Translations under genes and position numbers: made by a program
In this document: positions 1 to 64,000 of the stretch, piece after piece
How positions within the stretch are numbered: the stretch's first letter is position 1
How the letters are laid out: every line of letters starts with the position of its first letter
The notes under the pieces: model-generated
Seen by the model: only the letters and a program-made list of their open reading frames with translations
Told to the model about the DNA's origin: nothing
The model's database searches: none
Assembly (NCBI GenBank): GCA_026712715.1
Contig: JAPOPW010000060.1
Location: forward strand, 1 to 64,000
DNA from: Immundisolibacterales bacterium
GTDB taxonomy: Bacteria > Pseudomonadota > Gammaproteobacteria > HK1
Length of the DNA stretch: 64,000 bases
Direction: 5' to 3'

Positions 1-233
1 CCGCCCGGCCCGAGGGCGGATGGCGCGGCCCGGAAGACCTGCCCGCCGGCGGCCCGGTTCTCGTCGATCAGCACGACGTCGAGACCGCAGTCGGCCGCGC
101 TGACCGCCGCTTCGACCCCGGCCGGTCCGCCACCGACCACCGCGAGATCGGCGAGCCGGGCGGCGGGGCTCGCCGGCCGGGCCGCCCTTGCGGACGCGCC
201 GGTCAGGTCCGGGCCTCCGATGCGCCGCGGCAT
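1..233 (-). CDS. FAD-dependent oxidoreductase, N-terminal part (runs off left edge)
   Basis: The reading frame on the minus strand opens with ATG at 233 and continues past base 1, so only about 77 N-terminal residues are present. After a basic Ala/Arg-rich leader it contains the dinucleotide-binding signature VVGGGPAGVEAA followed by a strand ending DVVLIDE and then AAGGQVF, the usual beginning of FAD-dependent pyridine nucleotide-disulfide-type oxidoreductases in sarcosine oxidase, opine oxidase, hydroxyproline dehydrogenase or HcnB-like complexes. It overlaps the preceding 2Fe-2S gene by 31 bp, which indicates translational coupling of two subunits of one dehydrogenase. The substrate cannot be told from this fragment. 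Confidence 0.8.
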   Translation of the reverse strand, partial: MPRRIGGPDLTGASARAARPASPAARLADLAVVGGGPAGVEAAVSAADCGLDVVLIDENRAAGGQVFRAAPSALGPG

Positions 234-496
234 TCGACGACGAGGCCGTCGTGCACCTCGACCATGCAGGCCGGCTCCAGCCGTCCGGAGATGCGGATGG
301 CGCATTCCTGGCACGAGCCCATCAGGCAGAACGCGCCTCGCGCTTCGCCCGTGCCGGGACTCCTGCGCAGCCGTCGGCGGCCGTGGGCGATGAGCGCGGC
401 GGCCACCGTCTCTCCCGCAAAGCAGGGGACGCGCTCGCCGTCGACGAAGATCGCGACCGGCGCCCCGCGCGCGCCGATACGAAGCGAGGCGCTCAT
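203..496 (-). CDS. (2Fe-2S)-binding subunit of an FAD-dependent amine/opine-type dehydrogenase
   Basis: A 97-residue protein with a plant-ferredoxin-like 2Fe-2S arrangement: FCLMGSCQECAIRISG around residues 55-70 followed by ACM near residue 76, preceded by the FVDGERVPCFAGETVAAAL strand-turn segment typical of the small subunit (or N-terminal domain of the alpha subunit) of sarcosine oxidase, HcnA and D-hydroxyproline dehydrogenase complexes. It would pass electrons between the FAD subunit and an acceptor in the cytoplasm. The next gene, coding for the FAD subunit, begins inside it. A start ATG at 496 gives a normal length for the family (about 90-110 residues). The exact substrate is unknown. 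Confidence 0.82.
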   Translation of the reverse strand: MSASLRIGARGAPVAIFVDGERVPCFAGETVAAALIAHGRRRLRRSPGTGEARGAFCLMGSCQECAIRISGRLEPACMVEVHDGLVVECRGASEART

Positions 497-530
497 CCGC
501 CGCGTGGAGCAACGAGACCCGGAGCGAGGC

Positions 531-1013
531 TCAGTGGTCGGGTCCGTTCCGGTGGTGGACGTGTCCGTGGGCGACCTCCTCGCGGTCGGCTTCCCGGATG
601 TCGACGATCTCGATTTCCGCGTGCACCGTGACGCCGGCGAGCGGATGGTTCATGTCGATGTCGACCACGCTCGAACCCACCTTGAGAATCGTCGCCGGGC
701 GGTTGCCCGTGCGGGTCCGGATGAAGACCGGCAATCCGGGAACGAGCCGCTTCGGGCCGAGCACGTGCTTCTTCGACACGCGCCGAGCGGACCCCTCGAC
801 GCGCATCCCGAACGCTTCCTCGGGGGCCAGCACGACCTCGAACCGCTCCCCGGCCTGCCGGCCGGCGAGCGCCCGATCGATCCCGGGCAGAAAGCCTTCG
901 TGACCGTAGAGGAGCGCGTGCGGCTCGCGGTCGCGGGTCGACCCGATCTGCGTCCCCGCCGAATCCTTCAGGTCGTAGTGGAGGCGGACCACGCGTCCCC
1001 GTTCGACGTTCAT
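531..1013 (-). CDS. FKBP-type peptidyl-prolyl isomerase, SlyD-like
   Basis: A 160-residue SlyD/FkpB-like cis-trans prolyl isomerase. The FKBP half-domain is seen at residues 6-65 with YGHEGFLPGIDRAL (36-49), the inserted-flap (IF) chaperone domain lies about residues 66-115, and the chain returns to FKBP with VDIDMNHPLAG (117-127). The tail (148-160) is rich in His (HGHVHH), a short version of the metal-binding tail of SlyD, so Ni or Zn binding is possible. The start at 1013 was chosen because it places MNVERGRVVRLHYDL at the conserved first strand; an upstream extension of the frame is low-complexity and has no homology. It is predicted to be cytoplasmic and monocistronic. Confidence 0.9.
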   Translation of the reverse strand: MNVERGRVVRLHYDLKDSAGTQIGSTRDREPHALLYGHEGFLPGIDRALAGRQAGERFEVVLAPEEAFGMRVEGSARRVSKKHVLGPKRLVPGLPVFIRTRTGNRPATILKVGSSVVDIDMNHPLAGVTVHAEIEIVDIREADREEVAHGHVHHRNGPDH

Positions 1014-1449
1014 TTCCTCGGAAGGCCCCCGCTCGGTGGATGCGGGGTGCATGATGCCGGTCGATCGCGCCGGACGCCAGCGCCGCATGAGCGGTGGGAT
1101 GACGCCGGCCCGAGCGGTTCGCGCCCGCCGGGCTCCGCGATTGCCGGCGGCCTCCCGGCCTGCAGCCGACCGGCCGACCGGAGGAGCGTTCGCGCGAGCG
1201 GGGGACTTGCGCTGCGCAGGCCGGCACCAGGGCCCGCCGGCGGACCGGTCCGCGGGCCGCTCCAACCTCGCGGCGGCCGCCGCAAGCCGCCGGCGAGACC
1301 CGGGCCGGTCGCCGCCGAGATGCTCGGGCGGCGCGCGGGCTGCTACTCTCCGCGGGGAGCCGAATTGCATGGCGGACGGACTCCGGCCGGGCGGCGCGGG
1401 TGTCGCCGCGACGGCACCGGCCGGAACTCTCGGAGTCGAGGAGGCAGGC
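1014..1449. other. Divergent intergenic region
   Basis: 436 bp between the SlyD-like gene (minus) and the PPK2 gene (plus). It must hold both promoters. The segment is extremely GC-rich; overlapping open frames here have no recognisable content. The only clear signal is the ribosome-binding sequence GAGGAGG just before the PPK2 ATG. Confidence 0.5.
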
Positions 1450-2328
1450 ATGGGCAAGTCCAGGAAACCGGACCGGTCGAAGAACGCGGCGGAGAAGGGA
1501 GGCCGGGAAACGATCGGCGCGCCGGCGAGGATCTCCGGTCGGGTCTACGAGGAGGAGCTGTTCCGCCTCCAGATCGAGCTCGTGAAGATGGTCGAGTGGA
1601 TCAAGCACCGGGGGCTCAAGGTGGTGGTCGTCTTCGAGGGACGCGACGCGGCGGGAAAAGGCGGGGTCATCAAGCGCATCACCCAGCACCTGACCCCTCG
1701 AATCTGCCGCGTGGTGGCATTGCCCGCGCCGACCGAACGCGAGCAGACGCAGTGGTACTTCCAGCGCTACGTCCCGCACCTCCCTGCCGCCGGCGAGATG
1801 GTCCTGTTCGATCGGAGCTGGTACAACCGCGCCGGCGTCGAGCGGGTAATGGGGTTCTGCACCGAGGATGAGCACCGCGAGTTCCTGCGTTCGTGTCCGG
1901 AGTTCGAGCGCATGCTGGTGCGCTCCGGCATCAATCTCGTCAAGTACTGGTTCTCGGTCTCCGACGAGGAGCAGGAGCGCCGTTTCCAGAACCGGATCGA
2001 CCAGCCGCACAAGCGCTGGAAGCTGAGTCCGATGGACCTCGAGTCGAGGCGGCGCTGGGTCGAGTACTCGCGGGCCAAGGACGAGATGTTCGCCCATACC
2101 GACATCAAGCAGGCGCCCTGGTACGTCGTCGATGCGGATGTGAAGAAGCACGCGCGGCTCAACTGCATCCGACATCTCCTGAGCCTCTTTCGCTACGAGG
2201 ACCTGACCCCGGAACCGATCGAATTGCCGCACCGGGCCGAAGCCGGCGCATACGTGCGCCCGCCGATGTCCGATCAGACGTTCGTGCCCGACGTCTACCC
2301 GGGTGGCGAGGGCGGTCCGGCTGACTGA
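1450..2328 (+). CDS. ppk2: Polyphosphate kinase 2 (PPK2 class I-like)
   Basis: A 292-residue single-domain PPK2, which transfers phosphate between polyphosphate and nucleoside diphosphates. Residues 64-72 (GRDAAGKGG) form the Walker A loop, FDRSWYNRAGVE (120-131) the Walker B segment with its catalytic Asp and Arg, and the lid follows at VERVMGFCTEDEH. The C-terminal half has the family strings HKRWKLSPMDLESR and APWYVVDADVKKHARLNC. The length matches class I enzymes (about 290-300). The start at ATG 1450 is preceded by GAGGAGG; the frame upstream is open but non-homologous. It stands alone, convergent with the aminotransferase gene. Confidence 0.93.
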   Translation: MGKSRKPDRSKNAAEKGGRETIGAPARISGRVYEEELFRLQIELVKMVEWIKHRGLKVVVVFEGRDAAGKGGVIKRITQHLTPRICRVVALPAPTEREQTQWYFQRYVPHLPAAGEMVLFDRSWYNRAGVERVMGFCTEDEHREFLRSCPEFERMLVRSGINLVKYWFSVSDEEQERRFQNRIDQPHKRWKLSPMDLESRRRWVEYSRAKDEMFAHTDIKQAPWYVVDADVKKHARLNCIRHLLSLFRYEDLTPEPIELPHRAEAGAYVRPPMSDQTFVPDVYPGGEGGPAD

Positions 2329-2373
2329 GGATTCGCTCCGGCGCAGCGCAGCTGCGTCTCTTCGGACGTGCGG

Positions 2374-3564
<1,191 letters not shown>

Positions 3565-3709
3565 GGTCTTCTCGTGGCTATGTCAGGCGAGGAGCGGGGT
3601 CCGCGGCCGCTTCGCCGAGACGCGCGCCGGTGCGCCGCCGGCGGCCAAGCCGGAGCGCCGCGAGCCGATGCTCGCCCGCCGCAAGGAGGGGTCTCCCCCG
3701 TTCGCCGGC

Positions 3710-4501
3710 TCAGCCGACGAATTCGACCAGCGCATCGAGCACCTGGTTCGGCCGTTCGGACATGAGCTGGTGCCCTCCCTGCCGGATGACCAGTCGCCGC
3801 GGGGCCTTCAGGGCACCCTCGAGCTCGCGGGCGGCCGGGGCGGGAGTCATGGAGTCGCGCTCGCCGAGGACGAGCAGTACCGGGCATCGAACCTCGCGGG
3901 CGCGCTCGATTCCCTCGGCATACTCGTTGCAGGCGTTCAGATCGGCGAACAACACGCCCGGCGCCGCGCGTTCGAGAAGCCGCAGTCCACCTGTCGTCAT
4001 GCATATCCCGGGGATGCTGAAGCCGCCGACTTGAGCCCGGGGGCTGTGTCCCCACAGGGTGACGAGGTCGAGGGCGAGGTGTTCGTTCGCCCGCGCCGGG
4101 TCGAGCAGCGCATCGGTCACCCGCATCGGGGCGGACGTGCCGATGAGGGCGATGCCGCGCACGCGTTCCCGGTGGCGGGCGGCCGCGTCGAGAACGGCGA
4201 GGGATCCCATGCTGTGCCCGACGAGGTAGGCCGCGTCGATCTCCATCGCCGCGAGCAGGGTCGCAATCCAGTCCGCCATCGCCGAAATCGATTCGAGCGC
4301 CGGGCCTTCGGATCGACCGTGCCCCGGGAGGTCAACCGCGATCGCGTTGTACTCCTGGCGCGTGAAGTAGCGCCCGAACAGGGTCCACACGGTGCGGTCC
4401 ATGGCTGCCCCGTGCACGAACATGACGGTCGGTCGGGCCGGATCGGGCCGGCGACCGTAGCTCGCGGCGAACGCACGCCGTCCGTCGATGTGAAGCTCCA
4501 T
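3710..4501 (-). CDS. Alpha/beta-fold hydrolase
   Basis: A 263-residue alpha/beta hydrolase. HGAAMDRTVW (30-39) supplies the oxyanion hole, the nucleophile elbow is GHSMGS with Ser97, the acid is Asp216 in GERDSMTP and the base His244 in QGGHQLMSERP. The C-terminal motif (LMSERP then FVG) resembles small esterases and C-C hydrolases that act on acyl esters, but the substrate cannot be assigned. It starts at ATG 4501, 20 bp after the sulfhydrylase stop on the same strand, so the two are probably co-transcribed. It has no signal peptide and is cytoplasmic. Confidence 0.87.
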   Translation of the reverse strand: MELHIDGRRAFAASYGRRPDPARPTVMFVHGAAMDRTVWTLFGRYFTRQEYNAIAVDLPGHGRSEGPALESISAMADWIATLLAAMEIDAAYLVGHSMGSLAVLDAAARHRERVRGIALIGTSAPMRVTDALLDPARANEHLALDLVTLWGHSPRAQVGGFSIPGICMTTGGLRLLERAAPGVLFADLNACNEYAEGIERAREVRCPVLLVLGERDSMTPAPAARELEGALKAPRRLVIRQGGHQLMSERPNQVLDALVEFVG

Positions 4502-4521
4502 TGCGCCGTGACCCCCGTGTG

Positions 4522-5814
4522 TCAGCGTTGCGAGGCCCGGAGCGCACGTCCGAGATCTGCGGTGAGGTCGTCCACGTCCTCGATGCCCACCGAGAGGCGG
4601 ATGAGACCTTCGGAGATGCCCGCCGCCGCGAGCGCACCGGCATCCATGCGGTGGTGGGTCGTGCTTGCGGGGTGGATGACGAGCGATTTCGCGTCGCCGA
4701 CGTTCGCGAGGTGGGAGAACACTTCGAGCCGCTCGATGAAGCGCTGACCGGCCGCCCGTCCCCCCTTGATTCCGAAGCTGAACACCGCACCCGCCCCCCG
4801 TGGCAGCAGACGCGCGGCGAGCTCGTGGTCCGGATGCCCCTCGGCCTCCGGATAGCTCACCCAGTCGACGGCCTCGTGCCGTTCGAGGAAGGCGACCACC
4901 ACGCGGGTGTTGGCGACGTGGCGGTCCATCCGGATGGAGAGGGTCTCGAGACCCTGCAGCACGTAGAACGCGGTCGTCGGCGCCATGCACGCGCCGAAAT
5001 CCCGAAGCCCCTCGCGGCGAGCCCGGGTGATGAACGCGGCCGGGCCGAACTCCTCGGTGTAGGTGAGGCCGTGGAAGCCGTCGTGCGGCTCGCACAGGGT
5101 CGGAAAGCGGCCCGAGGCGTCCCAGTCGAACCTGCCGCCGTCCACCAGCACTCCCCCGATGACCACGCCGTGGCCGCTCAGGAACTTGGTGGCGCTGTGA
5201 TAGACGAGGTCGGCGCCGAGGTCGATGGGGCGGCAGAGCCAGGGGGTGGCGAAGGTGTTGTCGACGAGAAGGGGCAGCCCCGCGTCGTGCGCGACCGCGG
5301 CGATGGCCGGGATGTCCAGCACCTCGCAGCCCGGATTGCCCACGGTCTCGCCGAACACGAGCCGGGTGCTCGGGCGGATCGCGGCCCGGAACGCGGCGGC
5401 GTCGCGCGGGTCGACGAACGTGGTCTCGATTCCGAAGCGGGGAAGGGTGTACTCGAGCAGGTTGTGGCTTCCGCCGTAGAGCGACCGGGAAGCGACGATG
5501 TGGTCGCCCGCTCCCGCGATGGTCGCGACGGCGAGGTGCAGCGCGGCCTGCCCGCTTGCCACCGCGAGGGCGCCGAGCCCGCCTTCGAGGGCCGCGACCC
5601 GCTCCTCGAGCATGGCGTTGGTGGGATTCGAGAGTCGCGAATAGACGTGCCCGGAACGCTCGAGGTTGAAGAGCCCCGCCGCGTGGTCCGTGTCGGGGAA
5701 GACGAAGGAGGCGCTCTGGTAGATGGGCGCGGCGCGGGCTCCCGTAGCGGGATCCGGCGGCTGCCCGGCATGCAGGCTGAGCGTGTCGAAACCGAGGTAG
5801 CGAGGGCCGGGCAT
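4522..5814 (-). CDS. metY: O-acetylhomoserine aminocarboxypropyltransferase / sulfhydrylase (MetY-like)
   Basis: A 430-residue Cys/Met-metabolism PLP enzyme. FDTLSLHAGQPPDPATGA opens the protein, YSRLSNPT (58-65) and ASGQAA (86-91) bind PLP phosphate, VDNTFATPW (184-192) and SATKFLSGHG with Schiff-base Lys210 follow, and the C-terminus has the family signature LANVGDAKSLVIHPASTTH. This matches enzymes that make homocysteine from O-acetylhomoserine and sulfide. The start at 5814 (MPGPRYLGFDTLSLHAGQ) was chosen because the open frame further upstream has no homology and GGGGAGGA lies upstream. A MetX-like gene that could supply the acetyl ester lies at 46.8-47.9 kb. Confidence 0.92.
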   Translation of the reverse strand: MPGPRYLGFDTLSLHAGQPPDPATGARAAPIYQSASFVFPDTDHAAGLFNLERSGHVYSRLSNPTNAMLEERVAALEGGLGALAVASGQAALHLAVATIAGAGDHIVASRSLYGGSHNLLEYTLPRFGIETTFVDPRDAAAFRAAIRPSTRLVFGETVGNPGCEVLDIPAIAAVAHDAGLPLLVDNTFATPWLCRPIDLGADLVYHSATKFLSGHGVVIGGVLVDGGRFDWDASGRFPTLCEPHDGFHGLTYTEEFGPAAFITRARREGLRDFGACMAPTTAFYVLQGLETLSIRMDRHVANTRVVVAFLERHEAVDWVSYPEAEGHPDHELAARLLPRGAGAVFSFGIKGGRAAGQRFIERLEVFSHLANVGDAKSLVIHPASTTHHRMDAGALAAAGISEGLIRLSVGIEDVDDLTADLGRALRASQR

Positions 5815-6041
5815 GGGGCGAAGCGGGATCCGCAGGCTCGTGTCGAAACGGCAAGGGTATCCTCCCCGCGCGCCGCCTCGCAACGATGCGATGCCGGCGT
5901 GTCGGCGCCGCCGCGCCGGATCCCGCAAGGTGACGGCGGAAGTCGCCGGAGGGTGCTTGCGATACGCATGGTTCTCGCCCACAATCGCGGCACTCGGCGG
6001 GCGCAAGCTCGGTGCGGACCTTCCCTGGAGGGAGGAACGTG

Positions 6042-6083
6042 ATGAAAATCAGCGTCTTTTTCGATAGATCGAAAGCTTGCTGA
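6042..6083 (+). CDS. Possible 13-residue leader peptide upstream of aapJ
   Basis: ATG at 6042 follows a strong ribosome-binding sequence (GGAGGGAGGAACGTG) and opens a 13-codon frame reading MKISVFFDRSKAC before TGA at 6081. It lies about 140 bp upstream of aapJ on the same strand, and its last half is the 16-bp palindrome at 6059-6074. Short translated leaders of this type can couple translation to a downstream structure. No run of one amino acid that would suggest classical attenuation is present, so this is only a candidate. Confidence 0.3.
   Translation: MKISVFFDRSKAC
6059..6074. promoter_or_regulatory. 16-bp perfect palindrome, operator-like
   Basis: TTTCGAT-AG-ATCGAAA is a perfect inverted repeat with a 2-bp centre, in AT-richer sequence than its surroundings, between divergently transcribed metY-like and aapJ genes. 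Its size and position fit a dimeric repressor or activator site, or a small RNA hairpin inside the leader ORF. The regulator is unknown. Confidence 0.4.
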
Positions 6084-6224
6084 AAAGGGGAAATCCGGAA
6101 CTCCGAGCGTGATCCCGAACCGAGGTCGACTGTCGGCACGGCTGGCGGAGGTCGCACTGCGAATTCCGCACCGGCGGGAGGGAGACCTGAACCACCTACC
6201 CATCAACGAAAGGAGTGCAATGGG

Positions 6225-7241
6225 ATGAAGGCAACCATCACCAACGCCTTGGCCCTGGCGCTGATGCTGGCCCTCGCCAGCGTCGCGCGCGCCGGGACCC
6301 TCGAGGACGTGCAGGCGCGCGGCGTCCTGAACTGCGTCGTCAGCGTCGGCATCGCCGGCTTCGCCTACCCGGACGACGCGGGCGAATGGCACGGTTTCGA
6401 CGTCGACTTCTGTCGCGCCACCGCGGCCGCCGTTCTCGGCGACCCCAAGGCGATCAAGGCCGTGACCTCGACCGGCAAGACCCGCTTCACCAAGCTGAAC
6501 GCGGGCGAGGGCGACGTGCTCTGGCGCAACACGACCATCACCTTCTCGCGCGACGTCGGCGTGAAGCTCCGTTTCCACGGCGTCAACTACTACGACGGGC
6601 AGGGGTTCATGGTTCCGAAGGCGCTCGGCGTCTCGAGCGCGACGGAGCTGGACGGAGCGTCGGTGTGCATCCAGACCGGGACCACCACCGAGCTCAACCT
6701 CGCCGACTACTTCCACTCGAACGGCATGAAGTACGAGGCGGTGACCATCGAGACCAACGACGAAGCCCGGCAGAACTACACCGCCGGACGGTGTGACGTG
6801 TACACCACCGACGCCTCCGGTCTCGCCGCGACCCGCTCCACCTTCACCGACCCCGACAATCACGTGATTCTTCCCGAGATCATTTCGAAGGAGCCGCTCG
6901 GTCCCGCCACGCGTCATGGCGACGACCAGTGGTCGGACATCGTGACCTGGGTCCTCAACGCCACCATCACAGCCGAGGAGAAGGGCGTCACGTCCGCGAA
7001 CGTCGACGAGATGAAGTCCTCCAAGGATCCGGAGGTGCTGCGCCTCCTCGGCGTCGAGGGGAACCAGGGCGAGGAGCTCGGCCTGAGTGTCGACTGGGCC
7101 TACAACATCATCAAGTCGGTCGGCAACTACGGCGAGATCTTCGAGCGCAACATCGGGGTGAACACGCCCATCGGACTCGCGCGGGGTCTCAACGCCCTGT
7201 GGACCGACGGTGGTCTCCAGTACTCTCCGCCGTTCCGTTGA
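6225..7241 (+). CDS. aapJ: General L-amino-acid ABC transporter, periplasmic binding protein AapJ
   Basis: A 338-residue family-3 solute-binding protein. Residues 1-23 are a Sec signal peptide ending VARA before GTLEDV. The mature chain has VLNCVVSVGIAGFAYPD, WHGFDVDFCRATAAAV and VLWRNTTITFSRD, the strings that separate AapJ/BztA general amino-acid binding proteins from narrower relatives, and ends GGLQYSPPFR. It captures L-amino acids for the AapQMP transporter. It is first in the aapJQMP operon and has a good ribosome-binding site (AAAGGAG). A strong hairpin directly after it probably keeps its message more abundant than that of the membrane parts. Confidence 0.96.
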   Translation: MKATITNALALALMLALASVARAGTLEDVQARGVLNCVVSVGIAGFAYPDDAGEWHGFDVDFCRATAAAVLGDPKAIKAVTSTGKTRFTKLNAGEGDVLWRNTTITFSRDVGVKLRFHGVNYYDGQGFMVPKALGVSSATELDGASVCIQTGTTTELNLADYFHSNGMKYEAVTIETNDEARQNYTAGRCDVYTTDASGLAATRSTFTDPDNHVILPEIISKEPLGPATRHGDDQWSDIVTWVLNATITAEEKGVTSANVDEMKSSKDPEVLRLLGVEGNQGEELGLSVDWAYNIIKSVGNYGEIFERNIGVNTPIGLARGLNALWTDGGLQYSPPFR

Positions 7242-7267
7242 TACCTGCCTTCGACTAGGCTGAGTCC

Positions 7268-7301
7268 GGCGCCGGCGCATCCTTTCGGGTGCGCCGGCGC
7301 C
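7268..7301 (+). terminator. Intercistronic stem-loop between aapJ and aapQ
   Basis: A hairpin with a perfect 12-bp GC stem (GGCGCCGGCGCA pairing with TGCGCCGGCGCC) extended by inner C-G pairs around a TTTC loop, 26 bp after the aapJ stop. No T-tract follows, so it is more likely a 3' stabiliser or partial terminator than a full stop, as is common between a binding-protein gene and its permease genes. Confidence 0.7.
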
Positions 7302-7324
7302 GCTCTCCTCCCGAGCATCCTTCG

Positions 7325-8515
7325 ATGGCGGCCGTGCCCATCGAGAATCGAGGACTGATTTCCCGTCTCTGGGGCCATCAGGAGACGCGATCGGTCATCG
7401 TCCAGGTCCTCACGGTTGCCGTCGTCTTTGCGGTGCTGGCGCTCGTGCTGCGCAACGTCGTCATCAACCTCGAGGCGATCGGCAAGGAGTTCAGCTTCAG
7501 CTTCCTGAGCGCTCCGGCCGCCTACGACATCACCTTTTCGCCGTTCATCGAGTATTCGTCGCGCGACACGCACCTGGTCGCGGCGGCGGTCGGCATTCTC
7601 AACACGTTGCTCGTCGCGGTCTGCGGCATCGTGGCCGCCACCTTGCTCGGGGTGACGATGGGAATCCTCCGGCTCTCCCGGAACTGGCTCGTCAACCGCA
7701 TCGTCTACGTGTTTCTCGAGTTCACCCGGAACGTCCCGGTGCTGCTCCACATTCTCCTCGTGCACGGGATCGTGGTGACCACCCTGCCGGCGCCGCGCAA
7801 GGCGATCGACATCGGCGAAACGATGTTCATCTCCAACCGCGGCCTTTACGTCCCTTCGCCGGTGCTGGAGGCCGGCTCCGGCATCGTGATCGCGGTGCTC
7901 GTCGCCGCGATCGTCGCGGCCGCCCTGTTCCGCCGCTGGGCGAAGCGGGTGCAGGTGGAGACCGGAAAGATCTATCCGGTGTTCTGGACCTGCTCCGGGA
8001 TCATCGTCGTCGCGACCGCGTTCGCGTTCGTCGTCATGGGCGCGCCCCTGTCGTGGGATGTCCCGGCCCTCAAGGGCTTCAATTTCCGGGGCGGCATGGC
8101 CCTCAAGCCCGAGTTCCTGGCCCTGTGGCTCGCCCTCACGTACTACACGGCGTGCTTCATCGCCGAGATCGTGCGGGCCGGCATCCTCGCCGTGAGCCAC
8201 GGCCAGACGGAGGCCGCATATGCACTTGGCGTCCGGCCGAATCGGAACCTCCAGCTCGTGGTCCTGCCCCAGGCGCTGCGGATCATCATCCCGCCGCTGG
8301 TGAGCCAGTACCTCAACCTCACCAAGAACTCCTCGCTCGCCATCGCGATCGGCTACATGGACATCACCGCCACCATCGGCGGCATCTCGCTCATGCAGAC
8401 CGGCAAGGAGATGGAGACGATGATCATCGTGATGGGGGTCTATCTCGTCATTTCGCTCCTCATCTCGTTCTTCATGAACTGGTTCAACCGCAGCATCCGG
8501 TACAAGGAGCGCTAG
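7325..8515 (+). CDS. aapQ: General L-amino-acid ABC transporter permease AapQ
   Basis: A 396-residue inner-membrane permease of the His/Glu/Gln/Arg/opine family. It has the AapQ architecture: a first transmembrane helix near residues 30-45, a periplasmic FSFSFLSAPAAYDITFSPFIEYS stretch containing the diagnostic FLSAPA(A)YDI element, then the transporter core. The coupling (EAA) loop reads SHGQTEAAYALGVRPNRNLQLVVLPQALRIIIPPL near the C-terminus. Together with AapM it forms the channel. The start at ATG 7325 (MAAVPIENRG) was chosen over an Arg-rich in-frame extension. It is second in the operon. Confidence 0.94.
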   Translation: MAAVPIENRGLISRLWGHQETRSVIVQVLTVAVVFAVLALVLRNVVINLEAIGKEFSFSFLSAPAAYDITFSPFIEYSSRDTHLVAAAVGILNTLLVAVCGIVAATLLGVTMGILRLSRNWLVNRIVYVFLEFTRNVPVLLHILLVHGIVVTTLPAPRKAIDIGETMFISNRGLYVPSPVLEAGSGIVIAVLVAAIVAAALFRRWAKRVQVETGKIYPVFWTCSGIIVVATAFAFVVMGAPLSWDVPALKGFNFRGGMALKPEFLALWLALTYYTACFIAEIVRAGILAVSHGQTEAAYALGVRPNRNLQLVVLPQALRIIIPPLVSQYLNLTKNSSLAIAIGYMDITATIGGISLMQTGKEMETMIIVMGVYLVISLLISFFMNWFNRSIRYKER

Positions 8516-8572
8516 GGTGTCGGCCGGAGGACAGATTCACCGATTCCCGGCCCCGGGTCGCCGAGGCACGCC

Positions 8573-9709
8573 ATGAACGGTTCCGACCCCGCTTCGCGCT
8601 TCGCGCCCGGGACGCATCCGGATCTCCCGCCCCCGGTGCGGACCACCGGCGTCATCGGCTGGTCGCGCGAGAACCTCTTCTCCTCTCCCTTCAACGTCGC
8701 TCTCACCCTCCTTGGCGCCTGGCTTCTGTATTCGATCATTCCTCCGGTGCTGGAATGGGCGTTCATCAAGTCGATCTGGGTGGCCGACTCCCGTACCGAG
8801 TGCTGGGGCGAGATGGAGGTTCCGGAGGAGGCCGCGTGCTGGGCCTTCATCAAGGGGAGGGTGAACCTCTTCATCTACGGGTTCTATCCGGTGGAGGAAC
8901 GCTGGCGGGTCAACCTCTCGTTTGTCCTCCTGGTCCTCGCCATCGTGCCGGTGCTCTACGACCGGCTGCCGGGTCGAAGGCACTGGATGTGGTACGTGGC
9001 CGCGTTCCCGTTCCTGGCCGCCTGGCTGCTCGTCGGGGGGTTCGGCCTTCCCTTCGTGGAAACCGATCAGTTCGGCGGCTTCATGCTGACCCTCGTCATC
9101 GGAGTGACCGGCATTTCGTTCTCGCTCCCCATCGGCATCGCTCTCGCGCTCGGGCGAGCGTCGAGCATGCCCACGGTGCGCACGCTGTGCGTGCTGTTCA
9201 TCGAGTTCATCCGCGGGGTGCCGCTGATTACCCTGCTCTTCGTCGCATCGACCATGCTCAACTACTTTCTCCCGCCCGGCACCTCCTTCGACCTCCTGAT
9301 GCGGGTGCTGATCATGGTCACCCTGTTCTCCTCCGCCTACATCGCCGAGGTCGTCCGGGGGGGCCTGCAGGGGGTTGCGACCGGGCAGGTCGAGGCGGCG
9401 GACTCGCTCGGTCTTTCCTACTGGAAGGCGCAGCGGCTCATCGTCCTGCCCCAGGCGCTCAAGATCTCGATTCCGGGCATCGTCAACACCTTCATCGGGC
9501 TCTACAAGGACACCACCCTGGTGCTCATCATCGGCATGCTCGACCCCCTCGGCATCGGCCGCGCGTCGCTCGCGGACGCGGTGTGGGCGGGGCTCGCGCG
9601 CGAGGTCTACCTCTTCATCGCGGTGTTCTTCTTCCTGTGCTGCTTCGGGATGTCGCGCTACTCGCTCTATCTCGAACGCAAGCTCGACACCGGGCACGCG
9701 AAGGAGTAG
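8573..9709 (+). CDS. aapM: General L-amino-acid ABC transporter permease AapM
   Basis: A 378-residue partner permease. The N-terminal [20 protein letters not shown], the periplasmic [10 protein letters not shown] region ([19 protein letters not shown]) and the C-terminal EAA loop ([32 protein letters not shown]) are characteristic of AapM/BztC proteins. Several hydrophobic helices lie between residues 40 and 370. It is third in aapJQMP, 57 bp after aapQ, and forms the heterodimeric channel with AapQ in the cytoplasmic membrane. Confidence 0.94.
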
Positions 9710-9803
9710 GGCCCGTGCCGCGTCGGGATACCGCCCTCACGGACCATCCGGCGGCGCGGCCGGTCTTCGCGAATACGCAACGTTCAACATCGGATTGCGA
9801 ATC

Positions 9804-10592
<789 letters not shown>

Positions 10593-10601
10593 CGCTCCGT
10601 C

Positions 10602-10631
10602 ATCCGGCACGCGTTCGCGCGCTGGCCGGAT
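10602..10631 (+). terminator. Candidate terminator after aapP
   Basis: ATCCGGC and GCCGGAT form a 7-bp stem around a GC-rich loop, 10 bp after the aapP stop and before the tRNA-Ser gene. No clear T-run follows, so assignment rests on position and pairing only. Confidence 0.4.
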
Positions 10632-10672
10632 TGCCCGCGCGGCGGCTCCGGCGTATCCTTTCCGTCCCGTTC

Positions 10673-10764
10673 GGAGAGGTACCGAAGCGGTCACAACGGC
10701 ACCGACTCGAAATCGGTTGGGGTCATCACGATCCACGTGGGTTCGAATCCCACCCTCTCCGCCA
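10673..10764 (+). tRNA. tRNA-Ser, anticodon CGA, CCA encoded
   Basis: A class II tRNA of 92 nt including CCA. The acceptor stem GGAGAGG pairs with CCTCTCC, the anticodon loop reads CTCGAAA (anticodon CGA, serine UCG codons), a long variable arm follows (about GGTTGGGGTCATCACGATCC) and the T arm is GTGGGTTCGAATCCCAC. The discriminator base is G and CCA is in the genome. Its last 14 nt are the left attachment core of the integrated element; because these bases are duplicated precisely, the tRNA is left intact. Confidence 0.97.
10751..10764 (+). repeat. Left attachment core (attL) in tRNA-Ser 3' end
   Basis: CACCCTCTCCGCCA comprises part of the T stem, the acceptor strand, discriminator and CCA of tRNA-Ser. 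An identical 14-mer occurs at 20909-20922. Flanking bases differ on both sides of the two copies, so the repeat is exactly 14 bp. Confidence 0.88.
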
Positions 10765-10818
10765 CTTGACTCGCGTAACTATCTGAATATACGAATAATC
10801 TCCGCCTTTCCCGCTTCG

Positions 10819-10844
10819 TGTCTCCCCGTGCGAATCCACGGACG
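10819..10844 (+). repeat. Left arm-type repeat of the element
   Basis: A 26-bp sequence beginning TGTCTCCCC and ending CCACGGACG, matching 22 of 26 bases at 20777-20802. The two copies lie in the same orientation just inside the two att cores (55 bp and 107 bp away), the arrangement of integrase arm-binding sites. Confidence 0.5.
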
Positions 10845-10882
10845 ACTAGAGACACCCTGAAGCGTGCGCGACGCGGTTAGGG

Positions 10883-11083
10883 TCAGTCGGCCATCTCGTC
10901 GATTGCCCGAAGCTCGCGCTCGAGGGCGAGGGCCTCGAGCTTCGCCTCGAGCCGGCGCCGGAGCTCGACCCGTGGATCGTTGCGCGGGGGCGCGGGCGGC
11001 CGTTCGCCTTCCGCCCGAACGAGGCTGATATCCGGCCCGCGCGGGCGCGGCTTCCTCGGGTCGTTCGGTATGCCTTGCGCCAC
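10883..11083 (-). CDS. Small phage-type protein of unknown function
   Basis: A 66-residue protein starting with GTG at 11083 just after the DUF2635 stop, and the last gene before the left end of the element. It has a Pro/Arg-rich N-terminus and a charged helix at the C-terminus (about residues 42-66, RRRLEAKLEALALERELRAI) that looks like an amphipathic or coiled-coil segment. GGAGGAAG lies 16-20 nt upstream. The family is not recognised; its place after head genes suggests a minor structural or assembly protein. Confidence 0.5.
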   Translation of the reverse strand: MAQGIPNDPRKPRPRGPDISLVRAEGERPPAPPRNDPRVELRRRLEAKLEALALERELRAIDEMAD

Positions 11084-11084
11084 G

Positions 11085-11264
11085 CTACCGGCGCCGCTTC
11101 CTCCGCACCCGTAGGGGGCGGCCTTCGATGATGCTCTGGTCGCGGAGTCGCCGTCTCCAGTAGCTGGTCCACGGCACGAGCTCGCCGGCCGGGTCCAAGT
11201 GTCGGCTCGCGTCCTCGAGACGAACGAGGAGCCCGGGCGCCGGGCGGACGAATCGCTTTTCCAT
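11085..11264 (-). CDS. DUF2635-like small phage protein
   Basis: A 59-residue protein with the pattern of DUF2635: it opens MEKRFVRPAPGLLVRLEDASR and has the core LVPWTSYWRRRLRDQSI followed by a basic tail. In Mu-like phages such proteins sit immediately before the tail sheath gene. Here no sheath gene follows, only a 66-residue ORF and the element end, so either the protein acts at the head-tail interface or the tail module has been lost. It starts inside the stop of the preceding gene (one-base overlap), indicating coupling. The assignment rests on motif resemblance read by eye. Confidence 0.6.
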   Translation of the reverse strand: MEKRFVRPAPGLLVRLEDASRHLDPAGELVPWTSYWRRRLRDQSIIEGRPLRVRRKRRR

Positions 11265-11866
11265 TACCAGTGCTCCGCTCTCGGTAGCGCGTTGCCGGCG
11301 GCCGCGGTGTCGAACCACACGATCCGCGCCCGGACCTCGGCGATCCGCCGGTCAAGCGCGTTCAGGTCCTGGAGCTCGTACTCGGTCCCGCTCGGGTCCT
11401 TGACGCGCGCGTGTCCGCTCGACACCTGCGCGAGCGCCACCCGCTGCGCCAGAAGGTGCTCGAGGAATTGCCGCTCCTGCGCCGCGATCGTCTCGGCGTC
11501 GGTGCTGTTCGGACTCGGCAGGCGGTAGCGGTCCATCGAGAGCAGGGAGGCGTCCAGCCGCTCCGCGGTCACCATCAGGACCTCGGGGTTGAACCCGTCG
11601 AAGATGCTGATCAACCCCTGCCACGCGACGAGCACCCCGGTTTGCGAAGGCTGCACCGTCGGGAGCAGGTGCGCGTGTTCGCTGGCAAGCGCGATATCGA
11701 TCCGCGACTGGTTGTTCAGGTTCCACCCGCTCACCTGTACCCACGTCGGCGCGGCGCCGGCCGCGGTGACGCGGCGCCACACGAAGAACCGGGCGGCCGC
11801 GGGGGGCGGAACCCACCGCACCATCTCGCCAAAGTTGACGCTATGCCGCATGGGGCAAACGTTCAT
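11264..11866 (-). CDS. Phage head-completion / connector-like protein (unassigned)
   Basis: A 200-residue protein starting at ATG 11866, preceded by GCGAGGAGC. The N-terminal 100 residues look beta-rich with aromatic patches (WVPPPAAARFFVWRRV, WQGLISIFDGFNP). The C-terminal 50 residues (VKDPSGTEYELQDLNALDRRIAEVRARI) resemble gpW-type head-completion proteins, in which a short beta hairpin is followed by a helix with LxxLxxRIxEL spacing. A fusion of a decoration or stopper domain to a gpW-like segment is therefore possible. It is located directly downstream of the terminase region, with a 26-bp overlap. Confidence 0.5.
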   Translation of the reverse strand: MNVCPMRHSVNFGEMVRWVPPPAAARFFVWRRVTAAGAAPTWVQVSGWNLNNQSRIDIALASEHAHLLPTVQPSQTGVLVAWQGLISIFDGFNPEVLMVTAERLDASLLSMDRYRLPSPNSTDAETIAAQERQFLEHLLAQRVALAQVSSGHARVKDPSGTEYELQDLNALDRRIAEVRARIVWFDTAAAGNALPRAEHW

Positions 11867-13690
11867 GCGCGCTCCTCGCTTGCTGGATGAGCTCGGCCTC
11901 GCCGAGCAGGAACGGGACGCCCAGGTGCGAGACGCACGCGAGGCTGTAGACGAGCAGGTCAAGCGGTTCGTTCGCCCGGCCGATCTTCTTCCATTGCAGC
12001 CGGGTCCGGCCGGTGCGCTTGTCCACCACCCTTTCGAGAGTCTCGCTGCAGATCCCTTCGAAGTGCTCCGGGCCATAGGCTGATTCGTCGTCGGGCCACG
12101 TCATAGGGCGAGGCTCAACCCCTGGCACGATTGCCGGAGCAGCGAGAAGACGCTGGCCTTGCCGGCGTTCGTACACACGAGCCCGAGCCCGTTGGGGCCG
12201 TAGTCGTGCAGGCTGTCTTGCGTCACCGACCGTCGCATCAGCACCCCGCCGAACCGCGAGGGCGGCAGTCCCTTGAGTGCCTGGTACCCCGGCCCCGCCG
12301 TGGTGACGAAGTCGGCCACCTGCTCGGTGAAGTGTCCGCCGGAGTCGATGCCCACCATTACCGGCCGGAGCATGCACCCGCTCGCGTGCGGGCGAGGGCC
12401 CTCCATCATCTGCGCGAGCTCGTCCCACGGGGCCGGCGTGCCGGGGTCGCCCGGGATTCGCCGGTACTCGAGCGCCCACCGTCGGAGGCGATACCACCGT
12501 CCTCCGTGCTAAAGCCCGTGATACCCGGGCGAGTCCCATCCGCGAATGCCGGTCACTTCGTCCTCGGACCGCTCGACCTCCTGGTGCCCCCACGCGCTCA
12601 CTTCGGCCTCGAGGCGATTGTCCTGCACGTCGACCGCGCCGATCAGCACGCACGCGCCATCAGGCACGCCCTCGTAGCTCTCGCGGCACGCGACGTCGAT
12701 CTGCTCCGGGGTCACCCCGCCGGCGGGCTCCGGTTTGAACGGCAGGGCGAGCCGGCCTTGCTGGAACGCGCGGATCTCGGCCATTGAGCTGGTCTGCTTC
12801 CGATGGTGGCTCGCCCGCTGCCACGCCCGGGCCACGGTGGCCAGCGTCTCGAAGGGCGAGAGGAAAGCATCGGCGTGATACCCCCTCGTCGCCGTCACCG
12901 CGGCCTTGCGGGTCGGGCGCCATGCACCGGCCCCGATCGCGCGCTTGAGCGCCACCGTGCCGACCTCGGCGCGGCAGCACGGGAAGAGATAGGAGGGCCT
13001 CGCGGTCGCCGTCTTCGGGAGCACCACGTTCGCCCACACGATCGGCGCCCGCTGGCCACAGGCAGGACACGGGACGAACCAGTGTCGCGCGTCGCTCTTC
13101 TCGAGCTCCGTCGTCGTGCGGCAGCTATCCTCCTCGCCGGTGGACGAAGCGGTGATGAGCCGACCCCGGCCACCGAAGGCGGCCATCCGGTCGACGAGCT
13201 CGAGAACGATGTCCCGGCCGAACGCGCGGAGCTCGTCGAGGATGACCACTTCGGCGGTCCGCATGAGGGTTGTGGTTCGCTGTCCTGCCGACAGGACCTC
13301 CAGACGCCCCCCACGTTCGTTTGTACGGCTATGAGGGGGGCGGGGCCGCTCCCAGGACGCGGCCACCTCACCGTCCCGGCACACGCGAGCCCAGGCACGA
13401 AGGCGGGTGCTCATGGCTCGCTTCAGGGCCTCGTCGGGTTCGTAGAAGAGCACCGACCGTCCGGCCGCGTAGTGACCAAGGGCCGCGACGAGGAGGCTCG
13501 CCGTCTTGCCGGACTGGATCGAACCCCGGACGGTCACCTGCTCGAGCGCCGGATCGTCCATCGCGTCGAGCACGTCCGCCCAGGCGGGGTTACCCGGGCG
13601 CCACCGCTTGCCGGCGCGAGGGCCGTCCGCAATGACGATGTTCGCTTCGGCCCAGGCGCGGAGCTTGCTTATACCACGACGGGCCACCAT
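11841..13690 (-). pseudogene. Terminase large subunit, GpA-type, interrupted by an amber codon and a frameshift
   Basis: Residues encoded from ATG 13690 read through the ATPase domain of a GpA-like terminase: Walker A GSIQSGKTASLL, Walker B VVILDELRAFGRD, ITASSTGEED and a Zn-type CPACG motif. A TAG at 12509-12511 ends this part after 393 residues. The same frame continues past TAG with homologous sequence (RWALEYRRIPGDP, then GIDSGGHFTEQV and LMRRSVTQDSLHDYGPNGLG) to a TGA at 12101. The nuclease-domain end (YGPEHFEGICSETLE, RANEPLDLLVYSLACVSHLG) is in another frame starting at ATG 12104, overlapping the stop as ATGA. One substitution plus one indel explains the arrangement; a split gene or an assembly error are alternatives. 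No small terminase subunit is seen. Confidence 0.8.
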
Positions 13691-14166
13691 CGGACCTCCA
13701 GGCCACCATCGCGCGCCCGCTTGGCGAGCTGCAACGTGGTGTCGCCGTAGGCAGCGCGATCGACGAGGGCCACCCCGCGGAGCTCGGCGGCCTTGATGAC
13801 GCGCCGGTCCGGCGAGGGCCACTCCTCGGCCTTGACGTACATCTCGACCGAGAGCCCGCGAAGGATCCGCCGGGCCACCTGGTCGCGCACGTCCTGCCGA
13901 TACTCCGGCACGTCGGCCCGCAGGGACAGGGCCGTCGCGGAGTCGGTGAGCGTGAGCCCGCCGCCGTCGGTCCGCGCGATCAGATCCTCCCGGACGTGCA
14001 TCCGGTTCAGGACAACATCATCGAACCGGAACGCCCCGGGCTCCACCGTCTCGCGGAACGCGCCCGCGATGTCGGCCTCGGCGCCGTAGGGCATGGCGAC
14101 GCCACGGACCACCGCGCCCTTCTCCTCGGCCCGGACCTCGGCGAATCGGTACTCAATCCCGCCCAT
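13669..14166 (-). CDS. Prohead protease, HK97 (U35) family
   Basis: A 165-residue protein. After EYRFAEVRAEEKGAVVRGVAMPYGAEA it shows FRETVEPGAF, a conserved His in RMHVRED and the Ser-containing RRILRGLSVEMYVK, the His and Ser positions of HK97-family prohead proteases, followed by VIKAAELRGVALVDRAAYGDT. It cleaves the scaffold-like N-terminus of the capsid protein during head maturation. The start ATG 14166 overlaps the end of the 44-codon ORF, and its own 3' end overlaps the terminase start by 22 bp. Unlike most HK97-type clusters, it lies after the capsid gene rather than before it. Confidence 0.85.
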   Translation of the reverse strand: MGGIEYRFAEVRAEEKGAVVRGVAMPYGAEADIAGAFRETVEPGAFRFDDVVLNRMHVREDLIARTDGGGLTLTDSATALSLRADVPEYRQDVRDQVARRILRGLSVEMYVKAEEWPSPDRRVIKAAELRGVALVDRAAYGDTTLQLAKRARDGGLEVRWWPVVV

Positions 14167-14287
14167 CGTCCTCGCCCTCCTCGCGAGGCGGCACGATGAC
14201 CCGCTCGGGCCAGTCGGGCCGCTTCTCGACCGGCGGCCAGTCGGGACGAATCTCGACCGGCCGCTGCTTCTCGCGATCCGCACTCAT
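14153..14287 (-). CDS. 44-residue ORF between capsid and protease genes
   Basis: The frame starts with ATG overlapping the capsid stop (ATGA) and ends in TGA overlapping the protease start, so it is translationally coupled on both sides. The product is acidic/basic and Pro/Trp-rich, with an internal near-repeat (RPDWPPVEK and RPDWPERV). It is probably a real small protein, perhaps a scaffold fragment or decoration peptide; it has no recognised family. Confidence 0.5.
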   Translation of the reverse strand: MSADREKQRPVEIRPDWPPVEKRPDWPERVIVPPREEGEDDGRD

Positions 14288-15537
14288 GCGAGCTGAAACG
14301 CCACCCGGGAGAACCCATCCGCGCGCGTGATTTTGAAGTCGGAGAGCAGCACCGCGGTGATGCTGATCCACCCCTGCTTTCGGTTCGTCGCCGAAACCTC
14401 GTCGACGATCAGCGTCACCCCGCCCCACATGGGGCAAAGCGCATTCGTGCCGGCGCCCCGACGGGCGAGGATGCCCTCCTGATCGTTGGTCTGCGGCGCC
14501 GGAATGTTCGCGCTCGCCATGAACCCGGAGAGCATCCGCGAGTAGGTCATGGCAGCGACCTCGCCGGACCCGGTGTTGATGAGCCCGACGAGCTTCCGGT
14601 AGGTGTCGTCTCCGACCACCATCGAGCACTCGCCCAGGTTGCCGGCGTACATGCCGTCGACGCCCCGCGCGAGCTCCGCGAGGGCGAGCTCATAGCTGAC
14701 CTCGGTAGAGGGCGCGGTGAGGGCCGGGAGCCCGCCGTTCGCGGCCGTCGCGAGGAACCCGCCGAAGTTGGGGGCGGTCCCGTTGCCGGCCAGCACCTGC
14801 GCGTCGACCCGATCGGCCACCGCCATCGAAAGGTCGGACCGGAGCACCTCCTCCAGACCCATCATGCGGGCCTTGTCTTCGCGCCGCATGAGGTACTCGA
14901 ACTGAATCCGCGTCGGCGAGAACGTCACCGCGGTCAGGGTCCCGGCCGCGGCGTCGCCGACCGATGCGCCCTTCGCGACGTTGCTCGCTGCCTGCGACCC
15001 GGAGAGCACCGGGACGTTCACGTCGCCGACCGGCACGGACGGCATTTCGACGCCCAGGGTTGCGGTAGCCGAGCGGGCGAAGACGCGCCCGAGCGGGGTC
15101 CGCTGGTTGTCCTGCGTGGTGCCGGGCGCCGGGGTCACCGCGTCGACGCGATGTTCTACACCGCGATCCGCCCGGGCTCGCGGGGCGATGAGCTCCCACG
15201 GGAGTTCTGCACCCGAGAGTCCGCGGTGACGCTGAATCTCGGCCTCGGCGCCGGAGAGCTCGGCCCCCTGGATCAGCGCATGGACCGCGTTCCGGCATTC
15301 GGCCCGGCCCTCCAGGGCGCGGAATTCGCGCTCCTCGGCGGTGAGCCCGTCGCCGCCGCGGTGCTCGTCACCGGCGGCCGCTTCGGCCTCCAGGGCCGCG
15401 CGCCGCTCGGTCTGCACGGTGTCGAGCTCGGCGAGGAGCTCTCGCCGCTTGGCGAGATTCGCCTCGTTCGCCTCGAGCCCGTTGATCTGCTGCTGGAGCT
15501 CGATTGCGCGGAGCTCGAGTTTGGTGGACTTTTTCAC
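14284..15537 (-). CDS. Major capsid protein, HK97 fold
   Basis: A 417-residue capsid protein starting with GTG at 15537 that overlaps the portal stop by 4 bp. Residues 1-60 are a coiled-coil delta/scaffold-like domain (LELRAIELQQQINGLEANEANL), cleaved in HK97-type heads. The mature part shows the phage major-capsid pattern: SVPVGDVNVPVLSG, FSPTRIQFEYLMRREDKARM, LAGNGTAPNFGGFLATA, a SMVVGDDTYRKLVGL segment and a C-terminal ITAVLLSDFKITRADGFSRV strand. It follows the portal gene and comes before the protease gene. HK97 capsid proteins of similar length (about 400) support a full-length gene. Confidence 0.9.
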   Translation of the reverse strand: MKKSTKLELRAIELQQQINGLEANEANLAKRRELLAELDTVQTERRAALEAEAAAGDEHRGGDGLTAEEREFRALEGRAECRNAVHALIQGAELSGAEAEIQRHRGLSGAELPWELIAPRARADRGVEHRVDAVTPAPGTTQDNQRTPLGRVFARSATATLGVEMPSVPVGDVNVPVLSGSQAASNVAKGASVGDAAAGTLTAVTFSPTRIQFEYLMRREDKARMMGLEEVLRSDLSMAVADRVDAQVLAGNGTAPNFGGFLATAANGGLPALTAPSTEVSYELALAELARGVDGMYAGNLGECSMVVGDDTYRKLVGLINTGSGEVAAMTYSRMLSGFMASANIPAPQTNDQEGILARRGAGTNALCPMWGGVTLIVDEVSATNRKQGWISITAVLLSDFKITRADGFSRVAFQLA

Positions 15538-16805
15538 TGGCTATCGCCTCCGTCGTTCGGGGCCGGTGCGGCCGCCGGTAGTTCGTCACCCTGGAGCAGC
15601 GCAACTGCCTGCTCCGGTGTCAGGACGCCCGCCTTGACGAGCGCCGCGAGGGCCTTCGCCTCGGATTCGGGTTGCGGGGGTTCGCGCTTCGGCCCAGGCC
15701 ACGACGGGCGCCGGAGCATGGCCAGCGTGTCGCGATTCATCCTCGGCAGGCCACCGTCCGCGAACGCATCGGACACCATCGCCAGCCACTTCGGCAGCCG
15801 ATAGGCGCGATGCCACCACAGGCGCCGGCGTGCGTACTCGCGGTCGGCGTCCTGCCATGCCATGCGCAGATTCGAGAACGATCCGGTGCTGTAGTCGGAG
15901 CGGAGCTCGGCGAGAGGCAGGTTGAGCGCCGCCGCCGCGTCCGCCGCGAGCTCGGCCTCGTACTTCCGCGCGGTCTCGTCGGGTCCTGCCTGGATGCGGG
16001 CGATCGCCTCGTTCATCCGCAGGTACGGGACGCTGCCGATGCCCGTCGACGTGATCGGCTCGGCGCCGGCCGGGTTGTCTCGGTCGGGTTGCGCGATCAC
16101 GCCCGAGCGCCCGGCCGGCGCCGCCGCGATGCGGTCCGGCGTCGTGTTGGTGATAACGGCGGTGATCTTCGCCATCGCGCCCAGGCCATGCCCGGCAGCG
16201 ATCCGGATGTTCGCGAGGGCGGTCGCGTAGGGAAGGGCCGGGCCTATCCACGGCACCGCGCGCTCCTCGCCATCGTGGCGGTCGCCCAGGTACCACACGT
16301 CGCGCCGCTGGCTCGCAGACTTGCCGATCCGGTAGCCGACCACCTGGCTCCCCCACTCGGGGCCGGTCAGGACGGGCTCGAATCCATCGGCCGGGATGAC
16401 GGTCCCGTCCGGGATGATGAGTAGCTCGCCGTCGACGATGAGGCGACGCAAGAGCTCGCGCTCGGTCTCGGGGTTGCACCGCTCGACCCACAGGTCCGCC
16501 GCGGCCTCCGCGACCTTCTCAGGCACGCCCTCGGGGAACGTCGGCCGCTCGGGCTCGCCGGTCAGGACGCCCCCGATCATGCAACGCTGGTAGGCGACGA
16601 GGAGCGGAGAGATTCGCGAGAGGCGCCGGGACTCGACGATCAACGCCCCCAGGCCGCCCGGGGTCGACAAGGTGCTGGCCAAGACGGCCGGGCTCACCTG
16701 CCACGAGTAGGTGCTCGCCCCGAAGGCGTAGAACTGGCTGAAGAGGGCGCCGACGTCGATGTCGGCCGCCCGAGATTCGGTCTGCCTGTTTCGGAATGGC
16801 CACAT
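15534..16805 (-). CDS. Phage portal protein, lambda-type
   Basis: A 423-residue portal. After MWPFRNRQTESRAAD it has YSWQVSPAVLASTL, a wing region with DGELLIIPDG and the stem-proximal LAELRSDYSTGSFSNLRMAWQDADREYARRR, which is the lambda/B-type portal signature, then WWHRAYRLPKWLAMV. The portal forms the dodecameric channel for DNA entry. The C-terminus (residues 365-423) is Pro/Ala-rich with a short GVLTPEQAVALLQG helix. It is the first morphogenesis gene of the element; in related phages the terminase would precede it. Confidence 0.88.
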   Translation of the reverse strand: MWPFRNRQTESRAADIDVGALFSQFYAFGASTYSWQVSPAVLASTLSTPGGLGALIVESRRLSRISPLLVAYQRCMIGGVLTGEPERPTFPEGVPEKVAEAAADLWVERCNPETERELLRRLIVDGELLIIPDGTVIPADGFEPVLTGPEWGSQVVGYRIGKSASQRRDVWYLGDRHDGEERAVPWIGPALPYATALANIRIAAGHGLGAMAKITAVITNTTPDRIAAAPAGRSGVIAQPDRDNPAGAEPITSTGIGSVPYLRMNEAIARIQAGPDETARKYEAELAADAAAALNLPLAELRSDYSTGSFSNLRMAWQDADREYARRRLWWHRAYRLPKWLAMVSDAFADGGLPRMNRDTLAMLRRPSWPGPKREPPQPESEAKALAALVKAGVLTPEQAVALLQGDELPAAAPAPNDGGDSQ

Positions 16806-16932
16806 GGGGCGCGAATGTGCGCCATCTGTTGACTTTTATCAACACATGGTGGGGAATCGAAACAGAGCTACAAACCGCGCGATGTGGCGGAACCCCGGCG
16901 CAGCGCCCTCCGGGACAGGACCCGCGTTCACG

Positions 16933-17166
16933 TCATTGGGTTTGTTCCCCGTCGAGGCGTAGGGATTGCAGTCTGTGGTGAGTGTCCAGCCATGCCATAC
17001 CGGCCGCAAGAAGTGCGTGCAATGGACTCGAAGGCTCAGGGCCATCCTGTACTCGAATGGCTTGGCTGAAGGCGGTTGCCACCTGCATGAGCAGGCGCAT
17101 TTCGCGTTGGTCGAGCTCCACGACTCGGCCGTCCTCTTCGGTCATCGTTACTTTCGCCTCAGCCAT
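16933..17166 (-). CDS. Hypothetical 77-residue protein of the element
   Basis: The frame starts with ATG 17166 within the 3' end of the preceding gene (8-bp overlap). The product MAEAKVTMTEEDGRVV... is mostly helical and acidic, with a central QREMRLLMQVATAFSQAI segment. It sits where a small terminase or scaffold gene might be expected, but no terminase small-subunit HTH is recognisable. Function unknown. Confidence 0.5.
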   Translation of the reverse strand: MAEAKVTMTEEDGRVVELDQREMRLLMQVATAFSQAIRVQDGPEPSSPLHALLAAGMAWLDTHHRLQSLRLDGEQTQ

Positions 17167-17620
17167 TGGTCTTCGCCACGCCGGACCTGTACTCACCGCA
17201 CCACGCCTCCTCGGCCGTGGCGGGGAACTTCGTCTTCCCGTCGTTCAGGACGCGGGGCGGGTGGCGCCGGCACTCCCCCCCGGCGAGCGGCTGCCGTCGC
17301 GTTTTGTCGTAGCCTCGTCGCCAGAACGTGCACGTCTTGCATTGCGCCATGGTGTCGTCTCCTTGGGTTGTGGTGGTGGTCGTGGTCGGTTGTCGGTCGT
17401 CCTCCAGGTTGAGCCCGTCGGGCAGTATGAGCCAGTAGCCATTCGCCCACGGGGGGCGCTTGAGCCAGCAGTGCTGCACTCGGTGAATCCGCCGCTCGCC
17501 GGGCTCGGCGCCGTGGCGGTGTCGGTGGCCGCAGTAGGGGCAGCGGATCTCCCACCGCTCGAATTCGCTGGTTGGTCCGGTGAGCGGGCGATACCAGTCC
17601 CGCTTGCGCTTGAGCACCAC
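17159..17620 (-). CDS. Zn-finger-like protein of the element, with a possible internal start
   Basis: A continuous 153-codon frame from GTG 17620. The first half has a CPYCGHRHRHG knuckle and the string RVQHCWLKRPPWANGYWLI. A run of Thr codons follows, then a perfect ribosome-binding sequence AAGGAG nine bases before an in-frame ATG at 17350, which begins MAQCKTCTFWRRGYDK. The second half has CxxC, ECRRHPPRVL and CGEYRSG and resembles small Cys-rich phage proteins of about 60 residues. Two products from one frame, or two fused genes, are possible. No known family. Confidence 0.55.
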   Translation of the reverse strand: MVLKRKRDWYRPLTGPTSEFERWEIRCPYCGHRHRHGAEPGERRIHRVQHCWLKRPPWANGYWLILPDGLNLEDDRQPTTTTTTTQGDDTMAQCKTCTFWRRGYDKTRRQPLAGGECRRHPPRVLNDGKTKFPATAEEAWCGEYRSGVAKTNG

Positions 17621-17699
17621 GGCCTCGGGAGCGGGGCGAGCGCTACCGGACGGAGGAGGGGCCCTTTAGGGGCCCCCTCCCTCCCGACCCGTTCGCGGC

Positions 17700-18845
17700 T
17701 CACGACTGCCCCCCCGAGTCGGCCACCTGGAACCCGACGAACCGATGACCTCGGTACGCTTCGCATAGCCGGATCTCCCATCGGCTCGGGCCGAAGTTGG
17801 ACTTGACGCATGCCAGGTCCCGCTCGCGCGGGTTGACCGGGGTCCCCTTCTTCGCGCCGACGGGTCGGCGAAGGTGCAGCACGGCCCGGGCCGCGTCGTG
17901 GTAGGTCCCGCTTCCGGCAACGGAGCCAGCGGGGTCGGAGTAGGTCGGGTCACTCCGCGCCGCCTTCGTGTCGTGCGAGACGATGAGAACCGACGTGCCG
18001 GCCGCTTGCGCCCGCTCGGCGAGCGCGGTCATGAACGCGCGGGCGAGGGCCGCGTCGTTCTGGTTGAACGCGGCGGCCGCGGTGAGCGGATCGAGCACGA
18101 CGAATGCGGGGTGCACGCGCTCGACGGCATGCCACAGCCGCGCCCATCCGGGGCCGGGCTCGCCAGTCCCGGATCGCAAATCGGCCGTCACCCACAGGGG
18201 TTCGGGCGACGGCCAGATCATGAGCTCGTCGTGCACCGGCCCGCCCGCGATCTGCGAGGCGCGCGCGTAGAGGGTCGGCGGGCCGTCCTGGTAGCTCACG
18301 ATGACCACCGGCCCGCCCCTGGTCCGGAGTCCGCACGTCGCCCCCCCGCCCCGCGCCGATTCGAGCGCGAGGGCGAGCACGAGCGTGGTCTTGCCGAGTC
18401 CGCCCATGCTCGAGAACAGGCTTACGGTTCCCTCGGAGAGCACCGGGACGGCGGGGTTGAGCTCGTTCACCCCGGGCTCGTCCCGCCAGATAACGGGGGG
18501 CGGGGGGCGCGTGTCGGCGAAGTCGGAGAGCGGGACGAGCACCGGCACCGCGTGCGCGAGGGACTCGGCGGTAACCCCGGCCTCGGCGAGATACTGATGC
18601 GCGTGCCAGTCGGTCCGCGCTTCGTCCGCGACGACGCGATCGGCCGCGCGGAGCACGTCGTCGAAGACGTCGGCCGTGGTCTCGTCAAGGCCCGTCAGCC
18701 ACGCGTCATGCTCGCGCCCGAGACGCACGTCCGCCAGTTGCAGCTCGCGAGCGACCGCGCCGAGCATCTTGGGGTCGCGGTGCTCGGCTACGCGCTCGAG
18801 GAGCGTGGCGAGCGGTTCCGCCGCGTCAGCGGTGGTATGATTCAT
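17700..18845 (-). CDS. RepA-like hexameric replicative ATPase (AAA_25)
   Basis: A 381-residue RecA-fold ATPase. A helical N-terminus (1-130) is followed by LSEGTVSLFSSMGGLGKTTL with Walker A (146-154), VVIVSYQDGPP (180-190), Walker B AFVVLDPLTAAAAF (247-260), a sensor VLIVSHDTKAAR and a SGTYHDAARAVLHLRR segment. This matches RepA helicases of plasmid RSF1010 type and the AAA_25 replication proteins of islands and satellites, so it likely drives replication of the element after excision. It is located between the AlpA-like regulator and the structural genes, as in phage satellites. Confidence 0.82.
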   Translation of the reverse strand: MNHTTADAAEPLATLLERVAEHRDPKMLGAVARELQLADVRLGREHDAWLTGLDETTADVFDDVLRAADRVVADEARTDWHAHQYLAEAGVTAESLAHAVPVLVPLSDFADTRPPPPVIWRDEPGVNELNPAVPVLSEGTVSLFSSMGGLGKTTLVLALALESARGGGATCGLRTRGGPVVIVSYQDGPPTLYARASQIAGGPVHDELMIWPSPEPLWVTADLRSGTGEPGPGWARLWHAVERVHPAFVVLDPLTAAAAFNQNDAALARAFMTALAERAQAAGTSVLIVSHDTKAARSDPTYSDPAGSVAGSGTYHDAARAVLHLRRPVGAKKGTPVNPRERDLACVKSNFGPSRWEIRLCEAYRGHRFVGFQVADSGGQS

Positions 18846-18922
18846 ACCGTCGAATCCCAGGCATCGGAATCGGCGCCTCGTCCAGCCCGCCCGGCCTCGT
18901 CACCCGGGCGGGCTTTTTCGTT

Positions 18923-19120
18923 TCAGGCGGCGCGCTTGGCGCTTTCGCCCTCGATCCAGGCGGCGACTTCATCAGTGCTCCACCGCGGCGACTTCATGCC
19001 GCCCGGATAGGTCGGCGCCGGGAAGCGCCCGGCCTTCAGCAGCCGATACAGGCTCGGGCGCGAGATATCGAGTCGCCGGCAGACTTCTCCGACACCAATC
19101 AGGGAAAGCTCATGTTCCAT
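18923..19120 (-). CDS. AlpA-like excisionase/transcriptional activator
   Basis: A 65-residue winged-helix/MerR-like protein: IGVGEVCRRLDISRPSLYRLLKAGRFPAPTYPGG followed by SPRWSTDEVAAWIEG, the canonical AlpA/phage-regulator pattern. Such proteins serve as excisionase and as the master activator of satellite genes, including PICIs of Gram-negative hosts. The start at ATG 19120 gives MEHELSLIG. It lies between integrase-side genes and the RepA-like gene. No CI-like repressor is seen nearby. Confidence 0.85.
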   Translation of the reverse strand: MEHELSLIGVGEVCRRLDISRPSLYRLLKAGRFPAPTYPGGMKSPRWSTDEVAAWIEGESAKRAA

Positions 19121-19164
19121 CGTCGCGTCTCTCTCGGTTCGGACGATGGGAACGGTACGGCAGG

Positions 19165-19593
19165 TCAGCTTTGCAGATGAAGCCGAACCATCTGCAAATC
19201 GCGCCGGATGGTCGCCTCGGAATACCCGGTCACCGATGCGACGATTCGGATCGCCTCGGGGTCGGTCAGCGGCTCGACCGGCCGCGTCGATTTGAACCAC
19301 AGAATCATCGTCGCGTAGAGCCACGCGCGCAGCCGCAGCTCGCGCGGTAACCGCCCCTTCGGGAAGTGCTTCCGGTACTCGTCGACCGCGAACACGATGT
19401 GCACGGGCGGTATCAGGTGAACGCGCGGAACGCGCTCGTGCAGAAACAGCCGCCGCACGAATTCAGCCTCGTCAATCGGATCCTGATGTTTGCCCGGGTT
19501 GCGCGGGAGGTACCGTTGCGCGATCGCGTGTTTCATCACGTCCCGGAACACCGCCCCCGTTCGCGTGTCGGGCGGAGGCTTGCGCGCGCTCAT
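19165..19593 (-). CDS. Hypothetical protein with a C-terminal helix-turn-helix-like segment
   Basis: A 142-residue protein whose ATG overlaps the integrase stop as ATGA, so the two are translationally coupled. The centre has EAEFVRRLFLHERVPRVHLIP and the segment RELRLRAWLYATMILWFKSTRPVEPLT. The C-terminus DPEAIRIVASVTGYSEATIRRDLQ reads like the recognition region of a DeoR-type HTH. It may regulate the integrase or the AlpA-like gene that follows. No family was recognised. Confidence 0.55.
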   Translation of the reverse strand: MSARKPPPDTRTGAVFRDVMKHAIAQRYLPRNPGKHQDPIDEAEFVRRLFLHERVPRVHLIPPVHIVFAVDEYRKHFPKGRLPRELRLRAWLYATMILWFKSTRPVEPLTDPEAIRIVASVTGYSEATIRRDLQMVRLHLQS

Positions 19594-20774
19594 GCCGACA
19601 GCCTCACGACGGCCGCCCGCTCGCCCGTCACGTACCGCGCCCATCGTTCCATGACGTCGGCCCGCCGCTCGAGCAGGTCCGACCGCGCATAGGCGGCTTC
19701 GGCCTTGTCCTTGACGACGTGGGCGAGGGCGGCCTCCGCCACGTCCCGGGCGATCCCAGTCTCCCCGCACCAGTCGCGAAACGAGCTCCTGAATCCGTGC
19801 GGGACGGCGTCGATGCCGCGATCCTTCATGGCCTTCGATAGCGTCATGTCCGATAGCGCCCGGCCGCGTTGCGACGGGAACACGAGCGAGTCCGGGGCGC
19901 AGTCGGAAAGCTCGCGGGCGGCCTCCAGGACCGCGAGGGCGGCGCCAGGGAGCGGCACGCGATGCTCCCGGCCCGCCTTCGTGCGCGAGCCCGGAATCGT
20001 CCACACGTCGCCGCTCACTTCGTCCCATCGCATGCCCCGGACCTCGCCCGACCGGGCCGCGGTCAGGACGACGAACTCGAGAGCGAGCCGCGTCGACGGC
20101 CATGCTTGCGAGGCGCGGATCGTCTCCAGGGCGCCCCGGACCTCGGCATGGGGAAGGGCGCGATGGTGCTTGCGCTTCGCCCCGTTCTTCGGGAGCGCGG
20201 CCCGCACCGCTTCGATGGGGGTCGCGTCGCGGTGTCCCCCGGCCACGGCCCACTTGAGCACCGCGCCGATCCGTTGCAACACCCGCCGCGCCGTCTCGCG
20301 TTTGTCGTTCCAGATCGGGCCGACCACCGCGAGCACGTCGTGCGCGGTGATGGCGGACACGCGCTTGGTCATGAGCGGGCCGGCGTAGTCGCGGAGGCTC
20401 GCCCGCCATTGCTTCTCCGACTTCCCGCCGTCGCGCCAGTTGGGACGCTGCAAGGCGAGCACGGCCTCGACACCCTCGGCGAAGGTCGGGACGCGCTCGG
20501 GGTTGCGGCGCGGGTCGCCGCCGGTGCGGGCGATCTTCCGGTTCGCCTGCGCCTTCGCCCGGGCCTCGCTCGGCGTGGTCCACTTGACGGAGCCGAGCCC
20601 GATGTCGACGCGCTTCCCGTCGATGGTCAGCCGTTGAAGGTAGGACTTCCGGATCGTCGTGGTGCCAGCCTTCGACGTGTGCGCCTGAACGTACAGGTAC
20701 AGCCCCGCGTCCCCGTCATGGTACTTTCCCGGTTCGGTGACGGCGGCGACGAATTTGGACGTTAGGCGTTTCAT
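19590..20774 (-). CDS. int: Tyrosine-type site-specific integrase
   Basis: A 394-residue integrase of the P4/DUF4102 type: an N-terminal arm-binding domain (LTSKFVAAVTEPGKYHDGDAGLYL), a core-binding domain (about 95-195) and a catalytic domain with Arg241 in TAARSGEVRGMRW, His326 and Arg329 in HGFRSSFRDWC, His352 in ALAHVV and the nucleophile Tyr362 in AAYARSD. It should recombine the 14-bp core in tRNA-Ser. The start ATG 20774 follows the conserved repeats near the right end; the promoter must lie between 20775 and 20908 inside the element. It transcribes toward the tRNA and away from the right att site. Confidence 0.93.
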   Translation of the reverse strand: MKRLTSKFVAAVTEPGKYHDGDAGLYLYVQAHTSKAGTTTIRKSYLQRLTIDGKRVDIGLGSVKWTTPSEARAKAQANRKIARTGGDPRRNPERVPTFAEGVEAVLALQRPNWRDGGKSEKQWRASLRDYAGPLMTKRVSAITAHDVLAVVGPIWNDKRETARRVLQRIGAVLKWAVAGGHRDATPIEAVRAALPKNGAKRKHHRALPHAEVRGALETIRASQAWPSTRLALEFVVLTAARSGEVRGMRWDEVSGDVWTIPGSRTKAGREHRVPLPGAALAVLEAARELSDCAPDSLVFPSQRGRALSDMTLSKAMKDRGIDAVPHGFRSSFRDWCGETGIARDVAEAALAHVVKDKAEAAYARSDLLERRADVMERWARYVTGERAAVVRLSA

Positions 20775-20776
20775 GG

Positions 20777-20802
20777 TGTCTCCCCCTGTGTCTCCACGGA
20801 CG
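20777..20802 (+). repeat. Right arm-type repeat of the element
   Basis: Second copy of the 26-bp sequence found at 10819-10844 (22 of 26 identical, same orientation). It lies immediately upstream of the integrase start, where integrase binding could also repress its own promoter. Confidence 0.5.
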
Positions 20803-20908
20803 GGAGGATATATCACGAAACAGCGAGATACAATCGGATACGATAAGCCTTTGAATATCCGAACATCTTGGCACGGTGCGAGACAGTGAGAAACACCCCG
20901 CGGGGGGA

Positions 20909-20922
20909 CACCCTCTCCGCCA
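20909..20922 (+). repeat. Right attachment core (attR)
   Basis: CACCCTCTCCGCCA, identical to the last 14 nt of tRNA-Ser. No other tRNA structure surrounds it, so it marks the junction between the element and the chromosome. The host hydroxyacid dehydrogenase gene starts 62 bp further on. Confidence 0.88.
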
Positions 20923-20983
20923 TCGTTCGCATCTGCTTGGCGTATCCCGGTGGCAAGCGGTCCACGGATTGCCGGAGACATCG

Positions 20984-21931
20984 ATGCGGCCGGTGCTGAT
21001 CGCCCACAACGAGCCGGACGATTTCCGCGACCTGCTTGCCGGCCGGTTTCCTGGTGTCGAGTTCGTGTACGCAGCGACGGCCGAGGGGGTCGCCGAGGGG
21101 CTTGCGCGGCACGACCCCGAGGTGGTCTTCTCGGTCAAGCATCCGGGGTTTCCGGGCCCCGTGCACGCTCCGATCCCGACTCATCCCTCGGTGCGCTGGA
21201 TTCAGGTGGGCGGCTCGGGGTTCGACCATCTCCAGCCCTGGGACGAGGCAAGGGTCACCGTGACCAACGGCGCCGGGGTTCTCGCCCCCTACCTTGCGGA
21301 AAGCGTTGCCGGCGCCATGCTCGCCCTTGGCTGCGGATTCCTCGGGTACCTCGAGCAGCAGCGCGCGCGGCGCTGGGCGCCGGTATCGTTCACGCCGCTC
21401 CGTGGCCGGACGCTGCTCGTCGTCGGCTTCGGGAAGATCGGGGCCTGTGTCGCGCGCAACGCGAAGGCGCTCGGCATGCGGGTGGTGGCGATTCGGGGAC
21501 GGCCCGCCCCCCATCCCGCGGCCGACGAGATGCACGGTCCGCAAGCGCTCGAAACGCTTCTTCCGGAGGCCGACTTCGTTTCCCTGCACGTGCGGTTGAA
21601 CGCCGCGACGCACGGGCTCCTTTCACGCGGCGCAATCGCGGCGATGAAGCCGGGGGCGGTGCTGGTCAATACCTCGCGGGGGGCGGTGGTCGACGAGTCC
21701 GCTCTGATCGAAGCGCTTCGTTCGGGACACCTCGCAGGCGCCTATCTCGACGTGTTCGAGACCGAGCCTCTGCCCGCCACGAGTCCGCTGTGGTCCATGC
21801 CCAACGTTCTCGTTACCCCGCACGCGTCGGACAACGTCGTCGGTTGGCCCCGCCGCTTCGCGGAGCTGTTCGCGGACAATCTCGAACGCTGGCGCTCCGG
21901 CGAGCCGCTCCAGAACGTCGTTTCCCAATGA
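20984..21931 (+). CDS. D-2-hydroxyacid dehydrogenase (NAD(P)-dependent)
   Basis: A 315-residue protein of the D-isomer 2-hydroxyacid dehydrogenase family. The nucleotide-binding loop is VGFGKIGACVARNA (about 150-163), and VRWIQVGGSGFDHL, NGAGVLAPYLAESVAGAML, LVNTSRGAVVDESALIEAL and LDVFETEPLP are typical substrate and catalytic regions, with the expected Arg in NTSRG, Glu in VFETEPLP and His in VTPHASDN. It reduces a 2-keto acid or oxidises the corresponding D-hydroxyacid. The first chromosomal gene after the element; its promoter lies at or near attR, so integration may have changed its upstream sequence. Confidence 0.9.
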   Translation: MRPVLIAHNEPDDFRDLLAGRFPGVEFVYAATAEGVAEGLARHDPEVVFSVKHPGFPGPVHAPIPTHPSVRWIQVGGSGFDHLQPWDEARVTVTNGAGVLAPYLAESVAGAMLALGCGFLGYLEQQRARRWAPVSFTPLRGRTLLVVGFGKIGACVARNAKALGMRVVAIRGRPAPHPAADEMHGPQALETLLPEADFVSLHVRLNAATHGLLSRGAIAAMKPGAVLVNTSRGAVVDESALIEALRSGHLAGAYLDVFETEPLPATSPLWSMPNVLVTPHASDNVVGWPRRFAELFADNLERWRSGEPLQNVVSQ

Positions 21932-22099
21932 GCGCGCCGGCGATCCGGATTCGATGCGTTTCTTGACCTCCGGACTCCCGCCGTGGCGAAATTCCGGTAC
22001 CCGTCACTTCGTGCATGCTCGCGTGGCGAATCGCCCACCCCTTCGTTCGCATCCCGGTTCGTCCCGAATCGCAGACCGGTGCCGGCCGGGCCATTCGCC

Positions 22100-24100
22100 A
22101 TGAACGCCGGCACCCTGCCGAGGATCGTGCTCGTCCAGATGGAGGTCGCGCCCGGGCGGCCCGACCGGAACGTGGAGCGCATGCTCGCGACCATCGAGCG
22201 TCACCGGGAAGCCGAAGTCGTGGTGTTCTCCGAGATGTGCGTGCCGGGGTATCTCATCGGCGATGCCTGGGAGATTGACGCCCTGGTGACCGACTTCGCG
22301 AGCTGGAGCGATGCGGTGCGCGAGGCGAGCACCGGACTCACGGTGCTCTTCGGCAACGTGGCGGTCGACTCCTCCCGTCCCGGCGAGGACGGGCGGCTGC
22401 GGAAGTTCAACGCGGTGTACGTGTGCCACGACGGAGCGTACGTGGTTCGCCCCGGCGTGCCCGGAAACCTTCCGTGCGGGATCCATCCGAAGACCCTGAA
22501 CCCGAACTACCGGTTCTTCGACGACGACCGGCACTTCCACTCCGTGCGCAAGCTCGCGGTGGAGCACGGACGCCCGGTGGCCGACTGGATGAAGCCCTAC
22601 GAGGTGCCGCGCCGTGACGGCGGCGCATTCCGTTTCGGCGTCCAGGTCTGTGAGGACGTCTGGTGCCAGGACTACGCGGGTGAGGACGGCGTGCTCGACA
22701 CGGTCGCGATGTGGCGCCGCAACGACGCCGAGGCGGTGTTCAACCTCTCCGCTTCTCCCTGGACCTGGGAGAAGAACGACAAGCGCCACCGCACGGTGCG
22801 GGAAGTGCTGGCCGGCTCCCCCATCCCGTTCTTCTACGTGAACCAAGTGGGGGCGCAGAACAACGGCAAGAACGTGCTCGTGTTCGACGGCGACACCACC
22901 GCCTATGCGTCCGACGGGACGGTGGTCGGGAGCCTCCCGCCGTGGCGCGAGGGTGAGCTCGAGGCGACGGTCGTTCCTGCGCGCGCAATGGCCGCGCCCG
23001 TTACGGCCGATGCCGGCGAGGTCCGCGCCGCCGTGGAGGGCGGATCCGCGACGCGGGGAGGGCGGGTGGCGGAGCTGGATGCCATCCTTCGAGCCCTCAC
23101 CACCGGTCTTCGTCACCTCGACCATGTCCGCGGTGGCGCGGCCCGTTACCTGGTCGGCGTGAGCGGCGGCATCGACTCGAGCCTCGTGGCGTCGCTCCTG
23201 GTTCACGCCCTCGGCCCGGAACGCGTCCTCGCGGTGAACATGCCGACCCGCTTCAATTCCGACATCACCCGCGACAATGCCCGCAGGCTTTGCGCGCGCC
23301 TCGGGGTGGACTACCTCGTCCGTCCCATCGAGGAGCTGTACGAACGGGTGGCGGAAGTCGTTCGCGGCGCGCGCTTCGCGGCCGGCGAGGGCACGTATAC
23401 GACCCTGGTGGACGAGAACGTCCAGGCGCGCATCCGGGGCGCGGACGTGCTTGCCGGCCTCGCGGCCAAGTTCGGCGCGGTGTTCACCAACAACGGCAAC
23501 AAGACGGAGACCGCGCTCGGCTACGCCACTCTCTACGGGGACGTCAACGGGGCGATCGCGCCCATTGCGGACCTCTACAAGACCGACGTGTTCGCCCTCG
23601 CACGACACTTGAACGAGACCGTGTTCGAGGGCGAGACGATCCCCGCCAACCTCTACGACGGCACCACCGTGCCGAGCGCGGAGCTCTCCGGCGCCCAGGA
23701 CGTCACGAAGGGTCTCGGCGATCCGATCCGTTACGGCTACCACGACGCGGTGCTCCGGCAGATGATCGAGTATCGTCACCATCTGGTTGATTTTTTCGAG
23801 TGGATGCTCGACGGCAGGTTCTTCGACCGGATCGCATGGCACGGCTCGAAGCCGTCGCCCGATGACTTCGGCAGCGCCGAGGAATGGCTCGAGGACCTCG
23901 AGTGGATCGACCGTCAGCTTCGCGTGAACTACTTCAAGCGCATCCAGGCCCCCCCGATCATCGTGGTCAGCAAACGCGCGTTCGGCTTCGATCTGCGCGA
24001 ATCGCAGGTGCCGGAGTATCGGCCGCGTTGCTACGATGCGCTACGTGAGGAGGTGGCGCGAATCGACTTCGAGGCCGTGCTCCGACGCGCCGCCGCCTGA
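22100..24100 (+). CDS. nadE: Glutamine-dependent NAD(+) synthetase
   Basis: A 666-residue two-domain enzyme. The N-terminal nitrilase-type glutaminase (1-300) shows Glu45 in VVFSEMCVPGY, Lys131 in HPKTLNPNYR and Cys184 in VCEDVWCQDY; the synthetase domain has the P-loop GVSGGIDSSL (353-362), ITRDNARRLCARLGV, TNNGNKTETALGYATLYGD and the C-terminal KRAFGFDLRESQ. It converts nicotinic acid adenine dinucleotide to NAD with ammonia from glutamine. The start ATG 22100 was chosen over an open, non-homologous extension. Confidence 0.93.
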   Translation: MNAGTLPRIVLVQMEVAPGRPDRNVERMLATIERHREAEVVVFSEMCVPGYLIGDAWEIDALVTDFASWSDAVREASTGLTVLFGNVAVDSSRPGEDGRLRKFNAVYVCHDGAYVVRPGVPGNLPCGIHPKTLNPNYRFFDDDRHFHSVRKLAVEHGRPVADWMKPYEVPRRDGGAFRFGVQVCEDVWCQDYAGEDGVLDTVAMWRRNDAEAVFNLSASPWTWEKNDKRHRTVREVLAGSPIPFFYVNQVGAQNNGKNVLVFDGDTTAYASDGTVVGSLPPWREGELEATVVPARAMAAPVTADAGEVRAAVEGGSATRGGRVAELDAILRALTTGLRHLDHVRGGAARYLVGVSGGIDSSLVASLLVHALGPERVLAVNMPTRFNSDITRDNARRLCARLGVDYLVRPIEELYERVAEVVRGARFAAGEGTYTTLVDENVQARIRGADVLAGLAAKFGAVFTNNGNKTETALGYATLYGDVNGAIAPIADLYKTDVFALARHLNETVFEGETIPANLYDGTTVPSAELSGAQDVTKGLGDPIRYGYHDAVLRQMIEYRHHLVDFFEWMLDGRFFDRIAWHGSKPSPDDFGSAEEWLEDLEWIDRQLRVNYFKRIQAPPIIVVSKRAFGFDLRESQVPEYRPRCYDALREEVARIDFEAVLRRAAA

Positions 24101-24417
24101 GCGTCCGCCTCGCCCGGCACCGGCGCCGGCTCGGGGTCCGGGCCGGGCACGGAGCCGGGGACCAGGGACCCGCGGGCGGCTTCCCGCCAGGTGCTCGCTC
24201 TCGCCATCGGGGCGATCGCGGTCTTCTGCGTGCGGCTGGTCTACCGGCGGGTGGAGTACCGGCATGCGCCGCCGCTTTCTTGCCCGGCGTGGGCTTCTCT
24301 ACCTCCCCGCGAGCGTCGAGAACTTCGGAGTCGCCCGTGCCGGGTCCGTCGCGTTCTGACATCCGGTCTCAATTGGTAGACTGGGGCCGGATCGCACCTC
24401 GAAACGGAGAATGCCGA
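24101..24417. other. Intergenic region after nadE
   Basis: 317 bp of very GC-rich sequence. Runs such as GGCACCGGCGCCGGC and CGGGCCGGGC near 24117-24150 could fold as a terminator for nadE. The last 60 bp become less GC-rich (TCAATTGGTAGACT) and probably hold the promoter of the peptidase gene. No gene is convincingly present. Confidence 0.4.
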
Positions 24418-25590
24418 ATGCGGCGAACCGCCAGCCCCGAACGCTCTGCCGGCACCGGCGGCAACGAGCCCCGCATCGACGCGGACGAGATTCTGGACGG
24501 AATCCTGGAGTGGGTCCGCATCGAATCGCCTTCGCATGACGCGCCGGCCGTCAACCGCATGGTGGACCGCGTGGAGTCGGCCATGCGGTCTCTCACCTCG
24601 CGCGTGGAACGCACCCCCGGCCGCGAAGGGTTCGGCGACCTCCTCGAGGTGCGAAGCGAATGGGGTGGCGACGGACCCGGCATCCTGGTCCTCAGCCACC
24701 TCGACACCGTCCACCCGATCGGCACCATCGACGAGACGCTCCCAATCCGCCGGGAAGGCGATCGGGTCTACGGCCCCGGCATCTACGACATGAAGGGCGG
24801 GGCGTATCTCGCCGCCTACGCGTTCCGGCATCTCGTGCCAACGGGACGGCAGACCCCTTTGCCCATCACGTTCCTGTTCGTCCCGGAGGAAGAGGTCGGA
24901 AGTCCCACCTCGCGCGCCGCCATCGAGACGGCCGCCCGAGCGAACCGCTACGTGCTCGTCACCGAGCCGGCCCGCGACGGCGGGCGCATCGTGACCGCCC
25001 GCAAGGGGGTCGCGATCTTCGATGTCGAAGTCACGGGCCGGCCGTCCCACGCCGGGGTGCGCCACGAGGACGGCCGGAGCGCGATCCGGGAGATGGCCCG
25101 GCAGATCCTGCGGCTCGAGGAAATGACCGACTACGAGCGCGGCGTGACCCTGAATGTCGGGGTCGTGGAGGGAGGCACCGGCTCGAACGTGGTGCCGGCG
25201 AAGTGTCGGGCGCAGGTCGACATGCGCGTCCCGTCGCCGGAGGCGGGCGAGGAGATGTGCGCCCGGGTGCGCGGCCTCGAGCCCTTCGATCCGGACGTGA
25301 GGGTGGAGGTGACGGGCGGCATGAACCGGCCGCCATACGAGAAGGGGGCCGCGATCGAGGCACTCTTCGAGCACGCGAGGGACCTCGCGGCGCAAATCGG
25401 CTTCGAGCTCGGCGACGTCAAGACCGGTGGCGGGAGCGACGGCAACTTCACCGCCGCCCTGGGCATTCCGACCCTGGACGGACTCGGGGTGGACGGCTAC
25501 GGGGCGCACAGCCACGAGGAGCACATGTACTTCTCGTCCCTCGAGCCGCGCGCGCGGCTCATGCTGCGCCTTCTCGAAACCCTGGAGTGA
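24418..25590 (+). CDS. M20-family metallopeptidase (glutamate carboxypeptidase-like)
   Basis: A 390-residue di-zinc hydrolase. Metal ligands and catalytic residues are visible: His94 and Asp96 in LSHLDTVHP, Asp124 in GIYDMKGGAY, Glu157/158 in FVPEEEVGS and a C-terminal HSHEEHM. The order and spacing match carboxypeptidase G2/ArgE-type enzymes that release a C-terminal amino acid such as glutamate or remove an N-acyl group. No signal peptide, so it is cytoplasmic. It is followed at once by an acyltransferase gene whose ATG overlaps its stop codon by one base, so the two form an operon. Confidence 0.88.
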   Translation: MRRTASPERSAGTGGNEPRIDADEILDGILEWVRIESPSHDAPAVNRMVDRVESAMRSLTSRVERTPGREGFGDLLEVRSEWGGDGPGILVLSHLDTVHPIGTIDETLPIRREGDRVYGPGIYDMKGGAYLAAYAFRHLVPTGRQTPLPITFLFVPEEEVGSPTSRAAIETAARANRYVLVTEPARDGGRIVTARKGVAIFDVEVTGRPSHAGVRHEDGRSAIREMARQILRLEEMTDYERGVTLNVGVVEGGTGSNVVPAKCRAQVDMRVPSPEAGEEMCARVRGLEPFDPDVRVEVTGGMNRPPYEKGAAIEALFEHARDLAAQIGFELGDVKTGGGSDGNFTAALGIPTLDGLGVDGYGAHSHEEHMYFSSLEPRARLMLRLLETLE

Positions 25591-26795
25591 TGCGGCCGAG
25601 CGATCGAGCGATGCCGGCCGAAGCACGCTACACCCTTCGCACCGTCAACGACATCGCGGAGATTCCGGCCGCGGACTGGGACGCGTGCGCGCATCCGCCC
25701 GGCATCCCGGTCGACCCCTTCCTCGGGCATGCCTTCCTGAACGCGCTCGAGGCGAGCGGCTCGGTCCATCCGAATACCGGGTGGCTGCCGTACCACGCGG
25801 TCCTCGACGACCCGGGGGGCCGGCTGGCCGGGGTCGTACCGCTCTACGTCAAGGGACACTCTCAGGGGGAGTATGTCTTCGACCACGGGTGGGCGGAGGC
25901 GTTCGAGCACGCGGGCGGGCGCTATTACCCGAAGCTCCTCGGGGCGGTGCCGTTCACCCCGGCGGCCGGGCGGCGGCTGCTCGTGCGGGCGGGGGGGCAG
26001 GGGGGCGGGCACGAGATCGAGAGACACCTCGTCGCGGGCTGCGTCGAGATCGCCCGCCAGCTCGAAGTGTCCTCCCTGCACTTCAACTTTCTCGAGTCGG
26101 CCCAGTGGGAACGGCTGGCCGCCCTCGGCTTCCTGCGCCGCACCGACCAGCAGTTCCATTGGCGCAACGAGGGCTACGCGAGCTTCGACGACTTCCTCGG
26201 CCGGCTCAGCTCGAAGAAGCGGAAGAACCTCCGGCGCGAGCGCCGCATTGCGCTCGAGAACGGAATCGAGGTGGAGTGGGTCACGGGATCCGACCTGCGC
26301 GAGCACCACTGGGATGCGTTCCACGAGTTCTACCTCGACACGGGCAGCCGCAAGTGGGGACGCCCCTACCTCAACCGGCGGTTCTTCGGGCTCGTCGGCG
26401 AGACCCTGGCGGAGCGGACCCTGCTCGTGATGTGCCGGCGCGCCGGACGCTACATCGCCGGGGCGCTCAATTTCATCGGGGGGGACACCCTTTTCGGGCG
26501 CAACTGGGGCTGCATCGAAGATCATCCGATGCTGCATTTCGAGGCGTGCTACTACCAGGCCATCGACTTCGCGATTGCCCACGGGCTTCGCTACGTCGAG
26601 GCGGGGGCCCAGGGCCCGCACAAGATCGCCCGCGGCTACCTGCCCCGCCAGACCCGGAGCGCCCACTGGATCGCGCACGAGGGCCTGCGGGACGCGGTCG
26701 CGCGCTACCTCGTGCGCGAACGCCACCTCGTCGCGGAGTCGATGGAGGTGATCGCGTCCCACACGCCGTTCCGGCGCGACGGCTCCGGCGGGTGA
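25590..26795 (+). CDS. FemAB-like acyltransferase (DUF482 / GNAT-fold)
   Basis: A 401-residue protein of the peptidogalycan-type FemAB-like family: WDACAHPPGIPVDPFLGHAFLNALEASG near the N-terminus, DDPGGRLAGVVPLYVKGHSQGEYVFDHGWA, SSLHFNFLES, FLGRLSSKKRKNLRRER, FYLDTGSRKWGRPYLNR and EAGAQGPHKIARGYLP. These enzymes are predicted to transfer acyl or aminoacyl groups; the real substrate is unknown. The start codon overlaps the M20 peptidase stop, suggesting that the pair acts on related N-acyl compounds or cell-wall peptides. A second in-frame Met (residue 8) is an alternative start. Confidence 0.85.
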   Translation: MRPSDRAMPAEARYTLRTVNDIAEIPAADWDACAHPPGIPVDPFLGHAFLNALEASGSVHPNTGWLPYHAVLDDPGGRLAGVVPLYVKGHSQGEYVFDHGWAEAFEHAGGRYYPKLLGAVPFTPAAGRRLLVRAGGQGGGHEIERHLVAGCVEIARQLEVSSLHFNFLESAQWERLAALGFLRRTDQQFHWRNEGYASFDDFLGRLSSKKRKNLRRERRIALENGIEVEWVTGSDLREHHWDAFHEFYLDTGSRKWGRPYLNRRFFGLVGETLAERTLLVMCRRAGRYIAGALNFIGGDTLFGRNWGCIEDHPMLHFEACYYQAIDFAIAHGLRYVEAGAQGPHKIARGYLPRQTRSAHWIAHEGLRDAVARYLVRERHLVAESMEVIASHTPFRRDGSGG

Positions 26796-26816
26796 GCGCC
26801 GGCCGCGTCCGGCCGC

Positions 26817-27266
26817 TCAGGACCGTCCGTCGATCGCGAAGAAGCGGGCGACGGCGGGCGGCATCTTCTCGGTATCGATCTGAAAGAGCTCCAGCAGGAT
26901 CCCGTCCGGCGCCGCGCACATGAGGTAGCGCCACGCTCCGAACTCGCGAATGCCGGAGCGAAACGGCACGCCTTGGGTGGCGAGCCGCCGGTGCAGGGCG
27001 GGAAGGTCGTCGGTCTGGATTCCCACGTGGTGCCATGCACCGCCGGTCGCGCCGCGCGGAGGCTGATCGTAGATGTTGAGCCGCCCGGTGCCGACCTGCA
27101 TGAACACGTTGCGGGCGCCCCCGAAGTCCCCGTCGAAAACGACCTCGCCGCCCAGCTTGTCGCGCCACCACGCGACGGTGGCATCGATGTCGCTCGCGAA
27201 GATGTGGACGTGATGCAGGTTGGCGGCGGGCGGCGGAGGTCCGTCCGGCGGCGCGGCGCGTGGCAT
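26817..27266 (-). CDS. VOC/glyoxalase-fold protein
   Basis: A 149-residue protein with one vicinal-oxygen-chelate domain duplicated as two beta-alpha-beta-beta-beta modules: NLHHVHIFASDIDATVAWW at the start of the first, WHHVGIQTDDLPALHRRL of the second and ILLELFQID at the end. Metal-ligand positions (His in HHVHIF, His in WHHVG, Glu in LLELFQ) are kept, so it is probably an active metalloenzyme such as a dioxygenase, lyase or epimerase. Immediately upstream lies the dispersed 75-nt element that also precedes the other VOC gene of this window. Confidence 0.85.
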   Translation of the reverse strand: MPRAAPPDGPPPPAANLHHVHIFASDIDATVAWWRDKLGGEVVFDGDFGGARNVFMQVGTGRLNIYDQPPRGATGGAWHHVGIQTDDLPALHRRLATQGVPFRSGIREFGAWRYLMCAAPDGILLELFQIDTEKMPPAVARFFAIDGRS

Positions 27267-27577
27267 GTCTCGCTCCAGACTCCTTGAGGGGCCCCGATCT
27301 TTGCAGACGAGTCAAGTTTGCAAATCGGTTTCAGGAACGAAACGTACGGGGCTGCGACCAAGAGAAATGCCTGCATTTCTCCCTGTACGCAGCGGCCGGC
27401 TCTCGAACAAGATCGGGTGGCTTCGAACCGGTCTCGTCGGCCCGAGGCGCAGCCTCGCCAGATCGTTCCGGATGGGGACGTGCTAGCGTATCGCTTCGTG
27501 CGTCGGCCGTCGCGGCAGCCCATCGGGCGAGAGCGGCGTCACGCGGCCGGCCGCGGACATCTGCGAGGAGGGTCTGC
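27267..27577. other. Intergenic region with dispersed element copy 1
   Basis: 311 bp between the minus-strand VOC gene and the plus-strand deacetylase gene. Most of it is the repeat described at 27281-27446. The ribosome-binding site of the deacetylase gene (GAGGAGGG) is at the right end. Confidence 0.6.
27281..27446. repeat. Dispersed intergenic element, copy 1
   Basis: Two blocks match a second copy at 32715-32856: 27281-27355 aligns without gaps to 32715-32789 (65 of 75 identical), and 27391-27446 aligns without gaps to 32801-32856 (46 of 56 identical). Between the blocks this copy has extra sequence containing a 9-bp perfect hairpin (GAGAAATGC and GCATTTCTC, 27362-27381). Both copies lie upstream of a minus-strand VOC gene in the same orientation. 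Confidence 0.85.
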
Positions 27578-28450
27578 ATGTCGGCATCGTGGCCCGCCGG
27601 AAACACCCGGCTCGCGCTCTCGATCGTGGTCAACGTCGAGGAAGGCTCGGAGATGAGCGTCGCCCGCGGCGACAAGTTTCCGGAATCGGTGGACGAGCTC
27701 GGGGTCGCGCTCCGGCGGCCCGTGCGCAATCACGGCAACGAGAGCAACTATCTCTACGGGATCAGGGCGGGGGCGCCGCGGGTGATGGCGCTCCTCGATC
27801 GCCACGGCGTGCCGGCCACGTTCACTGCGGCGGCCATGAGCCTCGAGAACGCGCCGGAGCTCGCGCAACGGATCGCGGCGGGGCCGCACGAAGTGTGCAG
27901 CCACGGCTGGCGTTGGGTACACCAGCACCGCTTCGACGAGGAGGAAGAGCGCGACTTCATCCGCCGGGCCGCGCAGTCCATCGAGCGCACCGTCGGCGAA
28001 CGTCCCCGCGGATGGCTGTCCCGCTACCTGCTCACCGACAACACGCGGCGGCTGCTGGCCGAGGAGGGGTTCGACTATCACATGGACGACTATTCGGACG
28101 ACGTCCCGTTCTGGGACGAGCACCACCGGATTCTCGTCGTTCCCTATGCCCTCGATTCCAACGACATGAAGATGTGGACCGAACCCGCGTTCACCCCGCG
28201 CGACTGGCTCGAGTACGCGATCGACACGTTCGAGTGGCTGTGGCGGGAGGGCCGCGACGCCCCTCGCATGATGTCCCTCGGGCTGCACCTTCGGATCATC
28301 GGCCGGCCGGGGCGCATCGGATGCCTGGAGCGTTTTCTCGAACACGTGCGGGGACGCGAAGGGGTGTGGTTCGCGACCCGGGCGGGGATCGCCGATGCAT
28401 GGGCGCGCGCGCACCCGCGCCCCAGGGGGGGCGAGCCTGCGCCATCGTAG
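27578..28450 (+). CDS. Polysaccharide deacetylase-family protein (PuuE-like)
   Basis: A 290-residue NodB-homology protein of the PuuE/allantoinase-like subgroup: RRPVRNHGNESNYLYGIRAG, a VPATFTAAAMSLENAPEL segment, the metal-binding region EVCSHGWRWVHQHRF, WLSRYLLTDNTRRLLAEEGF and MMSLGLHLRIIGRPGRI. Such enzymes hydrolyse cyclic amides such as allantoin or remove acetyl groups; the substrate is not certain here. The catalytic Asp usually found in the first strand is replaced by the Asn of VVNVEEG. ATG 27578 follows GAGGAGGG. No purine genes are nearby. Confidence 0.83.
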   Translation: MSASWPAGNTRLALSIVVNVEEGSEMSVARGDKFPESVDELGVALRRPVRNHGNESNYLYGIRAGAPRVMALLDRHGVPATFTAAAMSLENAPELAQRIAAGPHEVCSHGWRWVHQHRFDEEEERDFIRRAAQSIERTVGERPRGWLSRYLLTDNTRRLLAEEGFDYHMDDYSDDVPFWDEHHRILVVPYALDSNDMKMWTEPAFTPRDWLEYAIDTFEWLWREGRDAPRMMSLGLHLRIIGRPGRIGCLERFLEHVRGREGVWFATRAGIADAWARAHPRPRGGEPAPS

Positions 28451-28658
28451 GGGTCTTTCGCGCAGGTCGTGGGGAGCACGGCGCTTCGGTCGTCGGGATC
28501 CGGAGCGGAGGCCGCGCAAGACCGGAGCGTGCGGCCCGTCCGGGCGCAATTCGTACCTTCCGTGCGATATGATGCCTTGGCCCCGCGGGGCGGCTCGGCG
28601 GCCTGGAATGCGGCGACGAAGGCTGGCGAGCAGGGAAGCAACACCATGGAGAGCAGGG

Positions 28659-29192
28659 ATGACGGCTCGTACCGAGTACGCAGCCGCGAACGGCCGGACA
28701 GGTTCCACCAGGATTCCCTTCCGCGAAGTGGCGACAATCGTCGGGGTGGTGTTCGCCGCCACCGGCGCGTTGATCGTCGGCATGCAGTGGGCAATCTCGA
28801 ACAACCTCGGTCCGCTGTTTCTGACGATGCAGAGCATGGATTCGCAGCTCTTGAGCATTCGCGAAGACGTCGACGGTCTTCGCGTGGATGTCGGGATACT
28901 TCGCGGCGAGGTAGAGCAGGTCCGCGGCGATGTCGGGGAGCTTCGCGGCGAGGTCGAGCAGGTTCGTGGCGATGTCGGGGAGCTTCGCGGCGAGGTCGAG
29001 CAGGTTCGTGGCGATGTCGGGGAGCTTAGGGGCGAGGTAGAGCAGGTTCGCGGCGAGGTCGGGGAGCTTCGCGGTCAGTTCGCGGATCTTCGCGAACGGG
29101 TGGCCAGGGTGGAAACCGGCCTGGAGCTGGTCCAGGGCAACCAGGTGCGGATTTTCGATATCCTCGAGCGCGGACCGAATCCGCGCGAGTGA
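28659..29192 (+). CDS. Membrane-anchored coiled-coil protein with 14-residue repeats
   Basis: A 177-residue protein with one transmembrane helix (about residues 24-47, VATIVGVVFAATGALIVGMQW) and a long cytoplasmic or periplasmic coiled coil. The coil consists of near-identical 14-residue units LRGEVEQVRGDVGE, about four in a row, encoded by 42-nt DNA repeats (about 28905-29050). Function unknown; similar one-helix coiled-coil proteins often act as spacers or signalling stalks. The near-identity of the DNA units suggests recent expansion and possible length variation. It is followed 28 bp later by the MmgE/PrpD gene. Confidence 0.72.
   Translation: MTARTEYAAANGRTGSTRIPFREVATIVGVVFAATGALIVGMQWAISNNLGPLFLTMQSMDSQLLSIREDVDGLRVDVGILRGEVEQVRGDVGELRGEVEQVRGDVGELRGEVEQVRGDVGELRGEVEQVRGEVGELRGQFADLRERVARVETGLELVQGNQVRIFDILERGPNPRE
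28905..29050 (+). repeat. 42-nt in-frame tandem repeat in the coiled-coil gene
   Basis: Consecutive units of 42 nt (for example GCTTCGCGGCGAGGTCGAGC, with only a few changes between units) keep the reading frame and encode two heptads each. The last unit carries a CTTAGG variant. Confidence 0.75.
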
Positions 29193-29220
29193 CGGTGGCG
29201 ACGATGAGACTCCCCTCCCC

Positions 29221-30627
29221 ATGAGCGATCGGGACGCGATCTGGCGGTTCGCCGAGCACGTCGCGGGCACGGACTATGACGACCTGCCGGAGTCGGCGGC
29301 GGCCGCGGGGCGCACCTTCCTTCTCGACACCCTCGGGGTGGGGGCGTCCGGCAGCGCCGGACCCTGGACCCGGCGCCTCGTCGAGACGCAGCGCCTCTCG
29401 TGCCCCGGAGATCAGGCTCGGGTCTGGTCGCACGGCGCGCGTCTCTCGGCGGCGGGCGCGGCGGCGTGCAACGCCTACCAGACCCACAACGCGGAGTTCG
29501 ATTGCGTGCACGAGGGCGCGGTCGTGCACACCTTCACCGTCCCGGTCGCCGCCGCGCTCGCCTGGGCCGAGCGCGAGGGCGGGGTCACCGGCCGCGACTT
29601 TCTGACCGGGCTCGCCCTCGGGGTCGACGTCGCCTGTCACCTGGGAGTCGCTTCGAAGAGCCGCCTGCGCTTCTTCCGACCGGCCACGGCCGGCGCATTC
29701 GGCGCCGCCGCCGCCATCGGCCGGATGGCCGGATTCGACGCCCCGACCCTCGTCAACGCCTTCGGAGCCGTTCACGCGCAGCTCTCGGGGACGATGCAGG
29801 CGCACACCGAGGGCTCGCTAGTGCTCGGGATGCAGACCGGATTCAATGCGCGCAACGTGATCATCGCGTGCGACATGGCGGCCCGCGGCCTCGTCGCGCC
29901 GCAGGCGGTGCTCGAAGGCCCCTTCGGATACTTTCCGCTGTTCGAAGGCGAGCACGCCCTGGGAACGGTTCTCGATCAGATTGGCGAGATCTGGCGGGTG
30001 ACCGAGGTCTCCCACAAGCCATTCCCGTCCGGGCGCGCCACCCACGCGGTGGTCGATGCCTGTCGCGGGTTTCGCGCGAGCCTCGGCCTCGACGGGGTGG
30101 CCGCCGCCGGCGCGGTCGAGCAGGTGACCGCCCGGGTGCCGCCCCTTGTTCACCATCTCGTCGGCCGGGTCGTGACGGACGACATGGACGTCAACTACGC
30201 GCGGCTTTGCTGCCGGTACGTGGCCGCCTGCGCGCTGCTGCGCGGCCGGGTCGGGCCCGAGGATTTCCACCCCGAAGCGATGCGCGATCCCGAGACCCTC
30301 GCCCTCGCGCGACGTGTGGACATGGTCGTGGACGGCAACCCGGACCCGAACGCGCTCGTCCCGGTCACGGTGGAGATTTCGCTCCGGGACGGGCGTAGCG
30401 AGACCGAGAGGGTCGAGGTGATGTACGGGCATCCCGCCCGGCCGATGACGCGAGCGGCCCAGCTCGACAAGTTCCGACGCAATTGCGAGGCCGCGGCCCG
30501 GCCGATCCCGCGCGCGGCGGCGGAGCGGCTCATCGCGGCGGTGGCGCGGCTCGAATCGCTGCCCGACGTGAGCGCGCTCGTGGACGACCTCGTTCCCGCG
30601 ACTGCGGCCGATTCTCCGCCTTCCTGA
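29221..30627 (+). CDS. MmgE/PrpD-family (2-methylcitrate dehydratase-like) protein
   Basis: A 468-residue MmgE/PrpD-like protein. Characteristic strings are FLLDTLGVGASGS, ACNAYQTHNAEFDCVHEGAVVHTFTVPVAAALAWAER, the KSRLRFFRPATAGAFGAAAAIGRMAG region and the conserved SHKPFPSGRATHAVVDAC. The family contains 2-methylcitrate dehydratase, iminodisuccinate epimerase and other hydratases or racemases, and the precise reaction is unclear here. Neighbouring acid-CoA ligase and other catabolic genes on the same strand suggest use in degradation of an organic acid. Confidence 0.86.
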   Translation: MSDRDAIWRFAEHVAGTDYDDLPESAAAAGRTFLLDTLGVGASGSAGPWTRRLVETQRLSCPGDQARVWSHGARLSAAGAAACNAYQTHNAEFDCVHEGAVVHTFTVPVAAALAWAEREGGVTGRDFLTGLALGVDVACHLGVASKSRLRFFRPATAGAFGAAAAIGRMAGFDAPTLVNAFGAVHAQLSGTMQAHTEGSLVLGMQTGFNARNVIIACDMAARGLVAPQAVLEGPFGYFPLFEGEHALGTVLDQIGEIWRVTEVSHKPFPSGRATHAVVDACRGFRASLGLDGVAAAGAVEQVTARVPPLVHHLVGRVVTDDMDVNYARLCCRYVAACALLRGRVGPEDFHPEAMRDPETLALARRVDMVVDGNPDPNALVPVTVEISLRDGRSETERVEVMYGHPARPMTRAAQLDKFRRNCEAAARPIPRAAAERLIAAVARLESLPDVSALVDDLVPATAADSPPS

Positions 30628-30643
30628 CCGGGCCGCCCGCGCC

Positions 30644-32107
30644 GTGGGAGGGTACTTCGAAGAGGCGGGTCTCGATCGGCTGCGCGAGGAGTACCCGGTC
30701 GGAGATGCCTTCCTCGCCGGGCCCGCGCGCCTCGGCTGCGACGAGCTGCGCGACCTCCAGGACCGGCGCTTCCGGCGCGTGGTGGCGCGCGGCTGGGAAG
30801 TTCCGTTCTACGCGAGGCGCTGGCGGGCGGCGGGCCTCGAAGCGGGAGACGTCCGCGGCCTCGAAGACATCGAGAAGCTCCCTCCGTTCTCCAAGCAGGA
30901 TCTCATGGAGAGCGTTCTCGAACATCCGCCGTTCGGCGACTTCCATGGAATGGACAGGGGCATGGAGCGGGGCAGGGACGGGAAGTCCACGGGGTCCGTT
31001 CCCGCAGACGGGCCCGGGTCCGGCGGGCCGGCCGAAGCGCACGGCGCCGGCCGCTACGCGGCGGTGTTCCACACGACGAGCGGCACCACCGGGGACCCCC
31101 AGCCGATCTTCTACGGGGCCTGGGACCGGGAGGTTCAAAACGTGCTCCTCGCACGTACCTACCGCCTGCACGGGCTGCGGGACGACGACATCGTTCACTC
31201 GGTGTACGGATTCGGGATGGTGAACGGCGGGCACTACATTCGAGAGGCTCTGCTCCACTTCACGGGGGCCCGGCTGCTGACCCCGGGGACCGGGCGGGAT
31301 ACCCCCTCCGTTCAGCAGGTCGCCCTGATGCGCCACTTCGGCGTCACCGTCCTCGTCGGGTTCGCGGACTACCTCGTGCGTCTCGCGGAGGTCGCCAGGG
31401 AGCAGGGCATCGAGCCGACCGTGCGTCTCATTTCCGGGCACGTCGGGGCGGAGAGCCGCACCGCGTTGTCCGACGCGTGGGGCGGCGCTTCGGTGTACGA
31501 CTGGTACGGCGTCGCCGATACCGGCTGCATCGCGGCCGAAGGCCCCGCGCGCGATGGACTGCACGTCTACGAGGACGCGCACCATGTCGAGCTGCTCGAT
31601 GCGGATTCGGACTCGGGACGGGCCGCGCCGAGCGGGGAGCCGGGAGCGCTCTGCACCACCGCCCTGTTCAAGGACACCGTCTATCCGGTCATCCGTTTCG
31701 ATACGCGGGACGTCACCCGGTTCCTTCCGCCCGATACGTCGTCGGGGATCAATTTCCGGCGCATCTCCGGATTCGAGGGCCGGGCGGACGCGATGGTGAA
31801 GCTGCGCGGGATCAACGTCTATCCCCATGCGATCGGTGCGCACCTCGCGGACCGCAAGGAGCTCACCGGCGAGTATGTCTGCCGGCTGCGCCGCCACGGC
31901 GGCCGTTCCGACCTGACCGTGGTCGCCGAAGTCCGGTCGGGAACCGCCCGGGGCGAGGATCTCGCACGGGACGTGGCTGGCCATCTCCGTGCGCGCATCG
32001 GCGTCACGGTGGCGGTCGAGCTGGTCGCGGCCGGGGAGACCGCCCGCCTGACTGGCATCGAGAGCCGGCAGAAGCCGGTGCGGCTCATCGACGAGGGAGA
32101 GTCCTGA
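30644..32107 (+). CDS. Phenylacetate-CoA ligase-like AMP-forming enzyme with an insert
   Basis: A 487-residue protein starting with GTG at 30644. It has the PaaK-like pattern: FAR-type helix DLQDRRFRRVVARGWEVPFYARRW, LPPFSKQDL, the AMP-binding P-loop FHTTSGTTGDP (142-152), YDWYGVADTGC and an RFDTRDVTRF region ending IESRQKPVRL. Acyl-CoA formation in the cytoplasm is predicted, with an aromatic or unusual acid as substrate. Residues about 102-136 (HGMDRGMERGRDGKS and following) are a low-complexity insert just before the P-loop that related ligases lack. It is 16 bp after the MmgE/PrpD gene, an apparent operon. Confidence 0.82.
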   Translation: MGGYFEEAGLDRLREEYPVGDAFLAGPARLGCDELRDLQDRRFRRVVARGWEVPFYARRWRAAGLEAGDVRGLEDIEKLPPFSKQDLMESVLEHPPFGDFHGMDRGMERGRDGKSTGSVPADGPGSGGPAEAHGAGRYAAVFHTTSGTTGDPQPIFYGAWDREVQNVLLARTYRLHGLRDDDIVHSVYGFGMVNGGHYIREALLHFTGARLLTPGTGRDTPSVQQVALMRHFGVTVLVGFADYLVRLAEVAREQGIEPTVRLISGHVGAESRTALSDAWGGASVYDWYGVADTGCIAAEGPARDGLHVYEDAHHVELLDADSDSGRAAPSGEPGALCTTALFKDTVYPVIRFDTRDVTRFLPPDTSSGINFRRISGFEGRADAMVKLRGINVYPHAIGAHLADRKELTGEYVCRLRRHGGRSDLTVVAEVRSGTARGEDLARDVAGHLRARIGVTVAVELVAAGETARLTGIESRQKPVRLIDEGES

Positions 32108-32152
32108 CCCGCCGAGCGGGAGCGCCGCGGGGACCGTGCCCGTGCCCGGCGC

Positions 32153-32557
32153 TCAGTTGAGGCCGCTGTCCCGGACGACCTGCATGACCTCGGTGCGCGC
32201 GCCGCCGGGGCCGACGAAGAAGCAGATCCGGCGAACGCCGAAATCGCTCTCGATCTCCACCGGCTCCATGAGGATCCGGCAGCCCGAGGCGCGCAGCCGC
32301 CCCACCTGCGCGTCGAGATCGTCGACTTCATAGACGGTATGCAGCAGGCCGAGAGGCGCCGGTTCGTCGAGGAGATGCTCGTAGGGGGCGCGCTCGAAGA
32401 GAATGACGCGGGCGTCCCCGAGCCGAATGAGGCGATAGTCGCAACCGAGGACGGTGCTCCGGTAGCGGAGCTCCGCGCCGAGGATCTCGACATAGAACCG
32501 GGTGGCGGCGTCGAGGTCCTCGACCTTGACCGCGTGGTTCCACAGTCCCTTTACCAT
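32153..32557 (-). CDS. VOC/glyoxalase-family protein
   Basis: A 134-residue protein with one VOC module pair: GLWNHAVKVEDLDAATRFYVEILGAELRYR, LLHTVYEVDDLDAQVGRLRASG and the terminal GARTEVMQVV. Metal ligands are present as His in NHAVKV, His in LLHTVY and Glu in RTEVMQ. It resembles lactoylglutathione lyase and extradiol-type relatives, but the substrate is unknown. It is minus strand in an otherwise plus-strand block, convergent with the ligase gene. The leader contains copy 2 of the dispersed element about 158 nt upstream. Confidence 0.82.
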   Translation of the reverse strand: MVKGLWNHAVKVEDLDAATRFYVEILGAELRYRSTVLGCDYRLIRLGDARVILFERAPYEHLLDEPAPLGLLHTVYEVDDLDAQVGRLRASGCRILMEPVEIESDFGVRRICFFVGPGGARTEVMQVVRDSGLN

Positions 32558-33098
32558 CGTCCGTGCCTCGAACCGTTCGTGCCGTGTGTGCGGACGTCGC
32601 CATGTAATCGCATTCCGGCGCAGATCGCGAGGGTGCCGGCCGGTGGCCCCTGCGCGCAGGTCGGAGCGCGTGCCCAACAACGGCGCCGTGACGGACCGCG
32701 CGACGCGCCTTGGCTCCTTGTTGGGCCCCGATCTTCAGAGATGAGTCAAGTTTGCAGAGCGGTTTGAGGAACGAAACGTACGAGGCTGCCAACGTTACGG
32801 AGCGGCCGGGTTTCGATCAAGGATGGGTGGATACGAACCGATCTCGTCGGTCCGAGCTTGCCACGGTGGCGAGCCACCCCGCTGTCGCGCAAGGACCTCT
32901 CGGAAGTTCCGTGCCAGGCGCTGCCTCGCCTGGGGCTTGCGAGCGCCGTGCCCGTCGAGCCGCGCGGAATCGCGATGACCACCCTTCCTTCGGGATTCGG
33001 CCGGAGGGCGCCGAGGCCCGTCCGGAAGGGGTGCCCGGTACGGGTGCCCCGCCGCTTCCGGTACCATCTGCGTTTGCGCCGCTATCGGGAGTTCGTTC
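32558..33098. other. Intergenic region with dispersed element copy 2
   Basis: 541 bp between the minus-strand VOC gene and the plus-strand MBL gene. The conserved element occupies 32715-32856. The remaining sequence is GC-rich with no clear gene; the MBL promoter should lie in the last 200 bp. Confidence 0.6.
32715..32856. repeat. Dispersed intergenic element, copy 2
   Basis: Matches copy 1 (27281-27446) over two ungapped blocks of 75 and 56 nt with 87% and 82% identity, but lacks the hairpin-containing spacer. On the minus strand both copies could also encode a short similar peptide (YVSFLKP then CKLDSS). Confidence 0.85.
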
Positions 33099-34127
33099 AT
33101 GGCCGCGACGGCGGTACACCATCCTTTCGAGGCCATCGGCAACGCCGGAGACGTATTCGAGATCGAGGACGGGATCTTCTGGGTGCGGATGCCGCTCCCC
33201 TTCGCCCTCAACCACATCAACCTGTGGCTTCTCCGGGACGGCGACGGTTGGACGGTGCTGGATACCGGCATCGCCCGCCCGGAGGTGCAGCGACACTGGC
33301 AGCGGGTCATCGGAGAGCTCGGTGGCGGCAAGCCGATCCACCGCACGATCGTGACCCACTTCCACCCCGACCATATCGGCAACGCCGGATGGTTCTCCGA
33401 AACGCACGGCACGGCGCTGTGGATCACCCACGAGGAGTGGTTGATGGGGCGGCTCCTCGCCATCGATGCGACCGAGGCCACCGAGGAGGCGACCGTCGAC
33501 TTCTACCGGCGCTGCGACGTCGAGCCCGAGAACATCTTCGAGCTCAAGAACCGCGGGGCGGAGTACAACAAGATGGTGACCTCCATTCCGCGTCGCTTCC
33601 GGCGGATGCGCGAGGGAGATCGGATCGCGATCGACGGCTTCGAGTGGGAGGTCATCACCGGGTTCGGACACGCTCCGGAGCACGCCTGCCTCTACTGCGA
33701 GAAGCGCCGGCTGCTCCTCTCGGGCGACCAGATCCTCCCCAGGATCACGCCCTTCGTCGGCGTGCACCCGATGGAGCCGGAGGCGAACCCGCTCGAGCGC
33801 TTCCTCGATTCACTCGCCAAGTTCCGCCGCCTGCACCCCGACACCCTGGTGCTGCCCGCGCACGAGCTGCCCTTCACCGGAGTTCTGGATCGGATCGAGG
33901 TCATGCGCGAGCACCACGAGGAGCGGCTCGACGTGCTGCACGACGCGTGCGCGCAACCGATGACCGCGCGCGCCGGCGTCGACGTGCTGTTCCGGCGGAA
34001 GCTGGACGCCCAGAACCTGCGCCTCGCGACCAACGAGACCCTGTCCCACCTCAACATGCTGATCGCGCGCGGTCAGATGGAGCGCACGGTCCGCGGCGAC
34101 GGGGTGTGGGAATTCGCGAGCCGCTGA
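33099..34127 (+). CDS. MBL-fold metallo-hydrolase
   Basis: A 342-residue metallo-beta-lactamase-fold protein. The Zn-binding motif is THFHPDHIGN (86-95: His87, His89, Asp91, His92); FGHAPEHACLYC provides another His, LLSGDQILPRITP an Asp, and PAHELPFTG a late His. An added C-terminal helical part (about 270-342, ATNETLSHLNMLIARGQ) is found in MBL proteins of the RNase Z-like/hydrolase group that act on thioesters or other metabolites. A cytoplasmic hydrolase is inferred. It comes first in a plus-strand set with an acyl-CoA synthetase, amidase and others, suggesting a thioesterase or lactonase role. Confidence 0.85.
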   Translation: MAATAVHHPFEAIGNAGDVFEIEDGIFWVRMPLPFALNHINLWLLRDGDGWTVLDTGIARPEVQRHWQRVIGELGGGKPIHRTIVTHFHPDHIGNAGWFSETHGTALWITHEEWLMGRLLAIDATEATEEATVDFYRRCDVEPENIFELKNRGAEYNKMVTSIPRRFRRMREGDRIAIDGFEWEVITGFGHAPEHACLYCEKRRLLLSGDQILPRITPFVGVHPMEPEANPLERFLDSLAKFRRLHPDTLVLPAHELPFTGVLDRIEVMREHHEERLDVLHDACAQPMTARAGVDVLFRRKLDAQNLRLATNETLSHLNMLIARGQMERTVRGDGVWEFASR

Positions 34128-34200
34128 CCGGCCGCGCTTCGACCGAGTCGGCGGGAGGATACGGGATGCGCGAGGGCGATCCGGGGCGGCGAGGACGACG

Positions 34201-35883
34201 ATGATTCCCCTGGCCGACGACTACGCGACCGTCTACGACCGGTTCCGCTGGAACGTCCCGGAACGCTACAACATGGCGCACGACGCCTGTGACCGCCATG
34301 CCACGGACCCGGGGCGCCTCGCCCTGGTCGTCGAGGGCGAAGACGGCGGGACGCGGGAGTGGACCTTCCATCAGGTCCGGCAGCTGGCGAACCGTTGCGC
34401 GAACCTCCTCGAGTCCTGCGGCGTCGAGCCGGGCGACCGGGTGGCGATCCTGCTTGGCCAGGCGGTGGAGACCGCGGTCGCGAACATCGCCTGCTTCAAG
34501 TGCGGGGCGGTCTCGATGCCGCTCTTCACGAAGTTCGGCCTTGCGGACCTCGAGTTCCGTCTCGCGGACGGCGCGGCGCGGGTCCTCGTCACCGACATGG
34601 AGAACTTCGCCCGGATCGCGCCCGTGCGGGACCGGCTCCCGCACCTCGAAACCGTGTTCACGGTGGACGGCGAGAGTGAAGGCGCGCGCGACTTCTGGAA
34701 GGAGCTCGAGCGCGGCTCCAAACGCTACCAAACGCGCGCCACCGCGGCCGAGGACCCGGCCGTGCTGCTCTACACCTCGGGAACCACCGGCTCGCCGAAG
34801 GGGGTGCTGCATGCGCAGCGCGTCCTCCTCGGCCACATTCCGGGGATGGACTTCGCGAACGACTATCTCGGGCAGCCGGGGGACCGGCTCTGGTCGCCGG
34901 CGGACTGGGCGTGGATCGGGGGGCTCTTCGACATCCTCATGCCGGCGTGGTACTACGGCCTTCCCGTCGTCGCCGCGCCCCGGGCCGACTTCGACCCCGA
35001 GGAAGCCCTCGACATCCTCGCGCGGCACCGAATCCGCAACACCCTCCTGCTCCCCACCATGCTCAAGCTCATGGCCCAGGTCCCCGCCGGCCGCCATGAC
35101 GTGCGGCTTCGTTCGGTGTTCACCGGAGGCGAGCCGGTGGGTGCCGAGGTGATGGCGTGGGCCGAGGGGACGCTGGGAGCGTCGGTCAACGAGATCTACG
35201 GACAGACCGAGTGCAACCTGGTCGCGGGCGGCTGCTCGCGGCTTCTCGAACGCCGTCCCGGGGCGATTGGGGTGCCCATCCCCGGGCACGTCGTCGACAT
35301 CGTGGACGACGACGGCGAGCTCGCCGCGCCCGGCGGCACCGGCCACATCGCGATCCGCCAGCCGGACCCCGTCGCGATGCTCTCGTATTGGCGGCGTCCG
35401 GACGCGGACGCGGAGAAGGTCGTGAACGGGTGGCTCCTCACCGGAGACGTCGGGCACAAGGACGATGAAGGCTACCTGTGGTTTACCGGGCGCGCGGACG
35501 ATGTCATCACTCGCGACGGGGAGCAGTTCGGGCCGGGCGGGATCGAGGAGTGTCTGACCGCGCATCCGGACGTGGCGCTCGCGGCGGCCGTCGGGGTACC
35601 GGATTCCGGCCGGGGCGAGGTCGTGAAGGCGTACGTGGTCGTGCGCGATGGAGCATCGGCCGGCAGCGGGCTGCGCGGCGTACTCCTCGCGCGGGCGCGC
35701 CGCGAGCTCCCCGCGAACGCGGCTCCCCGGGAGCTCGAATTCGTCGGCGAGCTGCCACGCACGACGACGGGAAAGATCATGCGCCGCGAGCTCAGGCGGC
35801 GGGAGCTGGATCGGCAGCGGGAGATGCTCCGCGAGCGCCGGGAGGCATCGGACGGGACGGACACGGGGTGTCCGGAGGGATGA
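34201..35883 (+). CDS. AMP-dependent acyl-CoA synthetase
   Basis: A 560-residue acyl-CoA synthetase of the acetyl-CoA synthetase-like type. The P-loop is YTSGTTGSPKG (191-201), with motif YGQTECN, a LLTGDVGHKDDEGYLWFTGRADDVIT segment and the lysine-containing end TTTGKIMRRELR. The usual YRIGP after DDVI is replaced by GEQFGP, which may change the hinge or acid pocket. Substrate likely a short-chain or medium-chain acid. It begins 73 bp after the MBL gene; a co-transcribed amidase gene follows. Confidence 0.88.
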   Translation: MIPLADDYATVYDRFRWNVPERYNMAHDACDRHATDPGRLALVVEGEDGGTREWTFHQVRQLANRCANLLESCGVEPGDRVAILLGQAVETAVANIACFKCGAVSMPLFTKFGLADLEFRLADGAARVLVTDMENFARIAPVRDRLPHLETVFTVDGESEGARDFWKELERGSKRYQTRATAAEDPAVLLYTSGTTGSPKGVLHAQRVLLGHIPGMDFANDYLGQPGDRLWSPADWAWIGGLFDILMPAWYYGLPVVAAPRADFDPEEALDILARHRIRNTLLLPTMLKLMAQVPAGRHDVRLRSVFTGGEPVGAEVMAWAEGTLGASVNEIYGQTECNLVAGGCSRLLERRPGAIGVPIPGHVVDIVDDDGELAAPGGTGHIAIRQPDPVAMLSYWRRPDADAEKVVNGWLLTGDVGHKDDEGYLWFTGRADDVITRDGEQFGPGGIEECLTAHPDVALAAAVGVPDSGRGEVVKAYVVVRDGASAGSGLRGVLLARARRELPANAAPRELEFVGELPRTTTGKIMRRELRRRELDRQREMLRERREASDGTDTGCPEG

Positions 35884-35997
35884 ACGCCGGATGCGACGGG
35901 GCGAAGTCGGCGGGGACGGCCGGATGAGGTCCGGACCCGACGTGACGGCGTCCGCAGGAGCGACGCGGGCCCGGGGTACGACGGAAAGAGGAAGAGG

Positions 35998-37416
35998 ATG
36001 AAACCAGTCTGGCAACTGAGCGCCGTCGAGACGGCGGAAGCGACGCGCGCCGGTCGGCTGTCGTGCGTCGAGGTCGTGGAAGCGCACTCGCAGCGGTACG
36101 CCGCCGTCAATCCCGACCTCAATGCGGTGACGGTAGACCTTCGCGAACGCGCGCTCGAGACCGCCCGGGCGCGCGACGCAGCGTTGCGGTCGGGCACGCC
36201 GGCCGGGCCGCTGCACGGGGTGCCGGTGACCATCAAGGAGAACGTGGATCAGACCGGCGAGTCGACTCCCAACGGGGTGGCGGGACTCGCCGGGGTCATC
36301 GCTCCCGACGACTCTCCGGTGGTCCGCAACCTCACGCGGGCCGGGGCGATCGTCATCGGCCGAACGAATACCCCCGAGTACTCGTTCCGGGCGTTCACGG
36401 ACAATCCCCTCCGGGGGCTCACCCGCAATCCCTGGGATCCGGCGGGAGTGACGTGCGGGGGGTCCTCGGGCGGGGCCGCGGCGAGCGTGGCGGCCGGTGT
36501 CGGAGCGATCGCGCACGGCAACGACATCGGGGGGTCGCTCCGCATTCCCGCGTACTGCTGCGGGTGCCCCACCGTCCGGCCGACCCTCGGCCGGGTCCCC
36601 GCCTACAATCCGTCCCAGGCCGAGGAGCGAGCGCTGCTCATGCAGATGATGTCGGTCCAGGGGCCGATCGCGCGCGAGGTGCGCGACGTTCGTCTCGGTC
36701 TCGGCGCGATGGCCGCGGCCGACCCGCGCGACCCGCTGTGGGTTCCGGCCCCTCTGGAGGGCCCGCCGCTGCCGCGCCCGATCCGGGTGGCGGTAGCCGA
36801 GTGCGAGGCGCATCCGGCGGTCCGGGCGGCGATCGACGAGGCCGCCGGCCGGCTTGCGGATGCCGGCTACGCGGTCGAGGCGGCCGAGCCGCCGGAGGTG
36901 GAGCGCATGAAGGAGGTCTGGTTCCGGATCATCTTCGCGGACTTCCGGGTGACCATGGAGGAATCGGTGCGGCGTCTCGGGAGCGAGGAGGTCAACCGTA
37001 TCGTGGACGCCTACTTCGCGATGGCGGGGAGCGTGCCCGGAATCGACACCTACGTGCGCGATCTCGCGGAGCGCAACCGGCTCCTTCGTGCCTGGAACCT
37101 CTTCCTCGAGGAGTACCCGCTGGTGCTGTCCCCGGTATCGACCGAGCCGCCGTTTCCGCTCAACGACGACCTCGCGGGGCCGGAGAGGGTGCGGGAGATC
37201 TTCGATTCGCTGCGCTATACGTCGGCGATGAACCTCGTCGGCCTGCCGGGCGTCGCGATGCCGACCGGGCTGCACGACGGAGCGCCCGTCGGGGTGCAGA
37301 TCGTGGGGCGGCGCTACCGCGAGGACGTCTGCCTGGACGCGGCGGAGGTGATCGAGCGCTCCGTCGGGGTGCTCTCGGAGCAGCTCTGGGCGCGCGAGGC
37401 GGGTACCGCGCCATGA
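35998..37416 (+). CDS. Amidase-signature-family amidase
   Basis: A 472-residue amidase. The catalytic triad Lys80 in VTIKENVD, cis-Ser156 in CGGSSGGAAAS and nucleophile Ser180 in NDIGGSLRIPA is complete, and NLVGLPGVAMPTG near the C-terminus is as in amidases that hydrolyse aliphatic or aryl amides (not GatA, because no tRNA amidotransferase partner is present). The start ATG 35998 follows AAAGAGGAAGAGG. The neighbourhood suggests release of a carboxylic acid and ammonia for the CoA ligases alongside. Confidence 0.9.
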   Translation: MKPVWQLSAVETAEATRAGRLSCVEVVEAHSQRYAAVNPDLNAVTVDLRERALETARARDAALRSGTPAGPLHGVPVTIKENVDQTGESTPNGVAGLAGVIAPDDSPVVRNLTRAGAIVIGRTNTPEYSFRAFTDNPLRGLTRNPWDPAGVTCGGSSGGAAASVAAGVGAIAHGNDIGGSLRIPAYCCGCPTVRPTLGRVPAYNPSQAEERALLMQMMSVQGPIAREVRDVRLGLGAMAAADPRDPLWVPAPLEGPPLPRPIRVAVAECEAHPAVRAAIDEAAGRLADAGYAVEAAEPPEVERMKEVWFRIIFADFRVTMEESVRRLGSEEVNRIVDAYFAMAGSVPGIDTYVRDLAERNRLLRAWNLFLEEYPLVLSPVSTEPPFPLNDDLAGPERVREIFDSLRYTSAMNLVGLPGVAMPTGLHDGAPVGVQIVGRRYREDVCLDAAEVIERSVGVLSEQLWAREAGTAP

Positions 37417-37495
37417 TTGGCTCCGCACGGCGATTCGATGCCGGCGGCGTTTCGCATCCCGGGATTCATCCGGACGGCGCGGACCGGAGAGCCTG

Positions 37496-38440
37496 ATGGG
37501 GCACCGGCTCGGCATCACGATGGGGGATCCGAGCGGCGTCGGGCCGGAGGTGACGGTGAAGGCGCTCGCCGGGACCGGCGCCGAAGAGCGGAACCGTATC
37601 GTGGTGCTCGGCTGCCGTTCGACCCTGGAGCGGGCGGCGCGCATCGCGGGGGTGCCGTCACCCGAGGTCGCGGTGATCGACGTGGCGACACCCGATTCGG
37701 ACACGATCCGCGACGGGTGCGAGAGTACCGGCGGGGGACATGCCGCCTACGGCTACGTGCGGCGGGCGGTGGAGCTCGCGCTCGCCGGCGAGATCGAGGT
37801 CATCGTGACCGCACCGCTCAACAAGGCCGCCCTGCACCTCGCCGGGCATCGCTTCGACGGACACACGGAGATCCTCCAGCACCTGACGGACGCGCCGTCG
37901 AGCATCATGCTCCTCGCATCGGAACGCCTCTCCACCATCCACGTGTCCACCCACGTGTCCCTCGCGGGCGCCGTGCAACGTTGCCGGGCGCCGCGCGTGC
38001 TCGAGATCATCGAGGCTGCGGACCGCCACTTCCGGCGCCTCGGCACCGAGCGGCCGCGGGTGGCGGTCGCCGGCCTCAATCCGCACAGCGGCGAGGGGGG
38101 GCTCTTCGGGCGCGAGGACGAGGAGCAGATCCGCCCCGCGGTCGAGGCGGCGTGCGCGCGCGGGATCGACGCGAGCGGCCCCTGGCCGGGCGATTCCGTG
38201 TTCCTCCGCGCAACCCGCGGCGAGTTCGACGTGGTGGTGGCCCAGTACCACGATCAGGGCCACATCCCGACCAAGCTCGTCGCATTCGAGTCGGCGGTGA
38301 ACGTGACTCTGGGGCTCCCGATCCAGCGCACCTCGGTGGACCACGGAACCGCTTTCGACATCGCGTGGCAGGGCTGTGCGGATCCCCGCAACATGCTCGC
38401 CGCGATCGCCTACGCGAACCGGCTCGCGGACACGGAGTAG
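37496..38440 (+). CDS. PdxA-family dehydrogenase (PdxA2-like)
   Basis: A 314-residue protein with all PdxA landmarks: GITMGDPSGVGPEV, TAPLNKAALHLAGHRFDGHTEIL, VAGLNPHSGEGGLFGREDEEQI and YHDQGHIPTKLVAFESAVNVTLGLP, including the metal-binding His residues. It is followed directly by a four-carbon acid sugar kinase, which is the arrangement of D-threonate/D-erythronate pathways where PdxA2 oxidises and decarboxylates the 4-phosphorylated acid. Thus a catabolic dehydrogenase is more likely than the vitamin B6 enzyme, though the latter cannot be excluded. Confidence 0.87.
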   Translation: MGHRLGITMGDPSGVGPEVTVKALAGTGAEERNRIVVLGCRSTLERAARIAGVPSPEVAVIDVATPDSDTIRDGCESTGGGHAAYGYVRRAVELALAGEIEVIVTAPLNKAALHLAGHRFDGHTEILQHLTDAPSSIMLLASERLSTIHVSTHVSLAGAVQRCRAPRVLEIIEAADRHFRRLGTERPRVAVAGLNPHSGEGGLFGREDEEQIRPAVEAACARGIDASGPWPGDSVFLRATRGEFDVVVAQYHDQGHIPTKLVAFESAVNVTLGLPIQRTSVDHGTAFDIAWQGCADPRNMLAAIAYANRLADTE

Positions 38441-39713
38441 AGGCCTGGCCCGCACGCACGAATCCGCAGCGGGGCTCACCGTCGCTCTGGTGGCCGACGA
38501 TCTCACCGGAGCCCTCGACGCCGCCGCTCCCTTTGCCCGTGGCGGGCTCATCGTCCGGGTGCATCGGCGTGTCGGCGGGCTTCCCGTCGCGCCCCCCGGC
38601 GCCTCCGGGCCGTTTCAGCCGTCGCGAAGCGGTCCGCCGAGGGCCGAGGATCCCCGCTCTCCCGGCACCGTGCTCGCGGTCAGCACCTCGAGCCGGCACC
38701 TGGCGCCGGATGCGGCGCGGTCAGCGGTGGAGGCGGCCGGGCGGCGACTTCGGACGTGGTCGCCCCGGCTCGTGTTCAAGAAGATCGACTCCACCCTGCG
38801 CGGGCCGGTGGCCGACGAGGTGGTGGCGGCGATGCAAGTGTTCGAGCGTCGGTCGGCCCTCGTATGCCCCGCCTTTCCGGCCGCGGGACGGGTCGTCCGG
38901 GACGGCGAGGTTCATGTCCACGGGGTGGCCCTGCGCGAGTCCGAGTACGCTCGCGATCTGCGCACTCCTTCGCCCGTCGAACCCTTGAGCGCGCTGTTCG
39001 GCCGGTTCGGAGCGGTCCGCGGGTTGCAATCCGACGAGACCCTGGCCGGGGATGGCATCTCCGGAATCACGATTGCGGATGCCGAGACCGATGCGCACCT
39101 CTCCCGTCTCGCGGTACTGGTTTCGGAGCACGCGAGGGAGGTTCTCGCCGTCGGCTCCGACGGTCTCGCGACCAGTCTCGCGGGCCGGCTCGGGCGGCCC
39201 GGAGCGGGCGTCCGGCTCGCAGGCGGGGAAGGGCGGGTCGTCCTGTACGCAATCGGTTCGCGCGCCGGGGCCGCGCAGGAGCAGACCCAGCGGCTGATCG
39301 AGGCGCGGCCCGGCGTCCCGGTGGTGGACGCGCCGGCCGGCGTTCTCGACCCGGGCGCGGTGGTGCGGGCCGCCGGGACCGCGCGCGCCGTCGTCGCGCG
39401 GGTGCCCGCGGTGCCCCGCGGCGAGCCCGCCGCTGTCGTCGAGGCGTTCGCGGCCGGCATTCGGACTTCTATCGACCGCCTCGGCGGCCCCGGTCGCCTC
39501 GGCGCTCTCGTCGCGACCGGCGGCGATACCGTCGAGGGGATTCTCGACGCGCTCGGAGTCGCGGCGCTCGACGTGCTCGGCGAGTTCCGGCCGGGCATTC
39601 CGGTAAGCCGGGCCGGCAGCGCAGGTGACGGGCTCACCCTCGTCAGCAAGGCGGGCGGGTTCGGCACCCCCGATCTCTTCGCCGAGATCGCGGCCGAGAC
39701 GGCCGAACCCTGA
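38376..39713 (+). CDS. Four-carbon acid sugar kinase (DUF1537 / OtnK-DtnK-like)
   Basis: A protein of up to 445 residues. The N-terminal domain has the signature VALVADDLTGALDAAAPFARGG and FKKIDSTLRGPVADEV; the C-terminal domain has VVLYAIGSRAGAAQEQTQRL, a GALVATGGDTVEGILDALG segment and VSKAGGFGTPDLF. It phosphorylates 4-carbon sugar acids such as threonate or erythronate at C4, giving the substrate of the neighbouring PdxA-like enzyme. The start is uncertain: GTG 38376 overlaps PdxA by 65 bp, whereas the conserved part starts about 38475 with no ATG between. A low-complexity insert lies at about residues 67-96. Confidence 0.85.
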   Translation: MRIPATCSPRSPTRTGSRTRSRGLARTHESAAGLTVALVADDLTGALDAAAPFARGGLIVRVHRRVGGLPVAPPGASGPFQPSRSGPPRAEDPRSPGTVLAVSTSSRHLAPDAARSAVEAAGRRLRTWSPRLVFKKIDSTLRGPVADEVVAAMQVFERRSALVCPAFPAAGRVVRDGEVHVHGVALRESEYARDLRTPSPVEPLSALFGRFGAVRGLQSDETLAGDGISGITIADAETDAHLSRLAVLVSEHAREVLAVGSDGLATSLAGRLGRPGAGVRLAGGEGRVVLYAIGSRAGAAQEQTQRLIEARPGVPVVDAPAGVLDPGAVVRAAGTARAVVARVPAVPRGEPAAVVEAFAAGIRTSIDRLGGPGRLGALVATGGDTVEGILDALGVAALDVLGEFRPGIPVSRAGSAGDGLTLVSKAGGFGTPDLFAEIAAETAEP

Positions 39714-40118
39714 ACCGATCCCGTTTCCGCCCCGCCCGGGGGAATCGGGCTCATATGGTTGTCCATGCAGAAACCTGCGTGTCAATCGACTTTGCATTTC
39801 GCAAGGTACGCCAGAATTGGTTCATGAATTCTCAAGCAGGGCGCGCTTTGTTTGCCGAAGCGAAACGTGAGAGACTCCTGACATGGCGGCTTGGGGGAAC
39901 ACCTTTGCGGCAGCCGGTGTCATCGTCACGGTGCGAAGCGGGCTATCCGCCCGGCTCGAGGTGGGAATCGCCGGCATCCCCGATCGGGTGGGGCACGTCG
40001 ATTGCGAAATGGCGTTCGTTGGCGGGCTGCGTTACCTTGCACGACCGGTGCGGTCCGGGCAGGCCGATTCCGGACCGGAGCGATAGACCGCTCTCCAGGG
40101 GCGAAATCGGAATTCGAG
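39714..40118. other. Intergenic region upstream of the polyamine-type ABC operon
   Basis: 405 bp, partly lower in GC (39755-39860). A TTGC/GCAA inverted repeat (CTTTGCATTTCGCAAGG, about 39790-39806) may be a regulator site, and AT-rich runs fit a promoter for the downstream genes. Open frames in this stretch look like artefacts. Confidence 0.4.
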
Positions 40119-40235
40119 ATGCGCAGGACCGTCATCGAAGTATTGCGCGATCCCCGGAACCGGGTAGGATTCGCATTCGTCGGGGCGATGTTGATACTGT
40201 TGATCGTGGTTGTCGCAGTGGAGTATCTCGGTTGA
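40119..40235 (+). CDS. 38-residue single-helix membrane protein
   Basis: ATG 40119 opens a 38-codon frame with a basic/acidic N-terminus (MRRTVIEVLRDPRNRVG) and one strongly hydrophobic helix (FAFVGAMLILLIVVVAVEYL), ending TGA at 40235, 57 bp before the ABC ATPase gene. It has the layout of small regulatory membrane peptides that accompany transporters. The ribosome-binding sequence (GGGGCGA, distant) is weak. Possibly a real small gene of the operon. Confidence 0.45.
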   Translation: MRRTVIEVLRDPRNRVGFAFVGAMLILLIVVVAVEYLG

Positions 40236-40292
40236 TGCACAAAGAGATGGGCGGGGCCGTCGCGCACACCGCCGCCGGGGGAGGTTGACGGC

Positions 40293-41414
40293 ATGACCGC
40301 AGCGGGCGGCAGCGAAGCTTTCGTGCGGTTCGCGGACGTTCAGAAGAGCTACGACGGCGAGACGCTCGTCGTCAAGAGCCTCAACCTCGACATCGAGCGC
40401 GGCGAGTTCCTCACCATGCTCGGACCCTCCGGGTCGGGGAAGACCACTTGCCTCATGATGCTCGCCGGCTTCGAGACCGCCACCTTCGGCGAGATCTTCC
40501 TCGACGGGCGCCCGATCAACAATGTCGCGCCCCATCGCCGGGACATCGGGATGGTGTTCCAGAACTACGCGCTCTTCCCCCACATGACGGTCCACGAGAA
40601 CCTCGCGTTTCCCCTCGAGGTTCGAAAGCTGGGGAAGGCGGAGGTCGAGGAGCGGGTCGCGCGCGCCCTCGACATGGTGGAGCTCGCGGGCTTCGGAGGC
40701 CGGCGTCCGGCTCAGCTATCCGGCGGGCAGCAGCAGCGGGTGGCCGTCGCCCGCGCGCTCGTCTTCGAGCCCAAGCTCGTGCTCATGGACGAGCCCCTCG
40801 GCGCCCTCGACAAGCAGCTTCGCGAGCAGATGCAGTTCGAGATCCGGCACATCCACGAGCGCCTGGGGGTGACGGTGGTCTACGTCACCCACGACCAGAG
40901 CGAGGCGCTCACGATGTCGAACCGGATCGCGGTCTTCAACGACGGGGTGATCCAGCAGCTCTCGACCCCGGAGGGGCTCTACGAGCGGCCGGAGAACGCG
41001 TTCGTCGCCCAGTTCATCGGCGAGAACAACCGCCTGGTCGGCGCGGTGTCCGAGCGCCACGGCGACACGTGCGCGGTCACCACCGTCGAGGGCGAGGTCG
41101 TGAAGGCGCTCGCGGTGAGCTGCGGCACGACGGGCGAGCCGACCACCCTCTCGCTGCGACCGGAGCGGGTGACCGTGGCTCCGGAGCCGGGTTCGTGCCC
41201 GAACGTCTTCGACGCGGTGGTCGAGGAGCTCATCTATCTCGGCGATCACGTGCGGTCTCGTCTTCGCCTGCTCGGCAACGACGAGTTCATCGTCAAGGTT
41301 CCGAACTCCGGCCTGATTCGACCGATGAGGGTCGGCGAGACCGTCCAGGTGGGCTGGAGCGCGGAGGACTGCCGGGCCCTCGATTCCCCGAGCACTGCCC
41401 CGGTTTTCGACTGA
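40293..41414 (+). CDS. potA: Polyamine-type ABC transporter ATP-binding protein (PotA-like)
   Basis: A 373-residue ATPase with Walker A GPSGSGKT (44-51), QNYALFPHMTV in the Q-loop region, signature LSGGQQQR (142-149), Walker B LVLMDEPLGALD (162-173) and switch His in VTHDQSEALTMS. A TOBE-like C-terminal domain (about 245-373; RPERVTVAP, EELIYLGDHVRSRL) is as in PotA/PotG. GGGGGAGG precedes the ATG. It energises the permeases encoded downstream, importing putrescine/spermidine or a similar compound. First of four clustered transporter genes. Confidence 0.93.
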   Translation: MTAAGGSEAFVRFADVQKSYDGETLVVKSLNLDIERGEFLTMLGPSGSGKTTCLMMLAGFETATFGEIFLDGRPINNVAPHRRDIGMVFQNYALFPHMTVHENLAFPLEVRKLGKAEVEERVARALDMVELAGFGGRRPAQLSGGQQQRVAVARALVFEPKLVLMDEPLGALDKQLREQMQFEIRHIHERLGVTVVYVTHDQSEALTMSNRIAVFNDGVIQQLSTPEGLYERPENAFVAQFIGENNRLVGAVSERHGDTCAVTTVEGEVVKALAVSCGTTGEPTTLSLRPERVTVAPEPGSCPNVFDAVVEELIYLGDHVRSRLRLLGNDEFIVKVPNSGLIRPMRVGETVQVGWSAEDCRALDSPSTAPVFD

Positions 41415-41444
41415 TTCACTCCACTCCAACCTGAGGAGATTCCC

Positions 41445-42533
41445 ATGCAAGGAAAAACGTTAGCCATCGGACTCGCCGCGGCGCTCGCCGCCGGGGCCGC
41501 GCACGCCCAGACGGAGCTCGTGGTGGTGTCCTGGGGCGGCGCCTATTCCGCGAGCCAGCAAAAGGCCTACCACGACCCGTACATGGCAGCGAACGCCGAC
41601 ATCAAGATCCTGAACGACGACTCGGCCTCCGAGGGGCTCTCGAAGCTCCGTGCCATGGCCGAGGCCGACAACGTGACCTGGGATCTCGTCGACATGATCG
41701 CGTCGGACGCGATCACCGCCTGCGACGAGGGTCTCGTCCTCGAGATCGACTTCGACAACGCTCTCGCGGCGGCGCCGGACGGGACGTCCGCCACCGAGGA
41801 CTTCGGCGACATGATCGTGAGCGAGTGCTTCATTCCCCAGATCGTGTACTCGACGACCTTCGGTTACCGGACGGACTTGGTGAAGACGCCGCCGACCACG
41901 ATCGCGGACGTGTTCGACCTCGAGAAGATCCCGGGCAAGCGTTCGCTAGAGAAGAAGCCTCTCGCCAACATCGAATGGGCCCTGCTCGCGGACGGGGTGG
42001 CGCTCGACGACGTCTACGACGTGCTCTCGACTCCGGAGGGCGTCGACCGGGCGTACGCGAAGCTCGACACCATCAAGAGCGACGTCGTCTGGTGGGCGAA
42101 GGGCGCGGTGCCGGTCCAGCTTCTCGCCGACGGCGAGGTCGTGATCGCTTCGGCCTACAACGGGCGCCTGTTCTCCGGCATCGAGGAGGAGAAGCAGCCG
42201 ATTGCGATGATGTGGGACTGGCAGTGGTTCGACCTCGACGGCTGGGTGGTTCCGAAGGGCGGAAAGAACGTCGACGCGGTCATGAAGTTCCTGCGCTTCG
42301 CGACGGACACGCAGCGGCTCGCGGACCAGGCGAAGTTCATCTCCTACGGCCCGGCCCGGATGTCCTCCGCTCCGCTTGTCGGAAAGCATGCGACCCTCGG
42401 CATCGAGATGGGACCGCACATGCCGACCGCGCCGGCGAACGCCACGACGATGCTTCCGAACAACATCGAGTGGTGGGCGGACCATGGCGACGAGATGAAC
42501 GAGCGGTTCAACGCCTGGCTCGCCAGGGGTTGA
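41445..42533 (+). CDS. ABC transporter substrate-binding protein (PotD/PotF-like)
   Basis: A 362-residue extracytoplasmic binding protein. A signal peptide (1-21, LAIGLAAALAAGAAHA) precedes the mature TELVVVSWGGAYSASQQKAYHDPYM. The sequence LVDMIASDAITACDEGLVLEID, IPGKRSLEKKP and EWWADHGDEMNERFNAW are as in bacterial family 1 polyamine/opine-like binding proteins. The ligand is unknown, but the ATPase type suggests polyamine or a related amine. A hairpin follows at 42576-42618 before the permease genes. Confidence 0.9.
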   Translation: MQGKTLAIGLAAALAAGAAHAQTELVVVSWGGAYSASQQKAYHDPYMAANADIKILNDDSASEGLSKLRAMAEADNVTWDLVDMIASDAITACDEGLVLEIDFDNALAAAPDGTSATEDFGDMIVSECFIPQIVYSTTFGYRTDLVKTPPTTIADVFDLEKIPGKRSLEKKPLANIEWALLADGVALDDVYDVLSTPEGVDRAYAKLDTIKSDVVWWAKGAVPVQLLADGEVVIASAYNGRLFSGIEEEKQPIAMMWDWQWFDLDGWVVPKGGKNVDAVMKFLRFATDTQRLADQAKFISYGPARMSSAPLVGKHATLGIEMGPHMPTAPANATTMLPNNIEWWADHGDEMNERFNAWLARG

Positions 42534-42575
42534 TCCACGGAATCGCGCGGTAACCCGTATCGCGCGAAGTCTGCC

Positions 42576-42618
42576 GGCGGCGGCGGGCCGCTCCCTTCGG
42601 ACGCTGTCCGCCGCCGCC
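42576..42618 (+). terminator. Intercistronic stem-loop after the binding-protein gene
   Basis: GGCGGCGGCGG pairs with CCGCCGCCGCC (11-bp stem, about 20-nt loop) just before the ribosome-binding site GGAGG of the first permease gene. Same arrangement as the hairpin between aapJ and aapQ, so it likely reduces permease expression relative to the binding protein. Confidence 0.65.
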
Positions 42619-42634
42619 TGAAATCGGAGGTATC

Positions 42635-43906
42635 GTGTCGGCCGTTTCCCCGGATACCCCCGCGATGCTCACCACCGCCGACGGCGCTCCGCTCAAGGTG
42701 AGCTTCGACCGCGCCCTGAGGCGAAGCCGCCTCAAGGCCCTCGCTCTCGTCCTTCCCCTCTTCGCGTTCCTCCTCATCACCTTCCTCGTCCCCATCGGGG
42801 ACATGCTCCTGCGCAGCGTCGAGAACCAGCTCGTGGGAAACGTCCTGCACCGCACGGTGAAGGCGCTTGACCATTGGGACCAGGGCTCGGGAGAGCTGCC
42901 GGACGAAGAGGCGTTCGCGGCGCTCGTCGCGGATTTCCAGGAGGGTCGGGAGAATCGCACCATCGGCCGGGTCGGGGTGCGGCTCAACTACGAGTCGGGG
43001 GGCATGTCGAGCCTGTTCCGCAAGACCGGGCGGCGCGCGAAGCGCATCACGGAAGCGCCCTTCCGGGAAGCGATGATCAAGCTCGACAAACGTTGGGGAA
43101 ACCTCGACGTCTGGCGCCTCATCAAGCGCGAGAGCGATGCGTACACGGCCTCGTACTACCTTTCCGCGGTCGACATGCGCTTCATTGCGGACGGCTCCAT
43201 CGCCCGGCAGGACGAGAACCGGCAGATCTACGTCCGGCTCTTCGGACGGACCCTGTGGCTGAGCCTCGTCATCACCGTGCTCTGCCTGCTGCTCGGCTAC
43301 CCGATCTCCTACCTGATGGCGACCCTGCCCGTGCGCACCAGCAACCTGCTGATGATCATGGTGCTGCTGCCGTTCTGGACCTCGCTGCTGGTTCGCACCA
43401 CCTGCTGGATCGCGCTCCTGCAGCAGCAGGGGGTAATCAACGACCTCCTCGTGTGGGTCGGTATCATCGGCGAGGACAACCGCCTCGCGATGATTCACAA
43501 CCGCACCGGGACCATCATCGCGATGACGCACATCCTGCTCCCGTTCATGGTCCTGCCTCTCTACAGCGTGATGAAGACCATCCCGCCGAGCTACCTGCGC
43601 GCGGCCCGTTCGCTCGGTGCAAACCCGTTCACGGCCTTCGTCCGGGTGTACATGCCGAACACGGTCGCCGGCGTCGGCGCCGGGAGCATCCTCGTGTTCA
43701 TCATCGCCATCGGCTACTACATCACGCCGGCCCTCGTCGGGGGCACCTCGGGGACCCTCATCAGCAACTTCATCGCCCACCACATGCAGGTATCGCTCAA
43801 CTGGGGGCTCGCCGCGGCCCTCGGTGCCCTGCTGCTCGCCGCCGTGCTCGCGCTCTACGTGCTCTACGACAAGATTGTGGGCATCGACAACATGAAGCTC
43901 GGATAG
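42635..43906 (+). CDS. ABC transporter permease (PotB-like, extended N-terminus)
   Basis: A 423-residue permease starting with GTG after GGAGG. TM1 is at about 34-57 (LALVLPLFAFLLITFLVPIGDMLL), followed by a periplasmic loop of about 140 residues before TM2 (LWLSLVITVLCLLLGYPISYLMA), and four more helices. The EAA loop is IPPSYLRAARSLGANPFTAFVRVYMPNT. The long loop is typical of alphaproteobacterial polyamine/opine-type permeases and may dock the binding protein. It partners the next permease in the membrane. Confidence 0.9.
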   Translation: MSAVSPDTPAMLTTADGAPLKVSFDRALRRSRLKALALVLPLFAFLLITFLVPIGDMLLRSVENQLVGNVLHRTVKALDHWDQGSGELPDEEAFAALVADFQEGRENRTIGRVGVRLNYESGGMSSLFRKTGRRAKRITEAPFREAMIKLDKRWGNLDVWRLIKRESDAYTASYYLSAVDMRFIADGSIARQDENRQIYVRLFGRTLWLSLVITVLCLLLGYPISYLMATLPVRTSNLLMIMVLLPFWTSLLVRTTCWIALLQQQGVINDLLVWVGIIGEDNRLAMIHNRTGTIIAMTHILLPFMVLPLYSVMKTIPPSYLRAARSLGANPFTAFVRVYMPNTVAGVGAGSILVFIIAIGYYITPALVGGTSGTLISNFIAHHMQVSLNWGLAAALGALLLAAVLALYVLYDKIVGIDNMKLG

Positions 43907-43920
43907 GACGGCGAAGAAGC

Positions 43921-44772
43921 ATGGCCCTTCCTCCCTACACGTCCACCCTCGAGAGGATCTGGTTCTACACCTTCCGGACCATCTGCGGCCTCGTCTTCTT
44001 CTTCCTCATCGCGCCGCTCGTCGTCATCGTGCCGCTCTCGTTCAACTCGGTGCCGTACTTCACGTTCACGCCGGAGATGCTCGCGTTCGACCCGGCCGGA
44101 TACTCGACACGCTGGTATCAGGACTTCTTCACGAACCTGAACTGGCAGGGGGCGGTCAAGAACAGCGTCATCATCGCGTTCTTCGCGACCATCCTCGCGA
44201 CCGCCCTCGGGACCCTGGCCGCCCTCGGACTCAGCCGGGCGCACATGCCGTTCCGCACCACGGTCATGGGACTGCTCATCTCGCCGATGATCGTGCCCCT
44301 CATCATCTCCGCGGCCGGGATGTACTTCTTCTATTCCAAGGTGGGGCTCCAGGGCAGCTACCTCGGAGTCATCCTCGCCCACACCGCTCTCGGCACGCCG
44401 TTCGTGGTGATCACGGTGACCGCGACCCTCGTCGGGTTCGACCACAGCCTGACCCGGGCCGCGGCGAGCCTCGGGTCCTCGCCGGCGCACACCTTCTTCA
44501 AGGTCATCGTGCCGATCATCCTTCCCGGGGTGATCTCGGGGGCGCTCTTCGCGTTCGTGACCTCCTTCGACGAGGTCGTGGTGATCCTCTTCGTCGCGAG
44601 CTACGAGCAGCGAACGATCCCCTGGCAGATGTTCTCCGGGATCCGCGAGCAGATCAGCCCGACGATCCTCGCCGTCGCGACCATTCTCGTCTGCGTCTCG
44701 GTCATGCTGCTCGTCGCCACCGAGATGCTCCGTCGGCGGGGCGAGCGGTTGCGGGGCCTCAGCCCGGCTTGA
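43921..44772 (+). CDS. ABC transporter permease (PotC-like)
   Basis: A 283-residue permease with helices near 20-45, 75-95 and onward, and the EAA loop DHSLTRAAASLGSSPAHTFFKVIVPIILPG. It has the LSFNSVPYFTFTP periplasmic part seen in PotC-type subunits. ATG 43921 is 14 bp after the partner permease. It completes the transporter; a perfect 18-bp palindrome about 54 bp after the stop may be its terminator. Confidence 0.92.
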   Translation: MALPPYTSTLERIWFYTFRTICGLVFFFLIAPLVVIVPLSFNSVPYFTFTPEMLAFDPAGYSTRWYQDFFTNLNWQGAVKNSVIIAFFATILATALGTLAALGLSRAHMPFRTTVMGLLISPMIVPLIISAAGMYFFYSKVGLQGSYLGVILAHTALGTPFVVITVTATLVGFDHSLTRAAASLGSSPAHTFFKVIVPIILPGVISGALFAFVTSFDEVVVILFVASYEQRTIPWQMFSGIREQISPTILAVATILVCVSVMLLVATEMLRRRGERLRGLSPA

Positions 44773-44825
44773 AGCGGGGGCGGCCCGCCACCATCTTCCG
44801 AGCTCGAGCCGCGGCGGTCGAAAGG

Positions 44826-44843
44826 CCTTCCGGGCCCGGAAGG
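44826..44843 (+). terminator. 18-bp perfect palindrome after the permease operon
   Basis: CCTTCCGGGCCCGGAAGG is a perfect palindrome 54 bp after the last permease gene and 41 bp before the Dyp peroxidase ATG. It could form a hairpin terminator with a 4-nt GGCC loop or serve as a dimeric operator. No T-run follows. Confidence 0.4.
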
Positions 44844-44884
44844 CGTTCCCCGGAGGGTGGGAGACGCCTGGATTCCAGCGGAAG

Positions 44885-45811
44885 ATGTCGGACATGAGCG
44901 TACAACCCGGTGTGCTGGCGGAAGTGCCCTCTCACGCCCGCTACCTCACGTTTCGTCGCCGGGCCGCGGCCGGGGACCCGCGTTCCGATCTCGCGCGTCT
45001 CGCGGCCCTCCCGGTAGACGAGAGCCGGGTGGTCGGAATCGGCGCGTCGCTCGTGCACGAGCTCGGGGCGCACGTGGAGGGTCTGCGCACCTTTCCGGCC
45101 ATGGATGGCCGCGGCCTTTCGGTTCCGTCCACCCCGTCCGCGCTCTGGTGCTGGCTGCGTGGCGAGGAGCGTGGCGAGCTGGTCCATGCGAGCATTCTCA
45201 TGCGGCGCACGCTCGCGGACGCCTTCGAGATCGAAACGGTCGTCGACGCCTTCCGCCATCTCGACGGCCGCGACCTCACCGGCTACGAGGATGGCACGGA
45301 GAATCCCGCCGGCGACGATGCGGTCGCCGCGGCGGTGGTATCGGGCGCCGGGGCGGGTCTCGACGGATCTTCGTTCGTCGCGGTCCAGCAGTGGGTTCAC
45401 GACCTCGACCGCTTCGCGTCGTTCAGCCGGGTCGAGCAGGACGAGACCATTGGCCGACGCCTGAGCGACAACGAGGAGATGGACGACGCGCCGCCGGGGG
45501 CCCACGTCAAGCGGACCGAGCAGGAGGCGTTCGACCCGCCCGCCTATCTCGTTCGCCGCTCGATGGCCTGGGCGGATGCGAAACGCGAGGGGCTCGTCTT
45601 CGTGGCGTTCGGGCGGAGCCTCGATCCCTTCGAGACCCTGATGCGCCGGATGACGGGCGCCGACGACGGCGTTCCCGACCACCTGTTCCGGTTCACCCGC
45701 CCCGCGACCGGCAGCTACTTCTGGTGCCCGCCGGCGCGCGGCGGCCGTCTGGACCTGCGCGCCCTCCTCGGACGTCAACCCGAAGAATTCGCCGAATTCT
45801 CGGACAACTGA
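44885..45811 (+). CDS. Dyp-type heme peroxidase
   Basis: A 308-residue peroxidase of the DyP family. The GxxDG motif is present as GYEDG (133-137, Asp136), a proximal His in GAHVKRT (His207) and the distal Arg in YLVRRSMAW (about Arg224). LVFVAFGRSLDPFETLMRRM is the usual C-terminal signature. It oxidises dyes, phenols or Mn with peroxide. No signal peptide and no encapsulin gene adjacent, so a cytoplasmic enzyme is inferred. Confidence 0.9.
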   Translation: MSDMSVQPGVLAEVPSHARYLTFRRRAAAGDPRSDLARLAALPVDESRVVGIGASLVHELGAHVEGLRTFPAMDGRGLSVPSTPSALWCWLRGEERGELVHASILMRRTLADAFEIETVVDAFRHLDGRDLTGYEDGTENPAGDDAVAAAVVSGAGAGLDGSSFVAVQQWVHDLDRFASFSRVEQDETIGRRLSDNEEMDDAPPGAHVKRTEQEAFDPPAYLVRRSMAWADAKREGLVFVAFGRSLDPFETLMRRMTGADDGVPDHLFRFTRPATGSYFWCPPARGGRLDLRALLGRQPEEFAEFSDN

Positions 45812-45851
45812 CGGAAATCGGCGCTTTCTCCGGTCCAGTCCGCGTCCCGTC

Positions 45852-46628
45852 TCAACCGGCCTTGGCGGCCCCGGCCTTGGCGGCTGACCTTCGAGCCGGC
45901 GCCTTGGCCTTGCGTCGGATATGGAAGGAGTTGCCCGGGTCCTTTCGAATGATGTCGAAGCCGCCGGACTTCGTGACCAGGGTGCTCAGGTTGGAGCAGC
46001 CGTAGGTCCGCGGATCGAAGTCCGGCGCCGCCCCCTGGATCCGGCTGCCGACCACGCCGAGATGGGCCCAGCCGTCGTCGTCGGCGTCTTCGATCGCCCT
46101 CGCGATGATGGGTACCGCCTTTTTCGGCGGTTCCTTCTTCTCCTGCGCGGCGCCGGCCGCGGCGCTCGCCTTGTCCGTGTCCGCGGCGACGAGGTTCTCC
46201 ACGTATATGAAGCGGTTGCAGGCGTTCTTGAACGCCTCGGGGGTCTTGCGCTCGCCGAATCCGTAGACGAGGAGCCCGTCCTCGCGCAGGCGTTGCGCGA
46301 GGCGCGTGAAGTCGCTGTCGGAGGTGACGAGGCAGTAGCCGTCGAGCTTGCCCTTGTGCATGAGATCCATCGCGTCGATGACGAGAGCGATGTCGGCTGC
46401 ATTCTTGCCCGTCGTGTTGTTGCGTTGCTGGTGCTGGAGTATCGCGAGGGACTTGATCGCGCTGTCCCAGCCGGCGAGGCGGTTGCTCGAGAAATCGCCG
46501 TAGATGCGCCGCACGTTGGCCTCTCCGTGCTTGACGATCTCTTCGAAGATCGCCTTCGCGTAGCGGGCGCTGGTGTTGTCCGCGTCGATGAGTACCGCCA
46601 GACTCAGCACCGGTCCGTTCTTCGTCAT
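45852..46628 (-). CDS. NYN-domain (LabA/DUF88) nuclease-like protein with C-terminal OST-HTH/LOTUS domain
   Basis: A 258-residue protein. The N-terminal NYN/PIN-like nuclease domain has LAVLIDADNTSARYAKAI with Asp15 and Asp17, NNTTGKNAADIALVIDAMDLMHKGKLD and LVTSDSDFTRLAQRLRE, giving the acidic cluster for metal binding. After an Ala/Lys linker, residues about 180-240 (GWAHLGVVGSRIQGAAPDFDPRTYGCSNLSTLVTKSGGFDI) form a winged-helix OST-HTH/LOTUS domain that binds RNA. The basic tail is Lys/Arg/Ala-rich. RNA cleavage or sensing is inferred. It sits convergent with the Dyp peroxidase. Confidence 0.85.
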   Translation of the reverse strand: MTKNGPVLSLAVLIDADNTSARYAKAIFEEIVKHGEANVRRIYGDFSSNRLAGWDSAIKSLAILQHQQRNNTTGKNAADIALVIDAMDLMHKGKLDGYCLVTSDSDFTRLAQRLREDGLLVYGFGERKTPEAFKNACNRFIYVENLVAADTDKASAAAGAAQEKKEPPKKAVPIIARAIEDADDDGWAHLGVVGSRIQGAAPDFDPRTYGCSNLSTLVTKSGGFDIIRKDPGNSFHIRRKAKAPARRSAAKAGAAKAG

Positions 46629-46842
46629 CCCAACTCTCCCCGCGGGTCTCCCGGATGGAACCGACCGCCAGCCGTTCCTCTCCCGTGCGGCGGACATTCT
46701 GCCGACTTGGCGGCGGTCGCGCCACGCACGACGCATGGAGGTGCCCTGCACGAGCCCGCGAATCGGCCTCCGGGGCCCGCGGAGCTGCTCGAGGCACCAC
46801 GGCTCGTCTCTCGGAGGCCGGGCAACCTCGGGCGAACGGGGG

Positions 46843-47859
46843 TCAGGAAAGGAGATCCCGCACGGCCCGGCGCAGCGACTCCTCGTCCTCGGAATTGAAC
46901 AGGGGGTTGCCGGCACGGTGGCCCCAGATGGAGTCGATGGGGCGGAACTCCGCGTTCGGCATGCGCGCGGTCTCCGCTTCGCTGTCCTCGGGGGTGAAAT
47001 AGAGGTCGGTCAGGGACGGCATGATGATTGAACGGGCGCGGATCGAGGCGAGGGCCCGGTCGAGGTCCCCTGCGTAGAGCGGGTTGTCCGAGATGTCCGA
47101 CTGCATCCAGGTATCGAGGCTCGCGAGCAGGTCGTGGGCGTCGCGTCGAAGGAAGTTGGCTTCCCAGTTGCGTACCAGAAAGTCCTCGAGCGACGAATAG
47201 CCGGCGCCTTCGTAGAGCCGCTCGCGGTAGAACGCCTGCGAGAGTGCCCATCCGGCGTACACCCGGCCCATGGCGCGAAGACCCCGTACCGGGTGGGCGG
47301 CGAAATGGTCGCCGCGCCAGGCGGGGTCCGCGGTGAGAGTGGCGCGCACGCCCTGAAGGAACACCTGGTTGTGGAGCGAGGTCTTCGCCGAACCGCACAC
47401 GGCGCAGATCCGCTCGACCCGGTCGGGAAAGATCGCTCCCCAGTGAAGCGCCTGCTGCGCCCCCATCGACCAGCCGTAGGCGAGGGCCACCTTCTCGATG
47501 CCGAAGGCTTCGGCGAGCAGCCGCCGCTGCGCGTGCACGTTGTCCCAGTGCGTGAACGCCGGCGAGCGGTCCGGTCCGAACGGGGGCGCGAGGTTGCTCG
47601 GCGAGGTGGACAGTCCGTTGGTGAACATGTTCGGGATGACGATGAACCAATCGGCGGAGTCGAGTATCCGTCCCGGACCGATGAGCCAGTCGATATCGGA
47701 GTGCTGGGCACCGTACGAGGTCGGATAGAGGATGACGTTCGACCGGTCCGCCGCGAGTCGCCCGTAGGTCCGGTAGGCGATCTCGGCCCGCGGCAGGGTG
47801 ATGCCGCGCTGGAGGGTGAAGTCGGGAAGGGCGAAGACTTCGTGGTCCTTGTCACTCAT
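46843..47859 (-). CDS. MetX-like alpha/beta-fold homoserine O-acetyltransferase family protein
   Basis: A 338-residue MetX-like protein: LPRAEIAYRTYGRL, NVILYPTSYGAQHSDIDWLIGPG, IPNMFTNGLSTSPSN, the nucleophile elbow GWSMGAQQALHWG with Ser131, and SIWGHRAGNP near the C-terminus with a catalytic His. In most MetX proteins the elbow reads GGSMGG, so this may be a hydrolase or an acyltransferase with another substrate. The start ATG 47859 was chosen because the upstream extension lacks homology. If it is MetX, it would supply the MetY-like enzyme at 4.5-5.8 kb. Confidence 0.82.
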   Translation of the reverse strand: MSDKDHEVFALPDFTLQRGITLPRAEIAYRTYGRLAADRSNVILYPTSYGAQHSDIDWLIGPGRILDSADWFIVIPNMFTNGLSTSPSNLAPPFGPDRSPAFTHWDNVHAQRRLLAEAFGIEKVALAYGWSMGAQQALHWGAIFPDRVERICAVCGSAKTSLHNQVFLQGVRATLTADPAWRGDHFAAHPVRGLRAMGRVYAGWALSQAFYRERLYEGAGYSSLEDFLVRNWEANFLRRDAHDLLASLDTWMQSDISDNPLYAGDLDRALASIRARSIIMPSLTDLYFTPEDSEAETARMPNAEFRPIDSIWGHRAGNPLFNSEDEESLRRAVRDLLS

Positions 47860-48184
47860 GGGGGCGCTCCAGGGGTCGAGGGGGCGTTCGAGAGGCGGCG
47901 AGCTGACGCGGCGGGCTCCGGAGCCCGCCACCGGCGCGCCTGAGCGGGCGAGGTTCGGGTCGGAGAAGACATTGCTCCCGAATCGCGCCTCTCGAGCGGA
48001 AGGGAAGGAGCCGTCCATCCGAAGCGTCGCCGTTGACACCAGTCTAGCGCAGTGGGTCTACTCACCCGACCCGGAATGCGCAGCCGCTGCGAAGCGGTAA
48101 AGGCCGCTTGCGCGGGGCGGCGGCACGTGCGGGGCGGACGGCGGGTAGCGTGCCGCTCGCCGGGGAACAAGCAGGAGAGAGCGG
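47860..48184. other. Divergent intergenic region between the MetX-like gene and dhaL
   Basis: 325 bp of GC-rich sequence containing both promoters and the dhaL ribosome-binding site (AGGAGAGAG). Inverted short runs (GCAGCCGCTGCGAAGCGGT) around 48080 may form a weak hairpin. No gene recognised. Confidence 0.4.
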
Positions 48185-48838
48185 ATGTCGGCTGCATTCA
48201 CGCGGGAGCTCGTCGAGCGCGCGAGCCGCGCGATCCTGGAGCATCGCGAGGAGCTGACCGCCCTCGATCGGGCGGTCGGCGACGGAGATCACGGACTCAA
48301 CATGGCGCGCGGGTTCGAGGCGATCGCCGCGAGCGCCGAAGAGCTGGCTGCGCTTCCATTCGGCAAGGCCCTGGACAAGGCCGGCATGACCCTGGTGACG
48401 AAGGTCGGCGGGGCGTCCGGGGCCCTGTTCGGGAGCCTGTTGATGGCGATGGGACGCACCGTCCGGGACTGCCCGGCGGGACGTCCGGAGGTCGCGGACA
48501 TGCTGCGCGCGGGGGTGGACGCGGTGCGCCGGCGCGGCAAGTCCGCCCCCGGAGAGAAGACGATGCTCGACGTGCTCGCGCCGGTGCTTGCGGTCCTCGA
48601 AGAAGAGGGCGCCGGCGCGGACATGCGGGGGCGGGTGCGCGCCGCCGCCGCGGGCGGCCTCGCGGCGACCCGCGACATGATCCCGACGAAGGGCCGCGCT
48701 TCGTTCCTCGGCGAGCGGGCGGCCGGGCATCCGGACCCGGGGGCGCGCTCGTCCGAGCTCCTCGTCGAGGCGGTGTGCGACGTCGTTGACGGGAGGCGGG
48801 ACGAATCGGCCCGGGCCGGCGTGGCGCGGGGCCGATGA
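48185..48838 (+). CDS. dhaL: Dihydroxyacetone kinase subunit DhaL-like
   Basis: A 217-residue DhaL-like ATP/ADP-binding subunit. LTALDRAVGDGDHGLNMARG (25-44) supplies the Asp residues that bind Mg-nucleotide, GGASGALFGSLL and a PGEKTMLDVLAPV segment follow, and IPTKGRASFLGERAAGHPDPGA is the C-terminal signature. With DhaK (50.35-51.34 kb, opposite strand) it forms a kinase for dihydroxyacetone or a related triose/tetrose. No DhaM phosphotransferase gene is seen, so an ATP-linked form is more likely than a PTS-linked one. Confidence 0.88.
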   Translation: MSAAFTRELVERASRAILEHREELTALDRAVGDGDHGLNMARGFEAIAASAEELAALPFGKALDKAGMTLVTKVGGASGALFGSLLMAMGRTVRDCPAGRPEVADMLRAGVDAVRRRGKSAPGEKTMLDVLAPVLAVLEEEGAGADMRGRVRAAAAGGLAATRDMIPTKGRASFLGERAAGHPDPGARSSELLVEAVCDVVDGRRDESARAGVARGR

Positions 48839-49024
48839 TCGGACGCGCGTCCGTCGCTTTCGTGCTCCACGTCTTCGAGCCGGTCCGCGTCCGGTTCCGA
48901 GGGCCGGCGAGCGTACGGCGTGACTGCGGAACCGGAAGCGACGCAAAATGGCATGGGCGCGGCGAGTGAGCTGCGCGACGGGCCGCGCGCGAACGGCGCC
49001 GGCACCATGAATCGGGGGAAGCAC

Positions 49025-49807
49025 ATGGACATTGGAGACAGGGTGGTCATCGTCACCGGAGCGGGTACCGGGGTAGGGGCGGCCGCGGCGATACGGCTTG
49101 CCGGCGGCGGCGCGAAGGTTGTCGTGAACTACTCACGCAGTCGAGACGAGGCCGAGGCGACGGCCTCGGCCTGCCGCGATGCCGGCGGCGAGGCGGTGGC
49201 GGCACAGGGCGACGTGGCGCGAGAGGAGGATTGCCGCCGCCTGGCGGACGAAGCGTTCTCGCGGTGGGGACGGATCGACGGTCTCATCAACAACGCGGGC
49301 ACGACCGTCTTTCGCGCCGGTGACGACTTCGACGCCCTGACTGCGGAGGACTTCCAGCACGTCTATGCGGTCAACGTGGTCGGCGCCTTCCAGATGGCTC
49401 GGGCGGTGGCGCCTCGGATGAAGTCCTCGGGACGGGGCAGCATCGTCAACACCTCCTCCATCGCCGGCGTGATGGGTATCGGCAGCTCGATCGCGTATGC
49501 CGCTTCGAAGGGGGCGCTCAATACCCTGACCCTGTCGCTTGCGCGGGCCCTCGCGCCCGAAATCCGGGTGAACGCGGTGGCGCCCGGCTTCATCACCGGG
49601 CGCTGGTGGCGCGAGAAGATGGGCGACGGATACGACACGATGGTCGCCAATGTCGCCGCCTCGACTCCGCTCAAGCGGGCCGGCACCCCGGAGGACATGG
49701 CAGCCGCGGCCGTGTGGCTGCTCGTCGGCGACGTCAACATCACGGGCGAGATACTGATCTCCGATGCCGGACTCCATCTCGGCGGGGCGCCCCTGGTCGC
49801 GCGCTAA
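49025..49807 (+). CDS. Short-chain dehydrogenase/reductase whose 3' end lies in an 85-bp repeat array
   Basis: A 260-residue classical SDR: TGAGTGVG (11-18) cofactor loop, LINNAGTTVF, Ser144, Tyr158 and Lys162 of the catalytic triad (SSIAGV, AYAASKGA), and AVAPGFITGRWW. A 3-oxoacyl or sugar-alcohol substrate is plausible. The last codons (GGAPLVAR) coincide with the first unit of the 85-bp tandem array, so the natural C-terminus may have been replaced. Alternative in-frame start at 49007. Located between DhaL and DhaK, it may act on the same sugar pathway. Confidence 0.88.
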   Translation: MDIGDRVVIVTGAGTGVGAAAAIRLAGGGAKVVVNYSRSRDEAEATASACRDAGGEAVAAQGDVAREEDCRRLADEAFSRWGRIDGLINNAGTTVFRAGDDFDALTAEDFQHVYAVNVVGAFQMARAVAPRMKSSGRGSIVNTSSIAGVMGIGSSIAYAASKGALNTLTLSLARALAPEIRVNAVAPGFITGRWWREKMGDGYDTMVANVAASTPLKRAGTPEDMAAAAVWLLVGDVNITGEILISDAGLHLGGAPLVAR

Positions 49808-50318
49808 GCACACAAGGCGTGCATCCCGTGCCGCGCGAAGTGGCGGGGGAAGTTGCGAGGTTGGGGAAGCGCGCCCCTGGTCGCGCGCTGAGCCCTCAAG
49901 GCGTGCATCCCGTGCCGCGCGAAGTGGCGAGGGGAACCTCCGGGGTTGGGGAAGCGCTCCCCTGGTCGCGCGCTGAGCACACAAGGCGTGCATCCCGTGC
50001 CGCGCGAAGTGGCGAAGGGAACCTCCGGGGTTGGGGAAGCGCTCCCCTGGTCGCGCGCTGAGCACACAAGGCGTGCATCCCGTGCCGCGCGAAGTGGCGA
50101 AGGGAACCTCCGGCGTTGGGGAAGCGCTCCCCTGGTCGCGCGCTGAGCCCTCGAGGCGTGCGTCCCGTGCCGCGCGAAGTGGCGAGGGGAACCTCCGGGG
50201 TTGGGGAAGCGCTCCCCTGGTCGCGCGCTAAGCCCTCGAGGCGTGCATTCCGTGCCGCGCGATGTTGCGAGGGGGAACTTCCGGCGTTGGGCAAGCGCTC
50301 CCCTGTCGCGCGCTGAGC
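49787..50318. repeat. 85-bp tandem repeat array, about 6 units
   Basis: Units recur at exactly 85-bp spacing: TTGGGGAAGC occurs at 49861, 49946, 50031, 50116 and 50201, with a diverged unit at 50287 (86 bp later) and a partial first unit overlapping the SDR 3' end (about 49787). Each unit contains CGCGCGCT, GGCGTGCATCCCGTGCC and GGAACCTCCGGGGTT. Identity between central units is nearly complete. As 85 is not a multiple of 3, no constant protein is encoded. Confidence 0.92.
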
Positions 50319-50349
50319 AGGCGCGGCGGCCGGTGCCGGGAGGGGGGCG

Positions 50350-51342
50350 TCAGCAGGACCAGCGAAGGGCGGCGGTTCGGACCGGGGCGTCCCACAGGGA
50401 CAGCATCTCGTCGTCGGCGACGGCAAGGGTCACCGAGCAGCCCGCCATGTCGAGGGAGGTGGTGTAGTTGCCGACCAGGGAGCGCGCAATGTCGAGGCCG
50501 CGGTCTCGACACCGGCGGGCGGCTGCGTTGTAGACGAGATAGAGCTCCATCAGCGGCGTCGCGCCGAAACCGTTCACGTGCAAGATCACCCGGTCTGCGG
50601 GTTCCGGTTCGAGGGACTGGCAGATCGCGCTCACCATCTCCTCGGCGATCGCGTCGGCCGGCGCGAGCGCGACCCGGCGGCGACCCGGCTCGCCGTGGAT
50701 GCCGACCCCCATCTCCATTTCGTCCTCGCCGATCTCGAAGGTCGGGGTTCCGGCGGCCGGGACGGTACAGCTACCGAGCGCAACTCCCATCGAGCCGGTC
50801 GCGGCGTTCACCCGGTCGCCGAGCGCCTTGCAGGCGGCGAGGTCGTCGCCGCGCTCCGCGGCCGCTCCGACGATCTTCTCGACCACGAGGGTGCCGGCCA
50901 CCCCACGGCGGCCCTGGGTGTAGAGCGAATCCTCCACCGCAACGTCGTCGTTGATGAGCACGGTGGCGTTCTCGCCGGACATCATCTCCGCCGCCATCTC
51001 GAAGTTCATGACGTCGCCCGAGTAGTTCTTGACGATGAAGAGCACCCCCGCGCCGCCGTCGACCGCCTCCGCCGCCGCGAGCATCTGGTCCGGGGTCGGG
51101 GCGGTGAAGACCTCGCCGGGACAGGCCGCATCCAGCATGCCCCGGCCGACGAATCCGGCGTGGAGCGGCTCGTGTCCGGAACCGCCGCCCGTGACGAGGG
51201 CGACCTTGCCCGTGACCGGCGCATCGGCACGAGTCACCAGCTTCGGCTCGAGGCGGACCTCGACGATGTCGGAGTGCGCGAGGCCGAACCCGCTGAGGCT
51301 CTCCGCCAGCACGTCGTCGACGGCGTTGATCAGTTTCTTCAT
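50350..51342 (-). CDS. dhaK: Dihydroxyacetone kinase subunit DhaK-like
   Basis: A 330-residue DhaK-like subunit: ALVTGGGSGHEPLHAGFVGRG (48-68), IVKNYSGDVMNFEMA, an INDDVAVEDSLYTQGRRGVAGTL segment and the substrate-binding His216 in MGVGIHGEPG. It forms the covalent His-dihydroxyacetone (or other ketose) adduct that is phosphorylated with DhaL. Convergent to the SDR gene across the repeat array, and located downstream of pgi, with which it is probably co-transcribed (40-bp gap). Confidence 0.92.
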   Translation of the reverse strand: MKKLINAVDDVLAESLSGFGLAHSDIVEVRLEPKLVTRADAPVTGKVALVTGGGSGHEPLHAGFVGRGMLDAACPGEVFTAPTPDQMLAAAEAVDGGAGVLFIVKNYSGDVMNFEMAAEMMSGENATVLINDDVAVEDSLYTQGRRGVAGTLVVEKIVGAAAERGDDLAACKALGDRVNAATGSMGVALGSCTVPAAGTPTFEIGEDEMEMGVGIHGEPGRRRVALAPADAIAEEMVSAICQSLEPEPADRVILHVNGFGATPLMELYLVYNAAARRCRDRGLDIARSLVGNYTTSLDMAGCSVTLAVADDEMLSLWDAPVRTAALRWSC

Positions 51343-51382
51343 GGATGGCTCCCTGGCTGTGGAGTCGGGCGAGAGACCGGGG

Positions 51383-53011
51383 CTAACCGTCCGTCAGACG
51401 GCGGAGATGCCGGAGGAGGCCGGCCGTGGAAGAGTCGGTGCCGGAGGGCAGGGGTCCGCCCGCCAGAGCCGGATGCAGCCGATCGGCCAGGGACTTGCCG
51501 AGCTCCACCCCCCACTGGTCGAAGGAGTTGACGTCCCACAGCACCCCTTCGACGAACGCGCGGTGCTCGAAGAGGGCGATCAGCCGGCCGAGCGACCGAG
51601 GGTCGAGGCGGCCGTGGGCGATGGTCGTCGAGGGGCGGTCGCCGGCGAAGCTCCGGTGGGCGACGAGTCCGACGTCAGCGGCCCCGGCCGCCGCCATCTC
51701 TCCTCGTACCTCCGAAGGGGTCCGGCCGAACGCGAGCGCCTGCGCCTGTGCGAGGCAGCTCGCGACGAGGAGGCGATGGTGGCCGGCCCCCGATCCGTTC
51801 CGGGCTTGCGCCGCGACGATGAAATCCACGGGCACCACGTCGGTTCCCTGGTGGAGGAGCTGGAAGAAGGAATGCTGGGCGTTGGTGCCGGGCTCGCCCC
51901 AGACGACGGGAGCGGTCGCGCGGGTGGCCGGGTGTCCCTCGCGGGTAATCGTCTTGCCGTTCGATTCCATCGCGAGCTGCTGCACGTAGGCCGGCAGGCG
52001 TTCGAGACGCTGGTCGTAGGGGATGAGGGCGACGCTCGGCCATCCCATGACGTTGCGCCGCCATACGGAGACGAGCGCCATCAGCACCGGCAGGTTCCGG
52101 TCGAGCGGGGCGCTCCGGAAGTGATGGTCCAGGGCGGCCGCCCCGGCGAGGAGATCCCGGAAGCGTTCCGCGCCGACCGCGATCGCGACCGGGAGGCCGA
52201 TGGCGGACCAGAGGGAATAGCGGCCGCCGACCCAGTCCCGGAACCCGAACACCCGTTCCGCTTCGATGCCGAAGGCGGCGGCCGCCTCGACATTGGAGGA
52301 GATCGCGGCCATGTGCTCTCCGGCATGGTCGCCGTGCGCTACCGCCAGCCACCCGCGGGCGGACCGTGCATTCGTCATCGTCTCGAGGGTCGTGAACGTC
52401 TTCGACGCGACGAGAACGAGAGTCCGGGTGGGGTCGAGCCGGGCGGTGGCGTCGGCGAGGTCCGCTCCATCGACGTTCGCGACGAAATGGACGTGCGGCC
52501 CGTCGTGGTCGGGCCGCAGCGCTCGGACCGCCATCTCGGGACCGAGGTGGGAGCCGCCGATTCCGATATGGACGACGTCGGTGAACGGTCCGCCGTCGCG
52601 GGCCGCGAAACTTCCCGACCGTACCCCCTCGGCGAACGCGAGGAAGCGATCCCGGGTGGCCTCGACTTCCCGGTGAACGTCGATCCCGTCGACGACGAGG
52701 CGTGCATCCGCGCCATCCCGGAGCGCCATGTGAAGCACGGCCCGGTCTTCCGTCGAATTGATCCGCTCGCCGGCGAAGAGGGCGTCGCGCCGTTCCGGAA
52801 GGCCGGCCGCCTCCGCCAGGGCGCTCAGCGCCGCGAGCGCCGGCCGGTCGATCTTCTCCCGGGAGAGGTCGACGAGGAGGTCCTCGTGACCGAATGAGAG
52901 CGAGGCGAATCGCTCCGGGTCCCGTTCGAAGAGCACGCGCAAAGAGAGGGTGCGGAGGCGTTCTCCTTCGCGCTCGACCCGGGCCCACGCCCGGCTCACC
53001 GAATCCGACAT
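51383..53011 (-). CDS. pgi: Glucose-6-phosphate isomerase
   Basis: A 542-residue phosphoglucose isomerase: HIGIGGSHLGPEMAVRAL, VASKTFTTLETMTNA, FRDWVGGRYSLWSAIGLP, MESNGKTITR, WGEPGTNAQHSFFQLLHQGTD and SFDQWGVELGKSLADRL are all present and include the catalytic Glu/His/Lys residues. It interconverts glucose-6-phosphate and fructose-6-phosphate. Located between a PfkB-type sugar kinase (upstream on the minus strand) and DhaK, so the trio suggests sugar/polyol catabolism, for example fructose or sucrose use. Confidence 0.94.
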   Translation of the reverse strand: MSDSVSRAWARVEREGERLRTLSLRVLFERDPERFASLSFGHEDLLVDLSREKIDRPALAALSALAEAAGLPERRDALFAGERINSTEDRAVLHMALRDGADARLVVDGIDVHREVEATRDRFLAFAEGVRSGSFAARDGGPFTDVVHIGIGGSHLGPEMAVRALRPDHDGPHVHFVANVDGADLADATARLDPTRTLVLVASKTFTTLETMTNARSARGWLAVAHGDHAGEHMAAISSNVEAAAAFGIEAERVFGFRDWVGGRYSLWSAIGLPVAIAVGAERFRDLLAGAAALDHHFRSAPLDRNLPVLMALVSVWRRNVMGWPSVALIPYDQRLERLPAYVQQLAMESNGKTITREGHPATRATAPVVWGEPGTNAQHSFFQLLHQGTDVVPVDFIVAAQARNGSGAGHHRLLVASCLAQAQALAFGRTPSEVRGEMAAAGAADVGLVAHRSFAGDRPSTTIAHGRLDPRSLGRLIALFEHRAFVEGVLWDVNSFDQWGVELGKSLADRLHPALAGGPLPSGTDSSTAGLLRHLRRLTDG

Positions 53012-53129
53012 GTGCGCTTGCCTCCCGCCGGCCGCGCCGAGACCGTGGCCGGCATGGTTTCCGCAAAGAGTACTCGGACGGGCGACGAGGGATGCGGACC
53101 CCGGAACGAACGTCGAGGGAGCAGGGTGG

Positions 53130-54086
53130 TCAATCTTCGCCGGAGGCATCCCATGCCGGCGCAAGCTCGGCGCGGCGCGGGAAGTCCGCCCCACGCCGCG
53201 AGCAGCTCCGTGCCGCCGCGCCGCAGGCGAGCTCGAGGAGACGGACGGCGTCCCGTTCCGTGACCGGCCTCGCATCATTCGCGGGCCCGAGATGGCCGCC
53301 TTCGCGCAGCCCGCAGAGGAACGCCGCCTGGAACGCGTCCCCCGCCCCGACCGTGTCGACCACGTCCACGGGGAGACCCGGTTGCGCGACGCGGACGGAC
53401 CGGGTCCACAGCACCGCGCCCGCCGGTCCCCGGGTGAGGACGACGAACCGCGCCCCTTCCTCCAGCCACCTTCCCGCAAGGTGGTCGGGGTCGGCCGCCG
53501 GATCGAGGTGCCCGAGATCCTCCTCGCTCAGCTTCACGAGATCCGCGGTGCGAGCGAAGCGCTCGATCCCGCGCCGCCAGCGTCCGAGGTCCGGCTCCAC
53601 GTTGGCGCGCACGTTCGGGTCGAGCGAGATGAAGCGCCGTCCGCGCTCGCGCTCCGCGAGCTCGAGGAGGGTGCCCGCGGTCGGGTCCACGACGAGGGAG
53701 AACGAGCCGAAGTGGAGGCACGAGACCGCCTGCGGCAGTGCCGGCAGCTCCGCGCGAGTGAGCGAACGGTCGGCGGCGCGTTCGCCGTAGAAGGTGTAGC
53801 GCGGCTCGCCGTCGGGACCGAGGGCAACCACCGCGAGGGTGGTCGGATTGGCCATGCGGGCGAGAAAGCGGGTCTCCACGCCCTCCGCTTCGAGCGCGGC
53901 CGCGAGCCGGTCGCCGAGCGCGTCGGTCGAGACCCCGGTGAGGAGCGCGGCCGGCTGCCCGAGCCGGGCGAGCCCCACCGCCACGTTGAACGGTGAGCCG
54001 CCGATGCGCGCGTCGATCCGGAGCCCGGTGGGGGTTTCCTCTTCGACGAAGAGGTCGTAGAGCGCCTCGCCGCAGATCAGGAACAT
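53130..54086 (-). CDS. PfkB-family carbohydrate kinase (fructokinase-like)
   Basis: A 318-residue ribokinase-fold kinase. FLICGEALYDLFVEE opens the chain, IGGSPFNVAVGLARLGQPA is the PfkB N-terminal signature, and VDTVGAGDAFQAAFLCGL near residue 240 carries the catalytic Asp and anion hole (GAGD). This is most like bacterial fructokinases that phosphorylate fructose at C6. The start ATG 54086 was selected by the conserved first strand. It lies 118 bp upstream of pgi on the same strand; fructokinase plus Pgi would feed fructose to either glycolysis or the pentose phosphate route. Confidence 0.9.
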   Translation of the reverse strand: MFLICGEALYDLFVEEETPTGLRIDARIGGSPFNVAVGLARLGQPAALLTGVSTDALGDRLAAALEAEGVETRFLARMANPTTLAVVALGPDGEPRYTFYGERAADRSLTRAELPALPQAVSCLHFGSFSLVVDPTAGTLLELAERERGRRFISLDPNVRANVEPDLGRWRRGIERFARTADLVKLSEEDLGHLDPAADPDHLAGRWLEEGARFVVLTRGPAGAVLWTRSVRVAQPGLPVDVVDTVGAGDAFQAAFLCGLREGGHLGPANDARPVTERDAVRLLELACGAAARSCSRRGADFPRRAELAPAWDASGED

Positions 54087-54142
54087 GGGTCGGTTCTCCT
54101 CCTCGCGGGCGGTCTGGACACACGCGCGGGCGTCGGGAACGG

Positions 54143-55369
54143 TCAGGCGCGGTTGCGGCGCATCGCGGAGAACGGCAGCTCCTTGTCTACCCGTGGCTCC
54201 GCGGGGAGCCCGAGCACCCGCTCCGCGATGATGTTGCGCATGATCTCGTCCGTTCCGCCGGCGAGCCGCATGCCCGGCGCGGCGAGCCACGCGGACTGGG
54301 CGCCGTATGCGGCGTCCATGGCGGCGCCGGCCGGTCCCTGCAGCTCGACCCCGAGGGCCGCCATCCGCTGCCGGAGCGGGCTGCCGACGAGCTTGTGGAT
54401 TGCGTTCTCCGGACCCGGAGTCTCCCCTCGCGAGAGGGCGGTGAGGGTGCGGTACGTGGTGAAGCGCAGCCCCGCGGTGCGAACATGGAAGTCGGCGATC
54501 CGGGCGCGCACCGCGGAGTCCTCGATCGCCTTGCCCCGCGGGCCGTCCGCCTCCCGCGCGAGCCGCACGAGATCCTCCGGGCCGAATCCCGCCATGCCGC
54601 GCGCGCCGATTGCCGCGCGCTCGTTCATCAGGATCGTGATCGCGACCCGCCACCCGCCGTCGACGTCTCCCAGCCGGTTCTCGTCGGGAACCCGGACCCC
54701 GTCGAAGAACACGTCGTTGACCCCCGACCCGCCGTTCATCTGGCGAATGGGCCGCACCTCGATGCCGGCCGAGCGCATGTCGACGATGAAGCAGGTAAGC
54801 CCCTGGTGCTTGGGCACGTCCGGGTCGGTCCGGGCGATCACCACCCCCCACCGGCAGAAGTGGGCGCCGGTATTCCACGTCTTCTGTCCGTCGATGACCC
54901 AGTCCGCGCCGTCGCGCGTCGCCCGGGTCAGGAGTCCCGCCACGTCGGAACCGGCGCCGGGCTCGCTGAAGAGCTGGCACCAGACTTCGTCACCGCGAGC
55001 CATCTTCGCGAGGTGGCGCCGTTTTTGCTCCCCCGTCCCGTGCTTCATCAGGGTCGGGCCGAGCATCCCGATCCCGATCGAGAAGATGTTGACCGGGGTC
55101 CGAAAGCGAAGCTCCTCCTGGTTCCAGATGACCTGCTCCATGGGGCCGAGTCCCCGGCCGCCGTACTCCTGCGGCCACGTGAGGCATGCCCAGCCGTGGT
55201 CGAACTTGAGCGCCTGCCAGCCCTGCGAGCGGCGCACGGCCGCCGGGTCCTCGCCGATGAACGGCCCCGGAGGAGCCTCCCCGGGATCGAGGCGCTCGGT
55301 GTGGCGTTCGAGAAACGCCCGCGCGCCGGCGCGGAAGCTCGCCTCGGCCGGTGTGTCGGTGAAGTCCAT
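54143..55369 (-). CDS. Acyl-CoA dehydrogenase
   Basis: A 408-residue flavoprotein: LTWPQEYGGRGLGPMEQVIWNQEE, FSEPGAGSDVAGLLTRA, ADWVIDGQKTWNTGAHFC and the C-terminal GGTDEIMRNIIAERVLGLP are the standard FAD and substrate regions. It introduces a double bond into an acyl-CoA. It is transcribed with a second acyl-CoA dehydrogenase immediately upstream, a pairing often found for heterotetrameric enzymes acting on steroid-like or branched acyl-CoA. Confidence 0.92.
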   Translation of the reverse strand: MDFTDTPAEASFRAGARAFLERHTERLDPGEAPPGPFIGEDPAAVRRSQGWQALKFDHGWACLTWPQEYGGRGLGPMEQVIWNQEELRFRTPVNIFSIGIGMLGPTLMKHGTGEQKRRHLAKMARGDEVWCQLFSEPGAGSDVAGLLTRATRDGADWVIDGQKTWNTGAHFCRWGVVIARTDPDVPKHQGLTCFIVDMRSAGIEVRPIRQMNGGSGVNDVFFDGVRVPDENRLGDVDGGWRVAITILMNERAAIGARGMAGFGPEDLVRLAREADGPRGKAIEDSAVRARIADFHVRTAGLRFTTYRTLTALSRGETPGPENAIHKLVGSPLRQRMAALGVELQGPAGAAMDAAYGAQSAWLAAPGMRLAGGTDEIMRNIIAERVLGLPAEPRVDKELPFSAMRRNRA

Positions 55370-55410
55370 GTCCCGTCCGTTCTCCTGCAAGGGGGGTTGG
55401 TCGAGTCGTG

Positions 55411-56562
55411 CTACCCGGCCGCGGCGGGCGGCTCCGTTCGAAGGCCCGCGCCGGGCGCGGACCCCGTGTCGAGGCAGTCGACCAGCCGGTCGCGCCATTC
55501 CCCGATCGGCCCGAGGGCGAGGGCGAGGTTCTGGGCGCGTCGGTAGAAGAGGTGACAGTCGAGCTCCCAGGTGAAGCCCGCTCCGCCGAAGAGCTGCACC
55601 ATCTCCGCGCTTGCCTCGTTGCACGCCTCGGTGGCCGCGACCCGGGCGGTGCACGCGGCGAGCGGGAGCCCCGGGTCGTCGTTCGTGAGCGCCCACGCCG
55701 CGTAGTAGCAGTTCGAGCGGGCGATCTCGAGCGATGCGTAGAGATCGGCCATGCGGTGCTTGATGGCCTGGAACGAGCCGATGGGCCGCCCGAACGCGTA
55801 GCGGTCGAGGACCTGCTCCCGGGTGAGGTCGAACGCGCGCTGGGCGGTGCCGAGCTGCTCGAACGATTGCACGACCGCGGCCCGATCGAGCAGCCGGCGG
55901 AGCAGGGTCCAGGCGTCCTGTTCGCCGGTTCCGAGCGGCTCGGCCGGCGTGCCGTCGAACGAGAGGCGGGCGGTGGGGCGCGAGGGATCGATCGATTCCT
56001 CGGCCGTCCGGGAGCCATCGTCGAGCTCGGCGAGGGCGAGGACGAGCGCGCCCGCATCGTCCCGCGCGAGGACGAGGGCGAGGTTGGCCGCCGCGCCGTC
56101 GGGCGCGCCGATCTTGGTTCCGGAGAGAGTCCCGTCGCGCCCTTGCGTCGCCCGCACGCTCTCGGGTCGAACCACTCCGCGCCGCTCGGCGAGGGCGAGG
56201 GTGCCGATCCGGTCCCCGGTCGCGAAGCCGGTCAGAAGCCGCCGCTTCTGCTCCTCGGTACCGGCGAGGAGGATGGCGTCGGCCACCGTCGCCGAGGTGC
56301 CGAACGGAATCGGCGCGAGCGCCCGCCCCAGCTCTTCGGCGATGAGCGCGAGCTCGCCATGGCCGAAGCCTGCCCCGCCCCACTCCTCCGGGATGACCGC
56401 CCCGAGCCAGCCCATCTCCGCCGCTCCCGCCCAGAGCTCCCGGCTCATGGCCGCCTCGGACTCGAGCACCGAGCGGGCGAGCCCGAGGGGGGCACGATCT
56501 TCGAGGTAGTCCCGGGCGGTGGTGCGAAGGAGCTTCTGTTCCTCGGAGAAGTCGAAGTTCAC
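55411..56562 (-). CDS. Acyl-CoA dehydrogenase (second, diverged subunit)
   Basis: A 383-residue protein starting with GTG 56562 (MNFDFSEEQKLLRTTARDYLEDRAPL). It has WGGAGFGHGELALIAEELGRALAPIPFG, YAFGRPIGSFQAIKHRMADLY and FGGAGFTWELDCHLFYRRAQNL, typical of the non-catalytic or partner FadE-like subunit, in which the usual FSEPGAGSD motif is absent (here LAERRG). It ends 42 bp before the dehydrogenase at 54143-55369, consistent with a heteromeric complex. Confidence 0.88.
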   Translation of the reverse strand: MNFDFSEEQKLLRTTARDYLEDRAPLGLARSVLESEAAMSRELWAGAAEMGWLGAVIPEEWGGAGFGHGELALIAEELGRALAPIPFGTSATVADAILLAGTEEQKRRLLTGFATGDRIGTLALAERRGVVRPESVRATQGRDGTLSGTKIGAPDGAAANLALVLARDDAGALVLALAELDDGSRTAEESIDPSRPTARLSFDGTPAEPLGTGEQDAWTLLRRLLDRAAVVQSFEQLGTAQRAFDLTREQVLDRYAFGRPIGSFQAIKHRMADLYASLEIARSNCYYAAWALTNDDPGLPLAACTARVAATEACNEASAEMVQLFGGAGFTWELDCHLFYRRAQNLALALGPIGEWRDRLVDCLDTGSAPGAGLRTEPPAAAG

Positions 56563-56596
56563 CGTGGGCGGCCTCGGCGCGGGACGGTCCGGCCGC

Positions 56597-57208
56597 TCAG
56601 GCGGACGGCCGGGTCGCCCGCATCGAGGGTCGTTCCGCGAACCCTTCGAGCCAGGTTGCGAGACGTGGCCGTCCGTCGCGCCATCCGTCGTCGAGGGATC
56701 GGAAGTCGAGATAGTCCGCGGCGCAGGCGGCCGCGACGGTACCGATGTCAACCGTGTCGCCAAAGCTCTCCGCCTCGCCCTCGAGGGCGTCGAGGGCACG
56801 GCGGAACTTGCCGCGCTGTCCGTCGATCCAGTCCGCCCATTGTCGTTCGGCCGGGCGGAGGAAGGTCTCGTAGCGGCAGAGGATCGCGGCGTCGAGGAGC
56901 CCGTCCGCGAGCGCCTGGCGGCGAAGCGCGGTCCAGCGCTCGGGTCCCGCCGGAGGGAACAGGCGCGGTCCGTCGTGCCGCGTGTCGAGGTACTCGCAGA
57001 TGACTGGAGAATCGTAGAGGGTGGTCCCGTCTTCGAGGACGAGGGCGGGAATCTTGCCGAGGGGGTTCTCCGCGTTGAGGGCGTCGACGCCGGCGACCGG
57101 GGTCATCGCGACTCCCACGATCTCGATCCGCTCGGCGAGGCCGAGCTCGTGGGCGGCGACCAGGGCCTTGCGCACGAACGGGGAAGCGGGGCTGTGGTAG
57201 AGCTTCAT
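56597..57208 (-). CDS. Glutathione S-transferase
   Basis: A 203-residue GST: the N-terminal thioredoxin-like part begins MKLYHSPASPFVRKALVAAHELG with Ser10 or Cys-equivalent position SPFVRK, continues NPLGKIPALVLEDGTTLYDSPVICEYLD and the all-helical part DAAILCRYETFLRPAERQW to the C-terminus. A GSH-dependent transferase, reductase or isomerase is likely; no specific reaction can be assigned. It lies 15 bp downstream of leuD and 34 bp upstream of the acyl-CoA dehydrogenase gene, apparently in one transcription unit. Confidence 0.92.
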   Translation of the reverse strand: MKLYHSPASPFVRKALVAAHELGLAERIEIVGVAMTPVAGVDALNAENPLGKIPALVLEDGTTLYDSPVICEYLDTRHDGPRLFPPAGPERWTALRRQALADGLLDAAILCRYETFLRPAERQWADWIDGQRGKFRRALDALEGEAESFGDTVDIGTVAAACAADYLDFRSLDDGWRDGRPRLATWLEGFAERPSMRATRPSA

Positions 57209-57223
57209 CGGGAATCCTTCGGT

Positions 57224-57838
57224 TCAGCCGAGCCAGGGGAAGCGATCGCGGCTCCGGGCCTCGAACGCCGTGATGGCGCGGGCATGTTGCAGGGTGGTCT
57301 CGATGTCGTCCAGCCCCTCGGCAAGGGCGTGGCGGGCGTGTTCCGGAATCGTGAATCCGAACCGGGACCCGGCCGAAGTGCGAAGGGTGGACGCGGCGAG
57401 GTCGGTGGTGATGGCGAATCCGGGGGTCGCTTCGATCTCGTCGACGAGCCGGGCGAGGAGGGCGGGCTCGACGACCGCCGGCAGCAGACCGTTCTTGATC
57501 GAGTTGTTGAAGAAAATATCCGCGAAACTGGTTGATATCACGCACCGAAATCCGTAGGACATCAACGCCCAGGGCGCGTGCTCACGGCTCGATCCACATC
57601 CGAAGTTGTCGCCCGCGACGAGCACGCTGGCCCCTCGATAGCGAGGGAGGTTCAGCACGAAGCCGGGATCGGGCCGGGTGGCATCCCCGTCGAGGTAGCG
57701 CCAGTCGTGGAACAGGCCCGTGTCGAGTCCGTCCCGTCCGACCCTGGTCAGGTACTGCTTCGGAATGATCTGGTCGGTATCGATGTTGATCCGGGCGAGC
57801 GGCGCCGCGAGCCCGGTGTGCACGTCGAACGGTTCCAT
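57224..57838 (-). CDS. leuD: 3-Isopropylmalate dehydratase small subunit
   Basis: A 204-residue LeuD: LAAPLARINIDTDQIIPKQYLTRV, GFVLNLPRYRGASVLVAGDNFGCGSSREHAPWAL and CVISTSFADIFFNNSIKNGLLPAVV are all diagnostic. It forms the isomerase of leucine synthesis with LeuC, converting 2-isopropylmalate to 3-isopropylmalate. leuC lies 1.8 kb away on the same strand, separated by a nucleosidase gene on the other strand and a protease gene, so the two leu genes are not adjacent. Confidence 0.95.
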   Translation of the reverse strand: MEPFDVHTGLAAPLARINIDTDQIIPKQYLTRVGRDGLDTGLFHDWRYLDGDATRPDPGFVLNLPRYRGASVLVAGDNFGCGSSREHAPWALMSYGFRCVISTSFADIFFNNSIKNGLLPAVVEPALLARLVDEIEATPGFAITTDLAASTLRTSAGSRFGFTIPEHARHALAEGLDDIETTLQHARAITAFEARSRDRFPWLG

Positions 57839-58198
57839 GATCCGCTCCGCCTTCTCGTTCGCTCGGGAGTCGAGGAGCCCCTCCCGCCCCGCGGAACGCG
57901 CGAAGCCTCGCCGCCGCGAGCCGACACGAGGGCGGGGCCGGATGGAGCCCGCGATGTAACCACGGCGGGCGGGTGCTTTCAAGCGGCCGGCCCGATGCGC
58001 GATTCGGCATGATCCCACCGGTGGCGCCCCCCGCCGTTCGGCGCGGCGGCCGCGTTCGGGAGAGTCCGCTCGCGACCCTCCGAGCACGGTGCAGGCGCGG
58101 GTCGGCCGCCTCCGGCGGTACGTATGGCCACGGCTTCATATCCGCCGCGGCACGCGCTACCGTCTCGGGGCCGGTACGGAACGGGAGACGCAGCAGTG
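57839..58198. other. Divergent intergenic region between leuD and the nucleosidase gene
   Basis: 360 bp of GC-rich sequence with no recognisable gene. It holds the leuD promoter on the minus strand and the start region of the nucleosidase-like gene on the plus strand. No T-box, leader peptide or leucine-type attenuator was seen. Confidence 0.45.
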
Positions 58199-59131
58199 AT
58201 GGCGGCCATCGGATTTCGGGCATTCGCCGGCGGACTTGCCGCCGCGGCTCTGTGGCTGGGCGGCCCGCCTCCGGCCGCCGCGCACGACATCGCGGGCGAG
58301 GTCCCGCGCACCGCGGTGGTGTCGGCGTTTCCGCCGGAGCTCTCGGTCCTCGCCGAGGGGCTCGAGGAGGCGGTCGTTCGCTCCGAAAACGGAGTCGACT
58401 TCACCCTCGGCCGGCTCGCCGGACGCGACGTCGTGCTGTTCCTGAGCGGTATCAGTGTCGTCAATGCCGCGATGACCGTTCAGCTCGCCCTCGATCGCTT
58501 CCGTATCGAACGCATCGTGTACTCGGGGATTGCGGGCGGCGTCGACCCGGGCCTGAACATCGGCGATGTCGTGATTGCGGAGCGCTGGGGGCAGTATCTC
58601 GAGCTGCTCCTCGCCCGCGAGTCGGGGGACGGCTGGGCGAAGCCGCCGTTCTTCGAGTATCCGTTCGCGAACTACGGGATGATGTTCCCGCGCTCGGTCA
58701 CCGTGCAGCGCGGGGGGGCCGCGGGGCCGGAGACGCGGTTCTGGTTCCCGGTGGACGAAGCGCTTCTCGACGCCGCCCGCGCCGCGACCGCGCAGATCGT
58801 CCTGAACCGCTGCACCGCGGACGACACCTGCCTGGGGCACGCTCCCCGGGTGGTGGTCGGGGGACCCGGGGTGTCGGGGAGCGCCTTCGTCGACAACGCG
58901 GCGTTTCGCGAATACACGTTCGAGACGTTCGGCGCGCGGGTCCTCGACATGGAGAGCGCCGCGGTGGCCCACGTGGCCCATGCGAACGACGTGCCGTTCA
59001 TCGCCGTGCGGAGCCTCTCCGACCTCGCGGGCGGCGGCCCGGGAGAGAACGAGATCGGGGTGTTCCTCGGCCTCGCGGCGGGGAACGCGGCCGCGGTCGT
59101 CAAGGCCCTGCTCCGGGCGTTGCCCGAGTAG
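58199..59131 (+). CDS. Secreted nucleosidase/phosphorylase-family protein (MTA/SAH nucleosidase-like)
   Basis: A 310-residue protein of the PNP_UDP_1 fold. A Sec-type signal (about residues 1-28, GGLAAAALWLGGPPPAAAHD) precedes PRTAVVSAFPPELSVLAEGL, the DVVLFLSGISVVNAAMTVQLALDRF segment, the phosphate/purine site YSGIAGGVDPGLNIGDVVIAERW and the ribose-binding VLDMESAAVAHVA with FIAVRSLSDLAGG. Unlike cytosolic MTA/SAH nucleosidases it should be exported, so it may salvage purines or act on nucleosides in the periplasm. It converges with, and overlaps by 32 bp, the retropepsin-like gene. Confidence 0.85.
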   Translation: MAAIGFRAFAGGLAAAALWLGGPPPAAAHDIAGEVPRTAVVSAFPPELSVLAEGLEEAVVRSENGVDFTLGRLAGRDVVLFLSGISVVNAAMTVQLALDRFRIERIVYSGIAGGVDPGLNIGDVVIAERWGQYLELLLARESGDGWAKPPFFEYPFANYGMMFPRSVTVQRGGAAGPETRFWFPVDEALLDAARAATAQIVLNRCTADDTCLGHAPRVVVGGPGVSGSAFVDNAAFREYTFETFGARVLDMESAAVAHVAHANDVPFIAVRSLSDLAGGGPGENEIGVFLGLAAGNAAAVVKALLRALPE

Positions 59132-59603
59132 TCGGAGAAGGGCGCGGCGGGCGCAGGGCTCCGCCCGGCGCATTCGACGGCTCGACCTTCCGGCGCGGAG
59201 AGCGCCGGGACCCCTGCTTCATGTCGATGTGCCGTACCGGCACGAGGCGGTGGCCGAGCATGTCCACGGCGGCCTGAGCCTGCTCGAGGATGACGTATCC
59301 GAGGAGGGGCTCGTACTCGTGGTCACCGACCGATTCCATGTCCACGAAGATCACTTCGTTCGAGACCGGACGAAATCCTTCGATGCGGACTTCGACGGGC
59401 CAGCAGGCTTCCCCCCGTACCACTTCCTGGTTGGCGAGCTGCAGATCGACGGTCTCGGAACGTTTGAACCGACCGAGCCGCTCCTTCCAGGCCGAGGGAA
59501 GGATCAGGGCGCCCGCGCCGGTATCCACGAGCATCCCACAGCGGATGGACCTATCCTCTTCGAAGAGGTTGGTGATCTCCGTCTGGACGACGATACGCCC
59601 CAT
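59100..59603 (-). CDS. Retropepsin-like aspartic protease
   Basis: A 167-residue protein, of which residues 1-120 form a retropepsin-like fold: MGRIVVQTEITN, MLVDTGAGALILP with catalytic Asp27 (the DTGA motif), a substrate-flap-like VDLQLANQEVVRGEACWPVEV and EPLLGYVILEQAQAAVDM. The C-terminal 40 residues are basic/Pro-rich and of low complexity, and overlap the nucleosidase gene on the other strand. Such bacterial clan-AA proteases are usually homodimers with unknown targets. It starts 15 bp after the leuC stop, so is co-transcribed with leuC. An ATG start at 59603 follows GGGAGCCAGCG. Confidence 0.8.
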   Translation of the reverse strand: MGRIVVQTEITNLFEEDRSIRCGMLVDTGAGALILPSAWKERLGRFKRSETVDLQLANQEVVRGEACWPVEVRIEGFRPVSNEVIFVDMESVGDHEYEPLLGYVILEQAQAAVDMLGHRLVPVRHIDMKQGSRRSPRRKVEPSNAPGGALRPPRPSPTTRATPGAGP

Positions 59604-59617
59604 CGCTCGCTGGCTCC

Positions 59618-61027
59618 CTAGAGGGCGGCGGGCTCGATCCCGCGGACGTCGACGAAGCGCCCGGCGATCGCGGCGCTCGCGGCCGTTGCCGGGCTGACGA
59701 GGTGGGTCCGCCCGCCCCGGCCCTGGCGGCCTTCGAAATTGCGGTTGCTGGTCGAGGCGCACCGCTCCCCGGGCGCAAGGAGGTCCCGGTTCATCCCGAC
59801 GCACATCGAGCAGCCGGGTTCGCGCCACTCGAAGCCCGCCTCGAGAAAGATCCGGTCGAGCCCTTGCGCTTCCGCGTCCCGCTTCACGATGCCGCTCCCC
59901 GGCACGACCATGGCGTGGACCCCGTCCGCGATGCGCCGTCCCTTCGCGTAACTCGCGGCGGTACGAAGGTCCGAGAGCCGGCCGTTGGTGCACGAGCCGA
60001 TGAACACCCGATCGAGGCGGACGTCTTCCATGCGGGTTCCCGCCGCGAGGTCCATGTACTCGAGAGCCCGGGACCATGCCTCCGCCTGGTTCTCGTCCGC
60101 CGCGTCGCCGGCGCTCGGGATGGCCCCGTCGATGCCGGACACCATGCCCGGGTTCGTGCCCCAGGTGACCTGGGGCACGAGGCCGTCCACCCGCATCGAC
60201 ACCCGCCGATCGAAAGGGGCGTCCGGGTCGGAGGGCAGGGTGCGCCAGAAGGCGAGGGCCGCCTCCCGGTCGGCGCCGGACGGGGCGAGCGGCCGCCCGG
60301 ACAGATACTCGAAGGTGGTCTCGTCGGGGGCCATCATTCCGGCTCGCGCGCCCGCCTCGATGGTCATGTTGCACACCGTCATCCGCTCTTCCATGCTCAT
60401 CTCGCGGATGGCCTCGCCCGCGTACTCGATGACGCAGCCAGTGCCTCCCCCGGTGCCGATCCGGCCGATGAGGGCAAGGATCACGTCCTTTGCATGAACT
60501 CCCTCGGGACACCGCCCCTCCAGCTCGACGAGCATGGTGCCGGGACGGCGCTGGAGCAGGGATTGGGTCGCGAAGACGTGCTCGCCTTCCGACGCGCCGA
60601 TCCCGAACGCGAGCGCCCCGAACGCGCCGTGTGTGGAGGTGTGGGAGTCTCCGCACACGAGGGTGATGCCGGGCAGGGTGAACCCCTGCTCGGGTCCCGC
60701 GACGTGGGCGATCCCGTTGCGGGGATCGGTGAGGTCGAAGAAGTTCTCGATTCCGTGGCGGGCCGCTTCGGCCCGCACCGTGTCCAGCATCTCGCGCATG
60801 TCGGGTTCGAGAACCGGGGTGGCCTGGTTGACGGTGGGGACCACGTGATCCAGAACGAGCAGGGTCTTGTCCGGACGGCGGATGGGACGCCCTCGCTCGG
60901 AGAGCATGCGCAGCGGCCGCGACGAACCGTCGTGTCCGAGGTGGCGGTCGATGTAAAGGAGCGTTCCGCCCGGGGTCTCGGCGATCGCGTGGGCGTCCCA
61001 GATCCTGTCGAACAGGGTCTTCGCCAT
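59618..61027 (-). CDS. leuC: 3-Isopropylmalate dehydratase large subunit
   Basis: A 469-residue LeuC of the aconitase superfamily. The 4Fe-4S ligand Cys residues are in FIGSCTNGRLSDL and EPGCSMCVGMN, with VCGDSHTSTHGAFGALAFGIGASE and TYMP-like strings as in the family. It opens with AKTLFDRIWDAHAIAETPGGTLLYIDRHL. It carries out the isopropylmalate isomerisation with LeuD. It is preceded on the same strand by a RidA-family gene and the acetolactate synthase genes, and followed by the retropepsin-like gene. Confidence 0.95.
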   Translation of the reverse strand: MAKTLFDRIWDAHAIAETPGGTLLYIDRHLGHDGSSRPLRMLSERGRPIRRPDKTLLVLDHVVPTVNQATPVLEPDMREMLDTVRAEAARHGIENFFDLTDPRNGIAHVAGPEQGFTLPGITLVCGDSHTSTHGAFGALAFGIGASEGEHVFATQSLLQRRPGTMLVELEGRCPEGVHAKDVILALIGRIGTGGGTGCVIEYAGEAIREMSMEERMTVCNMTIEAGARAGMMAPDETTFEYLSGRPLAPSGADREAALAFWRTLPSDPDAPFDRRVSMRVDGLVPQVTWGTNPGMVSGIDGAIPSAGDAADENQAEAWSRALEYMDLAAGTRMEDVRLDRVFIGSCTNGRLSDLRTAASYAKGRRIADGVHAMVVPGSGIVKRDAEAQGLDRIFLEAGFEWREPGCSMCVGMNRDLLAPGERCASTSNRNFEGRQGRGGRTHLVSPATAASAAIAGRFVDVRGIEPAAL

Positions 61028-61070
61028 GATCGTCGCCCCGGAAGCGGCGCGGTCCCCGGCCGGGGGTAGC

Positions 61071-61421
61071 TCAGACCGCCGCGACCACCATGATCTCGAC
61101 GTTGAAGTGGGTCGCCGCGAGGTTCGCCTCGACACAGGCCCGACAAGGAGGGTTCGCGGGATCGATCCAGGAGTCCCAGACCTCGTTCATCTCCGCGAAG
61201 TACCGCATGTCGGTGATCCAGATGGTCGCGGTGAGGAGCTTCGACCGGTCGGTGCCGGCCTGGGCGAGGAGGTCGTCGATCCGGGCGAGAATGGACCGGG
61301 TCTGGTCGGCGATGGACGCGCCCGGCGCGTCCTGGGCGACGACGCCGGCGAGATATGCGGTGTTGCCGTGCACGACGGCCTGGCTCATGCGCGGACCGAC
61401 GTCGATGCGGGAAATGGTCAT
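61071..61421 (-). CDS. RidA/YjgF-family protein
   Basis: A 116-residue RidA-like protein: MSQAVVHGNTAYLAGVVAQDAPGASIADQTRSILARIDDLLAQAG, WITDMRYFAEMNEVWDSW and PPCRACVEANLAATHFNVEIMVVAAV, including the Arg in CRACVEA that binds the imine intermediate. It hydrolyses reactive enamines or imines such as 2-aminoacrylate that arise from threonine/serine dehydratases, protecting branched-chain synthesis enzymes, which fits its position between leuC and the acetolactate synthase genes. Confidence 0.92.
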   Translation of the reverse strand: MTISRIDVGPRMSQAVVHGNTAYLAGVVAQDAPGASIADQTRSILARIDDLLAQAGTDRSKLLTATIWITDMRYFAEMNEVWDSWIDPANPPCRACVEANLAATHFNVEIMVVAAV

Positions 61422-61656
61422 GGCGTTGCTCGGGTGTGGGACGCGGTCATTCTAGCGCGCATCCGTCGTTTCCGGCCGCGCGCCGCTCCGCGCGGGAGCT
61501 CCCCGGGCGAAGAGCCGTCTTGCCGGAGCCCGTTCGTCCCCTCCCCGCCGGACCTCACCCGTCTGCGGGGAACGGCGCGCCGTCGTTCACGGGGGACGCG
61601 TCGCCTCGGCATCCCGGCCCCGGAGCGGATTCTCCGCCACGCGCCCGGCGGCGGGC

Positions 61657-61956
61657 TCAGTCGCCGGCCGCGAACGGCATGTCGAGGGGAGGGGCCGGAC
61701 CGCGGTCCGCGGGGATCCCGGCGGTGTGCCGGACCGCGACCACCTCGACCACCCGCGCGAACTGGTGCCGGAGGCGCTCCGCTGCCGCGTCGTCGGTGCG
61801 CACCCGGACCTCGATCTCGTCGAATCCGGGATCGCTCCCGACCGCGACCCGAACCTCGTCAGCCCGCAGGCGTCGGCGCGAGAGCACGAGGAGGATGCGG
61901 GCGGCCACGGCCGGAGAGTGCCAGGCGCGGATGTGAAAGCTGTGCAGAAGTTCCAT
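61657..61956 (-). CDS. Acetolactate synthase small-subunit-like protein (IlvM-like ACT domain)
   Basis: A 99-residue single ACT-like domain: LLHSFHIRAWHSPAVAARILLVLSRRRL, VRVAVGSDPGFDEIEVRVRTDDAAAERLRHQFARVVEVVAV. It resembles the short regulatory subunit (IlvM/IlvH N-terminal part) of acetolactate synthase, which gives feedback inhibition by valine. It begins 34 bp downstream of the large-subunit gene. The C-terminal Pro-rich tail (IPADRGPAPPLDMPF) is unusual. It is compact like IlvM of E. coli. Confidence 0.8.
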   Translation of the reverse strand: MELLHSFHIRAWHSPAVAARILLVLSRRRLRADEVRVAVGSDPGFDEIEVRVRTDDAAAERLRHQFARVVEVVAVRHTAGIPADRGPAPPLDMPFAAGD

Positions 61957-61989
61957 GGACGGGTACCGTGTCGTTCCGAACGGGAAGGG

Positions 61990-64000
61990 TCAGGCGAGCC
62001 GCATGTCGGCGATGCCCGCGCCGGCCGGGATCATGGGGAAGACGTCGTCTTCGCGCGCCACCGCGACCGTGAGGAGCCGGGGTCCGTCGGCCGCGAGCAG
62101 CCGCTCGAGGGCGCCGGCGAGGTCGTCCCGCGCCGACACCCGTTCGCCCGCGATGCCGTACGCCTCGGCAAGGCGCACGAAGTCGGGGTTCGCGAGTCCG
62201 ACCTCGGAGTAGCGTCCGCCGAAGAAGAGCGACTGCCACTGACGGACCATGCCGAGAAATGCGTTGTCGAGGATCAGGAGCTTGACCGCCAGGCGCTCCT
62301 GCATGACGGTGCCGAGCTCCTGGAGGGTCATCTGGAACCCCCCGTCGCCGATGATCGCGACCACCTCGCGCTCCGGCGCCCCGAGCTTTGCCCCGATTGC
62401 GGCGGGAAGGGCGAACCCCATGGTGCCGAGCCCCCCGGACGTGATGTGGCTGCGCGGGCGCGTGAACGGGTAGTAGCGGGCGGCGTGCATCTGGTGCTGT
62501 CCGACGTCGCTCACGATGACCGCCTCGCCGCCGCTCGCACGCCCGAGCGCGTGCACCGCCTCTCCCATCCGTATCTCGGGCCCCGCTCCGCCGAGCTCCG
62601 CATCGATCACCGCCTCGCGCTCGATAGCATCGTGCTCCCGGAACCTCGCGAGCCAGTCCGTCCGGGTCCGGTCCTCCGGGGCCGGGCCGCGGATCCGTGC
62701 CGCGAGTGTGGCGAGGGCGGCGCGGGCATCGGCCTCGATGGCCACTTCGGCCGGAACCGCCTTGTTGATCTCGGACGGATCGATGTCGATGTGGATGATC
62801 CGGGCCTCGCGGGCGTAGGTCTCGAGATTGCCGGTCACCCGGTCGTCGAAGCGCATGCCGACGGCGAGGATCACGTCCGCCTCGTTCGTGAGCACGTTCG
62901 CGCCGTATTTCCCGTGCATTCCGAGCAGCCCGACATTGAGCGGGTGGTCGCTGGGCAGGGCGGAGAGGCCGAGCAGGGTCAGTCCGACCGGGAACCGGCC
63001 GCGTTCCGCGACCTCGCGCAGCTCCGCCTCCGCCCCCGCCAGGGTCACCCCTTGCCCGGCGAGCAGGTACGGGCGTTCGGCGCGGTTGAGGAGGCGGGCG
63101 GCCGCGTCGCACTTCGCGATGAGGTTGCGGCGGTCCGGACCGTGTGGGTCCGCGCGCCGGAGAGACCGGCCGTGGCCCTCCGGCGGCGGCGCCTCACCGG
63201 GGTCGACGGGGGAGCCGGAGGCCCGTGTCACCGGCCGAACGGGCGCCGGGTACGGGGCGGCGACGCGCGCCGCGCGGGTGGCGGCAGGCGGGGGGCGGTT
63301 CGCGGGAGCCGGAGCCGGCGCGAGGCACGGCGCGCGGGCCGTGCCGGTCTGTGCGTCGCGGGTGATGTCGAGCAGCACCGGCCCCGGCTTGCGCCCGAGC
63401 CGCTCCGGTCCCGGACCCGCGATGGCGCCCCGGGCGACCGCGAACGCCATCCGGACCGCCCACGGAACCTCCGCCGCGTTCGTGACCTGCCAGGCCCAGC
63501 GCGTGGCCGGGAGGCTCATGCCGACCGCATCCGCTTCCTGGAACGCGTCCGTGCCGAGCTTCGGGCCCGCCACCTGGCCGGTGATCGCGACGAGCGGGGT
63601 CGAGTCCATGAGCGCGTCCGCGAGCGCGGTCAGCAGGTTGGTCGCACCCGGGCCCGAGGTGCCCATGCAGACCCCCGTCCGGCCGCTCGCCCGGGCGTAG
63701 CCCTGCGCGCAATGCCCGGCTCCCTGCTCGTGGCGCACGAGGACGTGGCGAAGTCGTTCGCGGGTGCCGTAAAGCGCATCGTAGATCGGCATGATCGCGC
63801 CGCCCGGATAGCCGAACACGAGATCCACCCCCTCGTCGAGTAGGGCCTGGACCAGCAGCTCGGCGCCGGTCAGGGCGCGAAGCTCGACGCGGGGCTCGCA
63901 TCGGGTCCCGGCCGCGGTCCGTGCGCTCCGGCGGCCGGTTTCCGGCGGACCCGGAGCGCGGGCCGGGTACGGTTCGCGGGCGGGCGGCTCACCTGCGCCC
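61990..64000 (-). CDS. Acetolactate synthase large subunit, N-terminus off right edge, with a low-complexity insert
   Basis: A ThDP enzyme of the IlvB/IlvG type, at least 670 residues in the window, open to the right edge without any ATG, GTG or TTG in frame beyond the conserved region, so the start lies past base 64000. The conserved part runs TGAELLVQALLDEG, VDLVFGYPGGAIMPIYDALYG, HEQGAGHCAQGYARASGRTGV, GTSGPGATNLLTALADA, FDDRVTG, SGGLGTMGFALPAAIGAKLG and the ThDP motif IIGDGGFQMTLQEL. A Pro/Ala/Arg-rich insert of about 65 residues occupies 63133-63333 between the two N-terminal domains. It performs the first common step of valine/leucine/isoleucine synthesis, with the ACT-domain gene downstream as regulator. 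Confidence 0.9.
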   Translation of the reverse strand, partial: GAGEPPAREPYPARAPGPPETGRRSARTAAGTRCEPRVELRALTGAELLVQALLDEGVDLVFGYPGGAIMPIYDALYGTRERLRHVLVRHEQGAGHCAQGYARASGRTGVCMGTSGPGATNLLTALADALMDSTPLVAITGQVAGPKLGTDAFQEADAVGMSLPATRWAWQVTNAAEVPWAVRMAFAVARGAIAGPGPERLGRKPGPVLLDITRDAQTGTARAPCLAPAPAPANRPPPAATRAARVAAPYPAPVRPVTRASGSPVDPGEAPPPEGHGRSLRRADPHGPDRRNLIAKCDAAARLLNRAERPYLLAGQGVTLAGAEAELREVAERGRFPVGLTLLGLSALPSDHPLNVGLLGMHGKYGANVLTNEADVILAVGMRFDDRVTGNLETYAREARIIHIDIDPSEINKAVPAEVAIEADARAALATLAARIRGPAPEDRTRTDWLARFREHDAIEREAVIDAELGGAGPEIRMGEAVHALGRASGGEAVIVSDVGQHQMHAARYYPFTRPRSHITSGGLGTMGFALPAAIGAKLGAPEREVVAIIGDGGFQMTLQELGTVMQERLAVKLLILDNAFLGMVRQWQSLFFGGRYSEVGLANPDFVRLAEAYGIAGERVSARDDLAGALERLLAADGPRLLTVAVAREDDVFPMIPAGAGIADMRLA

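What the first reader, a model, noticed from the sequence alone, without database searches (positions are those of the whole stretch)
10751..20922. Tail-less capsid-encoding element in tRNA-Ser: candidate capsid-forming satellite
Seen: a 10.16-kb unit with exact att cores holds integrase, AlpA-like regulator, RepA-like ATPase, portal, HK97-fold capsid protein, prohead protease, GpA-type terminase and small connector-like genes, all on one strand, and no tail, lysis or CI-repressor genes. Known: capsid-forming PICIs encode their own heads but borrow tails and lysis from helper phages. Inferred: this element is such a satellite in a group where they are little described, with a lambda-type portal and GpA-type terminase. 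A tail-less decayed prophage is the alternative.
Basis: partly seen in the sequence, partly recalled or inferred. Interest (0 to 1): 0.85.

Follow-up and report, generated by a model that had tools for sequence, protein, structure and literature searches.

The report
Tail-less phage satellite with broken packager
This is a 10-kb piece of integrated DNA that carries the genes for an empty virus head but no tail; it most likely descends from a class of 'satellites' that make their own heads and borrow tails from real phages, but its DNA-packing motor is of an unusual type and is broken in this copy.

Summary
The element is real: 10,158 bp between 14-bp direct repeats at the 3' end of tRNA-Ser. 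It has integrase, AlpA-like and RepA-like genes, lambda-type portal, HK97-type capsid, S78 protease, GpA-type terminase and DUF2635, all on one strand, with no tail or lysis gene found. One important correction: the terminase is not intact. An in-frame TAG and a later frame change split its nuclease domain into three pieces.

The satellite reading is mostly supported. The capsid is closer to those of about 10-kb islands with the layout of capsid-forming PICIs than to nearly all tailed-phage capsids sampled. Of 80 related chromosomal loci, 41 are bounded by tRNA repeats; their median size is 10.65 kb. Six use the same end of tRNA-Ser with related integrases. A second, more standard tail-less head cluster lies in the same genome.

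It also differs. Portal and terminase are lambda/Mu-like, HNH and small terminase are missing, and none of 182 capsid-bearing relatives carries this terminase. One relative with a similar capsid is a tailed phage, and DUF2635 normally sits directly before the tail sheath gene, so a decayed prophage is not excluded. Best reading: a mosaic, now packaging-defective, capsid-encoding satellite. It is not filed as a cfPICI member, because defining features fail.

The parts
10673..10764 (+). tRNA-Ser (CGA), attachment gene
   Evidence: ARAGORN
10751..10764 (.). att core copy at tRNA end, CACCCTCTCCGCCA
   Evidence: exact 14-bp repeat
20909..20922 (.). att core copy at integrase end
   Evidence: exact 14-bp repeat; only >=11-nt match downstream
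19590..20774 (-). tyrosine integrase, 394 aa
   Evidence: PF13356, PF22022, PF00589; phmmer 2e-101 to L117
19165..19593 (-). unknown 142-aa protein
   Evidence: only a sub-threshold HTH match; no PHROG match
18923..19120 (-). AlpA-like excisionase/regulator, 65 aa
   Evidence: HTH_17 7e-9, phrog_66 3e-10
17700..18845 (-). RepA-like AAA ATPase, 381 aa
   Evidence: AAA_25 4e-21; related genes in 9 of 80 capsid islands
17159..17620 (-). cysteine-rich protein of unknown function
   Evidence: sub-threshold zinc-ribbon matches
16933..17166 (-). unknown 77-aa protein
   Evidence: no significant family match
15534..16805 (-). lambda-type portal protein, 423 aa, open
   Evidence: Phage_portal_2 2e-12, phrog_21 4e-16
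14284..15537 (-). HK97-type major capsid protein, 417 aa, open
   Evidence: Phage_capsid 9e-6; capsid tree
13669..14166 (-). prohead protease S78, 165 aa, open
   Evidence: PF04586 4e-12, profile 4-157 of 165
12509..13690 (-). GpA-type large terminase, piece 1 (ATPase and start of nuclease), ends at in-frame TAG
   Evidence: GpA_ATPase 7-247/247, GpA_nuclease 1-102/294
12104..12508 (-). terminase piece 2, same frame after the TAG
   Evidence: GpA_nuclease 103-223
11841..12104 (-). terminase piece 3, other frame
   Evidence: GpA_nuclease 236-289
11264..11866 (-). 200-aa protein, possible neck/gpW-like half at C-terminus (topology only)
   Evidence: no family match; low-confidence helix-hairpin-helix model
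11085..11264 (-). DUF2635 protein (Mup38-like)
   Evidence: PF10948 1e-11, phrog_208 2e-14
10883..11083 (-). last 66-aa ORF before att
   Evidence: no family match; weak match to end of a C53 element gene

Best explanation
An integrated, tRNA-Ser-targeting satellite element descended from the capsid-forming, tail-less type, whose packaging side has been replaced by a lambda/Mu-like set and is now broken. Inferred mode of action of the intact ancestor: integrase and AlpA excise it, the RepA-like ATPase helps replicate it, capsid, protease and portal build its own head, its terminase fills that head with about 10 kb of DNA, neck proteins (DUF2635, perhaps the 200-aa protein) join it to a tail supplied by a helper phage, and the helper lyses the cell. 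Shown here: gene content, att repeats, absence from relatives, kinship of capsid, protease and integrase with tail-less 10-kb islands, and the broken terminase. Inferred: replication, head assembly, tail borrowing. In this copy, head assembly may still be possible but self-packaging is probably lost.
For: att repeats and empty neighbours. The capsid profile finds four tail-less tRNA-bounded islands in a 398-genome sample. The best 80 viral contigs with this capsid are mostly short, many 10-12 kb; 74 carry one terminase type and 75 an HNH gene. Of 80 chromosomal loci, 41 are tRNA-bounded, median 10.65 kb, all but one 9.6-11.4 kb, against 10.16 kb here. Six loci with tRNA-Ser have 14-15-bp cores sharing TCCGCCA and related integrases, 1e-51 to 1e-59. 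L117 shares integrase (2e-101), AlpA, capsid and protease. The capsid tree places it with the islands, split from 10-14 tailed-phage capsids at 100/100. Head genes are not in the order of phages with such portals.
Against: Terminase broken. No HNH and no recognisable small terminase. None of 182 capsid relatives has a GpA-type terminase like this one. One relative with a capsid as close as L117's is a tailed phage with a tape-measure gene (L283). DUF2635 normally stands just before the sheath gene. No helper found in the same genome with two tail families.
Confidence: 0.62

Rival explanations
1. A decayed prophage: a tailed phage with a GpA terminase and probably a contractile tail entered at tRNA-Ser, lost everything from the sheath gene onwards, and is now decaying, starting with the terminase.
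For: Broken terminase; DUF2635 is the usual last gene before the sheath; portal and terminase are of tailed-phage type; tailed phage L283 has a related capsid.
Against: Both att copies are intact and the length equals that of the tail-less islands. Order is portal-capsid-protease-terminase, while in all 20 compared loci with such a portal and terminase the portal follows the terminase, so a single deletion does not give it. Portal, capsid, protease, integrase and ATPase genes remain open. No sheath remnant was recognised before att.
Confidence: 0.27
2. A working capsid-forming satellite: the terminase breaks are sequencing or assembly errors, or are bridged (readthrough and frameshift).
For: All pieces of the nuclease domain are present and nearly contiguous in the profile; the other head genes are open.
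Against: Two separate breaks lie in one gene, while at least nine neighbouring host genes match the congener over 97% or more without a break, so assembly error is unlikely. HNH and small terminase were also not found.
Confidence: 0.08
3. A domesticated head cluster kept by the host for another use (gene-transfer-agent-like particle or tailless capsid).
For: Head genes stay open while the packaging motor is lost.
Against: Mobile-element features are intact, and the element is absent from both congeners; no conservation by descent.
Confidence: 0.03

Closest known systems
Capsid-forming PICIs (cfPICIs), e.g. E. coli EcCIEDL933
   Same: Integrase at a tRNA gene, AlpA-like gene, own capsid, protease and portal, a large terminase gene, no tail or lysis genes, about 10 kb
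   Different: Reported cfPICIs encode head-tail connectors, large and small terminase and HNH (PMC10690885), and a Pri-Rep initiator (PMC10448857). Here HNH and small terminase were not found, a helicase-like ATPase stands in place of Pri-Rep, the terminase is GpA-type and broken, and the portal is lambda-type
The tail-less capsid islands found here (L111-L114, L117, L198-L276)
   Same: Capsid (25-35% identity), protease, often integrase and AlpA, sometimes the RepA-like ATPase; tRNA-bounded, 9.6-11.4 kb
   Different: They have a Terminase_1-type terminase with HNH next to the capsid, a different portal, and usually the order terminase-HNH-capsid-protease-portal
Tailed phages with GpA terminase, lambda portal and DUF2635 (Serratia phage BZS1, Bordetella PBb001; Roseobacter CRP-811 without DUF2635 annotated)
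   Same: Terminase and portal families; DUF2635 in the first two
   Different: They have full tails, the portal comes after the terminase, and the capsid is distant
Streptomyces satellites MulchRoom/MiniFlayer (PMC10690885)
   Same: Satellites with their own capsid and packaging genes
   Different: Their genes do not show the integrase-AlpA-RepA layout seen here, and they parasitise virulent phages; not compared by sequence

Membership tests
capsid-forming PICI (cfPICI) | integrase with att repeats, often at a tRNA gene | tested here: met
capsid-forming PICI (cfPICI) | AlpA homologue | tested here: met
   HTH_17 7e-9, phrog_66 3e-10; Phage_AlpA itself just below cut-off
[quoted passage not shown]
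   all three frames open
capsid-forming PICI (cfPICI) | head-tail connectors | tested here: inconclusive
   DUF2635 found; 200-aa gene without family match, low-confidence model
capsid-forming PICI (cfPICI) | intact large terminase | tested here: not met
   in-frame TAG and frame change
capsid-forming PICI (cfPICI) | small terminase | tested here: not met
   no match in any ORF scanned; a very divergent one could be missed
capsid-forming PICI (cfPICI) | HNH endonuclease next to packaging genes | tested here: not met
   none; 154 of 160 loci in the two main capsid searches have one
capsid-forming PICI (cfPICI) | Pri-Rep type replication initiator | tested here: inconclusive
   AAA_25 ATPase with weak matches to primase/helicase PHROGs
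capsid-forming PICI (cfPICI) | no tail and no lysis genes | tested here: met
capsid-forming PICI (cfPICI) | mobilised in particles made of its own head and a helper's tail | not testable with these tools
   needs induction and particle sequencing
tailed prophage | tail, lysis and lysogeny genes | tested here: not met

The most novel reading that the evidence does not exclude
Capsid-forming satellites can exchange their whole portal-terminase-neck set for one from lambda/Mu-like contractile-tailed phages while keeping integrase, regulator, capsid and protease, and so could switch to helpers with another kind of tail. This element would be the first seen example, caught after its terminase broke.
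Probability: 0.35. Interest if true: 0.65.

Novelty: new variant of a known kind. Interest (0 to 1): 0.5.

Why it matters
If true, it shows that the packaging engine and neck of head-making satellites are exchangeable against a conserved capsid and a fixed genome length, which makes helper switching by module swap a testable idea. The search also shows that tail-less capsid islands of a very uniform 10-11 kb are common in Rhodobacterales and other alphaproteobacteria.

Tried and rejected
Single-protein scans with portal, capsid, RepA and terminase found nothing in viral contigs, and terminase found nothing in genome contigs; only profiles that include relatives worked. Portal and capsid have no match in GenBank phages at E 1e-5 and 1e-3; portal none in plasmids. 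Portal in 398 genomes of the phylum at E 1e-8: none but itself. E. coli genomes hold neither of two island stretches tested. A two-sequence capsid profile picked poor patterns in viral contigs. The model of the 200-aa gene is too weak for a fold match. I first read the capsid clade as satellite-only; a tailed phage inside it (L283) weakened that. PADLOC gave nothing convincing. The congener comparison for assembly quality mixes real genes with antisense ORFs, so only nine clear cases are counted.
Full report
OBSERVATION. The window holds a unit of 10,158 bp (start to start) between two exact copies of CACCCTCTCCGCCA, at 10751-10764 (the 3' end of tRNA-Ser CGA) and 20909-20922. No other match of 11 nt or more to the last 45 nt of the tRNA gene occurs in the 53 kb downstream, and the second copy lies 135 bp beyond the integrase start. 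Two congeners lack the portal and the insertion. In the complete one, tRNA-Ser is about 300 bp from the NAD synthetase gene that begins near 22100 in the window. In the other, a different gene stands between them. The dehydrogenase gene at 20982-21931 is elsewhere or absent in relatives, so the site is a variable junction and the empty site is not base-for-base clean. G+C is 69.5% in the element against 68.5 and 69.9% outside, so composition does not mark it.

GENES. All on the minus strand, from integrase to tRNA: integrase, a 142-aa unknown, AlpA-like, AAA_25 ATPase, a cysteine-rich protein, a 77-aa unknown, lambda-type portal, HK97-type capsid, S78 protease, GpA-type terminase, a 200-aa protein, DUF2635, a 66-aa ORF. 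No tail, lysis or repressor family was hit. The capsid keeps an N-terminal stretch like the delta domain of HK97-type capsids, and the protease keeps His, Ser and Glu motifs expected of S78 proteases (both read by eye).

THE TERMINASE IS BROKEN. Piece 1 (12509-13690) holds the whole GpA ATPase domain and positions 1-102 of the 294-position nuclease profile, then stops at an in-frame TAG. Piece 2 goes on in the same frame (103-223). Piece 3 is in another frame (236-289). So one stop and one frame change lie in one gene. At least nine nearby host genes match the congener over 97% or more of their length without an internal stop, so poor assembly is not a likely cause.

RELATIVES. Single sequences found nothing. 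In the same genome, contig C53 carries a second head cluster with a capsid 30% identical: neck-like gene, Terminase_1-type terminase, HNH, capsid, protease, portal, then host genes. A profile of the two capsids found four further genomes in a sample of 398. Each has a 9.7-10.9 kb tRNA-bounded stretch with terminase, HNH, capsid and portal; the one island scanned in most of its length (L111) showed protease, portal and integrase and no tail family. In viral contigs a six-capsid profile found 246 relatives. The best 80 lie mostly on short contigs, many of 10-12 kb; 74 have the C53-type terminase, 75 HNH, 70 the C53-type portal, none the window-type terminase. In chromosomes the best 80 were mainly Rhodobacterales and other alphaproteobacteria; 77 have the C53-type terminase, 79 HNH, 23 a related integrase, 9 a related RepA-like gene, none the window-type terminase. 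Forty-one of them are bounded by repeats of 14 nt or more from a tRNA gene: median 10,650 bp, range 9,588-11,365 apart from one of 6,585. Six of these use tRNA-Ser with 14-15-bp cores that share TCCGCCA with the window, and their integrases match at 1e-51 to 1e-59. L117 (11.5 kb) shares integrase at 2e-101, AlpA at 1e-6, capsid at 2e-29 and protease at 1e-22. The nearest capsid is L197, a 9,980-bp gammaproteobacterial contig (35%, E 2e-59), with a C53-type terminase and portal. A last viral scan added 22 loci, again without the window-type terminase.

TREE. The window capsid falls with the islands and apart from 10-14 tailed-phage capsids (100/100), but branches are long and the phage set is small. 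One member of the window's own sub-group, L283, is a tailed phage with a tape-measure protein (PHROG 2e-56). So the capsid alone does not prove satellite life; the integrase, its site and the length carry weight too.

THE OTHER HALF. Portal and terminase are lambda/Mu-like and very divergent: 24-30% in the best terminase relatives. In all 20 loci with a related portal and terminase the portal follows the terminase; here it comes before capsid, protease and terminase. In tailed phages with DUF2635 the next gene is the tail sheath; here it is a 66-aa ORF and then att. This fits capture of a head-neck set that ended at DUF2635, and also a prophage cut at the same place. The changed gene order, the two intact att copies and the satellite-like length favour the first.

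MECHANISM. See the best explanation. Excision, replication, head building, packaging of about 10 kb and borrowing of a tail are inferred from gene families; none was tested. Two tail families searched in the host genome gave no hit, so no resident helper is known, but those two families do not cover all tails and the assembly is in 82 contigs.

COMPARISON. By the published list (PMC10690885; PMC10448857) cfPICIs carry capsid, protease, portal, connectors, large and small terminase, HNH, AlpA and Pri-Rep. The window meets capsid, protease, portal, AlpA, integrase and absence of tails. It fails intact large terminase, small terminase and HNH; connectors and replication initiator are open. I therefore say that it looks like and probably descends from such satellites, but do not file it as a member. 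PMC11389934 reports that cfPICI capsids form three separate clades among phage capsids, which agrees with a tailed phage lying inside the present group.

VERDICT. A real, well-bounded element; interpretation partly supported; a mosaic variant of a known kind, defective in this copy.

Noticed in passing
L012 (G000:C53:1-14000), 131-7594: A second head-gene cluster in the same genome with open Terminase_1-type terminase, HNH, capsid, protease and portal, followed directly by host genes; its integrase side is cut off by the contig end.
   Followed up: partly
L198-L276: Tail-less capsid islands of very uniform size (median 10.65 kb) at many different tRNA genes in Rhodobacterales, Rhizobiales, Sphingomonadales and a few gammaproteobacteria.
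   Followed up: partly
L283:38-9592: A tailed phage contig (tape measure) with capsid, protease, HNH and portal related to the satellites; a possible link between tailed phages and these islands.
   Followed up: partly
L116:3980-14124: A tRNA-Arg-bounded stretch of about 10 kb with integrase, portal, protease, capsid and a tape-measure gene but no terminase found: a likely decayed prophage of satellite-like length, a useful warning case.
   Followed up: partly
window 20982-21931: A 2-hydroxyacid dehydrogenase-like gene between the element and NAD synthetase that is missing here in congeners G001 and G002; the tRNA-Ser junction is variable beyond the element.
   Followed up: partly
window 10883-11083 and L012:6858-7220: The last ORF before att shares a weak C-terminal motif with a gene at the edge of the C53 head cluster.
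   Followed up: partly
L197 (9,980 bp): Gene order looks rotated (portal before terminase, capsid and protease at the contig end), as if the contig were a circular element cut at another point.
   Followed up: no
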